The notes below the pieces were generated by a model that had not been told where the DNA came from, made no database searches, and was given only the letters and a program-made list of their open reading frames with translations. Shown piece after piece: positions 1-64,000 of a stretch of 64,000 nucleotides of DNA (its first letter is position 1; each line of letters begins with the position of its first letter). This stretch comes from Actinoalloteichus hymeniacidonis (GTDB lineage: Bacteria; Actinomycetota; Actinomycetes; Mycobacteriales; Pseudonocardiaceae): NCBI RefSeq assembly GCF_014203365.1, contig NZ_JACHIS010000001.1, positions 2,294,001-2,358,000 of the forward strand. The letters are read 5' to 3'. A program made the translations under genes and the position numbers.

Positions 1-494
1 ATGCCCTGGGCGCCGGGACCCGACATGTTCGGCACCGGGCCGCCTGCACGGATCGACTCGGCCCACGCCAGCGAGTTCGAGGCGAAGCCCGCAGGCCGCA
101 GGATGGTCCAGGACACCCCGCCGTCCCGTAGCGCGGTCTCGCCGGGCCGGTGCCAGTCGAACGCCCCGGTGCCGCTGCCGGGAATGTCGATCGCGGAGAG
201 CTTGACCACCCGACCGACCCCGGCACGGATCGCCGCCTCGATGAGGGCCCGATCGTGGTCGGGCCCCGCCGCTCCGGGTGCGGTGAGCAGGAAGACCGTG
301 TCGATCCCGTCGACGGCGGCGCGCAGTGAGTCGGGGCGGTCGAAGTCGCCGATCACGACGTCCACGCCCGTCGAATCGTAGGCCCGCAGTCGGGCTGGGT
401 CGCGGGTCATGGCGCGCACGTCGTGGTCGCCCTCGACCAGGAGATCGAGGACCTTGCTGCCGATGGTTCCGGTTGCCCCGGTGATCAGAATCAT
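1..494 (-). CDS. NmrA-like NAD(P)-binding protein, C-terminus outside window
   Basis: The frame reads from an ATG at 494 to the left edge without a stop, so the 3' end is missing. The protein opens with MILITGATG, a Rossmann GxxGxxG dinucleotide-binding loop. Further on it has VRAMTRDP after strand 2, GDFDRPDSL, and a KLSAID strand near the middle. This is the pattern of the NmrA / NAD(P)H:quinone-oxidoreductase-like atypical SDRs, which bind NAD(P) and act as redox sensors or as reductases of small quinones. The canonical YxxxK pair is not seen, as usual in NmrA proteins. It diverges from an AraC regulator at 592, which may control it. The substrate cannot be told. Confidence 0.85.
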   Translation of the reverse strand, partial: MILITGATGTIGSKVLDLLVEGDHDVRAMTRDPARLRAYDSTGVDVVIGDFDRPDSLRAAVDGIDTVFLLTAPGAAGPDHDRALIEAAIRAGVGRVVKLSAIDIPGSGTGAFDWHRPGETALRDGGVSWTILRPAGFASNSLAWAESIRAGGPVPNMSGPGAQG

Positions 495-543
495 GGTCGA
501 GGATCCTGCGCCGGGGCCCACGCGGCGGGATAGGAAGAATCGG

Positions 544-560
544 CACTCGCCTGGCGAGTG
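544..560. promoter_or_regulatory. palindrome between divergent NmrA and AraC genes
   Basis: CACTCGC-CTG-GCGAGTG is a perfect 7-3-7 inverted repeat in the 97-base divergent intergenic region. Its position between the two starts (494 and 592) suggests an operator. The protein that binds it is unknown; the adjacent AraC regulator is one candidate, although AraC sites are more often direct repeats. Confidence 0.45.
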
Positions 561-591
561 GTCGACCGGCAGGCGAGGTTAGCGTGAACAG

Positions 592-1479
592 ATGCGTGCA
601 GACATCGGCAGGCCGCTAGCGCCGACGACCGACGGCGTCGCTGATCGAAGCGGCGCCGTGATCGGGACGCTCGCCGCCGGACCGAGTACAGCCGGGCGAG
701 CGGTGCCCGCCGGCCTGCGGCCGTGGGTGGAGACCATCACGGTGACCGATCTCGACGGCGTGGTCGATCGACGGACGATCGCCGTGCCGCCGGACGCCGC
801 GCCGATGCTGGTCTGGCGGACGACGACGAGCGGTCGTGGCGACCTGCTGGTGCAGGGCCCCCGCACCCGGGCCGAGTATCGGCGGGGCAAGCACCTGCCG
901 ATCTGCGTGCAACTGCGGCTCCGGCCCGGCGGAGCCCAGTCGCTCCTCGGGGCGGACCTGGACGCCGTCGTCGATCGCATCGCGCCGCTGAGCGAGCTAT
1001 GGGGCCGCCCAGCCCATCGCTTGAGCGAGGAACTGGTGGATCTGGGATTGGATCCGGCCCGGGTGCTGCGTCGGATCGAGACGGTCCTACTCGAACGCCT
1101 CGCCCGGCCTGCGCAGAAGTCGGAGCACAACCGGGCCCGGGCAGGGCTGGTGCGCCATGCCTTGTCGAGTCTGAGCGCCGGCGTCGGTCGTCCGCCTGCG
1201 CGAGTCCGCGACACCGCGGACCGGCTCGGGATCAGCGAACGTCACTTGCGCACCCTCTTCACCAAGGCGGTCGGTGTCTCGCCGCAACGCTTCGCCCGCA
1301 TCACCCGGGTGCGCAGTGTTCTGGCGGCCTCCGACACGGACCCCGCCGGGTGGTCGAGACTGGCCGTCGAGGCGGGTTACTACGACCAGTCACACCTCAC
1401 CGCCGAGTTCCGCGAGGTCATGCGGATCACGCCGGGGAGCTTCGCGGCGGGCCGACTGCCGCCTGCCGCGTCGTGTTGA
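592..1479 (+). CDS. AraC-family transcriptional regulator
   Basis: The 295-residue protein has a C-terminal AraC-type double helix-turn-helix from about residue 190 on: the first HTH includes ADRLGISERHLRTLF, and the second ends in AGYYDQSHLTAEFR followed by ITPGSF. The N-terminal half is a small-ligand sensing domain of the kind found in many actinobacterial AraC regulators (VPAGLRPWV, then PPDAAPMLVW). The start is uncertain because no good ribosome-binding site sits before 592; GAGG lies about 15 bases upstream, and internal starts are possible. It diverges from the NmrA-type oxidoreductase and most likely regulates that gene. It converges on the peptide-transporter ATPase gene. Confidence 0.85.
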   Translation: MRADIGRPLAPTTDGVADRSGAVIGTLAAGPSTAGRAVPAGLRPWVETITVTDLDGVVDRRTIAVPPDAAPMLVWRTTTSGRGDLLVQGPRTRAEYRRGKHLPICVQLRLRPGGAQSLLGADLDAVVDRIAPLSELWGRPAHRLSEELVDLGLDPARVLRRIETVLLERLARPAQKSEHNRARAGLVRHALSSLSAGVGRPPARVRDTADRLGISERHLRTLFTKAVGVSPQRFARITRVRSVLAASDTDPAGWSRLAVEAGYYDQSHLTAEFREVMRITPGSFAAGRLPPAASC

Positions 1480-1531
1480 TCGCCGGCCGGTCGGGCTGCA
1501 CCGGGTCTGCGGCGCGCAGCCGCCCCCGCCC

Positions 1532-3265
1532 TCAGCCGAAGAACCCCGCGCCCGGAATGGCATCGAGCAGATCGCGGGTGTACTCGGTGTCCGGGCTCTC
1601 GAAGACCCGGTCGACGGTGTCGCGCTCGACGACCCGCCCCGCGCGCATCACCAGGACGTCGTCGGCGATGAGCCGCACCACCGCCAGATCGTGGGTGATG
1701 AACAGATAGCTGAGGCCGAGGTCGGCCTGTAGCCCCGCGAGCAGCCGCAACACCTGGTCCTGCACCAGGACGTCCAGCGCGGACACCGCCTCGTCGCAGA
1801 TGACCACCGAGGGCTCCAGGGCCAGTGCCCTGGCCAACGCGACCCGTTGCCGCTGTCCACCGGAGAGCTCGTTGGGATGCGCCTGGGCCACCCTGCCGGG
1901 CAGCGCGACATGATCGAGCAGTTCCGCGACCCGACGCCTGCGAGCCGCCCGATCGCCCACCCGGAACACCCGCAGCGGCTCGTCCACGATGCGTTCGATG
2001 GTGAACATCGGGTTCAGCGAGCCATAGGGGTCCTGGAACACGGGCTGCATCGCGCGGCGGATCGCCCGCCGCTCGGCACCCCGCGCCGTCTGCACGACGC
2101 GGCCGTCCAACCGGACGGTCCCGGCGGTCGGGGTCTCCAGACCGAGCACCATCTTGGCGACCGTCGACTTGCCCGAGCCGGACTCGCCGACGATCGCGGT
2201 GGTGGAGCCCCGGCGCACCCGGAAGCCGACGTCGTCGACGGCCCGCAGCGTCCCCGACAGCCGTCCGCGCAGCCGGTAGTCCTTGGTCAGCCCCTCGACC
2301 ACCAGCACGTCGTCCTCGGCCTCGGCGGCCGTCGCGCCGCGTTCGGCCGCGATGGCCTCGGCGATATCCCCGCCCGCCGCGCCAGCCTCGCCCGCCTCCT
2401 CGACGGACGGCGGTGGCGGCCGATCGCCGTCACCGCCGAGGAAACGGCGGGCGGTCACCACCGAGGGCGCCGCCGCCACCAAACGCTGGGTGTACTCGTG
2501 CTGCGGATTCTCCAGCAGGGTGCGCGCCGAGCCCGCCTCCACGACCCGGCCCTGCGACATGACGAACACCGTGTCGGCCCGGTCGGCGGCCAACCCGAGA
2601 TCGTGGGTGATGAACAACAGCGAGGTGCCCGACGAGGACACCAGCGTCTCGAGGTGGTCGAGGATCTGCCGCTGCACGGTCACATCGAGCGCCGAGGTCG
2701 GTTCGTCGGCGATCAACAGCTCCGGCTGGCAGGCCAGCCCGATCGCGATCAACACCCGTTGCCGCATACCGCCGGAGAACTCGTGTGGATACTGCCTGGC
2801 CCGCCGGGCCGCATCGGGGATGCCCGCATCGCCCATCAACTCGATGGCCCGTTTCCGCGCCGCCGCGCCGGAGGCCAGCCCATGAGCCCGCAGGGTCTCG
2901 GCCACCTGATCGCCGACGCGCCGGACGGGGTTCAGATTGGACATCGGGTCCTGCGGGACCAGACCGATCTCCCGGCCCCGCAGGCGGCGCAGTCGTCGTT
3001 CGTCCGCACCGGTCAGATCCTCGCCTCGGAACAGCACCTGTCCGCCGGTGATCCGGCCATTGCCCGCGAGCAGTCCGAGCACCGCCAGGGCCGCCGTCGA
3101 CTTCCCCGAGCCGGATTCGCCGACGACGGCGACCCGCTCGCCGGGACGCACCGTCAGGTCGACGCCCCGCACGGCGGGGGTCGCATCGGGTGCGGTGGAG
3201 AACGACACCTCGAGATCACGCAGTGCGAGCAGCGGCGTCGTGGTGTCCGTGGCGATCTGGGTCAT
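1532..3265 (-). CDS. fused dual-domain peptide ABC transporter ATPase (DppD-DppF type)
   Basis: At 577 residues it carries two complete ABC ATPase domains in one chain. Domain 1 has Walker A GESGSGKST at about 49-57 and signature FSGGMRQRV. Domain 2 has a second GESGSGKST and LSGGQRQRV. The oligopeptide-transporter C-terminal extension is present after each. The family energises import of peptides, nickel or glutathione through two permeases. An acidic, Ala-rich linker joins the domains. AGGAGCCGAGG precedes the ATG at 3265. It is the last gene of a minus-strand operon: binding protein (8633), DppB-like, DppC-like, gamma-glutamyltransferase, then this ATPase. Confidence 0.95.
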   Translation of the reverse strand: MTQIATDTTTPLLALRDLEVSFSTAPDATPAVRGVDLTVRPGERVAVVGESGSGKSTAALAVLGLLAGNGRITGGQVLFRGEDLTGADERRLRRLRGREIGLVPQDPMSNLNPVRRVGDQVAETLRAHGLASGAAARKRAIELMGDAGIPDAARRARQYPHEFSGGMRQRVLIAIGLACQPELLIADEPTSALDVTVQRQILDHLETLVSSSGTSLLFITHDLGLAADRADTVFVMSQGRVVEAGSARTLLENPQHEYTQRLVAAAPSVVTARRFLGGDGDRPPPPSVEEAGEAGAAGGDIAEAIAAERGATAAEAEDDVLVVEGLTKDYRLRGRLSGTLRAVDDVGFRVRRGSTTAIVGESGSGKSTVAKMVLGLETPTAGTVRLDGRVVQTARGAERRAIRRAMQPVFQDPYGSLNPMFTIERIVDEPLRVFRVGDRAARRRRVAELLDHVALPGRVAQAHPNELSGGQRQRVALARALALEPSVVICDEAVSALDVLVQDQVLRLLAGLQADLGLSYLFITHDLAVVRLIADDVLVMRAGRVVERDTVDRVFESPDTEYTRDLLDAIPGAGFFG

Positions 3266-3301
3266 CCTCGGCTCCTGGCGGATTTCTCGATGGTGCGGTG
3301 G

Positions 3302-5101
3302 TCAGCGGCCGACGGCGTAGCCCTGCATGCCGCGGGGATTCGCGGCCGAGGTGAGGATGCCGTCCTGGGTACGGGTCACGGACGAGAGCCTGCCCAACGC
3401 CCAGTCACCGGCCCGGACGATGCGGTGGCCGAGGGCCTCCAGCTCGGCGATGACCTCGTCGCCGAGTCGGTCCTCCACCACCATCTCGCCGGGGGACCAG
3501 GTGCGTGGCCAGAAGGAACCGGGCATCGATGTGGTGTGGAAGGCAGGCGCGTCGATGGCCTCCTGCGGGGTGTAGCCGCCGACGATCGTGCGCAGCAGGT
3601 AGAGCAGCTGCCACTGGTCCTGCTGATCCCCGCCTGGCGAGCCCAAGGCGGTCACCGGCACCCCGTCGCGCAGCACCAGCGTCGGTGTCAGCGTGGTGCG
3701 GGGCCGCTTGTTGGGGCGCAGACCCGACGGCGATTGCTCGTCCAGCCAGTTCATCTGTAGCCGGGTGCCCAGGCAGAAGCCGAGCGCCGGAATGGTGGGG
3801 GAGGACTGCAACCACCCGCCGGAGGGCGTCACCGAGACGATGTTGCCCCAGCGGTCGACGACATCCAGGTGGCAGGTGTCGCCCTTGGTCTCGCCGGAGG
3901 AGCCGACCGTCGGCTCGCCTGCGGCGGCGCCCGCGCCGTGCAGGTCGTAGGTGATACGCAGCGGCGGTTGGAAGGCGGTGCGGTCGGCCAACACACCGGG
4001 ACGCAGCTCCGCCGAGGCGGTCTGGCCGATCTGCGCGCGCCGCTGGGCGGCGTACTCGGCGGAGAGCAGCGTGGCGGCGGGCGGGGCGAGATCCCCCTCG
4101 CCGTCGCCGTAGTAGGCGTCCCGGTCGGCCAGGGCGAGCTTCATCGCCTCGACGATGCGGTGCGCACCGGCGGAGGTGCTCGGGTCGATCTCGGAGTCCT
4201 CGAAGCCCTCCAGGATCGCCAGCGTCTGCAACAGCGCCGGGCCCTGGCCCCAGAAGCCGGTCTTGGCGATGGTGTGCCCCCGGAACTCCAGGGTCACCGC
4301 GTCCTCGTAACCGGCCGAGAAACCGGTCAGGTCGGCTGCGGTGATCACCCCGGCGTGGTCGGTGCCCGAGGCGTGTCGATGCGGGGTCTTGACGAACTCC
4401 TCGATGGCCTCGGCGACGAAGCCCTCCCGCCAGGCGGTCCGCGCCGCCTCGATCCGACCCTCCCGGTCGGCTGCGTCGGCCCCTGCGGCGACCAGCCGGT
4501 CGAGCACCTCGGCGTAGGCGGGCAGTCGGACCAGCTCGCCGGGTTGCGGGAGCCTGCCCTCGGGGGCCCACAGGTCGGCGGAGCTCGGCCAGTGCTCGGT
4601 GAACAGTTCGTTGACCTCGGCGATGGTGTTGCACACCCTCGGCAGCACCGGGTGACCGTTGCGCGCGTAGCCGATCGCGAACTCCAGGACGTCGGCCAAC
4701 TCCCACGTTCCGTGGTCGCGCAGCAGAACGAACCACGCGTCGACGGCGCCGGGCACGGCGGCGGCCAGCGCGCCTGCCCCCGGAACCAGGTCGAGCCCCT
4801 CGGCGCGGAAGTGCTCCACGGTGGCGCCCTGCGGCGCGGGGCCCTGCCCGACGAGGACCTTCGGGGTCGGGTCGGCTGCGGTGGCGAAGACGCCGGTCAG
4901 ATCGCCGCCCGGCCCGTTCAGGTGCGGTTCCACGATGTGCAGTACGAACCCGGCGGCGACCACGGCGTCGAAGGCGTTGCCGCCGCGCTCCAGCACCGCC
5001 GAGGCGGTGGCGGACGCGGTCCAGTGCGTGGTCGCGGCCATTCCGAAGGTGCCCTGCAACGTCGGTCTGCTGGTCATCGCGGGAGGGGGTACGAAACTCA
5101 C
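3302..5101 (-). CDS. gamma-glutamyltransferase family protein
   Basis: The 599-residue Ntn-hydrolase is of the gamma-glutamyltranspeptidase family, which cleaves or transfers the gamma-glutamyl group of glutathione and related peptides. The likely autoprocessing and catalytic threonine is in KGDTCHLDVVD, followed by the conserved GNIVSVTPSGGWLQ stretch. GSPGGDQQ and the start NWLDEQSP match the family small subunit. No signal peptide is visible, so it appears cytoplasmic. It lies 10 bases after the DppC-like permease and 36 bases before the ATPase, inside a peptide-import operon. That suggests the imported peptide is gamma-glutamylated (glutathione or a related compound) and is cleaved on entry. 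This last step is inference. Confidence 0.9.
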   Translation of the reverse strand: MSFVPPPAMTSRPTLQGTFGMAATTHWTASATASAVLERGGNAFDAVVAAGFVLHIVEPHLNGPGGDLTGVFATAADPTPKVLVGQGPAPQGATVEHFRAEGLDLVPGAGALAAAVPGAVDAWFVLLRDHGTWELADVLEFAIGYARNGHPVLPRVCNTIAEVNELFTEHWPSSADLWAPEGRLPQPGELVRLPAYAEVLDRLVAAGADAADREGRIEAARTAWREGFVAEAIEEFVKTPHRHASGTDHAGVITAADLTGFSAGYEDAVTLEFRGHTIAKTGFWGQGPALLQTLAILEGFEDSEIDPSTSAGAHRIVEAMKLALADRDAYYGDGEGDLAPPAATLLSAEYAAQRRAQIGQTASAELRPGVLADRTAFQPPLRITYDLHGAGAAAGEPTVGSSGETKGDTCHLDVVDRWGNIVSVTPSGGWLQSSPTIPALGFCLGTRLQMNWLDEQSPSGLRPNKRPRTTLTPTLVLRDGVPVTALGSPGGDQQDQWQLLYLLRTIVGGYTPQEAIDAPAFHTTSMPGSFWPRTWSPGEMVVEDRLGDEVIAELEALGHRIVRAGDWALGRLSSVTRTQDGILTSAANPRGMQGYAVGR

Positions 5102-5111
5102 AGGAAGATCC

Positions 5112-5987
5112 TCAGCGTCGAGTGGTCGGGTCGAGTGCGTCGCGTAGTGCGTCGCCGAACAAGTTGAATCCGAGACAGATCAGCAGGATTACCAGGCCCG
5201 GGAAGATCGCCGCCGTCGGGCTGCGCACCAGGTACTGCTGGGCGTCGGAGAGCATCACTCCCAGGCTGGGCGTCGGTGGTTGGATACCGAGTCCGAGGAA
5301 GGACAACGTCGCCTCGCCGATAACCGCGATCGGCATGATCACCGTGGCCTGCACGATGATCGCCGAGGTCGCGTTCGGCAGGATGTGCTGGCCGAGGATC
5401 CGGCCGCCGGAGGCGTCGAGCCCCTTGGCCGCGAGCACGAAGTCCTTACCCTTGAACCGCAGTGTCTCGGCGCGTACCACCCGGATCATGGTGGGGATCT
5501 GGGCGATGCCCAGCGCGATCGCCGCATTGGTCAGGCTCGGGCCGTTGATGGCCGCCAAGCCGACGGCCAGGATGAGGAACGGGAAGGCCAGCATCAGGTC
5601 GGTCAACCGCGACACGACCGCATCGAGCACCGGCCAATAACCGGCCAGCAGGCCCAGCGGGGTGCCGATCACGACGGCGAGCAGCACGGACAGCCCGCCC
5701 ACCTGCAGCGAGGTGCGGGCACCGTGCAGGATCCTGGAGAGGATGTCCCGACCGAGATCATCGGTGCCCAGGGCGTATCCGATGGTCAGCGGCCGTTGGA
5801 ATGGCGCGTCGAAATGCACCTCGGCGGGGGGATAGGGCGCGATCCAGGGTGCGAGGACTGCGGCCAGGACGACCAACAGCAGCAGGATCCCGCCGGTGAT
5901 GCCCAGCGGGTTGCGCAGCAGTTCACGCCACACTCGACCTCGGGTCCTGGCGAGGTCGACGTGCACGGGCTCGGCAGCGGTGGACAT
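5112..5987 (-). CDS. peptide ABC transporter permease, DppC type
   Basis: The 291-residue membrane protein is of the DppC/OppC family. It has an N-terminal cytoplasmic tail, a first membrane segment (GGILLLLVVLAAVLAPW), a periplasm-side stretch with GTDDLGRDILSR, and five further helices. The EAA-type loop that docks on the ATPase reads EATLSFLGLGIQPPTPSLG. It forms the translocation pore with the DppB-like partner. The ATG at 5987 overlaps the upstream TGA by one base (TGATG), so the two permeases are translationally coupled. Confidence 0.93.
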   Translation of the reverse strand: MSTAAEPVHVDLARTRGRVWRELLRNPLGITGGILLLLVVLAAVLAPWIAPYPPAEVHFDAPFQRPLTIGYALGTDDLGRDILSRILHGARTSLQVGGLSVLLAVVIGTPLGLLAGYWPVLDAVVSRLTDLMLAFPFLILAVGLAAINGPSLTNAAIALGIAQIPTMIRVVRAETLRFKGKDFVLAAKGLDASGGRILGQHILPNATSAIIVQATVIMPIAVIGEATLSFLGLGIQPPTPSLGVMLSDAQQYLVRSPTAAIFPGLVILLICLGFNLFGDALRDALDPTTRR

Positions 5988-6940
5988 CAGGCCTTACCTC
6001 CTACTCGGATCCGTGGGTCGATCAGGGTGTAGAGCACATCGACGGCGAGATTGATCAGGATGTAGGCGGCCGTGACCACGAGCACCACCGCCTGGATCAC
6101 CGGGTAGTCCCGGCTGAACACCGAGTCGAGGGTGAGTTTTCCGAAGCCGGGCAGTCCGAAGATGCGCTCGGTGACCACCGCCCCCGAGATCAGCCCGCCG
6201 AGCTGCAGTCCCACGATCGTGACGACGGTGATCAGGCTGTTCCGCAACGCGTACCGCACCAACACGGTGCCGCGTCCCAACCCCTTCGCCCTGGCCGTGC
6301 GCACATAGTCGGCGCTCAGGGTCTCCAACATCGAGGCACGGGTCTGCCGCATGACCACACCCGCGATGGCGGTGCCCAGGATGATCGCGGGCAGTGTCAG
6401 ATGCAGCAGCCCGCGCAACGGGTCCTCGAAGGGCGAGACATAGCCGGAGGCGGGGAACCAACCGAGGCCGACGGCGAGGTAGAGGATCGCCAGGATGCCC
6501 AACCAGAAGTTGGGTACCGACAGGGCGACCAGCGCGAACCCGTTGGCGGTCCATTCCGGCCACCGACCCCGGAACACCGCGGCCACCACGCCGGCCACCA
6601 TGCCGAACAGGACGGCCACCACCAGCGCGTAGACCGACAGCTGGATCGTCACGGGCAGGGTGGTGCCGATCATCTCGGTCACCGGTGTCCCGGTGCGGAC
6701 CGAATCGCCGAAGTCGCCGCGCAGGGCATTGGTCAGGAACCGCCAGTACTGCACGAGCACCGGCTGATCGAGGCCGAGATCGGCGCGAACGGCCGCCAGC
6801 TGCGCCGGATCGGCCTCCTCGCCCGCCATGGCCAGCGCCGGGTCGCCCGGTAGCGCCCGAACGCCGAGGAAGACCACCAGGGAGGCCAACAGCAGCGTGA
6901 TCAGCGACTGCCAGGTCCGGGTGAACAGGTAGCGCCCCAC
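5987..6940 (-). CDS. peptide ABC transporter permease, DppB type
   Basis: The 317-residue permease is of the DppB/OppB family with six predicted membrane segments. It starts GRYLFTRTWQSLITLLLAS, contains the family DLGLDQPVLVQY segment after helix 1, and has the ATPase-contact region around GLPGFGKLTLDSV near the C-terminus. It starts at GTG 6940, one base downstream of the binding-protein stop codon. It pairs with the DppC-like permease. Confidence 0.93.
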   Translation of the reverse strand: MGRYLFTRTWQSLITLLLASLVVFLGVRALPGDPALAMAGEEADPAQLAAVRADLGLDQPVLVQYWRFLTNALRGDFGDSVRTGTPVTEMIGTTLPVTIQLSVYALVVAVLFGMVAGVVAAVFRGRWPEWTANGFALVALSVPNFWLGILAILYLAVGLGWFPASGYVSPFEDPLRGLLHLTLPAIILGTAIAGVVMRQTRASMLETLSADYVRTARAKGLGRGTVLVRYALRNSLITVVTIVGLQLGGLISGAVVTERIFGLPGFGKLTLDSVFSRDYPVIQAVVLVVTAAYILINLAVDVLYTLIDPRIRVGGKA

Positions 6941-6941
6941 G

Positions 6942-8633
6942 TCAGCCCTCCTCGATCAGGAAGCCCGCGCGGCCCAGCCGGACCACTCCGTCGGCGTAGA
7001 CCTCCACGCCGCCGAGCTCGGAGCGGTGCGCGGTGAGGTTGCGCTGGCGGTACAGGTAGACGACCGGGTTGTCCCGATGGATGATCCGCACGATCTCGCC
7101 GTAGAGCTCGGTGCGCTCGGCCACGTCGTCGGTGGCGGTGGCCGCCGCGAGCAGATCGTCGACCTCGGCCGAGTTGTAGCCCGCGTAGTTGCTGCCCGCA
7201 CCGGTCTCGTAGAAGTTCCTGATGTTGTTGTTCGGGTCGATCCGACCCGACCAGCCGAGCTGGACGGCGTCGAAGGTGCCCTGCGCTTGGACGTCGAGCA
7301 GCGTCGAGTACTCCACGGGCACGATCTCCAACTCGAAGCCGCCTTCGAGGACCGAGGCCTGCAACGCCTGGCTGAACCGCAGGGTGTCCGCGTTGTTGGC
7401 TGCGGAGATCTTGATCCGGTAGGGCGTCTCGACGCCCGCCTCGGCCAACAGCTGCCGCGACAGCTCCGGGTTGTATTCGGGACAGGCCTCGCTCGACTCG
7501 CTGCTGAACGGGCTGTCCGGGGAGATCGGCGAGCACGCCGGGTCGAACCAGTTGTTGAACACTGAGTTGACCAGCGCCTCCCGGTCCACGGCGTGGGAGA
7601 ACGCCTGCCGGACTCGCGGGTCGGAGGCCAACGGGGTGTCGATCTCTCCCGCCTCGGCTCCGACGCCGTCCACATTGCCGACGTTGAAGGTGACGCCCTG
7701 GTAGCCCAGCGAACCGGTCTGGAGCACCTCGATGCCCGATTCGCGGTCGAGCGCGTCGACCTCGGTCGGCGAGATCGTGTCGGCGACCTGGACGTCGCCG
7801 GACCGTAGGTTCGCGGCCCGGATCGAGGGGTCGTTCATGATCCGGTAGGTGACCGTGTCGAGATGCACCTGGTCGGCGTCGTAGTACAGCGGATCCCGTT
7901 CGACGCTGATCGAGGTCTGCGGCACCCGGTCGACGAATTTGAACGGCCCGACGCAGACCGGTTGGGAACCGAAGTCGTCGCCGAGTTCCTCGATCGCCAC
8001 CGGCGAGAGGATCATGCCCGCCCGGTCGGCAAGCGCGGCGGTGATGGGCGCGAACGGCTCGCTGTAGTGCAGCACGACGTGTTCGGGGTCGAGGACCTCG
8101 ATGGACTCGATGGGCCCGAGTTCGGTACGGCGGGAGGAGTCCTCCTTCTCCAGGTGCCGCAGCAATGTGGTGCGCACGGCCTCGGCATCGAACTCGGCGC
8201 CGTCGGCGAAACTCACCCCGTTCCGCAGTGGGATGGTCACGCTGAGTCCGTCATCCGAGGTGGTGGGCAGTTCGGTCGCCAGCTGGGGGACGAGCTCACC
8301 CTCGGCATCGATGTCGTAGAGCTTCTCGCACACGCTGCTCATCACGTACCGGGTGTACAGCGAGGTCGACGTCGTCGGATCGAGCTCGTCCGGTTCGGAG
8401 GACAGACCCATCACGAGGTCGCCGCCCTCCTGAACCGGGGTGTCGCCGATCGGCGTTCCCGTGACGTCCTGCCGGTCCCCGACGGGCGGGGGCGGTTGGA
8501 CCGGCGAGCAGGCGCCCGCGGCCACCGTGACCAGCGCCACCGCGCCAATGGCCAGCGCGCCGCGAACTCGAGTTCGGACCCGGAGCGCGCCGCGCACCCG
8601 ACGGGTGCCCGACGCGGAGTTCGGGTGGGTCAT
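6942..8633 (-). CDS. extracellular solute-binding protein, family 5 (peptide type)
   Basis: The 563-residue lipoprotein captures the peptide substrate outside the cell and delivers it to the permeases. It has a basic N-region, a hydrophobic stretch and a lipobox ending in Cys42 (AAGAC). The family-5 landmarks are EPDELDP near residue 80, YTRYVMSSVCEKLYD, LRNGVSFADG, and a late RQAFSHAVDREALVN. I chose ATG 8633 because GAGG lies 8 bases upstream; an in-frame GTG at 8645 would add four residues and lacks a site. It is the first gene of the importer operon. Two copies of an 11-base sequence upstream probably bind the neighbouring GntR regulator. Confidence 0.92.
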   Translation of the reverse strand: MTHPNSASGTRRVRGALRVRTRVRGALAIGAVALVTVAAGACSPVQPPPPVGDRQDVTGTPIGDTPVQEGGDLVMGLSSEPDELDPTTSTSLYTRYVMSSVCEKLYDIDAEGELVPQLATELPTTSDDGLSVTIPLRNGVSFADGAEFDAEAVRTTLLRHLEKEDSSRRTELGPIESIEVLDPEHVVLHYSEPFAPITAALADRAGMILSPVAIEELGDDFGSQPVCVGPFKFVDRVPQTSISVERDPLYYDADQVHLDTVTYRIMNDPSIRAANLRSGDVQVADTISPTEVDALDRESGIEVLQTGSLGYQGVTFNVGNVDGVGAEAGEIDTPLASDPRVRQAFSHAVDREALVNSVFNNWFDPACSPISPDSPFSSESSEACPEYNPELSRQLLAEAGVETPYRIKISAANNADTLRFSQALQASVLEGGFELEIVPVEYSTLLDVQAQGTFDAVQLGWSGRIDPNNNIRNFYETGAGSNYAGYNSAEVDDLLAAATATDDVAERTELYGEIVRIIHRDNPVVYLYRQRNLTAHRSELGGVEVYADGVVRLGRAGFLIEEG

Positions 8634-8658
8634 GCGGGACCTCACAGAACATCAGGAA

Positions 8659-8777
8659 TGTATACGATCCTAGACCTTAGGTTGGCGATGTTTCCACGAT
8701 GTTTCCGCAGGTGCAATGGGTTCTTGGTCATCAATTGATGCGAGCACTACCCGGTGCCGACCGTTTTGTATACGATC
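8659..8777. promoter_or_regulatory. duplicated GTATAC-type operator for the FadR/GntR regulator
   Basis: TGTATACGATC occurs at 8659-8669 and again at 8767-8777, both with a central GTATAC palindrome, in the 207-base gap between the importer operon start and the GntR gene. FCD-type GntR regulators commonly bind palindromes of the TTGTATACAA kind. The spacing of 108 bases could allow looping. Confidence 0.6.
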
Positions 8778-8840
8778 GCCGCCGTTGTGGTGCCCCTGCG
8801 AGGTAGGGCCGTGGGCATCGGGATGCCGAGAGCACAGAGG

Positions 8841-9467
8841 TCAGCCGTGGCGGAGCAGGAACCCATGTCGAGAGGTCTCGACATGGCGACGCATGAGCCG
8901 CGCCGCCCCCTCGATGTCGCCCGTCTCGATCGCCGAGGCGATCAGCCGGTGCTCGATCCACGAACTCTCCGCCCGCACCGCGACATCGGCGGTGTAGATC
9001 CACTCGATCTTGCCTGCGAGCTGGCGCAGCATGGCGGTCAGACCCGGATTGTCGGCGATCTCGGCGATCGTCAGATGGAATCGGGTGTTCAGGTCCGTCA
9101 GGTCCTGCCTACGGCCCTCGGCCAGGGCGGCATCGCCCGCGTCGACCACGGCCATCAACGCGGCCACCCCCGTCGCTCCCGCCCGGGCGGCGGCACGTCG
9201 GGTGGTGCGCTCCTCGACGGTGGCCCGCACGGCGAACAGATCGTCGGCGTCCTCGGTGTCCAATGCGGCGACCGTCGACCCGGCATAGGGCCGCGAGACC
9301 ACGAACCCCTCGGTCTCCAACACCCGGAAGGCCTCCCGGATCGGCACCCGCGAGACCCCGTAGGTCTCGCTCAACGCGGCCTCGGTGATCCGGGTACCCG
9401 GCGCCAACACGCCCCGGATGATGTCGCGCCGGATTCGGCCTGCGACCCGCTCACTGAGGCTGGCCAC
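8841..9467 (-). CDS. GntR-family regulator, FadR/FCD subfamily
   Basis: The 208-residue protein has an N-terminal winged helix-turn-helix (ITEAALSETYGVSRVPIREAFRVLE, split here as ITEAALSETYG and VSRVPIREAFRVLE). An all-helical FCD domain follows. Its putative metal and ligand residues include D and H in DLNTRFHLTIAE, and the late histidines in IEHRLI and RRHVE. It starts at GTG 9467 with CAGGAG 8 bases upstream. It lies directly upstream of, and on the same strand as, the peptide importer operon and probably represses it until the imported compound or a product appears. Confidence 0.9.
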   Translation of the reverse strand: MASLSERVAGRIRRDIIRGVLAPGTRITEAALSETYGVSRVPIREAFRVLETEGFVVSRPYAGSTVAALDTEDADDLFAVRATVEERTTRRAAARAGATGVAALMAVVDAGDAALAEGRRQDLTDLNTRFHLTIAEIADNPGLTAMLRQLAGKIEWIYTADVAVRAESSWIEHRLIASAIETGDIEGAARLMRRHVETSRHGFLLRHG

Positions 9468-9511
9468 GGTGCGCTCCTGACCTTCGATGCGGCAGAAACC
9501 TCAGCATATCC

Positions 9512-10282
9512 GTGCCTCCCGATGGTCTGGGAGCCGACGAGAACAGGACCACAGCGTTGACCAGCAGCTCCGAGGACACCCGCGCGCGTACCCATCTTTT
9601 TCTGATGCTGGCGCTGACCTTCTCGACCGGAGTGATCGACGCCGTCGGTTATCTGGGCCTCGACCGCGTCTTCACCGGCAACATGACCGGCAACGTCGTT
9701 CTGCTCGGCATGGGTGTCGTAGACGGCGGCGCGGGCGAGGACGGGGCCGGGCTTCCGGTGCTGCGCCCCGCGTTGGCCCTGTTCGGCTACCTCGTCGGGG
9801 CGGCCATCGCCGGACGCGCCCTGCGCAAGGCCGGTCCCGGCTGGACCACGCACACCACCGTGCTGCTCGGCATCGTCGCAGGCGCGTTGCTCGCACTGTC
9901 CGGTGTCCTCTTGGTGACCGGGTCCGAGCCACGGGACCCGGTGGGCGCGCTGATCACCACCGGAATGGCCGTGGTGATGGGCATCCAGGCGGCGGCGGCC
10001 CGACGGCTCGCGGTCAAGGACGTCACCACGGTCGTGGTCACCTCGACCCTGACCGGACTGGCCGCCGACTCACGACTGGCGGGCGGCGACGGGCGATTCT
10101 GGGCCCGCCGAGTGAGCGCGGTGGTCCTCATCCTGCTCGGCGCCCTGGTCGGCGCGGCCCTGCTGCTCTGGCACATCGCGGCTGCGCTGCTGGTCTCGGT
10201 GCTGATCACCGCCGTGGTCGCCGTGCTCGGCCACCGCACCAGGAACCCGATCGCGGAGCCCGTAGCCCGATCCGCCGCGTGA
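9512..10282 (+). CDS. DUF1275 (YoaK-type) membrane protein
   Basis: The 256-residue integral membrane protein has about six hydrophobic segments. The DUF1275 landmarks are TGVIDAVGYLGL, FTGNMTGNVVLLG, and later GIQAAAARRL with TSTLTGLAAD. The function of this family is not established; some members are proposed to be transporters. The start could be GTG 9512 or TTG 9557, since neither has a strong ribosome-binding site. It diverges from the GntR gene with a 44-base gap, and nothing ties it to the peptide importer. Confidence 0.85.
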   Translation: MPPDGLGADENRTTALTSSSEDTRARTHLFLMLALTFSTGVIDAVGYLGLDRVFTGNMTGNVVLLGMGVVDGGAGEDGAGLPVLRPALALFGYLVGAAIAGRALRKAGPGWTTHTTVLLGIVAGALLALSGVLLVTGSEPRDPVGALITTGMAVVMGIQAAAARRLAVKDVTTVVVTSTLTGLAADSRLAGGDGRFWARRVSAVVLILLGALVGAALLLWHIAAALLVSVLITAVVAVLGHRTRNPIAEPVARSAA

Positions 10283-10330
10283 TCATCGTAATGCCCGCTC
10301 GGCCGGGTGGCGGTGTACCGATTGAGAAAG

Positions 10331-10450
10331 CCGCTACCTGCGGGGAACCGAAGGGGTGTGTTCAGCGACCTGTGTGATGACGATCGCCCGCCGTGGGGCA
10401 CCGGACCAGCGGTCCGGTGCCCTTTCGATCGGCTCGGCGGAGGGCGTCAT
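10331..10450 (+). promoter_or_regulatory. structured 5' leader of the PepSY operon with terminator-like hairpin
   Basis: A perfect 12-base stem (GGGCACCGGACC, loop AGC, then its complement) spans 10396-10422 and is followed by CCTTTC. It is enclosed by flanking stems: 10390-10393 with 10435-10438, 10385-10389 with 10442-10446, and 10377-10380 with 10447-10450. A smaller hairpin (CCGC-TACCT-GCGG) lies at 10331-10343, followed by GGGGAACCGAAGGGGTG at 10342-10358. The whole element ends 18 bases before the chosen ATG. The architecture suggests a cis-acting regulatory RNA. I do not recognise the class. Confidence 0.5.
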
Positions 10451-10468
10451 GACGCGGATGGAGCACCG

Positions 10469-12145
10469 ATGGACACCGAGGACTCACCGACGGCGCGAGC
10501 CGACGGGGCAGCCACCGGGACGACAGACCCGGTGAGACCCGAGACGACGGGTAACGGACAACCAGTTCGAAGTACGCAGCGGACGGCGCAGTCGGCCGAT
10601 CCGGCGGCGGCAGAGCCTGCCGACACACCGACCGTGCCGCGCGATGCGTCGGACACCGTGAGTGCGGCGAGCAATGGCGCAGGCCGTTCGGCGTGGTCAT
10701 ACCTGCGGCCCCTGGTGCTGCGGCTGCACTTCTACGCGGGAGTGTTCGTCGCCCCGCTGCTGGTCATCGCGGCGTTCACCGGACTGCTCTATGTCTTCAC
10801 CCCGCAGCTGGAACAGGCGATCTACGACCACGAGCTGCACGTTCCAGCCGGTCAGACCGTGCAGCCCTTGGCCGACCAGGTCCAGGCGGCTCAACAGGCG
10901 CGGCCCGACGACGAGCTGATGGCCATCCGTCCTGGCCCGACGGAGACCGACACCACCCAGGTGATCTTCCATGCCCCCGACCTGGCGGAGAGCTACCGCC
11001 GGACGGTCTTCGTAGACCCCTATACGACCGAGGTGCGGGGCGTCCTGGAGACCTACGGCAGCGGCCAGGCCCTGCCGGTGCGCGGCTGGATCGACTGGCT
11101 GCACCGGGGTCTACACCTCGGCGACTTCGGCAGGCTCTACAGCGAGCTCGCCGCGAGCTGGCTGTGGCTCATCGTCTCGGTGGGTGTCGTGCTCTGGGTG
11201 GTGCGTCGCCGGACGGGTCGTCGGGCCAGGGCCGTACTCGCGCCCGCGCGCGGGCCTGCGGGTCGACGTCGAACCATGTCCTGGCACGGATCCGTGGGGG
11301 TGTGGGCCGCGGCCGGTCTGATCGCGTTGTCGGCGACCGGCCTGACCTGGTCGACCTTCGCGGGCGAGAACGTCGGCGCCCTGCGGTCCATGTTGTCCTG
11401 GGAGACACCGGCCGTGTCCACCGAACTGCCCGCCGGGACCGGTTCCGCCGCGGAATCGAGCGGCGCATCGAGCGGCGACATCGGGGTAGACCAGGTCCGG
11501 GAGACGGCACTGTCCGAGGGACTGACCGGGCCACTGGAGATCACCCCGCCCACCGAGCCGGGCACCGCCTACAAGGCTCAGGAGGTCGGCCGTACCTGGC
11601 CGACGGAACAGGACGGGATCGCGGTCGCCCCCGGCAGCGGCGAGGTCATCGACGTCGTGCGCTTCGAGGACTATTCGTTGGCGGCCAAGCTCGCGCGCTG
11701 GGGCGTCGATGCCCACATGGGGCTGCTGTTCGGTTGGGTGAACCAGGCCGTACTGGTGTTCCTGGCCGTGTCGTTGATGGCGGTGATCTTCTGGGGCTAT
11801 CGGATGTGGTGGCAGCGTCGCCCGGCCAGGGGCGGCGGATTCGTCTTCGGTAGGCCGCCGACCAGGGGCGCCTGGCGGCGCATTCCCGGCCGGGTCTTGG
11901 CACCGGTGATCCTGGCAGGCGTCTTCGTGGCCTATTTCGTGCCGCTGCTGGGTGCCTCGCTGCTGGTGTTCCTCCTGATCGACGTCCTACTCGGGGTTCG
12001 GGCCCGCCGGCGCGGTGATCCCGATAGAGCGGCAGCCACAGGCTCCGAGGACCTCGAGCTCGGCAGCACGGCCGCCGCCACCGCCGATTCGGTCGTGCCT
12101 GCGCAGAAATCCGACCGCACCCCCGAGAACACCGGAGGAATCTGA
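10469..12145 (+). CDS. PepSY-associated transmembrane protein
   Basis: The 558-residue protein has a disordered acidic and Thr-rich N-terminus of about 70 residues, then four membrane helices of the PepSY_TM family. Family landmarks are LRLHFYAGVFVAPLL in helix 1, LHRGLHLGDFGRLYSE before helix 2, SWHGSVGVWAAAGL at helix 3, and DAHMGLLFGWVNQ before helix 4. PepSY domains lie between. Such proteins are linked to reduction or uptake of iron-siderophore and copper, with histidines near the membrane that may bind haem or metal. I chose ATG 10469 for its GGAG site 6 bases upstream; a longer frame from 10307 would run through the structured leader. The next gene overlaps by one base. Confidence 0.88.
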   Translation: MDTEDSPTARADGAATGTTDPVRPETTGNGQPVRSTQRTAQSADPAAAEPADTPTVPRDASDTVSAASNGAGRSAWSYLRPLVLRLHFYAGVFVAPLLVIAAFTGLLYVFTPQLEQAIYDHELHVPAGQTVQPLADQVQAAQQARPDDELMAIRPGPTETDTTQVIFHAPDLAESYRRTVFVDPYTTEVRGVLETYGSGQALPVRGWIDWLHRGLHLGDFGRLYSELAASWLWLIVSVGVVLWVVRRRTGRRARAVLAPARGPAGRRRTMSWHGSVGVWAAAGLIALSATGLTWSTFAGENVGALRSMLSWETPAVSTELPAGTGSAAESSGASSGDIGVDQVRETALSEGLTGPLEITPPTEPGTAYKAQEVGRTWPTEQDGIAVAPGSGEVIDVVRFEDYSLAAKLARWGVDAHMGLLFGWVNQAVLVFLAVSLMAVIFWGYRMWWQRRPARGGGFVFGRPPTRGAWRRIPGRVLAPVILAGVFVAYFVPLLGASLLVFLLIDVLLGVRARRRGDPDRAAATGSEDLELGSTAAATADSVVPAQKSDRTPENTGGI

Positions 12146-12993
12146 TGGTCGAGGGCCCACTGCTTCAATGGCTGTTCACCCTGGGTTTCGGGCTGGCCGC
12201 GGTCGGATTCCTCCGAGGCGTGCTGGCACGCCGTACCGAGGGAACCGGACCGGACCTGCCGGGACGGGTCTCCGCGCTGACCCATCTGGTGATGTGCGTT
12301 GCGATGATCGCGATGACATGGCCGTGGGGGATGAGCGTGCCCGCCACCCCGCAACTGGTGTTCTTCACGCTGGCCGCCGCCTGGTTCCTGGCGCTGGCCG
12401 TCGGGCGGATGCGCGCGGAACCGGCCGACGGCCTCTCGTCGACCGCCCGTAGACGTGGCCTGCCCAGCGGCCTCGCCTCGCAGCTGCATCACAGCCTGAT
12501 GATGGCCGCCATGGTGTGGATGATCGTCATCATGCCCGCCGCGATGTCGGCGCCGAGCTCGGGCGGCGGCGGCCACAACCATGGACTCGCGGCGGCAGGC
12601 GCGGTCGAAGCGGGCGGGCCGGTACTCGCCGCCGTCGGGTCGGCTCCGGGAGTGTTGGGCTTGACCACCGGCGTCGCCGTGTTCACCGGTCTGGTGGGGC
12701 TGTACTTCGTGCTGGCCTCGCTGCGGCCGATCGCGGGCGCCGTCGATGCCGCCCAGGCCGCATTGCGGGCGACGGACCTCGGACGGACCGCTAGACGAGG
12801 GTCCACCGTGGTCAGCGAGCCCTATCTACCCGGCACGGACGCTCCACCCGGCGACACCCTCATCGAGGCCGCGGCCGATCCGGCGCCGGTCGGCACGGGC
12901 GATCGGTCCGTGCTGCGGATCAAGGCATTCGACGCCGCCTGTCACGCGGTGATGAGCCTCGGCATGGGGATCATGCTGTTGGTGATGCTCTGA
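12145..12993 (+). CDS. DUF5134 membrane protein, His/Met-rich
   Basis: The 282-residue membrane protein has about six hydrophobic segments rich in Met and His. Examples are HLVMCVAMIAMTWPWGM near residues 47-63, LHHSLMMAAMVWMIVIM near 114-130, and a GGHNHG loop at 141-146. The C-terminal segment again contains CHAVMSLGMGIM. This matches the actinobacterial DUF5134 family, which has no assigned function. The His/Met clustering suggests copper binding or transport (inference). TGATG overlap with the PepSY gene points to coupled translation and a joint role. Confidence 0.82.
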   Translation: MVEGPLLQWLFTLGFGLAAVGFLRGVLARRTEGTGPDLPGRVSALTHLVMCVAMIAMTWPWGMSVPATPQLVFFTLAAAWFLALAVGRMRAEPADGLSSTARRRGLPSGLASQLHHSLMMAAMVWMIVIMPAAMSAPSSGGGGHNHGLAAAGAVEAGGPVLAAVGSAPGVLGLTTGVAVFTGLVGLYFVLASLRPIAGAVDAAQAALRATDLGRTARRGSTVVSEPYLPGTDAPPGDTLIEAAADPAPVGTGDRSVLRIKAFDAACHAVMSLGMGIMLLVML

Positions 12994-12999
12994 GGTGAT

Positions 13000-13032
13000 C
13001 CTGCCGCGTCCGCACTCGGCGGACGCGGCAGG
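13000..13032. terminator. bidirectional hairpin terminator
   Basis: CCTGCCGCGTCCG at 13000-13012 and its exact complement at 13020-13032 form a 13-base stem with a 7-base loop. It lies between the convergent ends of the DUF5134 gene and the TetR gene. No long T-run follows, as is common in actinomycetes. Confidence 0.75.
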
Positions 13033-13037
13033 TCTGC

Positions 13038-13808
13038 TCACCCGGTGGTCTGGTCGATCAGGGTCTCGAAGCCGTCCAGTACGCGGCAGAGCCCGAAGCG
13101 GTAGGCGTGCTCGGGGTCGGCGGCGCCCTGGTGTTCTTCGCCTGCGGCCGTCCCCACTCGCGAGGCCGTCGGATACCGCGTCGGATCGAGCATCTTCGCG
13201 AGCAGCGGTTCGTTGGCGGCCCACCACTGCTCGTCGTTCATCGTGCTCTCCCGCGCCGCGATCTCCCGATCGGCGGCGACCCGTGCGACGTTGTGCACGA
13301 AGCCGAGCAGGAAGGCGAGCGCGGCGTCCATCTCGATATCGGGCAGTCCGAGCCCTTCGAAGGCCAGCAGTTCGTGCTCGTACTTCGCCATCTGACCGGG
13401 CCCGAGCACCGGTCGGGTGGTGGAGGCGGCGGCCACCCAGGGATGCGCCTGTAGCAGCGCTCGGTTCTCCTCGGCGATCGAGGTCACCCGTTCGCGCCAG
13501 GGCCGGTCGCCGTGGTCGGCGCGCGGCATCGCCAGATAGACGCTGTCGAGCATCATCTCCAGCAGCTCCGCCTTGCCCGGCACATAGGTGTAGAGCGACA
13601 TCGGGGCGACCCCGAGTGATTCGGCGACCCGACGCATCGTGACGGCTTCGAGGCCCGCGCTGTCGGCCAGCGTGATCGCGGCGTCGACGACGGCGTCGAT
13701 GGTCAGCCCTTGACGTGGTCCTCGGCCCGGTCGTCCGGCGCCCGGCTCCCGCCACAGCAGAGCCAGTGTCCTGGCCGGATCGGCCGGCCCGTTTCGATCT
13801 CCGGCCAT
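13038..13808 (-). CDS. TetR-family repressor, TetR_C (class C) type
   Basis: The 256-residue protein has an N-terminal HTH around residues 35-80 (LTIDAVVDAAITLADSAG, then MRRVAESLGVAPMSLYTYV) and a C-terminal TetR_C_1-type ligand domain. The domain includes MDAALAFLLGFVHNVAR and ERESTMNDEQWW-like features (read as ARESTMNDEQWW). The start ATG at 13808 has AAGGA upstream. It diverges from a VOC-fold gene and a UvrA-like gene across a region with two overlapping GTAC palindromes. The expected role is drug-responsive repression of those two genes and of itself. Confidence 0.9.
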   Translation of the reverse strand: MAGDRNGPADPARTLALLWREPGAGRPGRGPRQGLTIDAVVDAAITLADSAGLEAVTMRRVAESLGVAPMSLYTYVPGKAELLEMMLDSVYLAMPRADHGDRPWRERVTSIAEENRALLQAHPWVAAASTTRPVLGPGQMAKYEHELLAFEGLGLPDIEMDAALAFLLGFVHNVARVAADREIAARESTMNDEQWWAANEPLLAKMLDPTRYPTASRVGTAAGEEHQGAADPEHAYRFGLCRVLDGFETLIDQTTG

Positions 13809-13833
13809 GGGGACATCCTTGCACGACTAACTC

Positions 13834-13853
13834 TGTACGGTGTACAACGTACA
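13834..13853. promoter_or_regulatory. overlapping tandem TGTAC palindromes, TetR operator
   Basis: TGTAC-GGT-GTACA (13834-13846) and TGTAC-AAC-GTACA (13841-13853) are two perfect 5-3-5 palindromes sharing six bases. A further GTAC lies at 13856-13859. They lie 26 bases from the TetR start and about 100 bases before the VOC gene, where a shared repressor would sit. Confidence 0.65.
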
Positions 13854-13951
13854 AAGTACGAAGTTGGTATCCCGGGTCGGCACCGCCCGTCGGCTTCCAC
13901 CGATGTCCGTGGCCCTACCGAGGATCACCGCCGTGGGAAATGGGGACATCC

Positions 13952-14359
13952 ATGCAGGTAAGCAGCACGACCATCGCGTTCACCGTCGACGATCTGGAGG
14001 CATCGCGCGACTTCTTCCGCGATCACTTCGGCTACACGGTCGCGATGGCGGCCGATGACTTCGTCTCGCTGACCCGCGAGGACGGCGCGATCGATCTGGT
14101 GTTCCACCGGACGGGACTCGAGGTACTGCCCGAGAACCTTCGCTACCGCCGGGCATCGGGCGCCATCGTCGCCTTCGTCGTCGAGGATCTGGAGGCAGAA
14201 CAGGATCGACTGCGGGCCGAGGGCGTCGAGATCACCCTCCCGCTCCGGGTGGAGCCCTGGGGCGAACGCCTCTTCATGGTGGCCGACCCGAACGGTATCC
14301 CCGTCGAACTCCTCGATTGGGCGGGCGGCGCCGAGGAACAGCAAGCAGCGCAGAGCTGA
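13952..14359 (+). CDS. VOC-family (glyoxalase/bleomycin-resistance fold) protein
   Basis: The 135-residue protein has the two beta-alpha-beta-beta-beta modules of the vicinal oxygen chelate fold. It starts with TTIAFTVDDLEASRDFF and ends with the typical FMVADPNGIPVELLDW. Members are lyases, dioxygenases or antibiotic-binding proteins. ATG 13952 has GGGGA at a suitable distance; an ATG four codons upstream is possible. It is followed 55 bases later by a UvrA-like gene and is divergent from a TetR repressor. This trio is common in actinobacteria and suggests resistance to a toxic compound, by sequestration here and DNA protection by the next gene. Confidence 0.85.
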   Translation: MQVSSTTIAFTVDDLEASRDFFRDHFGYTVAMAADDFVSLTREDGAIDLVFHRTGLEVLPENLRYRRASGAIVAFVVEDLEAEQDRLRAEGVEITLPLRVEPWGERLFMVADPNGIPVELLDWAGGAEEQQAAQS

Positions 14360-14414
14360 CCCAGCCCGGTTCGCTTGCGTCGCATGCCCCGCCCCCAGAA
14401 GAAGAGGCACCTCT

Positions 14415-16730
14415 TTGTCACCTACCCAGCACAACGGCCACCGAGACCACGCCGGCTACCTCGACCACATCGAGATCACCGGCGCTCGCGAGAACAACCT
14501 GAAGAACATCTCCCTGCGCATCCCGAAACGGCAGCTCACCGTGGTCACCGGTGTGTCCGGCTCGGGGAAGTCCTCGTTGGTGTTCGACACGATCGCCGCC
14601 GAGGCCCAGCGGCAACTCAACGAGACCTTCACGACCTTCGTGCGTAACCGGTTGCCCCGCCATGGCAGACCCGAGGTCGACACCGTCGACAACCTCTCGG
14701 CCGCCATCGTGGTCGATCAGAAGCGGATCGTCGGCAACTCACGGTCGACCGTCGGCACCATCACCGACACCTATGCGCTGCTGCGATTGTTGTTCTCGCG
14801 GGTGGGCATGCCCTACGTCGGCTCCTCCAACGCCTTCTCGTTCAACGATCCGGCGGGCATGTGCCCGGAATGCGAGGGCCTCGGCCGCAAGGTCACACTC
14901 GACCTGGCGGTGTTCCTCGACCGGACGCGATCCCTGAACGACGGTGCGCTGCTGCATCCCAACTTCGCCGTCGGTGGCTGGTACTGGAAGCTCTACGCCA
15001 ACTCCGGGCTCTTCGACAACGACAAGGCGCTGATCGACTACACCGAGTCCGAGTGGCAGACACTGTTGTACGGCACCGATGCCAAGGTCGCCCTCGAATG
15101 GGCGGGCGGCGAGATCGACTCCCGCTATGAGGGGTTGGTCGAGCGGTTCACCAGGGTCTACCTGAAGAAGGACCCCGGCGAGATGTCCGACCGCAACCGC
15201 GCGATCCTCGAACGCTTCGTCACGCCTGCAACCTGCCCGACCTGCCATGGCGCTCGGCTGAACCCCGCCGCGCTCGGCTGCACGATCGACGGCCGCAACA
15301 TCGCCGAACTCGCCGACCTGGAAGTGGTCGACCTGATCGGCGTGATCGCGGCGACCTCGACGGTCAACGCGGAACCGGTGGTGGCGAGCCTGCTGGAGCG
15401 GCTCGGCGATCTGATCGACATCGGCCTCGGATATCTGAGTCTCAACCGCGAGACCTCGACCCTGTCCGGTGGCGAGGCCCAACGCATCAAGACGGTCCGC
15501 CATCTGGGGAGCAGCCTCACCGAGATGATCTACATCTTCGACGAGCCGAGCATCGGCCTGCATCCGAGGGACGTCATCAGGCTGACTGGTCTGCTGCGTC
15601 GGCTGCGGGACAAGGGCAACACCGTACTGGTGGTCGAGCACGACCGGGACGTCATCGAGATCGCCGACCACGTCGTCGACATCGGACCCGGCGCGGGCGC
15701 CGACGGCGGCGAGGTGGTGTATTCCGGCGAGGTGTCGGGCCTGGCAGGCGCGCCGACTCCCACCGGAACCCACCTGCGGCGGCGGATGCCGATCAAGGCC
15801 GTCTTCCGGACTCCGACCCACTCGATGCCGATCGAGCACGCCACCCGGCACAATCTCGACGACGTCGGCGTCGACTTACCCGCCGGGGTGTTCACCGTGG
15901 TGACCGGGGTGGCCGGCTCCGGGAAGAGCACCCTGATCAACGAGGTCTTCCTCGCCGCGCATCCGGACGCGATCGTGATCGACCAGGCCGCCGTCGGCGT
16001 GTCCCTGCGCTCCACCCCGGCGACCTATACCGGGATGATGGACGAGATCCGCAAGCTGTTCGCCAAGGTCAACGGTGTACGCCCCGCGCTGTTCAGCGGC
16101 AACTCGGCCGGAGCGTGCCCCGAATGTCAGGGCTTGGGCATCATCTACACCGACCTCGCCTTCATGGACGGTCTCAAGTCGACCTGCGAACGCTGTGCGG
16201 GCAGCCGATTCCGGCCGGAGGTGCTCGAGCATCGGGTCCGGGGCCGGTCGATCGCCGACGTGCTGCGGATGCGCGCCGCCGAGGCCGCCGAGTTCTTCGT
16301 CGAGAAGCGCATCCAGCAGATCGTGCAGGCCATGATCGATGTCGGACTCGACTACCTCACCCTCGGACAGCCGATGAGCACCCTGTCGGGCGGCGAGTGT
16401 CAACGCATCAAACTGGCCACCGAGCTGCACAAGAGCGGCACCGTGTACGTGATGGACGAGCCGACCACGGGCCTGCATATGGCCGATGTCGCGCACCTGC
16501 TCGGCATCATCGACCGACTCGTCGACCGGGGGAACTCGGTGATCGTGATCGAGCACGACCTCGACGTCGTCAAGAACGCCGACTGGGTGGTGGATCTCGG
16601 CCCGGAAGGCGGCAGCGCGGGCGGTCGGGTCCTCTTCGAGGGGACCCCGGCCGATCTACTCGGCACTGCAGGCTCGCATACCGCCGCCTTCCTCCGCCAG
16701 GATCTCGGACTACCGCCGATGACGATCTGA
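14415..16730 (+). CDS. UvrA-like ABC ATPase (short UvrA2 / DrrC-type)
   Basis: The 771-residue protein is related to the damage-recognition subunit UvrA but is shorter than the usual 940 or more residues. Two ABC ATPase modules are seen: Walker A GVSGSGKSS and GVAGSGKST, signatures LSGGEAQRIK and LSGGECQRIK, and Walker B regions ending FDEPSIGLH and MDEPTTGLH. Zinc motifs CPECEGLG, CPTCHGAR, CPECQGLG and CERCAGSR are intact. Short UvrA paralogues such as DrrC protect producers from DNA-intercalating drugs, and that role fits here. The TTG start at 14415 has AGAGG upstream. The VOC gene lies 55 bases upstream and the operon ends here. Confidence 0.92.
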   Translation: MSPTQHNGHRDHAGYLDHIEITGARENNLKNISLRIPKRQLTVVTGVSGSGKSSLVFDTIAAEAQRQLNETFTTFVRNRLPRHGRPEVDTVDNLSAAIVVDQKRIVGNSRSTVGTITDTYALLRLLFSRVGMPYVGSSNAFSFNDPAGMCPECEGLGRKVTLDLAVFLDRTRSLNDGALLHPNFAVGGWYWKLYANSGLFDNDKALIDYTESEWQTLLYGTDAKVALEWAGGEIDSRYEGLVERFTRVYLKKDPGEMSDRNRAILERFVTPATCPTCHGARLNPAALGCTIDGRNIAELADLEVVDLIGVIAATSTVNAEPVVASLLERLGDLIDIGLGYLSLNRETSTLSGGEAQRIKTVRHLGSSLTEMIYIFDEPSIGLHPRDVIRLTGLLRRLRDKGNTVLVVEHDRDVIEIADHVVDIGPGAGADGGEVVYSGEVSGLAGAPTPTGTHLRRRMPIKAVFRTPTHSMPIEHATRHNLDDVGVDLPAGVFTVVTGVAGSGKSTLINEVFLAAHPDAIVIDQAAVGVSLRSTPATYTGMMDEIRKLFAKVNGVRPALFSGNSAGACPECQGLGIIYTDLAFMDGLKSTCERCAGSRFRPEVLEHRVRGRSIADVLRMRAAEAAEFFVEKRIQQIVQAMIDVGLDYLTLGQPMSTLSGGECQRIKLATELHKSGTVYVMDEPTTGLHMADVAHLLGIIDRLVDRGNSVIVIEHDLDVVKNADWVVDLGPEGGSAGGRVLFEGTPADLLGTAGSHTAAFLRQDLGLPPMTI

Positions 16731-16760
16731 TCGCTCCGGCCGGCGTTGGCCCGGTGGCTC

Positions 16761-18155
16761 TCAGAGCGGAGCCAGGGTGCCCGCCGATCCCTTGGCGTGT
16801 TCGAGAGCCGCGCCCACCTGGATCAGCCTCGACTCCTCCATCGGCCGGCCGATCAGCTGCATTCCGATCGGTAGTCCGGCGGAATCCTGCCCGACCGGCA
16901 GGGTCAAGGCCGGCATTCCGGTCAGGTTGGCAGGCTCGGTGAAACGCAGCAGCGCGTCGGTGACCGTCTCGGTGCTGCCATCGGGCCAGCGCACCTCATC
17001 CTGTTCGGCGGGGACGGCCGTGATCGGCGTGGTGGGCGTCGCGAGCACGTCGATGTCGGCGAACATCTCCAGCCAGCCGTGGTGGAGTAGTCGTCGTGCG
17101 CGCTGCGCCCGCAGATAGTCCGTGGCGGGCAGCAGGGTCGCCGCCTCCAACACGGTGCGGACGTCGTCGCCGTACTTCGCCGCCGAGTCGCGCAGGCTGC
17201 GCCGGTGCAGCTCGGCGGCCTCGGGGAACAGAACCCCGACGCGGATGGCCTGGGCATAGTGCGCCATCGGAATCGGCACCTCCACCGGGATGGCGCCGAG
17301 GTCGACGAGGGCGACGATGGCGGCCGCCACCGCATCCCGCACCTCGTCGACCACCCGGTCGAAGAAGAACTCTGTCGGCACACCCACCCGCAGACCCGTC
17401 AACTCGTGCCCGATCAGTCGCCGTCGGTTCTCGGCCGTCACCGCGAGGCTCGCCGGATCACGCGGATCGTGGCCCGCCATGGCATCCAGCAGGGTCGCGG
17501 CGTCCGCGACGGTGCGGGCGATCGGGCCGACATGATCCAGCGACCAGCTCAGCGGGGTGACTCCGGTGGTGGGGACTAGCCCGTAGGTCGGTTTGAGACC
17601 GACGACGCCGCACAACGCGGCGGGAATCCGAATCGACCCGCCGGTATCGGTGCCGAGCGCGGCGATCGCCGTCCCACTGGCCACCGCCGCCGCCGACCCA
17701 CCGCTGGAGCCACCCACGATGCGGTCCGGCGACCACGGGTTGTTGGTGCCGGGAGTACGGACGCCTGCGGCGAACTCGTGCGTGTGGGTCTTGCCGATCG
17801 ACACCGCGCCCGCCCGCTGCACCGACTCGACCACGGCCGCATCCGCCGTCGGAACGCGCCCGGCATGCACCAGGGAACCCGAGGCCGTCGGGATTCCGGC
17901 GGTGTCGATGAGGTCCTTTACCCCGATCGGGATTCCGTGCAGTGGGCTGCGCGGGCCCAACGCGTCGATCTCGCCGTCGGCCACGGCCGCCGCCTGCCGG
18001 GCGGAGTCGGCGGTCACGGTGGCGTAGGCCGAGACGGTGTCCTCGACCGTGTCGAGCCGATCGAGCACCGATTCGGTGAGTTCACTCGGTAAGAGCGTCA
18101 GATCGGCGATGGCCTGCGCGGCTGTGGCGAGGTTCAGTCGGTAGGGCTCGCTCAT
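16761..18155 (-). CDS. amidase-signature family amidase (AtzE/GatA-like)
   Basis: The 464-residue enzyme has the Ser-cisSer-Lys triad of amidase-signature hydrolases: Lys80 in GVKDLID, the cis-Ser around residue 150 in GGSSGGSA, and nucleophile Ser174 in TDTGGSIRIPAA. It would hydrolyse a C-N amide bond in the cytoplasm. The gene overlaps by four bases a small AtzG-like subunit gene. This points to an AtzE-AtzG type complex (1-carboxybiuret or related amide hydrolase) rather than tRNA amidation, since no gatB is near. The substrate is not determinable here. Confidence 0.88.
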   Translation of the reverse strand: MSEPYRLNLATAAQAIADLTLLPSELTESVLDRLDTVEDTVSAYATVTADSARQAAAVADGEIDALGPRSPLHGIPIGVKDLIDTAGIPTASGSLVHAGRVPTADAAVVESVQRAGAVSIGKTHTHEFAAGVRTPGTNNPWSPDRIVGGSSGGSAAAVASGTAIAALGTDTGGSIRIPAALCGVVGLKPTYGLVPTTGVTPLSWSLDHVGPIARTVADAATLLDAMAGHDPRDPASLAVTAENRRRLIGHELTGLRVGVPTEFFFDRVVDEVRDAVAAAIVALVDLGAIPVEVPIPMAHYAQAIRVGVLFPEAAELHRRSLRDSAAKYGDDVRTVLEAATLLPATDYLRAQRARRLLHHGWLEMFADIDVLATPTTPITAVPAEQDEVRWPDGSTETVTDALLRFTEPANLTGMPALTLPVGQDSAGLPIGMQLIGRPMEESRLIQVGAALEHAKGSAGTLAPL

Positions 18156-18346
18156 CGGTCGGCGCTCCTGGGGTCGAAGATCGAGGCGGGGGCGGTGGTC
18201 TCGTAGTCCGGCTCGTCGAGGGCGGCCAGCGTGGCGCGGATCCCGTTGAACGTGGCGGTGACCTGCGGCAACCGTTCAGATGGGAGATCGAGCTCGGCGT
18301 GCATCGCCAGTGCGGCGACCTCGGCGGCGGTCAGGTCGGTGGGCAT
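18152..18346 (-). CDS. small AtzG-like (DUF4089-type) amidase partner
   Basis: The 64-residue, mostly helical protein has a GatC-like layout: LTAAEVAALA at the start, helices around LPSERLPQVTATFNGIRATLAAL, and an extended acidic C-terminus. In the AtzE-AtzG complex the small subunit wraps the amidase and stabilises it. The stop of this gene and the amidase start share four bases, which supports coupled, stoichiometric production. Assignment rests on size, context and pattern rather than a catalytic motif. Confidence 0.72.
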   Translation of the reverse strand: MPTDLTAAEVAALAMHAELDLPSERLPQVTATFNGIRATLAALDEPDYETTAPASIFDPRSADR

Positions 18347-18386
18347 CGGTTCGTTCCCCTTCGGGTGTTGGAGTTCTCGGGTCGTC

Positions 18387-19613
18387 TCAGGCGGCGGGCG
18401 GCGGGTTCGTGCTGGGGGTGTCCTGACGGAGCAGGGTTCCGAGGAAGGCCACCAGCGCCAGCAGGATCACGGCCGCACCGAAGTAGCCGGTGGCCGCGGG
18501 CACCCCGATGGAGTTCGCGGCGATGCCCGCGATCACGGCTGGAACACAATTGCCCAGGTAGCAGACGATGTAGAAGGTGGACATCAGCCCGGCGCGCTCG
18601 TGTGGTTCGGCCAGCGGGATGAGGGTGCGCATCGCGCCGAGGAATCCGCAGCCGAAGCCGATGCCTGCCAGCACGGTGCCCGGATAGAACAACAGTGCCG
18701 ATCCCATGCTCACCCCGAGCAGGGTGATCGCCAGCCCGCCGAGCAGTGCCGATGAGCCGATGCGGATCAGCCGTCTCGGTGCCGCCGAGCGCAACAGGAA
18801 CACCGCGACGGCACCGCTGCTGGTGAGGGTGAACACGAGCAGTCCGCCGGTCAACGCGGAATCCGAGCCGGTGACCAGCTGGGCGAGCGACGGCCCGAGG
18901 GAGAGATAGAAACCTCCGAGCGCCCACGCCGCCACCGCTGCCGGGCCGACCAGGAACAGGGTGCGGCGGGCTCTCGGTGGCACCCCGATCCTGGGTCGCA
19001 ACGAGGCCACCGCGCCCGGCCGCCGGGCGGCGGTCTCGGGTAGCACCGTGAGTGCGAACGCCTGGCCGATGAACGCCACCAATAGGAGCAGGAAGACCAG
19101 CCGCATCGGAATGGGCGCGAACTCGACGAGCAGGCTCGCTCCGAGCGCGCCCAACGCCATCCCGGCGACCGGCGACACGCTGTTGATCAGGCCGCCGTGG
19201 GCGCGCGCGGTGTCGAGCAGGCCTGCGGCCAGCGCGCCCGTCGCGGTGCCGGTGGCCAGCCCCTGCACCACTCGGGCGACCAGCACCGTGCCCGCGTTCT
19301 CGGCGACCAGGAACAGCACCATCGCGAGGCTCACGCCGATGAGCGCGGCGAGGACGGTGGGTTTGCGACCCACATGGTCGGAGATCCGCCCCACCACCAG
19401 CAGCGCGACCAGCAGACTAGCGGCGTAGACGCCGAAGAGGATCGTCAGCGTGCTGGGCGCGAGGTCCCATTGCTGCTGGTAGATGCGGTAGATCGGGCTC
19501 GGCGCGCTGGAGGCGGCCATGAAGGTGATCAAGATGATCGCCTGTAACGCGGTAGCCGCGCCGGGACCGAGACTCCGGCGGCGCGTGGATGGATCGAGCG
19601 TGGACGTGGTCAT
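18387..19613 (-). CDS. MFS transporter
   Basis: The 408-residue major facilitator protein has about 12 hydrophobic segments. The loop 2-3 motif reads GRISDHVGRKP, and motif-C-like glycine-rich stretches occur in helix 5 (SPVAGMALGALGAS). A Pro-rich tail ends the protein. The family exports drugs or moves small solutes by proton coupling. The start ATG at 19613 has GGGAG upstream, immediately downstream of a perfect 21-base palindrome. A TetR regulator diverges. It follows the amidase pair in coordinates but is separated from them by 40 bases on the same strand, so all three could be one transcript. Confidence 0.9.
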   Translation of the reverse strand: MTTSTLDPSTRRRSLGPGAATALQAIILITFMAASSAPSPIYRIYQQQWDLAPSTLTILFGVYAASLLVALLVVGRISDHVGRKPTVLAALIGVSLAMVLFLVAENAGTVLVARVVQGLATGTATGALAAGLLDTARAHGGLINSVSPVAGMALGALGASLLVEFAPIPMRLVFLLLLVAFIGQAFALTVLPETAARRPGAVASLRPRIGVPPRARRTLFLVGPAAVAAWALGGFYLSLGPSLAQLVTGSDSALTGGLLVFTLTSSGAVAVFLLRSAAPRRLIRIGSSALLGGLAITLLGVSMGSALLFYPGTVLAGIGFGCGFLGAMRTLIPLAEPHERAGLMSTFYIVCYLGNCVPAVIAGIAANSIGVPAATGYFGAAVILLALVAFLGTLLRQDTPSTNPPPAA

Positions 19614-19627
19614 CGAACTCCCAGCCT

Positions 19628-19695
19628 TAAAGCGAAGATTTCGCTTTAGCTGACGGTAGACCGCGACCGGCGTCTAACGCAAATACTGTGCGTTA
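19628..19695. promoter_or_regulatory. two 21-base palindromic operators between MFS and TetR genes
   Basis: Site 1 (19628-19648) is TAAAGCGAA-GAT-TTCGCTTTA, read as two perfect 9-base half-sites. Site 2 (19675-19695) has half-sites TAACGCAAA and, on the other strand, TAACGCACA around a 3-base centre. The two share the half-site pattern TAA-A/C-GC. Site 1 lies about 15 bases from the MFS start and site 2 about 10 bases from the TetR start. Each gene therefore has its own site, as expected for autoregulated TetR efflux control. Confidence 0.8.
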
Positions 19696-19705
19696 AGCTG
19701 GTCTG

Positions 19706-20284
19706 GTGAGTCCGAGAGAGGCCATTCGCCCGGGTGGGCGCAGTGCCAGGGTGCAGAGCGCCGTACACGACGCGACCCGTGAACTCCTGGCCGAGGTCGG
19801 CCGTGCCGAACTCACGGTGCCGATGATCGCCGCCCGTGCGGGTGTCACCAGCTCGACGATCTACCGGCGCTGGGGCGATCTGCGGCAGCTGCTCTCCGAC
19901 GTCGCCGTCGAACGGCTGCGGCCCGAGACGCCACCGGAGGACACCGGTTCGCTTCGCACCGACCTGCTGCGCTGGGCCGAGCAGTACCTGGAGGAGTCCG
20001 GTTCGCCCACCGGCAAGGCCTACCTGCTCGACGTGCTCGCCGCCAACGCCGACCCGAGCAATCAGTTCCAATGCTCCCGGTTCAACCAACGCCAGATCGG
20101 CCACATCGTGGACCGAGCCATCGCGCGCGGAGAGCCTGCCCCGGAGGTGGACACGGTGTTGGATCACGTCGTCGCCCCGACCATCTACCGAATCCTGTTC
20201 GGCACCGAACTACCGCCGGTCGAGTGGGTGCGCGGGTTGGTCAGCTCGGTGCTGGAGGGGCTGACAGTGAAAGAGGTGCGTTGA
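19706..20284 (+). CDS. TetR-family regulator
   Basis: The 192-residue protein has an N-terminal TetR HTH (TRELLAEVGRAELTVPMIAARAGVTSSTIYRRW, in segments) and a helical C-terminal ligand domain with DTVLDHVVAPTIYRILFG. The GTG start at 19706 sits 10 bases after a palindromic site matching the one before the divergent MFS gene. It most likely represses the transporter and itself. Its 3' end converges on the ESX-type cassette. Confidence 0.9.
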   Translation: MSPREAIRPGGRSARVQSAVHDATRELLAEVGRAELTVPMIAARAGVTSSTIYRRWGDLRQLLSDVAVERLRPETPPEDTGSLRTDLLRWAEQYLEESGSPTGKAYLLDVLAANADPSNQFQCSRFNQRQIGHIVDRAIARGEPAPEVDTVLDHVVAPTIYRILFGTELPPVEWVRGLVSSVLEGLTVKEVR

Positions 20285-20302
20285 GCAGTAGCCTGTGTGG
20301 TC

Positions 20303-20998
20303 TCACAAGGTCTCGGCGATAGCCTTTGCGATCGTCTGAGCTGATTCCTGAGCTTCGATGGGGGACATTGGTACCTCTTGATCGGCGGAGCGATCTTCGC
20401 CACTGAACGAGATGTTGATAAGCAAATTCCGATCGCGAATGATTACTCGGGCGCCAGGAAACGGGCCCTCTTCGTCGTGCCAATAATGCGCCTCATCGGC
20501 GACGTAGTGCAATTTTCGGACTGTTGACGATATTTCGGCCTCCTCAACTTGATCGGAATACATCGTAGTCGCGTGAAGGATTGGTTCCCTGAATAGATCT
20601 GATTCGGGGAGCATCAAGTATCTGGCTTGAATAAAACGTCGAGAAGGTCCCTCGATTTTCGTATTAGTGGCAAGAAAATTGGCGGAGCACTGCATTGTTG
20701 CGGGGCGGTCGTCCTGAGGTTCGCTGTCTTCGCTGTGTTCGGAATTGTGTCGCTCTTGATTGTATAGGTCTCCCGTGGTATTTGAGATCGCAATCTCGAT
20801 GTCGTTGAGGCAGCTACTTGGAAGTTGGTCTCGGGCGTTGACTGCTTGTTCTCCTGTGCACGCAGTCAGGGTCACCGATATGAGTGCAAGAAGAAGCCTG
20901 CTTCCTATTTTATGCAGATTTCGGACATCCATTATTTGCATACTTTTGCATTTTTCTTCGAACTCGTCACTGTGCGAAGCGGAACGGTGAGAATTCAT
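20303..20998 (-). CDS. lipoprotein of the ESX-type cassette, unknown function
   Basis: The 231-residue predicted lipoprotein has a basic N-region, a hydrophobic segment and a lipobox ending LTAC near residue 47. The mature part is acidic, with no recognised domain; size and layout recall DUF3558-type actinobacterial lipoproteins. ATG 20998 overlaps the upstream TGA (ATGA), which fixes the start by coupling despite an unusually long pre-signal stretch. Base composition is visibly AT-richer than the flanking genes. It is the last gene of a five-gene minus-strand cassette. Confidence 0.7.
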   Translation of the reverse strand: MNSHRSASHSDEFEEKCKSMQIMDVRNLHKIGSRLLLALISVTLTACTGEQAVNARDQLPSSCLNDIEIAISNTTGDLYNQERHNSEHSEDSEPQDDRPATMQCSANFLATNTKIEGPSRRFIQARYLMLPESDLFREPILHATTMYSDQVEEAEISSTVRKLHYVADEAHYWHDEEGPFPGARVIIRDRNLLINISFSGEDRSADQEVPMSPIEAQESAQTIAKAIAETL

Positions 20999-21690
20999 CT
21001 CGGGTTGACCGTCCAATTCTCGCTTGGCGTGGCATTGCTTGGAAGCGCGTCGGGTATCCGGATATCGTCTGCCTGGCTGATTAGGGCCTGCCCGGTTTGC
21101 GCGTAATCTCCAAGCGTTTGTATTGCCGATTGCAGTAGATCGGTCGTCGCCCCAGTGAAGGCTGCCAGTGCATCAAGGATTGCGCCACATACCGCGCCCC
21201 AGAGGGACATCCAGTTCTGCGCTGCGGATCCTGCTGCCTGGAGGATCTCTGTCGCACACGTGCCAATGAATTGAATACCGCTCATGTAGGTGCTATCGAC
21301 AATAGCTCGTAGCTCTCCTACGAGGCCACCCATATTTTTCATGACAGTGTAAGTGTGATCGATAATTTCTTCCACGTGTTCGACGTAGGAGTTGAACGAT
21401 TCGAACGCCGACCCGCTCCAGTAGGCTGCCAGGTTGAGTCGGGTGCTAAGCATTCCCTGGCGGGCATCATTGATGAGGCTGCCGGCGTCGGAACTCCAGA
21501 CGGTCGCTATATCGGTGATTTTATTTGGGTTCCCAAGGCAGTTTTTTATCTGCTCAATCACCTCGGATACGATCACTTTTTGCGCGAGATGCGCCCAGTT
21601 GTTTACTACAGCTGCGGCATTGTATGGAAAGTTTTCGTCTGCTCCCTCGGCCCTTCCGTAGCCGGGAACCTGTACCTCGATTAATCCCAT
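20995..21690 (-). CDS. WXG100-like ESX secretion substrate
   Basis: The 231-residue protein is mostly helical, with a W-x-G turn (AYWSGSAFESFNSYVEHV) near the middle between two long helices. A second hydrophobic helical hairpin follows (LWGAVCGAILDALAAFTGATTDLL). This is the pattern of WXG100-superfamily proteins exported by type VII systems. It is longer than classic 100-residue EsxA and resembles actinobacterial variants located beside EspC-like genes. AGGA precedes the ATG. The composition is AT-rich relative to the window. No ESX core gene (EccC, EccD) is present here. Confidence 0.72.
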   Translation of the reverse strand: MGLIEVQVPGYGRAEGADENFPYNAAAVVNNWAHLAQKVIVSEVIEQIKNCLGNPNKITDIATVWSSDAGSLINDARQGMLSTRLNLAAYWSGSAFESFNSYVEHVEEIIDHTYTVMKNMGGLVGELRAIVDSTYMSGIQFIGTCATEILQAAGSAAQNWMSLWGAVCGAILDALAAFTGATTDLLQSAIQTLGDYAQTGQALISQADDIRIPDALPSNATPSENWTVNPR

Positions 21691-21700
21691 TTTAGAAGTC

Positions 21701-22021
21701 CTATCGATTCATCTCGTCGTCTATGTAGCCGAGTTCGGTATAGAATTCCGCGTCTCTTGATTCGTAATCATCGGCGACGTTCTTGAGGCTTTCTGCGGCA
21801 TTGTTCAATGCTTCGAATCCAGATTGAAGTCGATCCAATACCGTATTTAGAGCCGTATTGTATATATCTGGGATATTCTGCTTTACTCCTAGGTATCCCA
21901 GATCGTTTTGCTCCATGTGTTGATTGGACAGTTCGGCTTTCGCATCTGCCCACGAATCTGCGACATAATGGAGCTGTCGTACGTTTTCGCGTAATGCATC
22001 CGGCACCACATGGTAATCCAC
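21701..22021 (-). CDS. EspC-like type VII secretion target
   Basis: The 106-residue helical-hairpin protein starts MDYHVVPDALRENVRQL and ends with an acidic tail after VADDYESRDAEF. The size, the start and the Y-x-x-x-D/E-like motif (Y-E-S-R-D) resemble EspC-family excreted proteins of type VII secretion. GTG 22021 has GGAGGACG upstream. It lies between a WXG100-like gene and two YbaB-type genes, a recurring set in Pseudonocardiales. Confidence 0.72.
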   Translation of the reverse strand: MDYHVVPDALRENVRQLHYVADSWADAKAELSNQHMEQNDLGYLGVKQNIPDIYNTALNTVLDRLQSGFEALNNAAESLKNVADDYESRDAEFYTELGYIDDEMNR

Positions 22022-22031
22022 GATCGTCCTC

Positions 22032-22295
22032 CTAGATTTCCCGTGCGCGTCTCTCGGCGCGTTGGATCGCTGTCTTCACCGCATCGGCCAGCGCCGTTTC
22101 GTTCGTGTAGCGCAATGCCCGGACATCGAGGTCGACCGTGCTCAGCTCGCCTTGGCCGTTGACGGTGAGTGTGCCCAGTCCTGAACCGATGGCCTCGGTA
22201 TACGTGGCCGCTGCCCGCTCCTCTGCTCGGACCCGAGCGGCCTCCGTTGCTGCCTCGATCTCGGCGACCAAGGCTCGAATCCTGTCGTGTGTCAT
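22032..22295 (-). CDS. YbaB/EbfC-family-like small protein (87 aa)
   Basis: An N-terminal helix (EIEAATEAARVRAEERAA) is followed by strands containing GLGTLTVNGQGELSTVDLDVRAL, then a helix with ADAVKTAIQRAERRA. This is the YbaB/EbfC nucleoid-associated fold, in which a dimer may bind DNA. Paralogues of this fold sit upstream of ESX substrates in many actinomycetes, with unknown role. The start ATG overlaps the preceding TGA by one base. Confidence 0.75.
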   Translation of the reverse strand: MTHDRIRALVAEIEAATEAARVRAEERAAATYTEAIGSGLGTLTVNGQGELSTVDLDVRALRYTNETALADAVKTAIQRAERRAREI

Positions 22296-22681
22296 CAGAG
22301 CTGCCCCTCTGTCGTGGGCTCGGCAGGGAATATCCCCGGCATCAGATCGTGGAAGGCCTTGCGGTTCTCCTCGGATGCCGCTGCCCGTGCGGTCCTGACC
22401 GCCTCGGCGATCTCCGTGCCCAGCTGGCCCGGGTGCGAGGTCCGCAGCGAACCGGGCTCGATGCGCAGGTCTTGGAGCAGCCCTTCACCGTTCACCACAG
22501 CCTGCACCCGCCGTTGAGACGACCATCCCTCCAACTGTCGGGCGCGGAGCGCTTCGGTACGGGCCTGCACCTCCAAGCGCTGCGCGTTGATCTGTTCCTG
22601 TGCGCGCCCGAGATCGGCGAGGCTGCTCTCCAGAGAGCGGCGGAGGCCGGTGAGTGGATCGTGGGGAGGTGGTGCAGTCAT
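22295..22681 (-). CDS. YbaB/EbfC-family-like protein (128 aa)
   Basis: This is the first gene of the cassette. A long N-terminal helix or coiled coil (SLESSLADLGRAQEQINAQR, then VQARTEALRARQ) precedes a beta segment with RRVQAVVNGEGLLQDLRIEPG and a terminal helix with IAEAVRTARAAAS. The fold pattern matches the next gene, so the two are probably paralogues that may form a heterodimer. I chose ATG 22681 because the upstream part of the longer frame (to 22924) is basic and lacks family similarity. Confidence 0.7.
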   Translation of the reverse strand: MTAPPPHDPLTGLRRSLESSLADLGRAQEQINAQRLEVQARTEALRARQLEGWSSQRRVQAVVNGEGLLQDLRIEPGSLRTSHPGQLGTEIAEAVRTARAAASEENRKAFHDLMPGIFPAEPTTEGQL

Positions 22682-22964
22682 GATCGACAACTTAACAGCG
22701 TCCTCACGCTGTGTTGCATCGCGAGGACGTTGTGCAGTCTTTCTCACTTCTCGGCGCGCTGGGTATCTGGCGAGCTGCAGTCTGCTCCGCGCGGGCGCGC
22801 GTGTATCACGAGGAACCGACAGTGGCGGGCGTTGGTGGCCGGCGGTCTGCCGCGCTGACTCTTCAGTGCCCCACAGCGAAGCCTGTTCACCCCGCTTCCG
22901 AGCGCGTATGGTCCTACGAACCATTTTCGGTCCTCACATTCTCGATAGGTGATCTGGCGGCGAC

Positions 22965-24371
22965 ATGAGCGTGGTTCTCGGGCTGATCGTGCACGTCAAG
23001 CGACGTGCCGTTTTCGAACAGGCGACCCGGATGCTGACCGGCGTGAACTGGGAATGGGTCATCTACGACGAGGAGGCCGAGATTCGCGGTCTCGTCGCCG
23101 AGTTGATCGCCACCCGGCACGTCGACGGGGTTCTGCTCGGCCCGGTGCCCTACGACGCCAGCCACGACGTGCTGCCCGAGGAATTACCCGCGGTGGTGAT
23201 CCGGCCCTCCGCGCTCGATCTGGCCCTGGCGTTCTCGCTGGTACGTGCGCGATATCCGCAGGTGGGGCGCATCAGCGTCGACACCTTCGACCTCGATGCC
23301 GTCGTCGAGGTGCGGGCCGCGCTGGGGCTGTCCGCCGAACGCGTCGCCGCCCTGCCCTACGCGCCGGGACAGCGGACCGCCGACATCGTCCGACATCACC
23401 GACGGGTACTCGCCGACGATCCGGATGGTGTGGTCATCACGATGCGGATGGAGGTTCGGCGTCGGCTCGCCGGCGAGATCCGGGTACTCAGCAGCCAACC
23501 GGTGCCCTCCACGATCCGCGCCGAGCTGCACGAGTTGACCCTGCGCATCCAGTCACACCGGGCCAACGCCTCGCGCTTCGCCGCCGGGGTCTTCGTGGTG
23601 GCGGAGCAATCCAGGGAGGTGGACGTCGACCGCGCCAGGGTCGGATTGATGAACCTGCTGCTCAACAGCCCGGAACTCGCCGAGGCCTGGGTGGAGAACA
23701 GGGGCAGGCGCGGCCTGGTGGTCTTCGCGCATCGCGCCCTGTTCGAGCGGATCACCCACAACTGGATCGCCGTGCCGATACTCAGCCAGGCCGAGACGCT
23801 GCTCGGAGTCCGGGTGGCGGCGGGGTTCGGCGTCGGCGGCTCGGCGCGGACTAGCGTCGCTTTGGCGGAACGGGCCGCGACCAGGGCCGAGTCGGAGGGT
23901 CGGGCCTGTGGATATCTCGTCGAGGACAACGGGGTGATCATCGGTCCGATGGGCCAGGAGGGCAGCCCGGTCGCCTTCACCTACCGGGATCACGGCTCGC
24001 ACATCGAAGGGCTCGCCCGCAGCGTCGGACTCAGTCCGGCCACGATCTCGCGGCTGGCAGCGGTGGAGCGCCATCAGCGTGGCCAGGCGATCTCGCCCGG
24101 CGAACTCGCCAACGTCCTGGGTATCACCGACCCCAGCGGACGCCGGTTGATCCGACGCTTGCACGAACGCGGCCTCGTCATCCCCGAGGGCACCGCCCAG
24201 ACCCACCGCAAGGGCAGGCCGACGAGGCTGTATCGGCTGGCGATCGACGCCGCTCTGGCGTCGGCCGCCGACGCGCAGCCCGCCGACCCGACCTCGGTGG
24301 AACACCGGATCACGGAACCGGCGTTGCCGCAGATCGACCCGGCGGACATCGGTCCGATCGCGGCCGACTAG
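22965..24371 (+). CDS. sensor-type transcriptional regulator with C-terminal HTH
   Basis: The 468-residue protein has an N-terminal Rossmann-like receptor region with alternating strands (VVLGLIVHV, GVLLGPVPYD, VVIRPSALD) that recalls PrpR-type sensing domains. A central region ending GFGVGGSARTSVALAERAAT resembles the degenerate GGDEF-like part of CdaR/PucR regulators. A C-terminal winged HTH (VGLSPATISRLA, then ANVLGITDPSGRRLIRRL) completes it. It most likely controls the ABC and catabolic operon that starts 327 bases downstream. The effector is unknown. I found no exact name for this architecture. Confidence 0.72.
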   Translation: MSVVLGLIVHVKRRAVFEQATRMLTGVNWEWVIYDEEAEIRGLVAELIATRHVDGVLLGPVPYDASHDVLPEELPAVVIRPSALDLALAFSLVRARYPQVGRISVDTFDLDAVVEVRAALGLSAERVAALPYAPGQRTADIVRHHRRVLADDPDGVVITMRMEVRRRLAGEIRVLSSQPVPSTIRAELHELTLRIQSHRANASRFAAGVFVVAEQSREVDVDRARVGLMNLLLNSPELAEAWVENRGRRGLVVFAHRALFERITHNWIAVPILSQAETLLGVRVAAGFGVGGSARTSVALAERAATRAESEGRACGYLVEDNGVIIGPMGQEGSPVAFTYRDHGSHIEGLARSVGLSPATISRLAAVERHQRGQAISPGELANVLGITDPSGRRLIRRLHERGLVIPEGTAQTHRKGRPTRLYRLAIDAALASAADAQPADPTSVEHRITEPALPQIDPADIGPIAAD

Positions 24372-24697
24372 CGGTCGCTTCAACATTCGGCGGTCCGTCG
24401 GTAAGCGGTCATTCCACCATTTACGAACCATGCGCCATAAATGAAAGGCATGCCGCCGAACAGGTGTCTTAATAGTCATTCGGTGTTGCTTGCGAGTAAC
24501 CCCGGAGTTTCGCCTGAATCGTGGAAGTCCGGGCAGACGGGCGATTCGACGACATATTCGTCCGACACCGTTGACTTGCCTCGAACCATCGGGCATCGTC
24601 TCCCGCAACCACAAACGGACCATTAACGAACCTTGATCGTTGATCGGTTCGGAACGTGGCCACCAGGTCGGCGGGACTTCGTAGGAGGAGCGGTGGC
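24372..24697 (+). promoter_or_regulatory. promoter region of the ABC/catabolic operon with repeated sites
   Basis: This 326-base gap has no convincing gene. CCATTTACGAACCATG at 24417-24432 and CCATTAACGAACCTTG at 24620-24635 match at 14 of 16 positions. A weaker relative (CTCGAACCATCGG) lies between them. The stretch is AT-richer than its surroundings, as expected for a promoter. These repeats are candidate sites for the upstream regulator. AGGAGGAG immediately precedes the binding-protein gene. Confidence 0.5.
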
Positions 24698-26008
24698 ATG
24701 GACCGAAGAAGCCTGCTGAAAGCAGCAGCTCTGGGGCTTGCGCTGCCCGGAATCGCCTCGCTGACCAGCTGTGCGGGCCCCCGCAGGAGAGGAGCCGTCC
24801 GGTTCGAGGGCTGGGACTACGAGGCACAACTCGTGCAGCAGAACATCGATCGATTTATCCGGATGAACCCGGATGTCGAAGTCGACTATGCGCCGATCAC
24901 CAGTGCCCAGTTCATTCAGAAGCTCACCGCCGAGTTCATGGGTGGTGGCGGTCCCGATGTCCTCTACATGTATGACGACTCGCTGGCCAGTTCGGTCGAG
25001 GCGAGATATCTCCAACCGTTGGACGAACTCGACGGAATCGATGGGGTCTACGACAAGATCTATCCCTCGGTCGCCGAGGCGATGACCTATCAGGGCAAGC
25101 GTTACGGCTTGCCCTATTACACCGATTCGCAGGCTTTGGTCTACAACTCCGACATCCTGGGCCAGGCCGGGTTCGATACGCCGCCGACCACCTTGGACGA
25201 GTTGGAGGAACAGGCGCTGGCGATCAAGGACGCGGGCCTGTTGGAGCATCCGATCGGACTGCCCGCGCAGCTGTCGGACACCGCGTTGATGTGGATCTGG
25301 GCGTTGGTCTACGCCAACGAAGCGGATCTGTTCGACGAGGAGCTCCAACCGGTGATGAACCAGGCCGGTTCGATCACCACCGAGGTCCTGGAGTGGCTGC
25401 GTCGGGTCAGCGCCGACTCGCAGGTGTTGGACCCGGCGTCCGTGCAGACCCTGCCCGTGCCGATGGACAACGCGATGATGGCGGGCCAGTACGCGTTCTC
25501 GATCCAACCCAGGTACTCGCTGCGCAACTACAACGACCCGGCGGTCTCCAACTCGGCGGGTGTCCTGCACCTGGCCGCGATCCCGAGCCTGGACGGTCGA
25601 ACCGAGGGCACGGTCAGCAACTCGCGGATGTACTGCCTCAACCTGGAGACCGAGGTCCAAGAGAAGTCCGAACGCCTGTTGCACTACATGGGTGGCCTGG
25701 ACGACGACGGCGAGCCGTACACGGCGCGGTTCTGGTTTCTGGAACGCGGACTCGGCTACGCCTTCGAGGATCTGGCCGAGGACCCGGAGATCGTCGAATC
25801 CCTGAGCACCTTCGCCGACCCGGAGACCTATGCCTACCTGGCGAGCGTCTCGCGGGCGCGCAGCGTGGTGAAGGTGCCCTGGTACGCGGAGTTCGAGGCC
25901 TCGTTGCAGCGCACCGTGCAACAGGTGCTCACCGGTGACCGCTCCCCGCAGGAGGGCTCGGCCGAACTCGAACGGTCGGCACGATCGCTCGCCCAGCGTT
26001 ACGAGTAG
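24698..26008 (+). CDS. extracellular solute-binding protein, family 1 (sugar type)
   Basis: The 436-residue binding lipoprotein starts with a twin-arginine-like signal (DRRSLLKAAALG) ending in a lipobox with LTSC near residue 24, so it may be Tat-exported and lipid-anchored. The mature part has family-1 features: FIRMNPDVEVDYAP near the start, GGGGPDVLYMYDDS, and YGLPYYTDSQALVYNSDIL. TAGGAGGAG lies 9 bases before ATG 24698, which settles the start. It supplies substrate to the two permeases that follow. Together with the esterases downstream, an acetylated saccharide is a reasonable guess for the substrate. Confidence 0.93.
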   Translation: MDRRSLLKAAALGLALPGIASLTSCAGPRRRGAVRFEGWDYEAQLVQQNIDRFIRMNPDVEVDYAPITSAQFIQKLTAEFMGGGGPDVLYMYDDSLASSVEARYLQPLDELDGIDGVYDKIYPSVAEAMTYQGKRYGLPYYTDSQALVYNSDILGQAGFDTPPTTLDELEEQALAIKDAGLLEHPIGLPAQLSDTALMWIWALVYANEADLFDEELQPVMNQAGSITTEVLEWLRRVSADSQVLDPASVQTLPVPMDNAMMAGQYAFSIQPRYSLRNYNDPAVSNSAGVLHLAAIPSLDGRTEGTVSNSRMYCLNLETEVQEKSERLLHYMGGLDDDGEPYTARFWFLERGLGYAFEDLAEDPEIVESLSTFADPETYAYLASVSRARSVVKVPWYAEFEASLQRTVQQVLTGDRSPQEGSAELERSARSLAQRYE

Positions 26009-26016
26009 GAGGCGAC

Positions 26017-27000
26017 ATGGCCAGCCCCGCTGCCCCGAATCCGGCCCCGGCGAAGCCGCCGAGCGCCGCCGGGCCCCCACGCAAGGGCAAGAAGTCGCTG
26101 CGCTACCGAATCGGCCACGGCGCCAGCGACACCGTCCGCGCCTATGCCCTCAACGCTCCGGCGTTGATCGTGCTGTTCTCGCTGGTCGCCTACCCCATCG
26201 GCTATTCGCTGTGGGTCAGCCTGCACCAGCAGAACCTCAAACGACCGGACGACACCGAGTTCATCGGACTGCAGAACTACATCGCTCTATGGCAGGACCC
26301 GACCTTCCTGAGTTCGCTGCGTACCACCGGGTTCTTCGTGTTGTTGGTCGTCTCGATGACCGTGGTCCTGGCGATGGTCCTCGCGCTGGTGCTTAACGAG
26401 AGTTTCCTGGGGCGCGGCGTGCTGCGCAGCCTCGCGCTGCTGCCGTGGGCGATGCCGGGTGTGGTCAACGGTCTGATGTGGCGGACGATCTTCGACGCCA
26501 ATACCGGGGCACTGAACGGGTTGCTGACCCAACTCGGCCTGATCGACAGCTATCAGGCGTGGTTGTCCTCGCCATCGGGCGCGTTCTTCATGACCGCCTT
26601 CGCCCAGGTGTGGAACACGTTGCCCTTCGCGGTGATCCTGCTGTTGGCCGGGCTGTCGACCATTCCATCGGACCTGTACGACGCGGCGCGGGTCGACCGG
26701 GCCGGGGTGTTCCAGCGCTTCCGGCAGATCACCCTGCCGTGGCTGCTGCATCCGCTGTTGATCGTGTTGATCCTCGAGACGATGAACGCCTTCCGGGCCT
26801 TCGACACGATCTACGTGCTCACCGGCGGCGGTCCCGGCGACGCCACCAGCATCATCGCCGTGCTGAACGTGCGCACCGCCCTGACCTACACCGACTTCGG
26901 ACTCGGCAGTGCCTATGCCTGGGTGATCACCGCGTTCACGCTGGTCATCTCGGTGGGTTATGTCGCGGCGCTCTACCGGAAGGGGAGTTTCGAGGTATGA
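26017..27000 (+). CDS. sugar ABC transporter permease, MalF type
   Basis: The 327-residue permease has six membrane segments. A Pro/Ala-rich cytoplasmic N-terminus precedes LNAPALIVLFSLVAYPIGYS. The EAA loop reads DAARVDRAGVFQRFRQITLP. It forms a heterodimeric pore with the MalG-type partner and lies 8 bases after the binding-protein gene. ATGA overlap joins it to the next gene. Confidence 0.94.
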   Translation: MASPAAPNPAPAKPPSAAGPPRKGKKSLRYRIGHGASDTVRAYALNAPALIVLFSLVAYPIGYSLWVSLHQQNLKRPDDTEFIGLQNYIALWQDPTFLSSLRTTGFFVLLVVSMTVVLAMVLALVLNESFLGRGVLRSLALLPWAMPGVVNGLMWRTIFDANTGALNGLLTQLGLIDSYQAWLSSPSGAFFMTAFAQVWNTLPFAVILLLAGLSTIPSDLYDAARVDRAGVFQRFRQITLPWLLHPLLIVLILETMNAFRAFDTIYVLTGGGPGDATSIIAVLNVRTALTYTDFGLGSAYAWVITAFTLVISVGYVAALYRKGSFEV

Positions 27001-27950
27001 CCACCCCGACGAGCACGCCGCGCTCGGGCGCCACCCGACCGGAGGAGAACCGCGTCCGGACACCGGTTCGCCGTGTCCCGCTGCGCTACCGGGTGCCGTG
27101 GAAGAAGATCGTCGTCTACACGCTGGCCGCGTTCTTCGCCCTGTATCTGGTGCTGCCGTTCTACTGGATCTTCGCGATGAGCTTCATGCGCGAGGTCGAC
27201 GCGATCGCCGTGCCGCCCAACTGGATTCCGCCGCACCCCACCCTCGACAACTATCTGAGCTTCCTGCGGCCGGACGACAGTCAGGCCCTGGTCGGCGGGC
27301 GGGCCATCCGGGAGACACCGTTCGCACTGGGCAACAGCATGATCGTGGCCACCGCCACGGCACTGCTCAACCTGGTCTTGGCCGTCCCCGCCGCCTACTC
27401 GTTCTCCCGGCTGCGGTTCACCGGCGGGAAACTGCTGCTCATCGGCTACCTGATCACCCGGATGGTGCCGAGCATCGCGATCATCATCCCGTTCTACCTG
27501 ATGATCCGGTCGCTGGGCCTGCTGGACACCTACTGGGCCCTGATCATGTCCTACCTGACCTTCTCCCTGCCGGTGACGATCTGGGTGCTCAAGGACTTCT
27601 TCCGCGCGGTGCCGCGAGAACTGGAGGACGCGGCCCGGGTCGACCGGTGCGGCTGGTTCCGCACCATGTGGTCGGTGTTCCTTCCGGTGGCCGCACCCGG
27701 TCTGGTCGCGGCGGCGGTGTTCTCCTTCATGACCGCGTGGAGCGAGTTCATGTTCGCCCTGTTCATGACCTCCACCGAGGCGGCCAAGACGATGCCGGTG
27801 GTGGCGGCGAACTTCGCCACCGACATGAACACCCAGTTCACCCTGATGGCCGCAGCGGGAGTGGTGGCCGTCGTGCCGCCGCTGATCCTGGTGTTGATCT
27901 TCCAGCGGTTGATCGTGCAGGGCATGGCCGCAGGTTCGGTCAAGGGATGA
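26997..27950 (+). CDS. sugar ABC transporter permease, MalG type
   Basis: The 317-residue permease has a first helix VVYTLAAFFALYLVLPFYW and an EAA loop DAARVDRCGWFRTMWSVFLP. Other landmarks are YSFSRLRFTGGK after helix 2 and ARMVPSIAIIIPFYL-like helix 3 (TRMVPSIAIIIPFYL). The ATG at 26997 sits inside the stop of the MalF-type gene. It pairs with that permease and would be driven by the UgpC-type ATPase 47 bases downstream. Confidence 0.94.
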   Translation: MTTPTSTPRSGATRPEENRVRTPVRRVPLRYRVPWKKIVVYTLAAFFALYLVLPFYWIFAMSFMREVDAIAVPPNWIPPHPTLDNYLSFLRPDDSQALVGGRAIRETPFALGNSMIVATATALLNLVLAVPAAYSFSRLRFTGGKLLLIGYLITRMVPSIAIIIPFYLMIRSLGLLDTYWALIMSYLTFSLPVTIWVLKDFFRAVPRELEDAARVDRCGWFRTMWSVFLPVAAPGLVAAAVFSFMTAWSEFMFALFMTSTEAAKTMPVVAANFATDMNTQFTLMAAAGVVAVVPPLILVLIFQRLIVQGMAAGSVKG

Positions 27951-27997
27951 CCCGCCAGATGCACCGACCGGCTCGGACGAGACGAGGAGACGACTAG

Positions 27998-29161
27998 ATG
28001 GCACAGGTCCGATTGGAGCGACTGCGCAAGAGTTTCGGCGACAATGTCGTCGTCGACGACCTCGACCTGACGATCGCGGACCAGGAGTTCCTGACGCTGG
28101 TCGGTCCCTCCGGCTGCGGGAAGTCCACCACGCTGCGGATGATCTGCGGCCTGGAGAAGCTCGGTTCCGGAGAGGTCTACTTCGACTCCGAGCCCGTCGG
28201 CTACCTGCCCGCCAACAAGCGCGATGTGTCGATGGTCTTCCAGAGCTACGCGCTCTACCCGCACAAGACGGTCGAGCAGAACATCGGCTTCGCGCTGCAG
28301 ATGATGCGGGTGCCCAAGAGCGAGATCGGCGAACGGGTTCGCAAGACCGCCGCCTCGCTGGGCATCGAGAACCTGCTCGGCCGCAAACCCAGAGAGCTCT
28401 CCGGTGGCCAGCGGCAACGGGTGGCATTGGGGCGGGCCATCGTCCGCGATGCGGGTGCCTACCTGCTGGACGAGCCGTTGTCCAACCTGGACGCCCAGCT
28501 GCGCGGCGACATGCGGGTGGAGCTCAAACGCCTGCATGCCGACCTGGCCAGGACCTTCATCTACGTCACCCACGACCAGGTCGAGGCGATGACGATGTCG
28601 GACCGGATCGCGGTGATGCAGGGCGGTGTCCTGCAACAATGCGCGCCGCCGGAGGAGATCTACGGCAAGCCGGCGAACATGTTCGTCGCGCAGTTCATGG
28701 GTTCGCCGCCGATGAACTTCTTCACCGGCGGGCTGACCGACGTCGAGGGTCGACGCACCTTCCGCAGCCCGGCTGCCGTGCTGGCGTTGACCGAGGAGGC
28801 ATCGCGTGCCGCCGAGGACTTCCCGGCAGGCGAGGTGGTGCTGGGCATCCGACCCGAGGACGTGATCCTCGGCGAGCCCGGAGATGCGGACGCCGCCGAC
28901 TCGCTACAGGGCACCGTGTTCGTCGCCGAGCCATTGGGCGCCGATGTGCTGGTCACCGTCGATCTCGGCGGCGAACTGATCAAGGCACGGGTGCCCGCGC
29001 CGTTCCGGGTCGGCATCGACAAGGCCGTCCCGGTGCGGTTGCGCGCCGACCGCGCCCACCTGTTCGCCAAAGAGTCCGGTGCGTCGCTGTTCTCCCCGAG
29101 CCAATGGGCGCCGCAGCCGACGCCGATCGCGCCCGCGTCCGACCGGCCCACCGACAGCTGA
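27998..29161 (+). CDS. sugar ABC transporter ATPase, UgpC/MsmX type
   Basis: The 387-residue ATPase has Walker A GPSGCGKST near 38-46, Q-loop FQSYALYPHKTV, signature LSGGQRQRVALGRAI, and Walker B YLLDEPLSNLDA. A C-terminal TOBE domain (LGIRPEDVILGEPG) follows. It energises the MalF/MalG-type permeases. Many actinomycetes use one shared MsiK ATPase, so a dedicated ATPase in the operon is noteworthy and suggests an autonomous importer. Confidence 0.95.
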   Translation: MAQVRLERLRKSFGDNVVVDDLDLTIADQEFLTLVGPSGCGKSTTLRMICGLEKLGSGEVYFDSEPVGYLPANKRDVSMVFQSYALYPHKTVEQNIGFALQMMRVPKSEIGERVRKTAASLGIENLLGRKPRELSGGQRQRVALGRAIVRDAGAYLLDEPLSNLDAQLRGDMRVELKRLHADLARTFIYVTHDQVEAMTMSDRIAVMQGGVLQQCAPPEEIYGKPANMFVAQFMGSPPMNFFTGGLTDVEGRRTFRSPAAVLALTEEASRAAEDFPAGEVVLGIRPEDVILGEPGDADAADSLQGTVFVAEPLGADVLVTVDLGGELIKARVPAPFRVGIDKAVPVRLRADRAHLFAKESGASLFSPSQWAPQPTPIAPASDRPTDS

Positions 29162-29223
29162 GGACACCCCGCCAACCAGCCCGAGTCATCCCGAACGACC
29201 CACACGAACCCGCAACCGACATC

Positions 29224-29247
29224 CCGGCGTGGCCGAGGCCACGCCGG
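29224..29247 (+). terminator. intra-operon hairpin before the esterase genes
   Basis: CCGGCGTGGC-CGAG-GCCACGCCGG is a perfect 10-base stem with a 4-base loop in the 108-base gap between the ATPase and the first esterase. It could partly terminate transcription, or protect mRNA ends so that transport and catabolic genes are expressed at different levels. Confidence 0.6.
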
Positions 29248-29269
29248 AGCGGTGAGGAGGAAGGCGATC

Positions 29270-30241
29270 GTGAACGACACTGGGAGAAGCCGGTCGAGCA
29301 CTCTCGAATCGGCGATCATCGACGTGCCACGCCCGGCGGACTTCGACGAGTTCTGGGCGGAGTCGCTGCGGCTGCTCGACACCGTCGACGCCCGGCCGAG
29401 CTTGAGACACCTACCCGAGCGCTCCACCGAACGAGTCGACGTCTACGAACTGCACTACTCCGGTTTCCACGGGGTCCGCATCGCCGCCTGGTGCACCATG
29501 CCCGCCGGTCGAACCGGTCCGCTGCCCACCGTGGTCCACATACCCGGCTACATCTCCGAACCGTCGATCATGAAGTCGTGGTCGGAACGCGGCTACCTGA
29601 CCGTCGCGCTGGCCCCCCGGGGCAAACTGCGGTCCAACGACCTCGTCAACCCGGGCTATCCGGGTCTGCTGACCGCCGACATCACCGACCGTTTCACCTA
29701 CGCCTACCGGGGTTTCTACCTGGACGTGATCCGCGCCTTGGACGTCGTCGCCGAGCTGGAACAGGTCGATGCCGAACGGATCGGCGTGTGGGGTTCCAGC
29801 CAGGGCGGCGGCCTCGGCATCGTGGCGGCGGCGCTGCGGCCGAACATCGTCCGTGCGTTCGCGGCGGGAGCCCCCTATCTGTGCGGGATCATGGAGTCGG
29901 CGCGGCTCACGCACTCCTATCCCTACGAGGAGATCAACGAGTTCCTCCGCGTTCATCCCGAGGCCGAGGCCGAGGCCACGGAGACCGCTGCCTACTACGA
30001 CGGGATGAACTTCGCCCCGGCCGTGCGGGCGCCCTCGCTGGTGTATCTCGGCCTGGAGGACGACGTCTGCCCGCCGGAGACCGGCTTCGCGGTGTATCGC
30101 GAACTCGGCGGCGTCAAGGAACTGCACACCTATCCGCGTTGCGCCCACGATGCAGGCCTGCGCTGGGTGATTCCGAAGGTGGAGGCCTTCCTCGACGGAC
30201 ATCTGAAGCAGGCAGCCGAGAGGGACGGAGTGAACGCGTGA
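29270..30241 (+). CDS. acetyl xylan esterase (AXE1)-family alpha/beta hydrolase
   Basis: The 323-residue enzyme is of the AXE1/cephalosporin-C-deacetylase family (CE7-like). The nucleophile is Ser177 in WGSSQGG, the acid is likely Asp264/265 in LEDDVCPP, and the base His293 is in RCAHDAG. RGFYLDVIRALD before the nucleophile matches family architecture. It would remove acetyl groups from small sugars or oligosaccharides in the cytoplasm. GTG 29270 has AGGAGG nine bases upstream, so I prefer it to GTG 29252. The next gene overlaps by four bases and is a paralogue. Confidence 0.88.
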   Translation: MNDTGRSRSSTLESAIIDVPRPADFDEFWAESLRLLDTVDARPSLRHLPERSTERVDVYELHYSGFHGVRIAAWCTMPAGRTGPLPTVVHIPGYISEPSIMKSWSERGYLTVALAPRGKLRSNDLVNPGYPGLLTADITDRFTYAYRGFYLDVIRALDVVAELEQVDAERIGVWGSSQGGGLGIVAAALRPNIVRAFAAGAPYLCGIMESARLTHSYPYEEINEFLRVHPEAEAEATETAAYYDGMNFAPAVRAPSLVYLGLEDDVCPPETGFAVYRELGGVKELHTYPRCAHDAGLRWVIPKVEAFLDGHLKQAAERDGVNA

Positions 30242-31107
30242 GCGAGTTCGACGAATTCTGGGCGAGGTTGGACGACGACCTCGCCGCGTTTCCGGCCCGG
30301 CCGCTGATCGAGCCGGTGCCCGCCAAGACGACCGAGCACTTCACCGGCTACGAGATCCGCTTCAGCGGGCTGGACTCCTATCGCCTCTTCGGCTATCTGA
30401 GTGTGCCGACCGGGCCCGGCCCGTTCCCCGCCCTGTTGGAGGTACCCCGGTACGGCAGCGTCAACCACGCCCCGCACTACAACGACCGGCTGCGCTACGT
30501 GGTGTTGACGCCGATGCACCGGGGCCAGCGGCTGGCGGACAGCCCGTTCAAGGCCGCCTACCCGGGATTGTTCGCCCTCGGTATCGAGAACCCGACCACC
30601 TACGTCTACCGGGCGATCCTGGCCGACGTGCTGCGCGCCGCCGAGATCCTGGCGGCCCGCCCGGAGGTCGATCCGCAGCGCATCGGGATCACCGGCGACG
30701 ACCTGGTGCTGACGACGGCGGCCCGTAGGCCGGTGTTCGCCGCGGCGCGGGTGACGGGGCCGTTGTTGCACGACGCCATGGCTCGGCGCAGCACCACGGG
30801 CGAATACCCGCTCGAAGAGCTGAACGATCTGTTGCGGACCACCCCCGAGCTGTCCGAGGCCGTTGCGAGGACCCTCGACGTGTTCGACCCGGTGCACCAC
30901 GCGGGCGCGGTGCGAGCGCGCACGCTGTTCAGCGTCCCCAGCGGCGGTTCCCCGTGGACCGAGAAACTGACCGGCGCGCTCGGGTCCACGTTGGACACCT
31001 ACCGGCTCACCGACGAGGATTCCGCCGACGCCTTCGCAATCGACGAATGGCTGGCGGAACGCCTCGGCGTCGAGCCCCTGTCCCGGTTCATCGCGGAAGT
31101 GCCATGA
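30238..31107 (+). CDS. AXE1-like hydrolase paralogue lacking the catalytic serine
   Basis: The 289-residue protein is clearly related to the preceding esterase (FDEFWARL start, YEIRFSGLDSYRLFGYL, YRAILADVLRAAEIL). The nucleophile elbow reads ITGDDLVLT, with Asp155 where Ser is expected. I also cannot find the late histidine motif. It is therefore probably a pseudoenzyme, or a hydrolase with altered chemistry. It starts at GTG 30238 within GTGA and ends in an ATGA overlap with the next gene, so it is translated as part of a tightly coupled set and is not decaying visibly. Confidence 0.78.
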   Translation: MSEFDEFWARLDDDLAAFPARPLIEPVPAKTTEHFTGYEIRFSGLDSYRLFGYLSVPTGPGPFPALLEVPRYGSVNHAPHYNDRLRYVVLTPMHRGQRLADSPFKAAYPGLFALGIENPTTYVYRAILADVLRAAEILAARPEVDPQRIGITGDDLVLTTAARRPVFAAARVTGPLLHDAMARRSTTGEYPLEELNDLLRTTPELSEAVARTLDVFDPVHHAGAVRARTLFSVPSGGSPWTEKLTGALGSTLDTYRLTDEDSADAFAIDEWLAERLGVEPLSRFIAEVP

Positions 31108-32285
31108 CCCCGGCGGACCCGTACTCGACGGCCGATCCCGACGGTCCGCCGCCCCGGCTGCGGGATCTCGGACTGTCACCGGTGATCAACGCGGCGGCCA
31201 CCCTCACCAAGCTCGGCGGCTCCCGGTTGGCGCCGCCGGTGCTCGCCGCGATGGCCGAGGCCGCCGGGAACTTCGTCGACCTGCCCGAACTCCATCGTCG
31301 GGTGGGGGAGCGGCTGGCCACGGTGACCCGGAACGAGGCGGCCTACGTCACCTCCGGGGCGGCCGCCGGGATGTCCCTGGCCATCGCGGGCTGTGTGACC
31401 GGACTTGATCCGGCGACGCGGGAATCGTTCCCCGCGCGGCGGGGGACACCGTTGCCTGTCGGCTGGCGGAATCGGGTGGCGATCTGTGCCGCGCAGCGCA
31501 ATCCCTACGACTACTCGGTTCGGCAGCTGGGCGTGACCGTCGATGAGTTCGATGCCGACCCTTCCTCGTTAGGTAAGGCGCTCCGTCCCGACACGGCGTG
31601 CGTGCTGTGGTTCGCGGGGGAGCACTATGCGGTGGGCGCACCGGAGTTGCCGGAGGTCATCGCCACGGCGAAGGCCGCAGGCGTGCCGGTGATCGTGGAC
31701 GCGGCGGCGCAGATCCCGCCGGTGTCCGCGCTGTGGCACTTCACCGGCGAACTCGGTGCCGACGCGGTGATCTTCAGTGGTGGCAAGGGTTTACGCGGCC
31801 CGCAGTCCAGCGGCCTGGTGCTGGGCACCCACCGCATCATCGAGGGCACCCGGCTGCACAGTTCGCCGAATCACGCCTTCGGTCGAGGAATGAAGGTCGG
31901 CAAGGAGGAGCTGCTCGGCCTGTTGGCGGCCGTCGAGTGGACGGTGGCCCGGGACGAGACGGCTCTGTTGACGGCGTATGAGGAATCGGTCCGTCGCTGG
32001 GTGGACGGGCTGACCGGGTTCCCCGGCATCCGAGTGGAACGCGGCTATCCCAGCGAGGCGGGCCAACCACATGGCCGGGCGCTGCTCTGGCTCGACGAGG
32101 ACTCGGGTTGGACTCGGGACAGCCTGACCGACGCCCTGTGGCGGCACGACCCGCCGGTCGCGGTCGGCGCGGCCGGTGACGCGGTGGCCTTGAACCCGCA
32201 GCCATTGGATCCCGGGGAGGATCTCGTGGTGCTCGACGCGGTGCGCTCGGTCCTGTCCGCCGGGCCTGCCGAGACCGCGCCATGA
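31104..32285 (+). CDS. SelA-like PLP-dependent enzyme (D-glucosaminate-6-P ammonia-lyase type)
   Basis: The 393-residue fold-type I PLP enzyme is of the SelA/DgaE group. The Schiff-base lysine is probably Lys228 in FSGGKGLRGPQSSG, and Asp199 in VIVDAAAQIPP would hold the pyridine nitrogen. YVTSGAAAGMSLA forms the phosphate-binding loop, and INAAATLTKLGGSR is the family opening. Relatives eliminate ammonia from amino-sugar acids or amino acids to give 2-keto products. A RidA protein follows 37 bases later, which suits an enamine/imine-releasing lyase. SelA itself is unlikely because no selenoprotein machinery is present. ATG 31104 lies in an ATGA overlap. Confidence 0.82.
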   Translation: MTPADPYSTADPDGPPPRLRDLGLSPVINAAATLTKLGGSRLAPPVLAAMAEAAGNFVDLPELHRRVGERLATVTRNEAAYVTSGAAAGMSLAIAGCVTGLDPATRESFPARRGTPLPVGWRNRVAICAAQRNPYDYSVRQLGVTVDEFDADPSSLGKALRPDTACVLWFAGEHYAVGAPELPEVIATAKAAGVPVIVDAAAQIPPVSALWHFTGELGADAVIFSGGKGLRGPQSSGLVLGTHRIIEGTRLHSSPNHAFGRGMKVGKEELLGLLAAVEWTVARDETALLTAYEESVRRWVDGLTGFPGIRVERGYPSEAGQPHGRALLWLDEDSGWTRDSLTDALWRHDPPVAVGAAGDAVALNPQPLDPGEDLVVLDAVRSVLSAGPAETAP

Positions 32286-32322
32286 TCGCGAGACCGCTCA
32301 CTTCGTCAAAAGAGGAGTCACG

Positions 32323-32703
32323 ATGACCTGGAAAGCCATCACCAGCCCCGATCTGCCCGCACCGGCAGGCCCGTACAGCCATGTGATCGACACGGGCACG
32401 CTGGTGTTCACCGCGGGTTTCGGCCCGCAGGACCCGGCGACCGGCGAGGTCCCGGAGGGGATCGAGGCCCAGACCGAGCAGGTCATCGACAACGTCGAGA
32501 CCGCGTTGGCGGCGGTGGGCCTGCGACTGTCCGATGTGGTCAAGACGACCGTGCACCTGGAACGCCTGGACCGGGACTTCGCGGCCTACAACGTCGTCTA
32601 CGCCCGCCGGTTCGCCGAACCGCACCCGGTGCGGACGACCGTCGGCAGCACGCTGGCCAACATCCTCGTGGAGATCGACGCGGTCGCCGTGCGCCCGAGC
32701 TGA
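32323..32703 (+). CDS. RidA-family enamine/imine deaminase
   Basis: The 126-residue protein is of the RidA (YjgF/YER057c/UK114) family, with PAPAGPYSHVID near the start and the arginine-containing RTTVGSTLANILVEID near the C-terminus. RidA hydrolyses reactive enamine/imine intermediates released by PLP enzymes. Its position as the last gene behind a PLP ammonia-lyase fits that use exactly. GAGG precedes the ATG. A terminator hairpin follows. Confidence 0.92.
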   Translation: MTWKAITSPDLPAPAGPYSHVIDTGTLVFTAGFGPQDPATGEVPEGIEAQTEQVIDNVETALAAVGLRLSDVVKTTVHLERLDRDFAAYNVVYARRFAEPHPVRTTVGSTLANILVEIDAVAVRPS

Positions 32704-32719
32704 GGCGGGCCTTCCAGCT

Positions 32720-32755
32720 GATCTCGGTCCCGAGGAGAGGGGTGGGACCGAGATC
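32720..32755 (+). terminator. terminator of the ABC/catabolic operon
   Basis: GATCTCGGTCCC at 32720-32731 and its exact complement at 32744-32755 form a 12-base stem with a 12-base loop. It starts 17 bases after the RidA stop. The 32756-32887 remainder shows nothing gene-like. Confidence 0.78.
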
Positions 32756-32887
32756 GGAGCCCGGGTGGGCGGGCGCCGTCGGCGACGGCGAGGCCGCATC
32801 GCGGACAGCGTGCACGTGGGGGTCACGCTGTGAGACGGCTGCCGGGCGCCGCCCCGCCCACCGGGCACTTCCTCGGGCGTGGCCTAC

Positions 32888-34084
32888 TCAGTCGAGGAAG
32901 GCCACGACGCACACCCCCGGTACCTCGGTGGTGGCGTCGACGGGCGACAACAGACCCGATTCCGGGTCGCGCGGCAGCCTGCTGATCGCCCCGGAGTTCT
33001 GATTCGCCACATACAGGTGGTTCCCGTCCGGGCCGATGGCGAAATGCCGAGGCCAGGCCCCGCCCGTCGATTCGGTGCCGAGCAGGGTCAGGGACGCACC
33101 GTCCTCGGCGACGGCGAAGACCGCGATGTCGTCGTCGCCCCGGTTGGAGGCGTAGACGAAACGGCCATCGGCGGACACCGCGATCTCGGCCGGGAAGTTC
33201 TCCCCGGTCGCGCCCGCCGCCCGGCTGCTGATGGTCGCGCCCGTGGTGAAACCGGTCGTGGGATCCCAGGCCAGCACGGTGATGGTGGAGTCCAGTTCGG
33301 CGAGAACGTAGGCGTGGCGGCCGTCGGGATGGAACGCGAGATGTCGGGGCCCGCTGCCCGAGGCGAGCCGAAGTTGTTGATCCAGGCGCAGCGTGCCCGA
33401 GGCGGTGTCCAACGAGTACACGTAGACGGAGTCGGCGCCGAGGTCGACGGCGATCACCCGACTGTCCAGAGGGTCGATGACCACCTGATGGGCGTGTGGG
33501 TCGCGGCTGTCGCCGACGTGCTGCACGAGGTCGGTGGCCGCACCGACCGAGCCGTCCTCGGCGAGCGGATGCACCACCACCGAACCGGATCCGTAATTGG
33601 CCGCGATCAGGAACCGGCCGTCCGGATGCACGACCAGGTGAGTCGGCGCCGACCCTTGGGTCGACGCGGTGTTGATCGGCGAGGGCAACCACGGGTCGGT
33701 CAAGCTCAACGCGGTCACCGTACCGGTAGGACTCAACTCGTTGACCGCGTACAGGAAGCGCCGATCCGGAGAGAACGCGAGGAACGAGGCGTCGGGCACG
33801 CCCGCGACCGTGTCGGTGGCAGTGATGGTGCCATCGGTGTCCCGGCTGCCGACGTCGAGTCCGCGTCCCGGCGGGTCCGTCCAACTGAAGCTGCCCAGGT
33901 AGACCGGCGTGGTGTCGGTGCCCGCCACCGGGGTCGTCGGCCCGGTCGCGGGCTGCCCGGCTGCGGAATTCGTCGCGCCTGCCGCCGCTTCCGAGGTCGC
34001 CGAGAGGGACGTGAGCACGACCGCGCCCCCGGTGAGCCCCAGCGTCGCGAGGAATCGTCGTCGAGTCGTGTCGCTGTCGGACAT
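32888..34084 (-). CDS. exported lactonase-family beta-propeller protein
   Basis: The 398-residue protein is of the 6-phosphogluconolactonase-like (YbhE/Pgl) seven-bladed propeller family. A Tat signal is clear (TTRRRFLATLGL, then a hydrophobic stretch and an Ala-rich cleavage region). Repeated blades contain FSPDRRFLYAVNE, VHPDGRFLIAANYG, FHPDGRHAYVLAEL and GPDGNHLYVANQN. The function may be lactone hydrolysis, but many exported members are uncharacterised. ATG 34084 has GGAG at good spacing, whereas the frame is open to 34159. It lies 26 bases after the five-gene operon on the same strand and may be co-transcribed with it. Confidence 0.88.
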   Translation of the reverse strand: MSDSDTTRRRFLATLGLTGGAVVLTSLSATSEAAAGATNSAAGQPATGPTTPVAGTDTTPVYLGSFSWTDPPGRGLDVGSRDTDGTITATDTVAGVPDASFLAFSPDRRFLYAVNELSPTGTVTALSLTDPWLPSPINTASTQGSAPTHLVVHPDGRFLIAANYGSGSVVVHPLAEDGSVGAATDLVQHVGDSRDPHAHQVVIDPLDSRVIAVDLGADSVYVYSLDTASGTLRLDQQLRLASGSGPRHLAFHPDGRHAYVLAELDSTITVLAWDPTTGFTTGATISSRAAGATGENFPAEIAVSADGRFVYASNRGDDDIAVFAVAEDGASLTLLGTESTGGAWPRHFAIGPDGNHLYVANQNSGAISRLPRDPESGLLSPVDATTEVPGVCVVAFLD

Positions 34085-34110
34085 CGTGCTCCACCGCCAT
34101 CGTCGTCGAG

Positions 34111-34698
34111 TCAGTGCCGAGCCCATGGCACCACCCGAACGCCGATTGGTACAGACCAAAACGGGTTAATCGCAGCTGCTGGGTGGGGGAGCGGGGTTGA
34201 CGATTGTGCCAATGAGGCTGCGGCGTCGACCTGGCGTAGCGAGCCGGATAACGAGAGCAGGAGGCAGCGGACGCAGGGCGCACCGTCGCCCGCATCGAGC
34301 AGTTCGAGGTCGTCGCCGGGACGGAATCTCCGGCCGCACTGAGTGATCAGCAGCTCGGCGATGGTCGGATCAGCACTGGCGATGTGCACATCCACGGTGC
34401 CCCGCAGTCGCACGAAGAATCGGAGTGGCGCGCTGGCCTGCTCGTTCTCGGGTTCTTCGGTGCGAATCGCGTGGCAGTCGGCGCAGTCGGCGAAGTGCGT
34501 TGCGGGTATACCGGGCACTGCTTCGGTGGGCGGCGGGCCGATGATCATCCATTGCCCGCACAGTGTCTCGACCCGGTCGCCGTCCGTGGGGATTGCGGCG
34601 CCCACCGCGACGACCACGGTGTGCCGGTCGCAGATCAGGCCCACCAAGGGTGCGGTGACCTGCTCGATATAACAGGGTTGTTCGGCGTATTCGGTCAT
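34111..34698 (-). CDS. unknown protein with duplicated CG...CxxC domain
   Basis: I do not recognise this 195-residue protein. It contains two similar halves. Each has a short beta-rich stretch with a His or Val-rich strand, then a C-G pair (LCGQW; QCGRR), then C-x-x-C (DCADC; PCVRC). Each half therefore looks like a small zinc-ribbon-type unit. The neighbouring gene (34695-35075) appears to hold a third copy. The start ATG overlaps the preceding stop by four bases. It is the last gene of a five-gene overlapping operon. Its 3' end matches a short segment at about 44.88 kb. Confidence 0.6.
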   Translation of the reverse strand: MTEYAEQPCYIEQVTAPLVGLICDRHTVVVAVGAAIPTDGDRVETLCGQWMIIGPPPTEAVPGIPATHFADCADCHAIRTEEPENEQASAPLRFFVRLRGTVDVHIASADPTIAELLITQCGRRFRPGDDLELLDAGDGAPCVRCLLLSLSGSLRQVDAAASLAQSSTPLPHPAAAINPFWSVPIGVRVVPWARH

Positions 34699-35075
34699 CG
34701 GCGAACCCTCGGGTCGTCGAGATAACGGCGGATGCGGGCGGCTGGCAGTCGCCGCAATCCGCCGACCGGCACGAGCTGGTTGATTGCCTTGCCGTTGCTT
34801 CGGACCACGGCAAGATGTCGCGGCCGGGGGAGCGGACCGGGCCTACGGCCGCGTGCCGCCCGTCGTATCGGGAGGAGCGCATCGTTCAGACAGTCGGGAC
34901 AGCGTTGCGAGTCGTAGAACGGCATGCCGATGGGCTGGGAGTTCAACGCCGTGAACACCGAGGTCACGTCACAGCGCGGCCGGATTCGTGCCTGGCCGCC
35001 GCTGGTCCAGTGCTCGTCGGCTGCGCGATGGGTGTCGCCATCGCCGACGGTGCGCACAAACCAGTGTCCGGTCAC
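34695..35075 (-). CDS. unknown protein with one C...CxxC unit
   Basis: The 126-residue protein is of unknown function. The first 65 residues look like one copy of the domain duplicated in the next gene: HWFVR start, RCDVTSVF, then QRCPDCL. The C-terminal half is basic and Arg/Pro-rich (RRAARGRRPGPLPRPRH), which suggests nucleic-acid or membrane contact. GTG 35075 lies in a GTGA overlap with the upstream gene, and its own stop overlaps the next ATG. Continuous overlaps support it being a real gene. Confidence 0.55.
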   Translation of the reverse strand: MTGHWFVRTVGDGDTHRAADEHWTSGGQARIRPRCDVTSVFTALNSQPIGMPFYDSQRCPDCLNDALLPIRRAARGRRPGPLPRPRHLAVVRSNGKAINQLVPVGGLRRLPAARIRRYLDDPRVRR

Positions 35076-35554
35076 CGCAGCTCACCGAACCCGGTGCCCG
35101 CGACCGCGCTCGCCTCTGCGGGCGGGCGTTCGCATGGAGAATCGGGACGGGTCAACAGGCTGCTTGCCTTGGCGAGCATGGCGGCGAACTCGGCGATTCG
35201 ATCGGCGTCGATACGCCAGCGACCCAACGGGGTTCGACTGCCCTCGACGGTAAGCCGGATATCGCCCGCGACGGTGTCGGGACGAACCGACAACCAGCGC
35301 AGCGCAAGACCACGCCCCAGCGCGGGCAGGGTGATCGTGGGTCGGGGCCGCCGAAGCCCGGCGGCGAGGTAACGGGTGTGCGCCGGGGTGAGCGCGGTGA
35401 AGGTGGGCAACCGTCGATTGTGGGCGGCCTCGATCAACACATGGGCGGCCGAGCGGTTGATCCCCACGTCGATCGACACCGGCCGATTCGGTGCCTCCAA
35501 CAGCAAAGCGGGCACCGAGCAGGACCATTGCGCGGGATCGCCGAACGAGGTCAT
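35072..35554 (-). CDS. unknown protein A2 of the overlapping operon
   Basis: The 160-residue protein has no recognised domain. It is predicted to be mixed alpha/beta, with IRLTVEGSRTPLGRWRID near residue 110, then an amphipathic helix (RIAEFAAMLAKAS). The preceding gene ends in a similar arrangement (LEIAMLAGGDLLGRW, then a helix with LATLAGLLRRAAS), so I infer that the two are diverged paralogues. ATG 35554 overlaps the upstream TGA by four bases. A longer frame to 36070 exists but crosses the other genes and is not coding. Confidence 0.55.
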   Translation of the reverse strand: MTSFGDPAQWSCSVPALLLEAPNRPVSIDVGINRSAAHVLIEAAHNRRLPTFTALTPAHTRYLAAGLRRPRPTITLPALGRGLALRWLSVRPDTVAGDIRLTVEGSRTPLGRWRIDADRIAEFAAMLAKASSLLTRPDSPCERPPAEASAVAGTGFGELR

Positions 35555-35952
35555 GTGGTCGCCTCCCGCGCGTCGAGTGCGCTGGCGGCGCGGCGCAACA
35601 GGCCCGCCAACGTCGCCAGGAATTCCGGACGAACCAGCCACCGGCCCAACAGATCGCCGCCCGCCAGCATCGCGATCTCCAGGTCGTAGGCAGGACGATC
35701 CACCCGTACCGCGCGGTGCTCGCCAAGGTGACGACCCGCCACCACGAGCCGCCCGCCCGATCCGACGGCGGTCGACAGCTCCAACGCATCGGCGGGGAAC
35801 ACCTCGGCACTCACGATCCCGGCGACCAGATGTCCACCCTCGATACGCACTCGCCAGCCGTCCATTCGCTTTGCTGCCGACACCCAGACATCCGTCTGGT
35901 GACCGCCTACCTCGGACATCCACAACGCGGGAACCCGCGCCACCGCGCTCAA
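35551..35952 (-). CDS. unknown protein A1 of the overlapping operon
   Basis: The 133-residue protein is of unknown function and is likely alpha/beta, with a conserved-looking LLGRW motif near residue 103 followed by a terminal helix. Similarity of this region to the next gene suggests a paralogue pair. I chose TTG 35952 because its TTGA overlaps the stop of the small membrane-protein gene, as with every other junction in this operon. ATG 35919 is the alternative. Confidence 0.55.
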   Translation of the reverse strand: MSAVARVPALWMSEVGGHQTDVWVSAAKRMDGWRVRIEGGHLVAGIVSAEVFPADALELSTAVGSGGRLVVAGRHLGEHRAVRVDRPAYDLEIAMLAGGDLLGRWLVRPEFLATLAGLLRRAASALDAREATT

Positions 35953-36125
35953 CGCGAATCCCGAAGCGCGTGCCGGGGCAGGGTTCCCGCGAAGGCGGTG
36001 TAGATCGGGGTGGGTTCGAAGCCCGCAGGTGGCGCCTTATCCGGGCGCGGCGGGCGAAACCGCAGTACAAGCGCCCTGCTTCCGGAAATTACAGCAATGC
36101 TCCAGATGGCAATGATGATCGCCAT
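35949..36125 (-). CDS. small membrane protein, first gene of the overlapping operon
   Basis: The 58-residue peptide begins with a hydrophobic segment (MAIIIAIWSIAVISG) followed by a basic stretch (RFRPPRPDK), so it is a candidate single-pass membrane protein with a cytoplasmic tail. GGAGGTGTA precedes ATG 36125, the best ribosome-binding site in the operon. The gene starts 10 bases from the first of two repeated operator-like palindromes. The phrase AGFEP in the tail is a known artefact of reading tRNA T-arms, but no tRNA can be folded here, so I keep the gene with reserve. Confidence 0.5.
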   Translation of the reverse strand: MAIIIAIWSIAVISGSRALVLRFRPPRPDKAPPAGFEPTPIYTAFAGTLPRHALRDSR

Positions 36126-36134
36126 TACACCTCC

Positions 36135-36176
36135 AACTGTTTGCGCAAACGCTAGCGCCAAACTGTTTTCGCAAAC
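36135..36176. promoter_or_regulatory. twin palindromic operators between the unknown operon and XRE gene
   Basis: AACTGTTTGCGCAAAC (36135-36150) and AACTGTTTTCGCAAAC (36161-36176) are direct repeats differing at one base, 26 bases start to start. Each contains a palindrome centred on CGC/GCG: GTTTGCGCAAAC is perfect and GTTTTCGCAAAC has one mismatch. They lie in the 91-base divergent gap and would suit cooperative binding of the XRE protein encoded at 36217. Confidence 0.72.
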
Positions 36177-36216
36177 AAGTCGATTCGCCCATTCGGGGGG
36201 TCAGGAGGCCGCTACC

Positions 36217-37089
36217 ATGTCGCCCATGGCAAGACCCAAGAGCGCTCTTCTCCGTACTCCGGGTGCGCGTTCCCTCGGCAACGCGCTGCGGACGGCACGA
36301 ACCAATGAGGGTGTGTCCACTCGTGAACTCGGCCGCCGTCTCGGTTCTCGGTCGGCTGCGTGGGTCCTCAACTTGGAACGCGGCGAGGTGATGATCACTC
36401 CGGAGTTGGTCGCAGCCATCGCCGGGGCGCTTGCGCTACCCGAACGGGACCGGGAACGGCTGGTGGCTCGTGCCCGTGATCTGGGCGCGTCGCCATGGAC
36501 ACCGAGCGCGGACCTGCCGGATCAACTCACCACGCTCATCGGGTACGAGCGTGAAGCATCGCGGATCACTGAGCTTGCTCGGATCGTGCCCGGTCTCTTG
36601 CAGACCGAGGACTATGCGCGGGCGATGATTGCAGCTCTTCCGGGGCGTTACGACGTCGATGAGCTCATCCGCGTTCGGATGGAACGACAGAGCGTGTTGA
36701 CCAGCGTCAATGCTCCCAAGTACCGGGCGATGCTTGACGAATCCGTCCTCCGTAAGCCAATCGGAGGCCACGCCGTCATGGCCGGTCAACTCGCCCATCT
36801 GCTGGAGGTGGCCAGCGCGCACAACGTGGAGATCCTCATAATCGCCGATGACCAGGGCGCGTACCCAGGCATGTCGGCACCGTTCACCTTGCTGGAGTTT
36901 GAAGACACCGACCCCGTTGTGTACGTCGAGCTCATGACCACGGGGACGTGGATCAATAAGCCCGGTGACACTGTTGGCTACCTACCTGCTCTCGATAGGC
37001 TGGCGACCGTTGCGCTCTCATCGGATGAATCCATGCAGGTCGTCGCGAAGTATCGGACGCACCACGAAGGGCAGGCACCATCACCATGA
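36217..37089 (+). CDS. XRE-family regulator with DUF5753 domain
   Basis: The 290-residue protein has an N-terminal HTH_31-type helix-turn-helix (LGNALRTARTNEGVSTRELGRRLG, in segments, then SAAWVLNLERGE) and a C-terminal DUF5753 domain from about residue 110. DUF5753 landmarks include IVPGLLQTEDYARAM, RMERQSVL, and the FTLLEFEDTDPVVYVE strand. The Scr1/WhiJ-like family pairs with a downstream DUF397 protein, and such pairs act as developmental or conflict-system regulators in actinomycetes. GGAGG precedes ATG 36217. It diverges from the five-gene unknown operon across twin operators and probably represses it. Confidence 0.9.
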   Translation: MSPMARPKSALLRTPGARSLGNALRTARTNEGVSTRELGRRLGSRSAAWVLNLERGEVMITPELVAAIAGALALPERDRERLVARARDLGASPWTPSADLPDQLTTLIGYEREASRITELARIVPGLLQTEDYARAMIAALPGRYDVDELIRVRMERQSVLTSVNAPKYRAMLDESVLRKPIGGHAVMAGQLAHLLEVASAHNVEILIIADDQGAYPGMSAPFTLLEFEDTDPVVYVELMTTGTWINKPGDTVGYLPALDRLATVALSSDESMQVVAKYRTHHEGQAPSP

Positions 37090-37286
37090 CTCACGGCGAA
37101 CTCACCGGATGGCACAAGTCGACTAGATCGGCACATCAGGGCGGCTGCGTGGAGGTCGGTGACGCTCCTGGTGTTGTCGGGATCCGGGACACGAAGAACC
37201 GTGCCGCTGGGACGTTGGTGGTTGACCGTGTGACCTTCAGTGCCTTCCTGGATGCGATCAAGGCAGATCGGGTCGGCCGACTGTAG
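37086..37286 (+). CDS. DUF397 protein, partner of the XRE-DUF5753 regulator
   Basis: The 66-residue protein is of the DUF397 family, with WHKSTRSAHQGGCVEV at the start and VGIRDTKNRAAGTLVV followed by FSAFLDAIKA. These small proteins are encoded beside XRE-DUF5753 regulators and are thought to modulate them, in a toxin-antitoxin-like arrangement. ATGA overlap with the regulator gene shows coupling. Confidence 0.9.
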   Translation: MTHGELTGWHKSTRSAHQGGCVEVGDAPGVVGIRDTKNRAAGTLVVDRVTFSAFLDAIKADRVGRL

Positions 37287-37349
37287 ACAGGTCCTTCACG
37301 GGACAGACAGGGGCTCGCGAGCCGAAGCGTTCGGAGGCGGACGAGACAG

Positions 37350-38000
37350 CTAGCCCAACACGTAGGCGATCGCTAGCGCGATCCGTTCGATCCGGTCGAT
37401 GGCGTCCGTGGCCTCCGCGTCGGTGATGCTGCGGCGTTGTTCGAGATCGCCGTCAAGAAGGTCGGCTTCGTGGGCGATCTTGTTACGACGGTCGGTGATC
37501 GCCACGAGCTGCTTCTTGAGCGTCTGCTCGGTGATTGTCGTTCGTCCGTAGGTCCATTCCTTAAGCTGGCGGGCAGCCTTCTCCCAGATGTTCTGGTTCG
37601 TGACCAGCTTCAGCGCCTCGCCGATCTTGCGCGGGTTCTGCAAGGAGGCGTTGGCCCACTTCGCCTTGACATGGTCGACGACCGCGTCAGCCAACGTGAC
37701 GGAACCCTGCTGCACCGCCTCCACCTTGGCTAACGGCAGCTCGAACCTGGTGAGCTGGTGCGGCATCTCGGTACCGTCCAGGGCTGCCAGCTCGGCGACC
37801 CGCCGATACAGCTCCTCATGAAACCAATGGTCGATGGCGCTGACCGCCTGCACCCACGCAGCGCGATAGAAGTCGCCGACGTCGATGACCGGCGATTGGA
37901 ACGCCGCCAGGTTCTGACCCGCGACGACCATCTTCCTGGCGTACTCGATGTTTCTGATGAACGCCTGAAACTCGCGCGTCTGCGGATGCCGGATTGCCAT
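37350..38000 (-). CDS. HEPN-domain protein (RiboL-PSP-HEPN type), putative RNase
   Basis: The 216-residue all-helical protein carries the HEPN R-x4-H signature at Arg172-Asn-Lys-Ile-Ala-His177 (RRNKIAHEAD). It also has an early helix with AWVQAVSAIDHWFHEELYRR, a pattern of the RiboL-PSP-HEPN group. HEPN proteins with this motif are often metal-independent RNases used in toxin-antitoxin, abortive-infection and restriction systems. It is the last gene on the minus strand behind hsdR-hsdS-hsdM. It starts 8 bases after a strong hairpin, and its likely ribosome-binding site (GGGGGCGG) lies in or beside that hairpin arm. Activity is inferred. Confidence 0.78.
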   Translation of the reverse strand: MAIRHPQTREFQAFIRNIEYARKMVVAGQNLAAFQSPVIDVGDFYRAAWVQAVSAIDHWFHEELYRRVAELAALDGTEMPHQLTRFELPLAKVEAVQQGSVTLADAVVDHVKAKWANASLQNPRKIGEALKLVTNQNIWEKAARQLKEWTYGRTTITEQTLKKQLVAITDRRNKIAHEADLLDGDLEQRRSITDAEATDAIDRIERIALAIAYVLG

Positions 38001-38007
38001 GAGCCGC

Positions 38008-38055
38008 CCCCGTCTCACTGAAATCAACCGCGTCAGATTTCCAGTGAGCACGGGG
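38008..38055 (-). terminator. hairpin between hsdM and the HEPN gene
   Basis: A stem of about 17 base pairs with two small bulges pairs 38008-38025 with 38036-38055: CCCCGT with ACGGGG, CTCACTG with CAGTGAG, and AAATC with GATTT. It lies between the hsdM stop (38078) and the HEPN start (38000). It could terminate transcription or hide the HEPN ribosome-binding site. Confidence 0.7.
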
Positions 38056-38077
38056 CACGGTCAAATGCATTGCCAGG

Positions 38078-39634
38078 TCAATCGATTTCATTGGTGGGTA
38101 GTGCATCGGTGTCTACGGAGACCTCACCACCGAGCGCTTCCGCGAGGGCGGCGAACTCCCGCAACGCCGCCTGAAGGTCCTCCACGATCTCCTTCGCGAT
38201 CACCTCGGGGGGAAGGAGACTGTCGGCGTCGTCCAACGCCGGGTCCTTCATCCAGGTGATGTCGAGGTTGACCTTGTCCCGCGCGATCAGTTCCGCGTAG
38301 TCGAAGGGTTTGAAGCGCTCTGATTCCACCCGCTTACTGCGGTCGTCGGAGCTGTAGGCCTGGACGAAGTCTTCCAGGTCGGCGCGGCGCAACGGGTTCT
38401 GTTTGAGGGTGAAGTGCTGAGCGGTACGGAAGTCGTAGATCCAGACCGTCGAGGTGTTGGCGACGCCGCCGCTGCGGGGCGGCTTCTTCTCGAAGAACAG
38501 CACGTTGGCCTTGACACCGCCCGCGTAGAAAATGCCGGTGGGCAGCCGCAGAATGGTGTGCAGGTCGAATTCCTCCAGCAGACGGCGCCGGATCTTCTCG
38601 CCCGCACCGCCCTCGAACAACACGTTGTCGGGCAGAACGACGGCGGCCCGGCCGTCCATCGCCATCAGCGACATGATGTGTTGCAGGAAGTTGAGCTGCT
38701 TGTTGGTCGTGGTGGCGCGGAAGTCCTCTCGTTCGTAGGAGATGTCCTCGCGCTCGGCCCTGCCATCGGTGCCGACCACCGTGATCGAGGACTTCTTGCC
38801 GAACGGCGGATTCGCCAGCACCAGCGAGGCATGCCGGTGTGGCTTCTCGGCCAAGGCATCACCGACGGTGATCAGCGACTCTCCGTCGGCGTCGCCGATG
38901 CCGTGCAGCAGCATGTTCATCGCGGCCAGACGGGCGGTGCCGGTGACCAGCTCGTTGCCCCAGATCTTGCCCGAACCGAGCGCGAGGCGTTGATCCCGCG
39001 TCAGCTTGTGCATGTACTTCTCGCGAATGTGGTGGTGTGCGGCGATAAGGAAACCGCCGGTTCCGCAAGCCGGATCGGTGATGGTGTCCTCCGGCAGGGG
39101 CCGCATCACGTCCACCATGGCGTCGATCAGCGCGCGAGGGGTGAAGTACTGCCCGGAACCGGTCTTGGTGTCCTCCGCACCCTTGGCGAGTAGCCCCTCA
39201 TAGGCGTCGCCCTTGAGGTCCGTTCCGTGGACCGTCCACTCTTCTCTGCCGATCAGATCCACCACGAGCTTTTCCAATAGCGCGGGCTCGGTGATCCGGT
39301 TCTGCGCCTTGGCGAAGATCGTGCCCAGCGTCGTGTGGGGGTTCTTCGCGAGCACATCAAGGATCTCGCGATAGTGAATCTCCAGGTCGATACCCTTACG
39401 GCGAACGAGCGATGCCCAGTTATAGGCAGCCGGAACGACGACCTTGGCTTCCTGTTCGGTGAACGGATCTGCGGCGATCTCGTCCGCCATCTTCAAGAAC
39501 AGCAGATAGGAAAGCTGCTCGACATACTCGATGGTCGACAGGCCGTTATCGCGCAGGACGTTGCAGTAGTTCCAAAGCTTGGTGACCAAGGAGTTGGTCT
39601 GCGCTTGGGCCAAGGCGGGTGATGCGGTGCTCAC
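38078..39634 (-). CDS. hsdM: type I restriction-modification DNA methyltransferase, HsdM
   Basis: The 518-residue N6-adenine methyltransferase subunit has an N-terminal HsdM helical domain (LWNYCNVLRDNG, then EYVEQLSYLLFLKM). The SAM-binding motif I is DPACGTGGFL at about 187-196, and catalytic motif IV is NPPF at 275-278. QYFTPRALIDAMV before motif I is typical. With HsdS it methylates the recognition site to protect host DNA. GTG 39634 overlaps the hsdS stop by four bases. Confidence 0.96.
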   Translation of the reverse strand: MSTASPALAQAQTNSLVTKLWNYCNVLRDNGLSTIEYVEQLSYLLFLKMADEIAADPFTEQEAKVVVPAAYNWASLVRRKGIDLEIHYREILDVLAKNPHTTLGTIFAKAQNRITEPALLEKLVVDLIGREEWTVHGTDLKGDAYEGLLAKGAEDTKTGSGQYFTPRALIDAMVDVMRPLPEDTITDPACGTGGFLIAAHHHIREKYMHKLTRDQRLALGSGKIWGNELVTGTARLAAMNMLLHGIGDADGESLITVGDALAEKPHRHASLVLANPPFGKKSSITVVGTDGRAEREDISYEREDFRATTTNKQLNFLQHIMSLMAMDGRAAVVLPDNVLFEGGAGEKIRRRLLEEFDLHTILRLPTGIFYAGGVKANVLFFEKKPPRSGGVANTSTVWIYDFRTAQHFTLKQNPLRRADLEDFVQAYSSDDRSKRVESERFKPFDYAELIARDKVNLDITWMKDPALDDADSLLPPEVIAKEIVEDLQAALREFAALAEALGGEVSVDTDALPTNEID

Positions 39635-41160
39635 AGCGGTAGCTCCTGCTGAACGGCGGTGGTGGAGGCGAGGGAAATAGAGGAAGATGCGGCTGAGGAG
39701 ACTCGAGAGGTTGGCGCGGTAGTCGAAGTCTTGCGCCGTTTACGAATGGTCCTGGGCTTGGCGTCCTGTACTTCGCGCTCAATACGTATCCGATGGAGCA
39801 GGAGTGAGGCGGGTTCGTCGGCGGGGTCTTGGGCGACCAGGCTGCCGGTGAACGCTCGAGTGAGTAGCGATTGCCTCAAAGCTTTCGATTGTGTGAGAGC
39901 GCGCTGGGCGATCTTCGTCGTGCGATCGACCTGATCTTTCCACATGTGAAATTCTTTGAGCAGTTCGATCTGTTCGCTATGTGGAGGAATTGGAATTGGG
40001 AAGGAGGCGAGCTTCGTGCTGTTCACATTTGCTTGACCGACTTGTTGAGCGGCAACGGACCTGATGTATTGGCGTCCCACGGGGCTGTTGATGCAGAGGC
40101 TAACCCACTCTGGCTCGACGCCGTGGGCGAATTGACAACGAATCAGGTATGAGGCGAATGTTGCTGGTCCCATTGCCGAGTGGTATACTGCCGACTTGCC
40201 AACCAGTTCTGGGCTGTTGGTTCGATTGAAAAGAAGGTCGCCATCAGCGAGTAGCAACTTCGAAGAGTCTGGGTGGCTTCGCGGGAGATACTTCAGCTCA
40301 CGCAGGTCGAGGCGGCCATCTTGAATATTTCCCATTCGAAGCACTGCAATATTGGGTTCGGTCGGATCACTGCTAGCTTTCGCTGAAGTTCCATATTCAA
40401 TATTTCGGGTAAGTGCACCTAGCGGTGCAATCCTCCAATGTGATGGCAGGTTCACACGTGGGCTTAGAGGGGCTGGGCGCACGTCCTTTCGTCGTTTTGC
40501 ATTTGGTGTGCGTTCAAGTTCATTGGCTATTCTTGTGAGAAGTTCCGTTGCTGGTTCATGGTCTTGGTTCTGAGTTGAACGTGCCCCGCTTGTTGTCTGC
40601 AGAATTGCAGATCGTTTGAGCACTTCAAAGCGGGACTGTGCGCTGATAAGATCACCCGTAGCGGCCACGATTCGAGAATTGTGGGTTTCGAGGGCCTCGA
40701 CGATGCGGCGCTGTTCTGAAAGCGGGGGGATCGCTACCTGGAGTTGGTCGAATTTAGGCCGAGTGATGTGGATCATTCCAGATCCGTGACTTGACGCCAG
40801 CAGTTCGTTGATCTTGTATTCGAGTAGATAAAACAGAAAATATTTGTCGATGAATGGTCTGACCTTAAAGATGTGTTGGTTTAGGGCGGCTTCCGGTCCT
40901 CTCCAGATATGTGCACCCAGGGTGGCCGCCCATGAAATCAAGAGATCTCCGGAATTGACTTTATGACGCTCCTGCAGCTCGTCTGCGTAGTAATTGAATT
41001 TCTGTCCGGATCCGGTAAGGTTCTGGATTCGGATAATCGGGCGTCCTGAATCAGACCATTCCGACTTCTTGAATCCTCGGCCGTTGATGTATTCGCCAAG
41101 TTCTCCCAATTGGGCCCAAACCCACCCCGCCGGAAGTTCCACATCACTCAACCCGCTCAA
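39631..41160 (-). CDS. hsdS: type I restriction-modification specificity subunit, HsdS
   Basis: The 509-residue protein has two target-recognition domains. The first starts LPAGWVWAQLGELGEYINGRG and the second LPSHWRIAPLGALTRNIEYG; each is followed by a conserved helix with IPPLSEQRRIVEALETH or IPPHSEQIELLKEFH. It sets the bipartite DNA target for HsdM and HsdR. The recognition-domain DNA is AT-richer than hsdM and hsdR, typical of domains exchanged by horizontal transfer. A Ser/Thr-rich tail closes it. ATGA overlap with hsdR places it second in the operon. Confidence 0.95.
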   Translation of the reverse strand: MSGLSDVELPAGWVWAQLGELGEYINGRGFKKSEWSDSGRPIIRIQNLTGSGQKFNYYADELQERHKVNSGDLLISWAATLGAHIWRGPEAALNQHIFKVRPFIDKYFLFYLLEYKINELLASSHGSGMIHITRPKFDQLQVAIPPLSEQRRIVEALETHNSRIVAATGDLISAQSRFEVLKRSAILQTTSGARSTQNQDHEPATELLTRIANELERTPNAKRRKDVRPAPLSPRVNLPSHWRIAPLGALTRNIEYGTSAKASSDPTEPNIAVLRMGNIQDGRLDLRELKYLPRSHPDSSKLLLADGDLLFNRTNSPELVGKSAVYHSAMGPATFASYLIRCQFAHGVEPEWVSLCINSPVGRQYIRSVAAQQVGQANVNSTKLASFPIPIPPHSEQIELLKEFHMWKDQVDRTTKIAQRALTQSKALRQSLLTRAFTGSLVAQDPADEPASLLLHRIRIEREVQDAKPRTIRKRRKTSTTAPTSRVSSAASSSISLASTTAVQQELPL

Positions 41161-44100
41161 GCCAACTCTCGATTCAACTCACTCAACAACGACCGCACAT
41201 CCCGCTCCGGGAACGCGCGTTGGAACCCGAGGCCGGAACCCTTGCCCTTGAACGGCTCGGCGTTGAACTCGGCCGGGCTGATCCCGACGTCGCTGGCCAC
41301 CACATCCCGGATGGAGCGTAGCCACCACAGCTGCTCGGGGGTGAACTCGGCCCCGGCCTGCTGTTGCCGCAGCAACCAGGCCTCGAACCGCTCCTCGACA
41401 CTCGCCCGGTAGGGCCGCAGCTCCTGGTCGACGCCCAATTCGTAGCGGATCAGCGAGATCAGGTCGGGCACGTCAGCATCCCGATTACCGGCGGCCACCG
41501 AGGCGCCCAAATCCTCGTAGTACGCCCACAACACCTGCGGCGTCCACGCATACTGCGGGCGGCGGATCTCGGCTGCCAGCTCTTTGAGCGCGTCATAGGC
41601 CTGGCCCGGCGAGACCGATCGCGGGCTTGCCACCGCGAGGTCGACGGCGGCGATGCGGTCGCGTTCCTCACGCAGCAGCCGACTCCACCGGTCGATCTGT
41701 TCCCTGGCCCGCTCCTCGCGTGGGATCTCCGCGACCTCGGTCACCTCGACGGCGGTGAACTCGTCGAACACGTAGTCCTTGTCCCGGCGGATCTCGATGA
41801 TGTGCCGTCGCAGCTCCGGGTTTTTCGTGAGCGGCGCGACGGCGTCTTCGATCAGCTTGCGTGCCGCCGCCGGGCCGCCCTCGGCCTGGGCTCGGTCCTG
41901 CCGGTCCGGGTCGGCCGCCGTCACGATGGCGCCTGCGATCTGGGAGAGGGTCCGGCCGTGTGCCGCCTTGGTGAGCTGATCGCGTTCCTCGTCGGTCAGC
42001 TGTTGGTTCAGCCGCGCCAGCCTCCCGGCCAGGATCTCGGCCTCGCTGACGTTGATCGACGCCGTGCCCGCTTTGTCCAGCAGTTTGGCCAGGGAAATCT
42101 GGCGCTCGCCTGCGGGTACCAGTGGCTTCGCATCCACCAGGGATGATTCGGTCACCCCCACCGCGTCCACTAGTACGAAGCGGGTCTTGCGTACCGAGTC
42201 GTCGGCGTCGGGAGTCACCTCCTGCAGCTCGGTCGGGTCGATCGTTCGCGCGCCTCGGCCCTTCATCTGCTCGAACAGCACCGCACTGCGCACATCGCGC
42301 AGGAAGATCACACATTCCAAGGCCTTGACGTCGGTGCCGGTGGCGATCATGTCGACCGTGATGGCAACCCGCAGCCGAGGAGAGGTTCGTAGTGCTCGAA
42401 TCAGATCGTCGGGGTTCTCGCCTGCCTGCCTGCTCTTGTAGGTGATCTTCTTCGCGAAGTCGTCGCCACGACTGAAGACCTCCTTCACCTGAGCCAAGAC
42501 GTCCTCGGCGTGGTCCTCACCGACGGCGAAGATCAGGGTCTTGGGCAATTCGCTACGGCCGGGGAACCAACGCCGCCAGTTGTCTCGGTAGGCGACGAGC
42601 ACCGCCCTGATCTCGTCGACAGTCACGACCGAGCGGCCGATCTGCCCGGTCGTGTAAGAGAAGTCGTCGTCGAGTTCCTGGTAACGCTGCCGGCGCGTCT
42701 TGCGGTCCTTAACCCGCACCGTCGTCCCGGCGTCGATGGTGGCCCCGCCTGCCTCCCGTAGATCGGTCCGCATCCGCACCACGTCGAAATCGACGTTCAC
42801 CCCGTCGCCCACCGCCTGCGGATAGGTGTACTCCGACACCAGGTTGCGGCCGAAGAATCCGAGTGCCTGCACAGTCGGGGTCGCCGTCAAACCCACCATG
42901 TGTGCGTCGAAGTATTCCAGCACGCCACGCCACAGACCGAAGATGGAGCGGTGACACTCGTCCACGACGATCAGGTCGAAGGATTCGATCGGAACCTCTT
43001 CGTTATAGTCGACCTCGATGGGTTGATCGGTCTCGTAGGTGTCTTGGTCCGTCGAGGCGGCATCGGTCTCGTCGTCGGGCAGGGTTTCCCCACGCAGTAA
43101 CGAGTACATGCGCTGGATGGTGCAGATGACCACCGACGAGGTGTCCTGGAGTCCGGCGGGCCCCAGCCGGTTGATGTTGTAGAGATCCGAGAGCTTGCGG
43201 CCGTCGTCGGGCGTGGTGAACTTGCAGAACTCGTCGTATGCCTGCTTACCGAGGTTGTTGCGGTCGACGAGGAACAGCACTCGGCGTGCCCCGGCGTGCT
43301 TGAGCAACCGATAGGTCTGGGCTACTGCGGTGAAGGTCTTGCCCGCTCCCGTCGCCATCTGGATAAGACCGCGCATCCGGTCCTTAGCCAGTGAATCCTC
43401 CAGGCCGGTGATTGCGTCCACCTGGGCCAGGCGCAGGCCGTTCTCCTCCAACACCGGCAGCGTGCGTAGCGCTGCCCGCAGTGTCGGGGTTGCGGGCGAC
43501 TCGTCTGCACGGCGCATCCATGCGGCGATCGTCTCCGGGCGGTGGAACCAGAACACCACCCGAGATCGGGCATCGGGGTCGAGACGGTTGATGAAGTAGG
43601 TCTCGGTGCCGGTCGTCGCATAGCGGAACGCGAAGGGTTCGTCCTCCCGCCAGACAGCCAGGCGGTGCTCTTTGAGGACACCGGCGGCATAACGGTCGTT
43701 CTGCTCGACGGCACTGGAGAGGGGGTCGCCCTCCCGCTTGGCCTCGATGACGCCGACGATCCTGCCGTCGACGTAAAGCACGTAGTCTGCGCGCCCGGTG
43801 GCCAAACCGAACTCCCTGACCGCTACACCGTGCGCTGCCCGAGGATTGACCCGATCGCGATCTTGGACGGCCCACCCCGCAGCGTGGAGCATCTTGTCGA
43901 TAGCTGTGCGGGCCTGGACCTCGTTGAGCGGTGCGGGCCGTTGCGCGCGGGAGATGATCGCATCGCGTCGGACCGTGTCGACCTTGCGCGGCGCACGGCG
44001 TGCGGCGTCGTATTCGGCCTCCTGCTCGGTGCGCAGCGCTTCGACCTGCGTGGTCAACTGCTCGATCTGCCGGAGCAGCCGACTCTTGTTCGCGTCGGCG

Positions 44101-44705
44101 CTGGCAATCAGGTTCTCAGCCTCGGCTCGCGCTCTGCGCTCGGCCTCCAACGCCGTCGAAGACTCGGCCAGCCGCGTTCTAGCGTCGGTCAACGCCTTGC
44201 GGTGGAACCCCAAGGCTTCGCGTAGCTCAGCCAGTTCGGCCGGGTCCGTGACGTGTGCACCCGGCGCTGGATCGGTGGGAGGCACGAACTCGGCTACCGT
44301 CCGACGGCCCTCGGTGGCGTCGTGGAACCATAGCCCGAGCTTGTAACACACCCGTACCGCGCTCAAGGCCCGCGTGGTATCGAAGAGATGCCGGTGCGCG
44401 GCGACGTTGCGATCGCGCCGCAGCCGATCGAAATCCTCCCGTATTCCGCTGACCAGCACGCCTTCCCTGACCAATGCCGCCAGCCTGTCGATCTGGCGAT
44501 CTCCGTCTACCCGGATGCCGATCCGGGTGATCAGTTCCTCAGCGAGCACTTCGCCGAACTGACCGGCCTGAACGAGCGAGGCATTCGGATTGCTGAAGAC
44601 GGTGGCCTCGGCGAGTGCGCCGTAGACAGCCAACAACGGCTGATGCTGGTAGAGAACCGCGAAGTTCGGTGAGCCCTTTGCAAGATCACGAAGCCGGTCG
44701 TCCAC
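41157..44705 (-). CDS. hsdR: type I restriction endonuclease subunit, HsdR
   Basis: The 1182-residue subunit has an N-terminal DUF4145-like helical region (1-125), a coiled coil (about 160-240), and a PD-(D/E)xK nuclease (GRADYVLYVDGR, then VIEAKRE at about 304-325). An SF2 motor follows, with Walker A ATGAGKT at about 451-457 and DECHRS at about 582, and then an EcoEI-type C-terminal region. It translocates and cuts unmethylated DNA. A motif R-N-V-A-A-H at about 99-104 matches the HEPN R-x4-H pattern. AAGGAGGTGA immediately precedes the GTG start at 44705, so this is the promoter-proximal gene. Confidence 0.95.
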   Translation of the reverse strand: MDDRLRDLAKGSPNFAVLYQHQPLLAVYGALAEATVFSNPNASLVQAGQFGEVLAEELITRIGIRVDGDRQIDRLAALVREGVLVSGIREDFDRLRRDRNVAAHRHLFDTTRALSAVRVCYKLGLWFHDATEGRRTVAEFVPPTDPAPGAHVTDPAELAELREALGFHRKALTDARTRLAESSTALEAERRARAEAENLIASADANKSRLLRQIEQLTTQVEALRTEQEAEYDAARRAPRKVDTVRRDAIISRAQRPAPLNEVQARTAIDKMLHAAGWAVQDRDRVNPRAAHGVAVREFGLATGRADYVLYVDGRIVGVIEAKREGDPLSSAVEQNDRYAAGVLKEHRLAVWREDEPFAFRYATTGTETYFINRLDPDARSRVVFWFHRPETIAAWMRRADESPATPTLRAALRTLPVLEENGLRLAQVDAITGLEDSLAKDRMRGLIQMATGAGKTFTAVAQTYRLLKHAGARRVLFLVDRNNLGKQAYDEFCKFTTPDDGRKLSDLYNINRLGPAGLQDTSSVVICTIQRMYSLLRGETLPDDETDAASTDQDTYETDQPIEVDYNEEVPIESFDLIVVDECHRSIFGLWRGVLEYFDAHMVGLTATPTVQALGFFGRNLVSEYTYPQAVGDGVNVDFDVVRMRTDLREAGGATIDAGTTVRVKDRKTRRQRYQELDDDFSYTTGQIGRSVVTVDEIRAVLVAYRDNWRRWFPGRSELPKTLIFAVGEDHAEDVLAQVKEVFSRGDDFAKKITYKSRQAGENPDDLIRALRTSPRLRVAITVDMIATGTDVKALECVIFLRDVRSAVLFEQMKGRGARTIDPTELQEVTPDADDSVRKTRFVLVDAVGVTESSLVDAKPLVPAGERQISLAKLLDKAGTASINVSEAEILAGRLARLNQQLTDEERDQLTKAAHGRTLSQIAGAIVTAADPDRQDRAQAEGGPAAARKLIEDAVAPLTKNPELRRHIIEIRRDKDYVFDEFTAVEVTEVAEIPREERAREQIDRWSRLLREERDRIAAVDLAVASPRSVSPGQAYDALKELAAEIRRPQYAWTPQVLWAYYEDLGASVAAGNRDADVPDLISLIRYELGVDQELRPYRASVEERFEAWLLRQQQAGAEFTPEQLWWLRSIRDVVASDVGISPAEFNAEPFKGKGSGLGFQRAFPERDVRSLLSELNRELA

Positions 44706-45081
44706 GAGTCACCTCCTTGCCCGTGCAACGACTGGCGAAACCCGGATAATGCGTGTTCGCCGGTCGCGCAAGCCCCAACGCGAAGGGCCCGATCTTACTT
44801 GTGGGGAGGTATCGTCGGGCCGTATCTCTACAGGACATGTCGTGCTTCACCGCCATCACCACTGAGTTCGGTGTCAATCCGATGGCATCACCCCAACGCC
44901 GGTTCGGTGCAGACGAAGATGGTCAATCCCGTCTGCGGGCGGCGAGCGATCACCGAGGAACTGGCGGAGTGGATCCTGGATCGGCTGTGATGTCGGATAG
45001 CTAGGCGTGGGTGCAGCGCTTCGGCCGGATCTGAGCGGGACCGGAGAGCTCACTCACTCGTGCGGATCATCTCTGCACCGA
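44706..45081. other. intergenic stretch with a segment similar to 34.1 kb
   Basis: No convincing intact gene lies in these 376 bases, which include the hsdR promoter. A segment at 44882-44930 aligns with 34125-34173, the 3' end of the unknown CG...CxxC gene, at about 38 of 48 aligned positions with two small gaps. Read on the minus strand it retains only I...GV.V.P of that protein. On the plus strand a 63-codon frame (44799-44990) ends with NPVCGRRAITEELAEWILDRL-like coding character, given here as NPVCGRR and ELAEWILDRL. It may be a gene remnant. Confidence 0.4.
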
Positions 45082-45549
45082 TCAACCCTGCTCGTCGACC
45101 AACTCCAGCCGAGGTGAGGGCGACTCTCGCGTCTGGATCCGCAGTTCGGAGCTGTAGTCTCCGTCCACGAGATTGTCGGGCCTGGTGTAGACAGCGCGTT
45201 GCACCTCGCCATCGAGGGTGAAGACCAGGATGTGGCCTCGGATCCCGAAGAGTTCGTCCATGTCGATCGGTGCACCGACGGCGCGTTCGACGAAGTCTCG
45301 ACTGACCGGATGGTGGAACACCCGGACCCGGTCCCACTGCCCGTCCGTGAGATCACGAAGCCGCGCGGACCCGCCATCCCGGTGCAGTTGGGCGATCCGC
45401 TGGGATAGTTCCCGGTCCTCGCGCAATTGCACTCCCTCCTCGGTTCCTTGTCCCATCAGCAGCACGGCTGTGACGGCGGCCAACACCACCGCAGCGATGA
45501 CGACCAGCAGTGTCCGACGCCGCGGCCTTCTCACTCGGTCAGTTGCCAT
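45082..45549 (-). CDS. membrane-anchored protein beside the DUF6973 gene
   Basis: The 155-residue protein has a basic cytoplasmic N-terminus (RVRRPRRRT), one hydrophobic segment (LLVVIAAVVLAAVTAVLLM) and an external acidic domain of about 115 residues with no recognised family. Contents include ELSQRIAQLHRDGG and FTLDGEVQRAVYTRPDN. The start ATG at 45549 overlaps the end of the DUF6973 gene by 11 bases, so the two are probably translated together. It could be a partner of that protein, or protect the cell from it. This is inference from position only. Confidence 0.6.
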   Translation of the reverse strand: MATDRVRRPRRRTLLVVIAAVVLAAVTAVLLMGQGTEEGVQLREDRELSQRIAQLHRDGGSARLRDLTDGQWDRVRVFHHPVSRDFVERAVGAPIDMDELFGIRGHILVFTLDGEVQRAVYTRPDNLVDGDYSSELRIQTRESPSPRLELVDEQG

Positions 45550-46156
45550 AGGTCCCGTAGTTCTCGCCGTCGCCGCCAGGGTTGTAGCCGCCGGAGGTGT
45601 TCTCCCCGTAGCTGGGATCGCCGGGATCAGGCCCACCGACATGCGGGAGATCATCGGCGGTACCGCTCTGTCCGATCTCCACGTTGTCGCTGTGGGTGAG
45701 CCTGCCATCGGTCTCGACCACGATTAGATCCCCGTCGTACACGGCCTGCTCGATCAACTCGGCCAACTCCTCCGGACCGGCATCGGGATGCGCGGCGGCA
45801 ATCTGCCTGCCGACTTCGTTGTTGTGCAGATCCATCGATTGAGAGCTGGCCGGATTGTCGGGGACACGTTCATGGGCGGTCGCATACTCGGCGGCCCAGT
45901 CTTGGCCGAACCGATTGGCCAGCATGGCATTCCAGTACGCGTGCCGGAACGCGTCCGAGTGCCCATCGGTGGAGCCTGCGCCGTCGAACACGTTCTCAGC
46001 GTCGTGCAGCGCCGTCCGATAGATGTCGTAGGCATCTTTAGCACCCAGTACGCCGATATCCTCCAGCATTCGGGCCTCGCTTGCTGTCATCTCTATCGGC
46101 GACCGGCCGAACAATTCCATGGCCCAGCCTGCGAGTCCCGCTGGAAACATGACCAT
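45539..46156 (-). CDS. DUF6973-like protein, possibly 5'-truncated
   Basis: The 205-residue frame contains the DUF6973 core: GHSDAFRHAYWNAMLANRFG around residues 64-83, then HERVPDNPASSQSMDLHNN and EVGRQIAAAHPD. The His, Asp and Asn residues are conserved-looking. The C-terminus is Gly/Tyr-rich. DUF6973 occurs in secreted and polymorphic-toxin-type proteins, but its activity is unproven. Coding-like sequence continues in frame upstream from 46156 to 46255 (VTCQRRLGPDAADLHRQ) without an ATG, GTG or TTG. ATG 46156 has no ribosome-binding site. The gene may therefore be the remnant of a longer protein. Confidence 0.6.
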   Translation of the reverse strand: MVMFPAGLAGWAMELFGRSPIEMTASEARMLEDIGVLGAKDAYDIYRTALHDAENVFDGAGSTDGHSDAFRHAYWNAMLANRFGQDWAAEYATAHERVPDNPASSQSMDLHNNEVGRQIAAAHPDAGPEELAELIEQAVYDGDLIVVETDGRLTHSDNVEIGQSGTADDLPHVGGPDPGDPSYGENTSGGYNPGGDGENYGTYGN

Positions 46157-46343
46157 GCCATCGGGGTCGACGGAGACCTGGTAGTCGTCGAGTAGCTGTC
46201 GGTGCAGGTCAGCCGCGTCAGGGCCTAACCGCCGCTGACAGGTGACATCGACACGTCATGAACGATCTCGCCGTGACGGTCATGGCCCGTGGCCAGAGTT
46301 CGCCGACGTCGGTGAGAAACCGACCTACTGATATCTTCGGCCA

Positions 46344-47153
46344 ATGTTCACCGAGGCTGATCTTGCTCGGCGCGCTCGGGTCTATGCCGCACTGCCGGAG
46401 TACCGCAGACGGCTGCTCGCAGTGGATCCGCTGCCCGGTGCGTTCGTGGGCTCGGCGGGCCTGACCGACCACGAGTTCCAGCTGTTCTCCCAGAACGGCG
46501 AGGACGGCGTGCTGCTGGAGATCCTGCGGCGGGTCGGGGTCACCGACGGCAGCTTCGTCGAATTCGGTGTCGAGACCGGTCGCGAGGGCAACTGCATCGC
46601 GCTCGCCGACGTCGCGGGGTGGCGCGGGCTCTTCCTGGAGGGCGATGGCGCCCACAACCATCACCTGCACCAGAAATACCAATGGAACAACCGAGTCCGC
46701 ACGCTGCACGCCATGGTCACCCCGGATCGCATCGAGGAACTGTTCCGGTTAGGCGAGGTTCCCGCCGAACCCGACGTGGTCTCGATCGACATCGACGGCG
46801 GCGACTACTGGGTCTGGGAGGCGTTGACCCGCTTCCATCCCCGGGTCGTGGTGATCGAGTACAACTCGGCGCTCGACCCGAATCGAGCGTTCGTGCAACC
46901 GAGGGACACCCCGCCCTGGGACGGCACCGCGTTCTTCGGGGCCTCGCTCGGTGCATTGGTGGCCCTGGGGGAACGGAAGGGATATCGATTGGTGCACTGC
47001 GAACTGGCCGGCGTCAACGCCTTCTTCGTCCGCGCCGACCAGGCGGGCGAGTTCCCGGCACCGGCCGAGGTGCAGCGGCGCGGACCCAATTACTTCCTCA
47101 CCTCCCACGGCCATCCCGCCGACCACGCTGGTCGCGCCTACGTGGAGCTGTAG
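46344..47153 (+). CDS. FkbM-like SAM-dependent methyltransferase-fold protein
   Basis: The 269-residue protein has SFVEFGVETGREGN as the SAM-binding motif I region, GLFLEGD as motif II, and VVSIDIDGGDYWVW as the strand-4 acidic motif, then VVVIEYNSAL. This is a class I Rossmann methyltransferase related to FkbM-type O-methyltransferases. The conserved S-Q-N-G-E-D before motif I is typical of this subgroup. The substrate, perhaps a cell-surface sugar, is not known. It stands alone on the plus strand, about 145 bases before the acyltransferase gene. Confidence 0.75.
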   Translation: MFTEADLARRARVYAALPEYRRRLLAVDPLPGAFVGSAGLTDHEFQLFSQNGEDGVLLEILRRVGVTDGSFVEFGVETGREGNCIALADVAGWRGLFLEGDGAHNHHLHQKYQWNNRVRTLHAMVTPDRIEELFRLGEVPAEPDVVSIDIDGGDYWVWEALTRFHPRVVVIEYNSALDPNRAFVQPRDTPPWDGTAFFGASLGALVALGERKGYRLVHCELAGVNAFFVRADQAGEFPAPAEVQRRGPNYFLTSHGHPADHAGRAYVEL

Positions 47154-47297
47154 ACCGACAGGCCGCCGTGGCCTGCCGACCACTGCCACACCACATCCCA
47201 CGGACTGTGCGAAGTCGGGCAAACGGGGTAACGACCAGGACTCGATGGGCTACGGTGGCGCCCGGTTCGTGCAGGTACACCCGCTGAGAAGACTGAG

Positions 47298-49610
47298 ATG
47301 GCTGAGATGGCTGACAGGCCCCTGCCACGCGCGGCGCGCAGGCAGGCGGCGGATCACCGACCACCCGAGGTGCCGGACGAGGGCGCATCGGGTGCTGGAG
47401 CAGCTACTCGGATCGGCGGTCGGCGTCGGCGCAGGGAAGCCGAAGCCGCAGCCGAAGCGGCCGGCTTCGTCGAGCCCGGTGGGTTCATCCCGCCGGAGAC
47501 CAGGGGCAGGCGAGCCCCGGCCGACGGCGAAACCAGCGGATCGTGGAGCGAGCCCGGACACGACGCCGAGCCAGGTGGGTTCGTGCCACCGGCTCCGCCT
47601 GCTTTTCCGGATTCCTTGGACTCGGGCGAGTTCGCCGTCCGGCAGCGCCCGATACCGCTGCCGCCGGGCGGCAGGCGGCGCCGGGCCGAACCCCCGACAC
47701 CGGACGAGCAGCCGTGGCCGGAGCCGGGCGCCGAGCCTCGCCGACGCCAGCCGACACCACCGCCGGAATCGGCCGAGCGGCCCGAAGCGCGCCGGCGTGC
47801 GGCAGAACCACAACCCCAGCGTGCGGCCGAACCCCGGCGTGGTCCACGACCGATGGAGGGCCGCCCACCGGGACGGTCCCCGGAGCGCGATGACGTCCAT
47901 CCACCGCCGGAGATACGCGAAATCGGCGCCGTGCGCGACGGAGGACGTCGCCGTCGCGCCGTCATGGAACCCGAATCGGCCGAGGAATCCGCACCTCGGC
48001 TGCCCTCGGGATTCCAGGACACCGACGTCCATCGCCGCCCGCCTCGGCGTTCCCCGAATGCCGAAGCACCGAATGCCGTAGCACCGAATGCCGTAGCACC
48101 GAATGGCGTAGCACCGAATGGCGCAGCACCGAACGGCGGAGCGCCGAACGGTCGCCCTGCTCCGCCCGACGTCCACGGCACACCTCCGCCGGGTCCGATA
48201 CCCACCCGACCACCGCGACCGAACCCGGCCGATCCCGCCGCGCGGCGCCCGACCGGGCCCCGGCGATCGCCGGATGCAGCGGGCTCCGCCATGGCCGAGG
48301 CACCTGCACCACCATCGAGGGGCGAGGTGCGTCCGCCGCGACCCGCCCCGCGTCGCGAGCCCACCGAACAACCGCAACGGCCGCCGCCCCGACCCCGTCG
48401 GATACCGCCGCCGAGCCCGGCCGAGGCGACCGTCCGACTGCCCAAGACCCAACCGGCCGCCGAGCAGCCGCCCTCGGACGAACCCGAGAACGAGACCGTC
48501 GTCATCCCGGCGGTGGTCGGCGACCGTCCTGCGGCGGCGCCCAAACGGCCCGGCCGGATCGTCTTCATCGACATCGTGCGCGCCGTCGCCGCCTTATGGG
48601 TCTTCTACGGCCACGTCGACATCCTCTTCCTGCAAGAAGAGGTCGGCTACACCTGGTTCACCTCCAGCTTCAACTACTTCGTCGGCCCGCCGCTGCACCT
48701 CGCGGAAGAGGGCATCGGTGCGGCAGCCGTGCCACTGTTCTTCCTGGTCAGCGGGTTCATCATCACGCCCATCGCCCTGAAGATGGGTGGCGGACGGTTC
48801 ATGACCAACCGGCTGATGCGGCTGTATCCGCCGCTGATCGCCGCCGTGTCGATCGCCGTGATCTTCGCCGCGTTCGGACTGTCGCCCCTGATCCTGCGCA
48901 GTCTCCCCGACATCACCGTGGGGACCGTCCTCAGCAACATGACATTGATCAACTTCTTCCAACGTCCGCTGGGTGCGTTCGTCGGGGTCGCCTGGACGTT
49001 GGCCGTCGAACTGCTCTTCTGCATCCTGCTGGCGGCGATGCTGCCGCTGCTGCGCCGCTGGATCTGGGCGGCGCTCGCGGTGGAGATCGTGATCATCGTC
49101 GGACTGATCCTGCTCGGCGACCTGCTCGGCGGCACCTTCGGCGTCTTCGCCTCCGAGCTGCCGTACCTGCTGGCGCCGATCATGGGCCAGGCCATCTGGG
49201 CGGGATGGAACGAGAAGATCCCCGGCTGGCTGGCGGGCTCCTATCTCGCGGTGTGCTGGGGCCTCTACGTGTGGACCTCGCACCTGGATCTGGCCGACGA
49301 CTATGTGCTGCGGCCCGCGCCGATGGCCTTCGGCCTGCTGATCATGCTGGTCGGAGTGGGCATGGAATCCCGGCTCCGACAGCGCGCGATCTGGACGTGG
49401 TTGTCCGATCGAAGTTTCTCGCTCTATCTGATGCACGCCGTGGTGGCGTTCCCCGTGATGCGTGGCCTGGTCAACGTGGTGCCGCTGTGGCTGACCCTGT
49501 TGTTGGGCGTGGCGGCCACGGTGCTGGCCGTCGAACTGTGCTTCCGCTTCGTGGAGAACCCGAGCCACAACCTGGCCCGCAAGCTCTCCCGAAGAGCGAA
49601 GAAGACCTAG
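47298..49610 (+). CDS. acyltransferase family 3 with long disordered N-terminal arm
   Basis: Residues 1 to about 415 are Pro/Arg/Glu-rich and low-complexity, with repeated GGFIPPE and GGFVPPA phrases and a PNAVA/PNGVA repeat around 253-285. The C-terminal 350 residues form an acyltransferase-3 membrane domain of about ten helices. It starts RIVFIDIVRAVAALWVFYGH, with the likely catalytic His in the last position, and includes GVAWTLAVELLFC, then SFSLYLMHAVV. Such enzymes O-acylate exopolysaccharides, peptidoglycan or lipids. ATG 47298 and ATG 47307 are both possible. The cytoplasmic arm may be a scaffold. Confidence 0.85.
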   Translation: MAEMADRPLPRAARRQAADHRPPEVPDEGASGAGAATRIGGRRRRREAEAAAEAAGFVEPGGFIPPETRGRRAPADGETSGSWSEPGHDAEPGGFVPPAPPAFPDSLDSGEFAVRQRPIPLPPGGRRRRAEPPTPDEQPWPEPGAEPRRRQPTPPPESAERPEARRRAAEPQPQRAAEPRRGPRPMEGRPPGRSPERDDVHPPPEIREIGAVRDGGRRRRAVMEPESAEESAPRLPSGFQDTDVHRRPPRRSPNAEAPNAVAPNAVAPNGVAPNGAAPNGGAPNGRPAPPDVHGTPPPGPIPTRPPRPNPADPAARRPTGPRRSPDAAGSAMAEAPAPPSRGEVRPPRPAPRREPTEQPQRPPPRPRRIPPPSPAEATVRLPKTQPAAEQPPSDEPENETVVIPAVVGDRPAAAPKRPGRIVFIDIVRAVAALWVFYGHVDILFLQEEVGYTWFTSSFNYFVGPPLHLAEEGIGAAAVPLFFLVSGFIITPIALKMGGGRFMTNRLMRLYPPLIAAVSIAVIFAAFGLSPLILRSLPDITVGTVLSNMTLINFFQRPLGAFVGVAWTLAVELLFCILLAAMLPLLRRWIWAALAVEIVIIVGLILLGDLLGGTFGVFASELPYLLAPIMGQAIWAGWNEKIPGWLAGSYLAVCWGLYVWTSHLDLADDYVLRPAPMAFGLLIMLVGVGMESRLRQRAIWTWLSDRSFSLYLMHAVVAFPVMRGLVNVVPLWLTLLLGVAATVLAVELCFRFVENPSHNLARKLSRRAKKT
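48054..48151 (+). repeat. 15-base tandem repeat in the acyltransferase gene
   Basis: Six to seven in-frame copies of a 15-base unit (CCGAATGCCGTAGCA and variants) encode PN(A/G)(V/E/A/G)A pentapeptides. In-frame units allow the disordered arm to change length without a frameshift. Confidence 0.9.
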
Positions 49611-49617
49611 TACCAGC

Positions 49618-49652
49618 GCCGAACGCGGGCCCACCAAGGACCCGCGTTCGGC
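49618..49652. terminator. bidirectional terminator
   Basis: GCCGAACGCGGG (49618-49629) and its exact complement (49641-49652) form a 12-base stem with an 11-base loop between two convergent genes, the acyltransferase and the SDR. Confidence 0.8.
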
Positions 49653-49664
49653 AGGCATTCCAGG

Positions 49665-50471
49665 TCAACCCGTGCTGTAACTGTGTTCGTGATGCACGGC
49701 TCGCTCGGCGAGGAACTGGTCGAAGCCGATCTCGCCCTCGGCATGATCCGGGGTCAGATGCTCGCCTCGGCGCAGGGCGCTCGCGATCGCGCCGGGCATC
49801 GGCATCCCGACCACCCGGGTGTCCCGGCCCTCCGAGTCCAAGGTGCTGCGGGCCAGTTCGACCAGGCTTCGAACCTCGGGGCCACCGATCTCCGGGGTAC
49901 GTCCGGCCGGGCCCTTCTCCACCCACTCGACCAGCCGTCGCGCCACGTCCCGCACGTCGATCGGCTGACAGTCGATCCCGGCGGGTGCGACCACCAGCGG
50001 CCACCGGTGCTGCACGTCGGTCATCCTGGCCACCAGATCGTGGAACTGGGTGGCGCGCTGGATGGTCCACGGCAGCCCGGAGCCTGCGACGACACCCTCA
50101 CAGGCCAGCTTGGTGCGGTAGTAGGACAGCGGAACGGTCTCGATGCCGACGATGGAGATGTAGATCAGGTGTGGTGGGTTCTCCGCCCGGCTCGCCGCAT
50201 CGGCCAGCCGCCGGGTGATCGCCACGTCGCCCCCGCCCGGCGAGGTCGCGCAGTGCACGATCGTGTCAACGCCCTGCACCGCGAGGTGGATACTCGGTGA
50301 GGTCGCGAGATCCCCGACCACCCATTCGGTCGCGGGTTTCGACGTCCGTTCCTCGGCGGGAGGGTCGCTGCGGCTGAACAACCGCACCGCGTGCCCGCGA
50401 GCCTGTAGTCGGTGCACGACGGCCCGGCCAAGCGCGCCGGTCCCACCGGTCACCAGAGTCGGTCTGGCCAC
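49665..50471 (-). CDS. NAD(P)-binding SDR/NmrA-like oxidoreductase
   Basis: The 268-residue protein opens with RPTLVTGGTGALGRAVV, an NAD(P)-binding glycine motif. It continues with VRLFSRSD at the cofactor-specificity loop, GVDTIVHCATSPGGG, and YISIVGIETVPLSYYRTKLACE containing a Y-x-x-x-K-like arrangement. It is an atypical extended SDR close to NmrA-type proteins. GTG 50471 has GGGAGGAAT upstream, so the longer frame to 50528 is not used. Substrate unknown. The preceding serine hydrolase gene is separated from it by a terminator-like hairpin. Confidence 0.87.
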   Translation of the reverse strand: MARPTLVTGGTGALGRAVVHRLQARGHAVRLFSRSDPPAEERTSKPATEWVVGDLATSPSIHLAVQGVDTIVHCATSPGGGDVAITRRLADAASRAENPPHLIYISIVGIETVPLSYYRTKLACEGVVAGSGLPWTIQRATQFHDLVARMTDVQHRWPLVVAPAGIDCQPIDVRDVARRLVEWVEKGPAGRTPEIGGPEVRSLVELARSTLDSEGRDTRVVGMPMPGAIASALRRGEHLTPDHAEGEIGFDQFLAERAVHHEHSYSTG

Positions 50472-50540
50472 GATTCCTCCCGGTTCCCTCCTCGAGCCAT
50501 GGCACTCCCGGCCGGGTACCGAGGCCATCTCTGTACTGAA

Positions 50541-50593
50541 GGAGACGACACACTGCGCCGAGAGGGGTGTCCCATCCGCAGTGTGTCGCCTCC
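50541..50593 (-). terminator. terminator after the serine hydrolase gene
   Basis: A 17-base stem with one mismatch pairs 50541-50557 with 50577-50593 (ACGACACACTGCG with its complement) around a 19-base loop. It lies downstream of the minus-strand serine hydrolase stop at 50679. Confidence 0.72.
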
Positions 50594-50678
50594 CGCAGCG
50601 GCCCGCAGCATGGTCTGCCAGCTCAGCTGTTACCGCTGTGACCTGCGATGCAGCAGTGTTCGGGGGTGTTCTCGCCGA

Positions 50679-51935
50679 TTACCGTTCCAACATTGCTCGG
50701 AGTCCGGATCCGGTGTCGATCGCGCCCGAGTCCCGGGCTGAGAGGTCCAGGTAGGGAACCCCGCAGAACTCCAGATTGACGATGTTCATCGACCCGATGG
50801 TCACCAACGCCGATTCCGGTCCGGTGTCCTGCTGGTTGATCAGGACCGTCGCCTGATGCCGCCCGTCCTCGGTGGCGAAGGACACCGTCGTGTAGCCGGG
50901 GATGCTGCCGGTGTGCCCCCACAACTCGACCCCGCAGGTGGTGGCCATCTCCTCGATGCCCAACCCGTAGCTCGGCCAGAACTCGTGGCCGGTGGGCACC
51001 GTCTCCCGTAACGCCTCGGTCGACTCGGGGGAGAGCAGGCCGCCGCTCAGCAAGCCCGCCCAGAAGCGATGCAGATCCTCGGCGGTGCTCACGGCGCCGT
51101 ACGCCGCCCACGCGAAGGACGGGTTGATCTCGGTGACGTCCTGCCGCTGGCCGTCCTGCATGAAATAGCCGGAGGGATGCCCAGCAGGCAATCGGGGATC
51201 GGTGATTGGCAGAGTGGTGTCGGTCATCCCCGACGGCGACCACACCTCGGTGTCCAACACCTCGGCAAGATCACGGCCCGTGACCGTCTCCACGATCATG
51301 CCGAGCAGCACGTACCCGGTGTTCGAGTAGTGGAACGCCTCGCCCGGTGCACCGACCGTGCCGAGCGCGACCCCCATCTGCACCAGCTCGGTGGGGGAGA
51401 AGGTGCGCTTGCCGTACTCGGACGGTGGTTGCTCCGTCAGCGTCACCGTGTAGTCGGCCAGCCCGGCCGTGTGGTTCAGCAGCTGCTCGACGGTGATCTG
51501 CTCCGCATCGGGGACCAGCCCCGGCACCAGCTCCTCAAGGGAGTCGGTCAGTGCCAGGCTGCCGTCATCGACGAGTTGCAGCACGGCCACCGCCACCATG
51601 GTCTTGGTGATGCTGGCGGCCCGGAACGCGCCGTCCTCGGGCATCGGGGTGTTGTCGTCGAGATTCCCGACCCCGTCGGCGGCCTGCCAGCCGCTGCCGT
51701 CCTCGATGGTGGTCACGGCGACACCGGGGGCGCCTGCGTCGACCATCCGACGCAGCTCGGCCTCGACGTCCGCCCGGGCGTCCCGAGCGCCCGCCAGCGC
51801 GGCGGGCGCCGTCGTCGACACCGAGGTCTCGGCCGAGGCAACGGGGGCCACCGCGCCCATGAGCAGCAGCGGGACCGTCAACGCGGCCAATCCGCGACAT
51901 CGCCTGCCCAACCGGGACCGATTGCTGTGTGACAT
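50679..51935 (-). CDS. exported serine hydrolase, beta-lactamase class C / DD-peptidase fold
   Basis: The 418-residue enzyme has a Sec-type signal peptide (basic start, then LAALTVPLLLMGAVAPVASA). It shows the penicillin-binding-protein active-site motifs: Ser108-x-x-Lys111 in AASITKTM, Tyr203-Ser-Asn205 in HYSNTGY, and a late HTG in WGHTGSIPG. It probably acts outside the cell as a D-alanyl-D-alanine carboxypeptidase, esterase or beta-lactamase-like enzyme; which one cannot be told. GAGGAACC precedes ATG 51935. Confidence 0.9.
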   Translation of the reverse strand: MSHSNRSRLGRRCRGLAALTVPLLLMGAVAPVASAETSVSTTAPAALAGARDARADVEAELRRMVDAGAPGVAVTTIEDGSGWQAADGVGNLDDNTPMPEDGAFRAASITKTMVAVAVLQLVDDGSLALTDSLEELVPGLVPDAEQITVEQLLNHTAGLADYTVTLTEQPPSEYGKRTFSPTELVQMGVALGTVGAPGEAFHYSNTGYVLLGMIVETVTGRDLAEVLDTEVWSPSGMTDTTLPITDPRLPAGHPSGYFMQDGQRQDVTEINPSFAWAAYGAVSTAEDLHRFWAGLLSGGLLSPESTEALRETVPTGHEFWPSYGLGIEEMATTCGVELWGHTGSIPGYTTVSFATEDGRHQATVLINQQDTGPESALVTIGSMNIVNLEFCGVPYLDLSARDSGAIDTGSGLRAMLER

Positions 51936-52111
51936 GGTTCCTCTTCCTTGCACGGCCTCGTGGCCACTCACAACGATTCGGAACCAGTGGATCTTGTTCC
52001 GGGGTGTTCCCGGATCAGCCGATCGGCCTCGTTCGGCCCGCCATTCGGCCAGCGGCCGTTCGGCCCTGCCGGTCTCCCGGGACGCGCGGCCCGAGAGGGA
52101 GCTTTTGGACC

Positions 52112-54151
52112 TCAGCGCGCCTCGGCCGTCACCAAGAGCTGGAGCGTGGCCGCCACCCAGGCCTGCGCCCGCCGAGCCGGGTCCTGCGCACCGAGTGCGG
52201 TCTCGAACGCCGCCACCAGCGAGGCGCCGGTGCGCAGCCCCACCCGTTGCAGGCCGGCCGCAGCCTCGGACACCCGACGCAGCAGGGACGGCGAGAGGTG
52301 CGCGAAGCCTCGGTGCGCGGTGTCACCCAGCACCAGCAGCGCCGTGTTCAACGCGGTGTCCAGTGGCCCGAGTTCCGCCTCCGCGCCCCAGCCGAACGAG
52401 GCGGCGCCCGCACCGTCGGCCAGGTCCGGCACCACCACGGTCGATCCGGTCAACACGGCGATGGGGTCCAGCACCAGGCCACCCTGGACCCGGGTGAGGG
52501 CGCCACTGATCAATCGCACCGGATCGTCGTCCTCGGCTCCCCGCAGCGCCTCGGCCAACGCATCCAGGGAACCGGGACTGGTCGACCGGTAATGCGCGGA
52601 CACGGTCATCGTGTTGCCCGCGTCGTCGGCGATCAGGGCGCTCAATCGTTGTTCCCCTGGGTGGTAGCCGACCCCCAACACCTCTGCGGCGCGGACCACG
52701 TGGATGTTCTCCGCCTCGACCCGAGGTCGGATCAGCGACGGCGGGCGCCGCCGCATCGCCTCGGCGGTCGCCGCGAAATCCCGGACCAACAGCGGCTCCG
52801 GGAGACTCGTCCAGCTGGCACCCAAGGGCAGCACCGTCGTCTTGGCCACCCGGCTGTCACTGATCCGCATTAATCGACTGGCGTTGCGCGACGCCGATTC
52901 CGAGACGATCTCCGCGGCGGCCAACGACCGCAGCGACACCCCGTTGACCCGGCGATTCGCCAGGTTGTTCGGGGTCGGTGGCTCGCCGGTGACGGTGAAC
53001 TCCCGACGCAACACCATGACCGTGCGGGTCTCGAGTTCGGCGAGATACACATTGACGGTGCGGTGATGGGTGTTCTCGTCCGTCGAGCCCTCGATCCGGG
53101 CGCCGAGGCTGGTCAGCCGGACCCGCCGCAACGGGGTGTTGGCGGGTTCGTCGGTGCCCAGCACCCGCGAGCGGGGACTGGCGCTCGGATTGATCGAGGC
53201 CTGATGCCGGGCATGCAGTTCGGTGATGAGCTCGGCGACCCGCCGGCTTCGATGTGTCGCGGCGCGGTCGGTGTAGGCGGTGAGCTGCGCGGCGAGTTCC
53301 GTGACCGCGCCGGCAGGCCACCGCAGATCCGCCGCCTCCAGCGCGGCGGCGGTGCGATGCAGTTCGGCGAGAAACGCCTCGCCGGTGTGCATGGCGCCTT
53401 CGTTGAGCAGTCGATCCACCAGCACCAACGCCGGTTCGATGCCCGACGAGTCGGTGTCCTGTCGAGCCCCGCCCACATCGAGTCGGACGTCGTCGCCGGT
53501 GAGCCCGCGCTGATCGGCTTCCCGGAACGCCCACACCGCCAACGCCACGAACTCACCCTGATTGGCCTTGGCCGCATCCGAATGCGCGTAGCTCAACTCG
53601 TTCGGTACCAGGAAACGGACCGTGCAGCTGGGCAGCTCCACCCTGGCGATCGGGTCGGACGCAGCCGGACGGCACACCCGAGCCGAGAATCCGGCGCGCC
53701 GCAGCCGCCGCGCGCTGGTCATGGCACGTTTGCCGAGGAACTCGTTCAGGGCGTCATCGTCGATAGTGCCGGGAGACCAGACGGTGAACGCCGGATCGAC
53801 GGCGTTCGCGGTGTCGTCCGCAGCATCGGAGACCTGGGCCGCCGTGCCAGCCGTCTCGGTGGCAGCCGCTCCGGCGGCCATCTCCCGTTGATACGCCAGC
53901 ACCAGGCCGACCCGATGCCGACAGACCGAGGTCGAGGAACAGCCACAGGTGGCGGTGTCCAACCCGACGCCCACCGGTAGGGCGGCGTGGGCGCCGTCGG
54001 GGAAGACACCCACCACCGTGCCGTCGTCCTCGACGGTGATCTGCGGGAACGTCCCGGCGTCGAGGTCCTTGGTGGCGCGTTTGACCAATCCGCGATTGGC
54101 CAGTGAGGCCAGGGCCTCGCTGGACAGCGCCAGTAGGTCGGAGCGTGTCAT
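52112..54151 (-). CDS. SWIM zinc-finger protein (YehQ-like)
   Basis: The 679-residue protein has a SWIM zinc finger near its N-terminus: Cys69-x-Cys71 and Cys77-x-His79 in CGCSSTSVCRH. A long helical and beta region of unknown fold follows. SWIM domains bind DNA or protein. The gene is last in the order MoxR, DUF5682, VWA, SWIM, and its ATG overlaps the VWA stop (ATGA). The corresponding E. coli gene in the same order is yehQ, also uncharacterised. The C-terminal three-quarters has no motif I recognise. Confidence 0.85.
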   Translation of the reverse strand: MTRSDLLALSSEALASLANRGLVKRATKDLDAGTFPQITVEDDGTVVGVFPDGAHAALPVGVGLDTATCGCSSTSVCRHRVGLVLAYQREMAAGAAATETAGTAAQVSDAADDTANAVDPAFTVWSPGTIDDDALNEFLGKRAMTSARRLRRAGFSARVCRPAASDPIARVELPSCTVRFLVPNELSYAHSDAAKANQGEFVALAVWAFREADQRGLTGDDVRLDVGGARQDTDSSGIEPALVLVDRLLNEGAMHTGEAFLAELHRTAAALEAADLRWPAGAVTELAAQLTAYTDRAATHRSRRVAELITELHARHQASINPSASPRSRVLGTDEPANTPLRRVRLTSLGARIEGSTDENTHHRTVNVYLAELETRTVMVLRREFTVTGEPPTPNNLANRRVNGVSLRSLAAAEIVSESASRNASRLMRISDSRVAKTTVLPLGASWTSLPEPLLVRDFAATAEAMRRRPPSLIRPRVEAENIHVVRAAEVLGVGYHPGEQRLSALIADDAGNTMTVSAHYRSTSPGSLDALAEALRGAEDDDPVRLISGALTRVQGGLVLDPIAVLTGSTVVVPDLADGAGAASFGWGAEAELGPLDTALNTALLVLGDTAHRGFAHLSPSLLRRVSEAAAGLQRVGLRTGASLVAAFETALGAQDPARRAQAWVAATLQLLVTAEAR

Positions 54152-55284
54152 CGGCCGATCCTCTCCGCGACGAAGTTCGCCAGCTCGCCCGGCGTCATGG
54201 CGCCCACGTGGGCGCCGACGTTGGCCAGTCGCTGCGCGGTATCACGGTTGTAGTCGGGTTGGGCGTCCTCATCGAGCGCGGCGAGACCCAGTACGACGGT
54301 GCCCTGCTCTACGAGCTTGCGAACGCTGCGGATCAACTGGCCCTCGTCGCCGCCCTCGTAGAAATCGGTGATCAACGCGACGATGGTGCGTCGCGGGTTC
54401 TCGACCACGCCGGCTCCGTACTGCACCGCCTTGGCGATATCGGTCCCGCCGCCCAGTTGGACCTTCATCAACAACTCCACCGGGTCGGTCACGTCGTCGG
54501 TCAGGTCGACCACCGAGGTGTCGAAGGCGATGAGGTGGGTCTTGAGCCCCGGCAGTCCCCACAGACAGGCGGCGGTGACCGCCGTGTGGATGACCGAACC
54601 CGCCATGGAACCCGACTGGTCGGCGAGCAGGATCAGCTGCCATTGGTCGAGGCTGCGTTGGGTGCGGGAGAAGAATCGGGGTTGCTCGATGGAGATCCGC
54701 CGTTCCTCGGGCTGGTAGTGCCCGAGGTTCGCCCGGATGGTGCTGCGGAAATCGAAGTTGCGGGCCTGCTTGAACCTGCTGGGCCTGCGAGCCCTCGTTC
54801 CGGTGAACGACTGCCGCACCTCGGTACGCAGCTTCTCCATCAGATCCCGAATGACCTTCTCGACGATCTTGCGAGCCAGCGCGAGGACATCGGGATTCAT
54901 CAGATGCTTGGTCCGCAGCACCGCGCTCAACAGACTCGGGCTGGGCTCGACCCGCTCCAATACCGTCGGGTCGGTGACGATGTCGAGGATCTCGAAGCGC
55001 TCCACGGCGTCGCGCTGCAGGCGTTCGATGGTCTCCTTGGGGAACAACCGGTGTACCGAGTCGAGCCAGTCCACCGTGGTCAGGGCCGACGGCCCGTCGC
55101 CACCCTCCTTGCCTGCACCGCCGCCATCGCCTCGGATACCGCGCTTGGCCAATTCCGGGTCGCGGCCGTACAACCAGCTCAACGCCTGATCCCGGCCTGC
55201 GGCATCCCCGCTGAGACCGCCGGTGTGCTTCTCGGCGGAGCTGCCCAGGATCAGCCGCCATCGCTGGAGATCACTGTCGGACAT
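54148..55284 (-). CDS. VWA-domain protein (YehP-like)
   Basis: The 378-residue protein has an N-terminal helical half and a C-terminal von Willebrand A domain with a complete MIDAS: Asp222-x-Ser224-x-Ser226 in LADQSGSMAGS, a Thr in GGGTDIAKAV, and an Asp in ALITDFYEGGD. MoxR ATPases typically work with VWA proteins to remodel a target, and the two lie in one operon here. The N-terminal half contains a basic GTRARRPSRFKQ stretch. GGAGGCGTGACG precedes ATG 55284. It is placed between the DUF5682 and SWIM genes. Confidence 0.9.
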   Translation of the reverse strand: MSDSDLQRWRLILGSSAEKHTGGLSGDAAGRDQALSWLYGRDPELAKRGIRGDGGGAGKEGGDGPSALTTVDWLDSVHRLFPKETIERLQRDAVERFEILDIVTDPTVLERVEPSPSLLSAVLRTKHLMNPDVLALARKIVEKVIRDLMEKLRTEVRQSFTGTRARRPSRFKQARNFDFRSTIRANLGHYQPEERRISIEQPRFFSRTQRSLDQWQLILLADQSGSMAGSVIHTAVTAACLWGLPGLKTHLIAFDTSVVDLTDDVTDPVELLMKVQLGGGTDIAKAVQYGAGVVENPRRTIVALITDFYEGGDEGQLIRSVRKLVEQGTVVLGLAALDEDAQPDYNRDTAQRLANVGAHVGAMTPGELANFVAERIGR

Positions 55285-55286
55285 CG

Positions 55287-57662
55287 TCACGCCTCCGCTC
55301 CGCCGAGTCCCTCGCGGGCACACAGATCGGCCACTCTCGCCTCCAGCGCCATCGCCTCGGCCAGCACGGTCGGATCGACCGAGAGCCGCAGCAGACTCCG
55401 AGGGCTGCTGTGCTTCCCGCGTCTGGCGAGGAGTCCGGCCGCGATGATCTCGCGTTCCCTCGGGGGGAAGAACTCGAATGCGCCGCGCAGGGCGGGCAGC
55501 GCGATGAGGAAGTCCGCGTCGGGCATCGCCGAGATGATCTCGTCCAACACACTCAGGACACCCGACGTGTCGGTTTCGGCATCGCCGTGTTCCTCGCTTG
55601 TCAGTACCTCGTCACGGGCCAACACGAACAGCCCGGCCAACCAGTCGCCCAAGGTGGTGGGCAGCGCCGCGCCCCGGGCGGCCCTGGCCGCATCGACACC
55701 ACCCTGACCGGACGATCCCGCGTCGCCCATCGACCAGCAGAACCCGAAGGCCGCGCCACGAAGGTCCTGCGGAGCCAACTCGTCGAGGCTGATGCGTTGC
55801 ATCACCGCCAGCGCGGCGTCGCGATCCAAATCCAGCTCATGCTCGGCATGCCGGAATGCGTCACGCACGGCGGCGATCGCCTTGATCCGGGGCACATCCA
55901 TCGGGGCGGTGGCGCCCTGGACGCCCTCGGCGAGCCACAGCACCCGTGTCACGGCACCGCTGATGATCTCGCCGAACAACAGGCTGTGGGCCGACCCGAG
56001 CAGCGTGTCGTGCCGCCACAGGCCGAGGACCGTGGTCGACACCCGACCCAGTGCGCCGAGATCGGTCGCCCCGGCCACTCCTTCGGCCACCGCCGACACG
56101 ATGGTGTCCGCCAGCGTGTCGAGCCCGCACAGCGCCGCATCGAACAGCACGGCGGCCAGCGCATCGACATCGTTGCCTGCCTCGGCGACCTGCTCGGTCA
56201 ACAGCGCCGATGTCGCGTCGATCAGCGTGGCCCCATAGGAACCCGCCTCGATCAACGCGGTGCGGCGGGTCTCCAACGCCTGCAGGGCCCAGCTCTCCGT
56301 CGCCCGCGTATCGGCGCCGGTGCTCGGGCCGTTCACCCGGACGACGCCCGGGATGTCCAGCACTCGAAGGCGGTGCAACAGGCGACTGCGCTGGCGATCG
56401 CCGTCCTCGACGAGGTTCAGCTCCACGTCGCCATCACCGTCGAGTCCGTGCTGTTGCAGCTCGGTCTCCACGGCCAACACCAGCGGCGGGGCGGGGGTGT
56501 TCGGATGCAGCGAACCGACTCGATCGCCGCCCAGCGCGCTCACCATCGCCACCACGGCCGGATGCGCGCCCTCGGCGAGCGTGCCGCGCACCGTCCACGG
56601 CAACGGCTGATCGAGATCCTCCGAGACCAGCGCGGTGACCAGACCGTCCAGCATGTCGGTCCGGGTGGGCTCCGGATGGCCGCGCAGCCGGGACAGACCC
56701 TCGGCACTCGCGGTCGCCGCGATCAGATCCGCGGTGGACACCGGCTGCTTGTGCTTGCGCAACCGCTGCGCCACGATCTGCATGACCTTGGTCGCGGCCT
56801 GCCTCGGTCCGTTCTCCCACAGCTGTTGGTAGTACTCGGGGGAGGGCATCCCCGCCTGGTAGCCGACGAAGGAGTCCAACCTGGTGAAGGAGTACGGCAC
56901 CAGGAAACTCCCGCTGACCGCGCCCGCCGGTGGCTGCGGCACCACCGGTGGCGTGCAGTCGCCGTCGGTGGCGGCCGAGGCGGCGACCAACGCGGGGCGA
57001 TGGAAACCGCCGGTGATCACCAGGACTGGTCGATCGCCCGCCTCGACGACGGCGGAGCGCACCCAGGCGGCCATGTAGGCCTCGCGCGCCATGTCCATCT
57101 CGCCAGCTTCCAACGCGGCGAACGGCGCCGACTCCTCGTCGTGCTCGGCGGTCGGGTCCTTGGTGACCTGGCCGCGCAACAGGTCGAAGTAGGCGGTCAG
57201 TCGCTCCGCGAGCCCGCCGTCCGCCTGCGCCTCGAAGAGGTGATCCCAGAGGGCGTCGATGTTGTCCACCGAGAAGGTGCGACACAGCTCGTCGACCACC
57301 TCGGAATAGCGGTTCTCCGCGTCCGAGTAGCGGTTGCGTTGATCGGTCATCGAGTGATGCCACGCGGGCAGATCGATGAAACGGACCTCCGCGCCTGCCT
57401 CGCGACCCTTGGTGAGGGCGATCCATTCCGGCGAATAATCGCAGAACGGAGTCCAGGAGGACTGCGCGCGCTTGCCGTCCCGAAGGTAGCTGAAGATCGC
57501 CATCGGCAGTCGATGACCGAGCAGCAGCTCATCGATCCGGTCATTGAAATCGGACGGACCCTCCACCAACACGATCGCCGGGCGTAGCGATTCGATGGTC
57601 GAGGCGACCAGACGAGCGCAGGCCGGACTGTGGTGGCGGACCCCGATGAAGGTGGCGGGCAT
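55287..57662 (-). CDS. DUF5682-family protein (YehM-like)
   Basis: The 791-residue protein starts GVRHHSPACARLV, then RPAIVLVEGPSDF. A later RPVLVITGGFHRPALV adds a second His motif. This H / E / G-x-x-H arrangement recalls the TraB/TIKI/EreA-type hydrolase superfamily, so an N-terminal metal-dependent hydrolase is possible (inference). The rest is helical, perhaps a repeat scaffold. Function is unknown for the family. TGATG overlap with the MoxR gene and a 2-base gap to the VWA gene show tight coupling. ATG 57662 was chosen because the frame upstream overlaps MoxR. Confidence 0.82.
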   Translation of the reverse strand: MPATFIGVRHHSPACARLVASTIESLRPAIVLVEGPSDFNDRIDELLLGHRLPMAIFSYLRDGKRAQSSWTPFCDYSPEWIALTKGREAGAEVRFIDLPAWHHSMTDQRNRYSDAENRYSEVVDELCRTFSVDNIDALWDHLFEAQADGGLAERLTAYFDLLRGQVTKDPTAEHDEESAPFAALEAGEMDMAREAYMAAWVRSAVVEAGDRPVLVITGGFHRPALVAASAATDGDCTPPVVPQPPAGAVSGSFLVPYSFTRLDSFVGYQAGMPSPEYYQQLWENGPRQAATKVMQIVAQRLRKHKQPVSTADLIAATASAEGLSRLRGHPEPTRTDMLDGLVTALVSEDLDQPLPWTVRGTLAEGAHPAVVAMVSALGGDRVGSLHPNTPAPPLVLAVETELQQHGLDGDGDVELNLVEDGDRQRSRLLHRLRVLDIPGVVRVNGPSTGADTRATESWALQALETRRTALIEAGSYGATLIDATSALLTEQVAEAGNDVDALAAVLFDAALCGLDTLADTIVSAVAEGVAGATDLGALGRVSTTVLGLWRHDTLLGSAHSLLFGEIISGAVTRVLWLAEGVQGATAPMDVPRIKAIAAVRDAFRHAEHELDLDRDAALAVMQRISLDELAPQDLRGAAFGFCWSMGDAGSSGQGGVDAARAARGAALPTTLGDWLAGLFVLARDEVLTSEEHGDAETDTSGVLSVLDEIISAMPDADFLIALPALRGAFEFFPPREREIIAAGLLARRGKHSSPRSLLRLSVDPTVLAEAMALEARVADLCAREGLGGAEA

Positions 57663-58753
57663 CAGCCTGGCAGCCGGTGCCGGGCGTCGTGCAACGCCTT
57701 CCACTGACCGTCGGTGGCCTTCTTGGGCACCTGTTGTTCCAGGTAGCGGCGCAACCGGACCAGGTCCTCGCCGTTGTCCTTGGCGGCGGTGCCCGCCAGA
57801 CACTCCACGACGTCGGCGGCGTCGCCCTCCTGCCCGCGCAGGAACCAGCCGCGCAGCCCGACGGCGTGGGCGACCGACACCGCCTCGGCCGTGCTCATCA
57901 CGGTGGAGAGGCGTTCCATCGACTGGCCCTTGTCGGTCTTGCCTGCGCGTAGCTCGCGGAACGTGGTCACCAGCACCTCGAGCACGTCGCGCCGGGGCGC
58001 GATCTCGACGCCGGAGCGCCGCAGCAGGTTCCCGGCCTCGCGTTCCACCAGGTCGAGTTCGGTGTTGAAGTCGGCGATCGGGAACACCGTCTCGAAGTTG
58101 AAGCGCCGCTTGAGCGCCGCGCTCATCTCGTTGACGCCCCGGTCCCGGGTGTTGGCGGTGGCGATGACGTTGAAGCCCTCCTGGGCGAAGACCATCGAAT
58201 CGGCGCCGGTCAACTCGGGGACGGCCACCACGCGCTCGGAGAGCAGCGACAACATCGAGTCCTGCACTTCGAGCGGGCAGCGGGTGATCTCCTCGAAGCG
58301 GACGATCTTGCCCTCCGCCATGCCGCGCAGCATCGGGGCCGGCACCAGCGAACGCGGCGAGGGACCCTCGGAGACCAGCATCGCGTAGTTCCACGAGTAC
58401 TTGATCTGGTCCTCGGTGGTCGCCGCGCCGCCCTGGATGGTCAGGGTCGACTCGCCGCTCACCGCTGCCGCGATCAGTTCGGAGAGCAGCGACTTCGCCG
58501 TTCCCGGCTCACCGACCAACATCAGGCCACGACTCGTCGCCAGTGTCACCAGCGCCCGGTCGATGAGCGATGGGTCGCCGACGAACTTGCGGGCGATTCC
58601 GGCGCGCTCGTCGCCGACGATGAACCGGCGGGCGGCCGACAGACTCAGCGCCCATCCCGGCGGGCGGTGTCCGGTGTCCTCGGCGCGCAGCCGGGCCAGT
58701 TCGTCGGCGTACCGGATCTCGGCCGGTGGTCGTTGCAGGGTGTCGTGGGACAT
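57662..58753 (-). CDS. MoxR-type AAA+ ATPase (YehL-like)
   Basis: The 363-residue AAA+ ATPase has Walker A GEPGTAKS at 81-88, Walker B region VRFEEITRCP, sensor 1 region NVIATANTRDRG, and sensor 2-like LKRRFNFETVFP. MoxR proteins are chaperone-like motors that use VWA partners as adaptors, and such a partner lies two genes downstream. The ATG at 58753 has only a weak ribosome-binding site (AAGGAAG further upstream). It leads the MoxR-DUF5682-VWA-SWIM operon. The preceding gene is a truncated DUF4132. Confidence 0.92.
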   Translation of the reverse strand: MSHDTLQRPPAEIRYADELARLRAEDTGHRPPGWALSLSAARRFIVGDERAGIARKFVGDPSLIDRALVTLATSRGLMLVGEPGTAKSLLSELIAAAVSGESTLTIQGGAATTEDQIKYSWNYAMLVSEGPSPRSLVPAPMLRGMAEGKIVRFEEITRCPLEVQDSMLSLLSERVVAVPELTGADSMVFAQEGFNVIATANTRDRGVNEMSAALKRRFNFETVFPIADFNTELDLVEREAGNLLRRSGVEIAPRRDVLEVLVTTFRELRAGKTDKGQSMERLSTVMSTAEAVSVAHAVGLRGWFLRGQEGDAADVVECLAGTAAKDNGEDLVRLRRYLEQQVPKKATDGQWKALHDARHRLPG

Positions 58754-59002
58754 GGGGGATGCGGTCTTCCTTGTCGCGGATGGGCGAACGGGCGTGCGGT
58801 GTTGTCTTCGATGCCATCGGTGGCGCCTGCGTTCCATTCCCGGTGGACTGGAAAGCAACCCGGCGGTGTGCGGGCCACGGCTCTGATGACGGGTGTCGAT
58901 GCCTCGGCGGGGATCTCGACAGCGGCGAAACCGGTCCGCGCTCGGTTGAATGATTAACCTGTGGCGGACCCTAGCCGACGCCTATGACACCGCCGGGTGA
59001 GA

Positions 59003-60247
59003 TCAGCTCGTCAGGTCCAGCAGGGTCTGGATGAGTTCGGAGGCATCCAGCGGACCCACCTCGCTCAACGGCAGATCGGCCGAATCCCGATCGGATCGGT
59101 GCCCCACCAGCCGAACCCACTTGATCTCCGCCGCGAAGGAATCCTCGGCGTCGATCTCGACCAGGACGTCCCCGGCCCCGCTGACCAGCGGGAAACACAA
59201 CGTGGTCGAGTAGTACGTCCACGCCGCGTTGCGTCGGCAGAGCGCATGTACCCGGCTGGTGTAGGTCGTCATCCCATCGAACCGAGTGAGGCGATTCTCG
59301 GTGCGTTCGGCTTCGCTGAAGGTGTGCACCGGCCTGCCGAGTTGCGGAAACGGCTGGGTGATCAGGTAATCGGCGAAGACTTCGGACCACCGCGCCGGGT
59401 CGCCGCCCAGCAGGGCGGGATGCGCCACCATGACCTCGGCATCCTCGGCCACGAGCACTTCGTCGTCGTCGACATCGGCGAAGGTGCCGTCCTCGGCGAT
59501 CCGGAACGTGGTCGGCTGCTGTTCATCGACGGGTTGCGTCATCCACACCAGCCTGCGAGCCAGGTGGATGAGCAGTGGATGTCCGACGAGGAAGGTGCGG
59601 AAGTCGACGAGCTGCCAACGGTGCTGTAGCACCATCGCCGATTCCAGCGGAGCGATCTGATCCTTGGCGATGGCCTTCACATCGGCGCGCAGGCCCGCGA
59701 ACGTGGCGCGCGCGGCGGCGACCAGGCCCGGGTCGTCCTTGGTGGTTGGTCTGGGCAGGGATCGGCTGATCTTGCCGCTATGGTCGATGACCACGGGCGA
59801 GAGCCGTTCGTCGAAACCGACGGTGCAGCGCCTGCTGCCGAAGTCCAGGGTGAGGGCGCCGTCCTTGCCGAGTCCGAAGTCCGGCACGAGACGGTCCTCC
59901 ACCTGTTCGGTGGTCAGGCCGCGCGCGGTGCCGATGGCGGTGATCCGCTTGCGCGCATCCTTGGCCAAGCCTTTGTACTGCACCGTTCGGGAGATCAGGT
60001 ACAGGTGCAGCAGGGCGACATCGCTGCCGATGCACTGCAGCATGCCCAGACCGGTGACCGATCGTGAATGTGCGCCATCGCCGGGCCAAACGCTGATCAT
60101 CGGGGCCAGTCGACGAACGATCTCATCGTCGCCGAGCAGGGCGAGATTGGTGAATGCCCACCGCCGATTCGTCGGCATGCCCTCCTGCTCCCACGCGCGG
60201 AAGATCGCCCAGCAGAAATCGACCAGCGAACGCGGATCGCAGGTCTG
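59003..60247 (-). pseudogene. 5'-truncated DUF4132 gene (C-terminal copy)
   Basis: This frame matches the C-terminal third of the full-length DUF4132 gene to its right. Shared phrases include GLTTEQ..DRLVPD, VGFDE.L.P, HPLL...RRLVW, DV.ADY.I.QPFPQLGRPV. Homology begins exactly at QTCDPRSLVDF (60247) against RQACDPTSLSRF in the full copy. A TAG stands directly before it and no start codon occurs until ATG 60178 (AGGAG upstream). Residues 1-391 from that ATG could still be made. I read it as a partial duplication or decayed paralogue; a short functional protein cannot be excluded. Confidence 0.75.
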
Positions 60248-60523
60248 CTAATAAGAACCTGGTTCCATTCGGATGGCGCAAGCCGAATAGTCCGATCTGC
60301 CACATCCGCTTCGGGGTAATGGACGGCGCCGCGATCCGACACTCAAACCGAGGAATCGCTATACCGGTAGCCGCCGATCGGCATCATGGCCGGATGCGCC
60401 CGTGGTCCCACGCAGGTTCTCTCCGATTGCCGGATTCGCGGTGCGCGTGCCGAACGAAATCGGATGGCCCGCCGAGTCGCGCCTGCCTGCCACCCTGGCA
60501 GGCGTGGCAGGCAGGCAGCGATA
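60248..60523. other. intergenic region between the DUF4132 copies
   Basis: These 276 bases contain no supported gene. They hold a hairpin at 60481-60516 and separate the complete and truncated copies. If the short copy arose by internal loss, this is what remains where its 5' two-thirds should be. Confidence 0.6.
60481..60516 (-). terminator. terminator after the full-length DUF4132 gene
   Basis: GCCTGCCTGCCAC (60481-60493) and its exact complement (60504-60516) form a 13-base stem with a 10-base loop, 8 bases after the minus-strand stop at 60524. Confidence 0.72.
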
Positions 60524-63500
60524 TCAGCTGGCGCCCGCCGTCAGATCGGTGAGTGCACCGATCAACTCGGACCAGGCGATTCGGTCGGCCAGGGTGAATG
60601 TCGACCAGCCCTTGTCCTTGCTGCCCTCGGTCCACAGCCACACGTCGGTGATCTCCTGCACCGGATCGGGTGCGCCCATGACCGAGATCCCGGGGCTGAT
60701 CCGAATCAGCGCGCCGCGCTCGCCGAATTGCCGCACCAAGGAGATGCGACTACCTCGGGTGCCTGCTTCGACACCCTCCAACTTCCAGCCGGTGCGTTCC
60801 AATCCCAGTACCCGACCCGTCGGTGCGGTGCGGCCGTTGAAGGCAGACAGCCTCGTCGGATCCTGTTCCTGCGTGTCGCGTTCGTAGACCGGCCTGCCCA
60901 GCTGCGGGAACGGTTGCAGGATCTCGTAATCGGCGAAGACGTCGGTCCAGGCTTTCACCAGCTCGCCGAGCTGTAGGGGATGGGCGATACCGACCCTGGC
61001 GTCCGCCGGGATCGGACCGGGGTTGGACTCCCGGCCGCCGATGGTGTTCCCAGCATCATCGGCCGCCGTGGGCTGCACCGCGAATTCCGCGTCCTCGACG
61101 TCGGCCAGACTGCGATCCTCGGCAACGCGGAAGGTGCCGATCAGCTCACCGTCCCTCTCCACCACCCACACCAGTCTGCGCACCAGCTGACACAACAGCG
61201 GATGGCGCAGCAGACTCGTCTCGAACTCCGCCCACCGCCAACGGCGGCCGACGATCAGCGCCGCCTCTAAGCGACGCACCTGCTCGGTGGCGATGCCGCG
61301 CACCGACTTCTTGAGCGCGGTGAACCGCTGGTAGGACGAGGTCGCCAGCTCCGCGTCGTCGCGGACACCGGGCTTGGGCAGGCTCTTGCGCGACTTGCCG
61401 TCCTCACCGGTGACGAACGGTTTCAGTTGCTCGTCGAAGCCGACGATGAATCGACGCGGCCCGTAGTCCAGCTCCAGCGTGCCGTTCGGCGACAGTCCGA
61501 GGTCCGGCACCAGGCGGTCGGCGAACTGCTCGGTGGTCAGGCCGAGCCGATCCGCGTCCGCGCGGATGGCCCATCCTGCCTGCCGTGCCAGGCTCGCGGG
61601 TTTGTTCGTCTTCGCGATCGAGTGCACCAGCCGCAGGGTGTGATCGGTGTCCATCGTGCGTAGCGCGCCGAAGCCTGCCATACCGTAGCCGGCGGAACCA
61701 CTGCTCACCCAGAAACCGAGGAAACCCGCGAGTCGGGTCGCCGCCGCGTCATCGCCGAAGCGGCCCACCACGGTCAACACCCATTCGGTGTCGGCGGGCC
61801 GGTGCGCCGCCAGCCAGTCCTCGAAGAGCGCCCGGGCGAACCGGCTCAGCGAGGTCGGATCGCATGCCTGTCTGATCAGGTGCAGACCGGAGTAATCGCC
61901 GTAGAGACCGCCGATGGCGACCAGGGTGAGCAGGGCGCGGACGGACTCCCGAGGTAGTGCCGCTGATCGATCACGCAGCAGGATCTGCGGCAGCAGCCCG
62001 AGATCCAACCAGTCGCCGAGCGTCGGGATCGTGGCCGCAGGCTCGTCCAACGGTCTGAGGCGCAGCAGCTGTTCCACGATGGGACCGGCCGCATCGCCCC
62101 TGCTCCCGGCGGCCTCGACGACCGCCTCGGTCGAGGTGAGTTCGGCGACGAACCGCAGCGCCTCGCGGGCCTGCTGACGCCGCCGCCAGTCCTCGCTCAG
62201 TGCCCCCGACAGCAGATACGGCACGATCGTGGCCCCATGCCTGCGCAGATACGCCTCGGCGACCGGGCGCCGAGGATCGTCCGGGAGCAGTCCGCCCATC
62301 AAGACATTGGTGATGTCGACGGTGCGGAACGGCAACAACGCCCACAGATACTCGGCGGGCGGCGACTTCTTGGCGACCGTCCACAGGTTCTTCGCCGCCG
62401 ATTCTGGTCGCGCAGCGGCCAGTCGATATAGCCAGGCCGGATCGGAGGGCAGTGTTTCCGGATACCAGTACCGCAGGCGGCCCGAGGTGTACCTCTCGGG
62501 CGCCTCCACCAGCACGGGGATGTCCCACGCCGAGTCGAGCTTGCGCTTCTGGAACGCCTCGCCGATCTCGTCCCAGTCCGGTGTCCCCGACCACGGCGTC
62601 TCGGCAGGCATCGCCGCCCACTGTTCGCGTTCGCCGGGGGCCCAACACGCCCCTTCCTCGGCCACGGCACCGAGTTCGCCCTCGACCGGGCCGGTCTGGG
62701 GCCCGTCCCGTAGCCAGGAGCCCGATGCGAGGAAGTCCGGCAGGCTCGTATCCTCGGCGACCGGCCACCAGTCGGTGGGGCGCGGCACCGAGGCGCGGGC
62801 GGCGGTCACCAGTTCGGCCGCCCCGTCGACGGCACAGAACTCGGGGTCGGCCAGCAGTTCGTGCAGCAACCACGCGGCCACCAGCGCGGCCTGCCGCGTG
62901 GTCGGGTCCGCTTCCGTCGATTCGTCGACGGCCAGAGCCGGGAGCCGTCGTAGCGCCCGCAGCGGGAACCGGCGGGCTGCGGCCGACACGGTGGCATAGG
63001 CGTGCCGGGTACCGAGTTGCGCTGCCAGTACGTCGAAAGCGGCGTCGGTGGGCAGGGCGGCCAACACCTCGTAGACCCGGGCCCGCAGCGGTGCCAGCGA
63101 GCCGAGGGCGGCCAACACCGTCTCCAGCACCGGCAGCAGTCCCGCGCCCACCCGCTCGGCCAGGGTGAACACGTCCTCGGCCGTGGTCGGTATCGCGACC
63201 TCGCCCCAGCTCGACACCGCCGTGAGGTGCTCGGCCGTGGCAACGGTACGCAGCACCAATCCGCGTTGCGCCGCCAGCGCGAGGCCGAGCCACGGCGCCT
63301 GCACCACAGACTCGATGCGGTCGCTCTCGGTCGGTGTCAGATAGCAGGCGACCAACCGTTGCATCTCGCTGCCGTCGAGAACCGGTTCGCTCTCATCCGC
63401 GGCGTGACGCGGCGAGTCTGCGGGCGGACCGTAGGCGACCAGCTCCTGTGCTGCGGCCAGATAATCGGCGTCTGAAGCAATCGACAGCAGGGCCCGTACC

Positions 63501-64000
63501 CGGCGCGCCACCTGTTCGCCCGACCAGCCGAACGGCTGCCGGGTGTCCGAGTCGCGGCGCCGCAGATGCCGGGGCACCTGCGGATCCAATGACCTGCGAC
63601 CGGTTCCCGCCACATGCTCGATGCCCGCCAGCTCCGCCACGGCCGTGGCCGTGAACACGAGACCGTGGTCCTTCGCCCAGACGTCGGCGAATGCCGCGAG
63701 GCTGTCGAGGCGCTTGACATCGGCGGTGGCGGCGACGACCGCGAACACCGCCGCCGCACCGAGCGGGGTCGGCTCGTCCGCCAAGTGCGCTCGACCCGCC
63801 GCAGCAACGTCCTCGGACCCGTGTTCGCCGGTCAGTGCCTCCGTCAGAGCGGACTCGGCCTTGGTCAGTAAGCGGCGGACCTTGGCCCGAGCGCCCCGAT
63901 CCGGCTCGACGGCCGACTCGACTCTGCTGTGGCGCCAGGGATCGATGCGAGCCGCCCAGCTCTCGGGGACGACGAACGAGTCCTCGTTCGTCGCGGTGAG
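60524..64000 (-). CDS. DUF4132-domain protein (YehI/MolR-like), N-terminus outside window
   Basis: The frame is open to the right edge (1158 codons in window); the edge sequence reads ATNEDSFVVPESW, which looks near-N-terminal. The C-terminal third carries the DUF4132 domain: GLTTEQFADRLVPDLGL, VGFDEQLKPFV, HPLLCQLVRRLVWV, and FADYEILQPFPQLGRPV. The preceding part is helical, perhaps HEAT-like repeats. In E. coli the DUF4132 protein YehI (MolR) lies near the MoxR/VWA/SWIM genes yehL-M-P-Q, matching this locus. No catalytic residues are known. It probably works with the downstream MoxR operon. Confidence 0.88.
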   Translation of the reverse strand, partial: LTATNEDSFVVPESWAARIDPWRHSRVESAVEPDRGARAKVRRLLTKAESALTEALTGEHGSEDVAAAGRAHLADEPTPLGAAAVFAVVAATADVKRLDSLAAFADVWAKDHGLVFTATAVAELAGIEHVAGTGRRSLDPQVPRHLRRRDSDTRQPFGWSGEQVARRVRALLSIASDADYLAAAQELVAYGPPADSPRHAADESEPVLDGSEMQRLVACYLTPTESDRIESVVQAPWLGLALAAQRGLVLRTVATAEHLTAVSSWGEVAIPTTAEDVFTLAERVGAGLLPVLETVLAALGSLAPLRARVYEVLAALPTDAAFDVLAAQLGTRHAYATVSAAARRFPLRALRRLPALAVDESTEADPTTRQAALVAAWLLHELLADPEFCAVDGAAELVTAARASVPRPTDWWPVAEDTSLPDFLASGSWLRDGPQTGPVEGELGAVAEEGACWAPGEREQWAAMPAETPWSGTPDWDEIGEAFQKRKLDSAWDIPVLVEAPERYTSGRLRYWYPETLPSDPAWLYRLAAARPESAAKNLWTVAKKSPPAEYLWALLPFRTVDITNVLMGGLLPDDPRRPVAEAYLRRHGATIVPYLLSGALSEDWRRRQQAREALRFVAELTSTEAVVEAAGSRGDAAGPIVEQLLRLRPLDEPAATIPTLGDWLDLGLLPQILLRDRSAALPRESVRALLTLVAIGGLYGDYSGLHLIRQACDPTSLSRFARALFEDWLAAHRPADTEWVLTVVGRFGDDAAATRLAGFLGFWVSSGSAGYGMAGFGALRTMDTDHTLRLVHSIAKTNKPASLARQAGWAIRADADRLGLTTEQFADRLVPDLGLSPNGTLELDYGPRRFIVGFDEQLKPFVTGEDGKSRKSLPKPGVRDDAELATSSYQRFTALKKSVRGIATEQVRRLEAALIVGRRWRWAEFETSLLRHPLLCQLVRRLVWVVERDGELIGTFRVAEDRSLADVEDAEFAVQPTAADDAGNTIGGRESNPGPIPADARVGIAHPLQLGELVKAWTDVFADYEILQPFPQLGRPVYERDTQEQDPTRLSAFNGRTAPTGRVLGLERTGWKLEGVEAGTRGSRISLVRQFGERGALIRISPGISVMGAPDPVQEITDVWLWTEGSKDKGWSTFTLADRIAWSELIGALTDLTAGAS

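Follow-up and report, generated by a model that had tools for sequence, protein, structure and literature searches.

The window analysed here, a 64,000-nucleotide stretch of the Actinoalloteichus hymeniacidonis genome, carries at 52112-64000, on the minus strand, a cluster made up of two DUF4132 genes and genes for a MoxR ATPase, a DUF5682 protein, a VWA protein and a SWIM-motif protein (Table 1). The MoxR and DUF5682 genes share 1 base (TGATG), 2 free bases separate the DUF5682 gene from the VWA gene, and the VWA and SWIM genes share 4 bases, the start codons in the cluster being those of our own choice. Profile matches and coordinates thus bear out the original prediction of five gene types on one strand, with tight junctions among the last four. 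Its families and their order stand, with two corrections: the window holds two DUF4132 genes, the nearer of which encodes the C-terminal part only, and the Pfam SWIM model remains below its cut-off.

Table 1. Genes of the cluster, with their best profile scores and their identity to E. coli proteins.
Feature	Coordinates	Strand	Profile match	Length	Identity to E. coli protein	Remarks
DUF4132 protein b	60524..64000	-	PF13569, 174.7 bits	~1170-1190 aa		start outside window
DUF4132 protein a	59003..60178	-	PF13569, 164.4 bits	391 aa		C-terminal part only
MoxR AAA+ ATPase, YehL type	57662..58753	-	AAA_5, 121.3 bits		64% to YehL	
DUF5682 protein, YehM type	55287..57662	-	PF18934, 354.4 bits	791 aa	34% to YehM	
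VWA_CoxE-type protein, YehP type	54148..55284	-	PF05762, 188.6 bits		59% to YehP	MIDAS intact
SWIM-motif protein, YehQ type	52112..54151	-			27% to YehQ	E 9e-53

In E. coli K-12, the gene order is yehI-L-M-P-Q, which matches that of the window cluster; identities between the two sets are listed in Table 1 for four of the proteins and amount to ~30-34% for DUF4132. As judged by sequence, this likeness in the same order is far beyond chance, and the earlier naming of the E. coli set as yehI (DUF4132) and yehL-M-P-Q is correct by both alignment and gene order. Of the 5,426 complete genomes of E. coli, 5,301 match the yehLMPQ genes, with at least 80% of their length covered in 5,162.

Conservation was followed in a set of loci found via one peptide pattern, [VI]RHH[GS]P[GA][SC]A, and consisting of the best 80 of at least 586 relatives, which leans to the window's type; 8 of these loci were set aside as too short, leaving 72 with enough flank. 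Near DUF5682, these 72 loci (from the best 80 of at least 586) encode MoxR in 71 cases, VWA in 70 and SWIM in 68; DUF4132 is present in 57, DUF5691 in 9 others and both in none, SWIM and DUF4132 being accepted anywhere within the fetched stretch. Part of the set is missing from seven of the 72 (L101, L138, L154, L155, L156, L157, and L171). In two plasmids of Rhizobiaceae, and likewise in L147 and L152, the DUF4132 gene is located between those for DUF5682 and VWA. These counts support the view that one machine-like module has been kept between enterobacteria and actinomycetes. A survey of 246 Actinomycetota genomes found DUF5682 in 19 (seven of them from one genus), DUF4132 in 13 and both in 10 (Fisher p ~1e-10, uncorrected for relatedness), so that the families do not occur apart as often as together. 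The two genes are 1.4 to 7.1 kb from each other in nine of the 10 genomes with both and far apart in the remaining one (G171); nine of the 19 DUF5682 genomes have no DUF4132, and DUF4132 is also found away from the machine.

The same genome has a second, diverged cluster in which DUF5682 and VWA form one protein. Such fusions also occur in 6 other Actinomycetota loci, and a Streptomyces plasmid ORF (1255 aa) is probably a further one; as some genes in part of this fusion-locus survey escaped our gene caller, which relies on the GC content of codon positions, absences there mean nothing. The joining of DUF5682 and VWA in one polypeptide argues for their working in one complex. Neighbouring but separate functions, held together by co-regulation only, would be in line with our having found no interaction data, but overlapping genes, an order kept across phyla, the DUF5682:VWA fusion and the insertion of DUF4132 within the operon in some lineages make this very improbable. 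Membership and order conserved across many phyla, together with the fusion, rather point to one module whose core is the YehL subfamily of MoxR, already known.

The assignment to this subfamily of MoxR AAA+ ATPases follows from the sequence of the window protein, which aligns to YehL over 360 aa and carries Walker A (GEPGTAKS), Walker B (FEEI) and sensor 1 (ATAN) motifs. Among its relatives, the Walker A and EE motifs are each present in 74 of 77 (60 of 77 for each with a stricter earlier pattern), and the misses look like failures of our ORF reading. The YehL subfamily has already been named in print, in an excerpt of PMC3893208; the description of the system as undescribed is therefore partly mistaken. 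The VWA protein has a MIDAS of the DxSxS-T-D type (DQSGS/GGGTD/LITD); the strict pattern is found in 70 of 76 relatives, and DxSxS is kept in five of the remaining six. The best-HSP identity to the window proteins, in actinomycete loci (31-33 for each), falls from MoxR (77.5%) to VWA (70.8%), DUF5682 (54.4%), SWIM (43.9%) and DUF4132 (34.0%), which is the pattern of a constant motor with faster-changing partners; outside Actinomycetota, this order breaks at its end (SWIM 30.1%, DUF4132 34.8%). In the portion of PMC9976466 available, MoxR/VWA pairs such as NorQ/NorD are described as acting through a MoxR ring and a VWA adaptor with a MIDAS.

The DUF5682 ORF of the raw list (1035 aa) overruns its start, and the likely start gives the protein of Table 1, whose AlphaFold model has a pLDDT of 90.6. 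Its C-terminal part (about 400-790) is predicted to consist of helical repeats, and its N-terminal part (about residues 1-260) is probably a TraB/TIKI-type hydrolase domain, as suggested by profile comparison and, more weakly, by structure; its activity is a prediction. H10, E34, D97, R193, G218, and H221 are kept in all 61 aligned sequences and in 21 of 21 sequences of a more diverse set, the invariance of H10 and H11 being partly by construction because the loci were found via the peptide pattern given above. The first GxxH glycine is replaced by P in 7 of the 61 sequences and absent in 6. In 15 TraB proteins, the invariants are G16-H19, E45, E143, R215, and G238-H241, and both families show the identical order GxxH ... 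E ... acid ... R ... GxxH. Local hhalign comparison of the two profiles gave a score of 30.6 (E 0.0013 for one comparison, probability 18%), versus best scores of 20.0 and 25.6 in two sets of 100 column shuffles and of 14.1 for the reversed control. With -mact 0, a long local alignment is obtained that pairs positions of the types H10-H19, E34-E45, D97-E143, R193-R215, and H221-H241, as judged by eye; at default settings, the alignment shrinks to the surroundings of the second GxxH, and global mode gave no signal (E 0.77).

On the structural side, where a parallel beta-sheet core is the feature common to the TraB/TIKI superfamily, the top rows of a VIA-align search with model residues 1-235 all correspond to one Tetrahymena complex IV subunit (Z 9.5, 181 aligned, 4.8 A), at a Z only slightly above the level of unrelated models according to the tool's own note. 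An excerpt of the Tetrahymena complex IV paper reports a TraB-family subunit (PMC10060162), and we infer that the matched chain is this subunit; a search with the TraB profile against sequence did not recover the chain. Foldseek against the PDB listed mostly HEAT-like repeats, with nothing at E below 0.001 and the Tetrahymena chain at rank 42 (E 0.2). In a viral library, the top structural match belongs to the TraB family (prob 1.00, E 0.011), with a TM of 0.43 by target length and an rmsd of 12.4 over 262 columns. PDB sequence searches gave a best E of 0.058 with the DUF5682 profile, no chain at E 1 with a single TraB fragment and unrelated chains only with the TraB profile. The probable TraB-like domain in DUF5682 is new here.

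The His/acid set conserved in DUF5682 might also bind a metal, and the window VWA protein belongs to VWA_CoxE. Since known MoxR/VWA pairs mature enzymes, according to excerpts of two papers (PMC3893208, PMC9976466), the pair might load a metal or another cofactor into DUF5682 or an unlinked client, in the manner of NorQ/NorD with nitric oxide reductase and of CoxD with CO dehydrogenase. We consider such a maturation role unlikely: RRSP, of the TIKI family, is reported to be metal-independent, though Tiki is metal-dependent (PMC6254334, in part), and the SWIM, WGR and helical-repeat partners would be left unexplained.

These partners differ more from locus to locus. Both window DUF4132 proteins score above the curated cut-off of PF13569. 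The gene for DUF4132 protein b continues past the window, with a possible ATG at 64036 (continued numbering) and a full ORF in L009, and its C-terminal part aligns to YehI over 471 columns with 30% identity. Protein a shows 40-46% identity to the C-terminal regions of both full-length neighbours and, from its sequence, is an N-terminally truncated or short-form copy (AlphaFold pLDDT 94.2). Further upstream, beyond the window, lie two fragments of a third DUF4132 copy and then an intact fourth. Across loci, DUF4132 genes are often in tandem arrays with some broken copies, and the proteins often carry a WGR domain at their N-terminus, in loci of several phyla; a score above the cut-off is reached by two intact paralogues of E. 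coli and by Sinorhizobium, and Pfam found no such domain in either window protein. Tandem DUF4132 arrays and the frequent WGR are new here. A structure search with the DUF4132 C-terminal model returned no clear relative, its best rows being helical repeats (residues 1-99, Z 9.9); the best E was 0.16 with Foldseek and 0.3 in a PDB sequence search with the DUF4132 profile. A mini-DUF4132 is related to DUF4132 (hhalign E 1.6e-6); DUF5691 and the giant proteins of the second cluster type were also tried as DUF4132 homologues and rejected, as hhalign gave no signal (E 0.55 and 0.65, respectively). The replacement of DUF4132 by DUF5691, the DUF4132 arrays and the probable TraB-like domain had all gone unnoticed in the original prediction. 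The SWIM protein has the motif CGCSSTSVCRH (CxC...CxH), and its alignment with YehQ of E. coli spans 641 columns; the Pfam SWIM model scores 12 bits, below the cut-off of 19.6 that YehQ passes.

The WGR domains raise another explanation, namely that DUF4132 WGR and SWIM read broken DNA or DNA-protein complexes, where a MoxR-driven enzyme would remove or cut proteins. A LexA-like site with 13 of 20 consensus letters immediately precedes the array in three strains of E. coli. This DUF4132 array is the locus that we take to be molR. In the accessible parts of the respective papers, molR is listed as LexA-regulated (PMC11039860, PMC4576408, PMC3978071), a Deinococcus DUF4132 protein increases after mitomycin C in an IrrE-dependent manner (PMC8533742), and yehH and yehQ are among multi-stress genes (PMC9501238). 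However, a second 13/20 site occurs elsewhere in the same 35-kb K-12 stretch, none of 15 other proteobacterial loci reaches 13/20 (12/20 is found at five places), and actinomycete clusters have no consistent SOS box, GAACN4GTTC (own genome) and CGAACN4GTTCG (neighbourhoods) being scattered. Likewise, the strict DdrO pattern has no match in the Deinococcus taeanensis stretch, a MoxR neighbourhood is not established for the Deinococcus radiodurans DUF4132 gene, and neither DUF4132 protein of the window matches WGR. The DNA-damage links of the cluster are thus suggestive and not general, and as an account of the whole module this one is improbable. One of the five 12/20 LexA-like matches is present ~0.8 kb upstream of the Erwinia DUF4132 gene.

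Fast-changing partners, DUF4132 arrays with broken copies and the location of some copies on plasmids are also what a phage-defence or conflict system might display, all the more as MoxR-vWA conflict systems exist (PMC7159879, in part) and the window also holds a type I restriction system at a distance of ~7-15 kb; the cluster would then stand next to the MoxR-vWA ternary systems as a class of its own. Such a conflict role had been raised as a possibility, but the results do not support it and make it quite unlikely. None of the six cluster products matches PADLOC at E 0.01, and defence systems are not abundant in the flanks: among 110 flanking proteins, taken from 40 loci, 25 PADLOC models find a match (E 1e-5), 22 of them in one protein each (including PD-Lambda-2_C, AbiLi, HEC-01A, PD-T4-6, and SduA), the commonest being mad8, mad3, and AriA in 4, 3, and 2 proteins. 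These 110 were hand-picked from 189 ORFs of 40 of the 80 loci, omitting the longest ORFs and also some of the shortest. For rough comparison, 31 genes located elsewhere in the window match 62 PADLOC models, because of the type I restriction system; coming from a single window, they do not make a proper control. Moreover, nearly all E. coli genomes have yehLMPQ (see above), two scans of viral contigs returned no relative, and the one relative in 50,697 phage records is a metagenomic scaffold.

The reading that we prefer, and hold tentatively as a real possibility, is that YehL-YehM-YehP-YehQ and DUF4132 form one module, in which MoxR-VWA gates the predicted DUF5682 hydrolase and DUF4132 or DUF5691, together with SWIM, recognises the target. 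The VWA protein would plug into the MoxR ring, by analogy with the proposal for NorQ/NorD, and the ring would use ATP to pull on or open the DUF5682 enzyme or a substrate held there. DUF4132, with its helical repeats and often an N-terminal WGR, or DUF5691 would act with SWIM in target recognition; the most likely output would be ATP-gated cleavage of a protein or peptide. A bolder and doubtful version is a widespread AAA+-gated proteolytic machine of a new kind, in which MoxR-VWA would feed or open a TraB/TIKI-type peptidase and exchangeable recognition arrays (tandem WGR-DUF4132 or DUF5691, plus SWIM) would direct it to DNA damage or stalled nucleoprotein in some bacteria; this would make it an overlooked ATP-dependent protease in nearly all E. 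coli. Were the ATP-gated hydrolase to prove true, it would be a further class of AAA+ proteolytic machine in bacteria. Our literature search found no paper with DUF5682 or DUF5691, and the excerpts of papers with yehL-M-P-Q that it returned hold nothing on mechanism. A probable enzyme fold, nameable catalytic residues, a motor expected to gate the enzyme and a swappable recognition part make this "y-gene" puzzle directly testable.

Compared with known systems, the window cluster is closest to E. coli yehI/yehL-yehM-yehP-yehQ, with the same families and order at 27-64% identity; the E. coli set differs in that its DUF4132 proteins include WGR carriers, while the window ones have no WGR match, and in that YehQ has two CxC...CxH motifs and the window SWIM protein one. 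None of the E. coli proteins has a function in its annotation. The MoxR-vWA ternary conflict systems (VMAP, iSTAND, FtsH, beta-propeller) likewise have a core of MoxR and VWA to which other partners are added; as far as Pfam covers VMAP and iSTAND, none of the four third components was matched in the six products, and the window MoxR is below the bpMoxR cut-off that marks the beta-propeller systems (22.1 versus 27 bits). SWIM, WGR, TraB, Tiki, and YehL are absent from the main text of the paper on these systems (PMC7159879). The NorQ/NorD, CbbQ/CbbO, and RavA/ViaA pairs have the same MoxR ring and MIDAS-bearing VWA adaptor, as far as an excerpt of PMC9976466 goes, the physical complex being a prediction in the present case; they are tied to a respiratory or carbon-fixing enzyme, whereas the window pair is tied to DUF5682, SWIM and DUF4132 or DUF5691. 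Finally, the TraB/PrgY/GumN and TIKI hydrolases share with DUF5682 the same motif order, with similarity at the profile level and, more weakly, in structure; what sets DUF5682 apart is its long helical-repeat arm and its link to an AAA+ motor.

The original prediction grouped DUF4132, MoxR, DUF5682, VWA and SWIM-motif genes on one strand, and all six of its ORFs were confirmed as real and correctly placed (see table). Along the series MoxR, DUF5682, VWA and SWIM, the successive junctions consist of 1 shared base, 2 free bases and 4 shared bases.

Genes of the cluster, in 5' to 3' order (window coordinates)
Gene	Beginning	End	Strand	Order
DUF4132b	outside window	60524	-	1st
DUF4132a	60178	59003	-	2nd
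MoxR	58753	57662	-	3rd
DUF5682	57662	55287	-	4th
VWA	55284	54148	-	5th
SWIM	54151	52112	-	6th

Upstream, beyond the window, lie a third DUF4132 gene in fragments and an intact fourth. The broken gene survives as two minus-strand pieces (64163-64660 and 65212-65937, window numbering continued) flanked by two intact ones; E. coli, too, has broken copies (yehH; also in an O157:H7 strain). The whole genome holds 11 DUF4132 and 2 DUF5682 matches, and six other DUF4132 places (L016-L021), some of them fragments only, lie apart from both DUF5682 genes, so that DUF4132 appears copyable without the rest of the machine. Type I restriction-modification genes (N6 methylase and ResIII/EcoEI-type restriction subunit, ORFs assigned to subunits by length) occupy 37350-44705 on the minus strand, about 7-15 kb from the cluster, and a plus-strand gene at 47298-49610 encodes a long low-complexity N-terminal part with APN repeats plus a membrane part, probably matching Acyl_transf_3.

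A second set, at 1.79-1.81 Mb of the same genome, includes a 1195-aa protein in which DUF5682 and VWA are joined (617 and 204 bits), together with a MoxR sharing 52% identity with the window's, a SWIM-motif protein, a short DUF4132 protein and giant proteins. The DUF5682:VWA fusion, hereafter flavour C, recurs in six more Actinomycetota loci, and the length and label of an ORF on a Streptomyces plasmid suggest another case; such recurrent fusion argues that VWA and DUF5682 act together. Adjoining the second set is a 1080-aa protein that combines an AAA part with one of HerA/DUF87 type (1789567-1792809; L014:3567-6809, minus strand, in the fetched stretch).

Among 246 Actinomycetota genomes, DUF5682 was found in 19, DUF4132 in 13 (12 above cut-off) and both in 10 (p about 1e-10, uncorrected for kinship); in nine of these ten the two are separated by 1.4 to 7.1 kb. 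A GTDB genome scan, from which the best 80 of at least 586 relatives were taken as loci, extended the family, by title, to Actinomycetota, Pseudomonadota, Acidobacteriota, Myxococcota, Verrucomicrobiota, Cyanobacteriota, Planctomycetota, Bacteroidota and Lachnospiraceae. Of these best 80, 72 had enough flank: MoxR accompanies DUF5682 in 71, VWA in 70, SWIM in 68, DUF4132 in 57 and DUF5691 in 9, the last two never together (0/72). Within the fetched stretches, 63 of the 80 contain a DUF4132 domain, 29 of them two or more. Flavour A reads DUF4132-MoxR-DUF5682-VWA-SWIM, and flavour B SWIM-DUF5691-MoxR-DUF5682-VWA; the latter is also found on plasmids of Rhizobium, Deinococcus, Methylosinus (no VWA gene listed) and Hymenobacter (no SWIM gene annotated separately). 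Two of the best 80 loci place DUF4132 between DUF5682 and VWA, as do plasmids of Sinorhizobium and Agrobacterium. A further, very distant DUF5682 group (stretches L074-L077; about 97-105 bits, frames of 1000-1400 aa) adjoins MoxR and VWA in a different order in L074. A full-length DUF5682 is also present on a metagenomic scaffold labelled 'Bacteriophage sp.' (L088, MT835988.1), probably bacterial DNA.

E. coli K-12 carries, in order, yehF (WGR family), yehH (pseudogene), yehI (DUF4132), yehK, yehL, yehM, yehP and yehQ, with identities to the window of 64% (MoxR), 59% (VWA), 34% (DUF5682), 27% (SWIM) and about 30-34% (DUF4132). In a second strain, the annotation shows three consecutive DUF4132 genes as intact, and WGR exceeds the Pfam cut-off in the first two. 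The motor genes appear to be kept more steadily than the DUF4132 array, since coverage of at least 80% at one location is reached by yehLMPQ in 5,162 complete E. coli genomes, and by the region from the metG end up to and including yehI in 4,104 (any match: 5,374, including genomes matching metG alone). The proposal of a conflict or defence system found no support, either in scans of products and flanks with the PADLOC anti-phage models or in the distribution of yehLMPQ, matched in 5,301 of 5,426 genomes. YehL has been named as a MoxR subfamily (PMC3893208, PMC11834572), a yehQ deletion was constructed in a butanol-tolerance study (PMC6442406), and a table listing multi-stress genes includes yehH and yehQ (PMC9501238). 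The literature searched, which leaves out preprints and most subscription journals, yielded no mention of DUF5682 or DUF5691; DUF4132 appears in three papers.

There are hints of a role in DNA damage. A LexA-like site (13/20; L011:6448-6467, upstream of yehF in K-12, identical in two other E. coli strains) heads the E. coli DUF4132 array; however, another site nearby in K-12 matches the consensus equally well, and such sites are not consistently present at other clusters. WGR domains, which in PARPs sense DNA breaks, are present in DUF4132 relatives. The E. coli yeh DUF4132 locus is presumably molR. The latter is among listed LexA-regulated genes (PMC11039860, PMC4576408, PMC3978071), and a Deinococcus radiodurans DUF4132 protein is reported as mitomycin-induced (PMC8533742).

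The N-terminal part of DUF5682 is a probable, though unproven, TraB/TIKI-type hydrolase domain. H10, E34, D97, R193, G218 and H221 are invariant in 21/21 diverse members and in 61/61 sequences, the invariance of H10 and H11 in the larger set being partly by construction; TraB/PrgY/GumN proteins (15, from other genomes) keep G16-H19, E45, E143, R215 and G238-H241, and a TIKI-family protease is reported to require two His and two Glu (PMC6254334). Local profile comparison with TraB scored 30.6 (single-comparison E 0.0013, probability 18%), whereas 100 + 100 column-shuffled profiles reached at most 20.0 and 25.6 and the reversed profile 14.1; global mode gave no signal (E 0.77). Default settings retained the alignment only over the second GxxH region, and -mact 0 extended it over 200 columns, pairing both GxxH motifs, the E, D97-E143 and R193-R215. 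The AlphaFold model (61 sequences, pLDDT 90.6) shows an alternating alpha/beta N-terminal part followed by helical repeats. For residues 1-235, the top VIA rows are one Tetrahymena complex IV subunit (Z 9.5, rmsd 4.8, 181 aligned, target 383), which Foldseek ranks 42nd (E 0.2); two of the entries, 8B6H and 8BQS, come from a paper reporting a TraB-family subunit (PMC10060162), which the matched chain would be. The top match in the viral library belongs to the TraB family (probability 1.00, E 0.011, TM 0.43 by target).

Identity to the window drops from motor to periphery: median best-HSP values in 31-33 actinomycete loci are 77.5% for MoxR, 70.8% for VWA, 54.4% for DUF5682, 43.9% for SWIM and 34.0% for DUF4132, and in 17-19 loci of other phyla 63.6, 59.7, 39.9, 30.1 and 34.8%, the same order except for the last two. 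The main text of a paper on MoxR-vWA ternary systems does not contain SWIM, WGR, TraB, Tiki or YehL (PMC7159879). For NorQ/NorD, a model has been put forward in which the VWA protein sits as a plug in the MoxR ring and its MIDAS holds the client by an acidic patch (PMC9976466). This model, the conservation in the window MoxR and VWA of the motifs needed for such action and the outward fall in identity lead us to propose that, as a NorQ/NorD-like motor, MoxR-VWA would gate the putative DUF5682 enzyme, whose target may be found by DUF4132 or DUF5691 and by SWIM.
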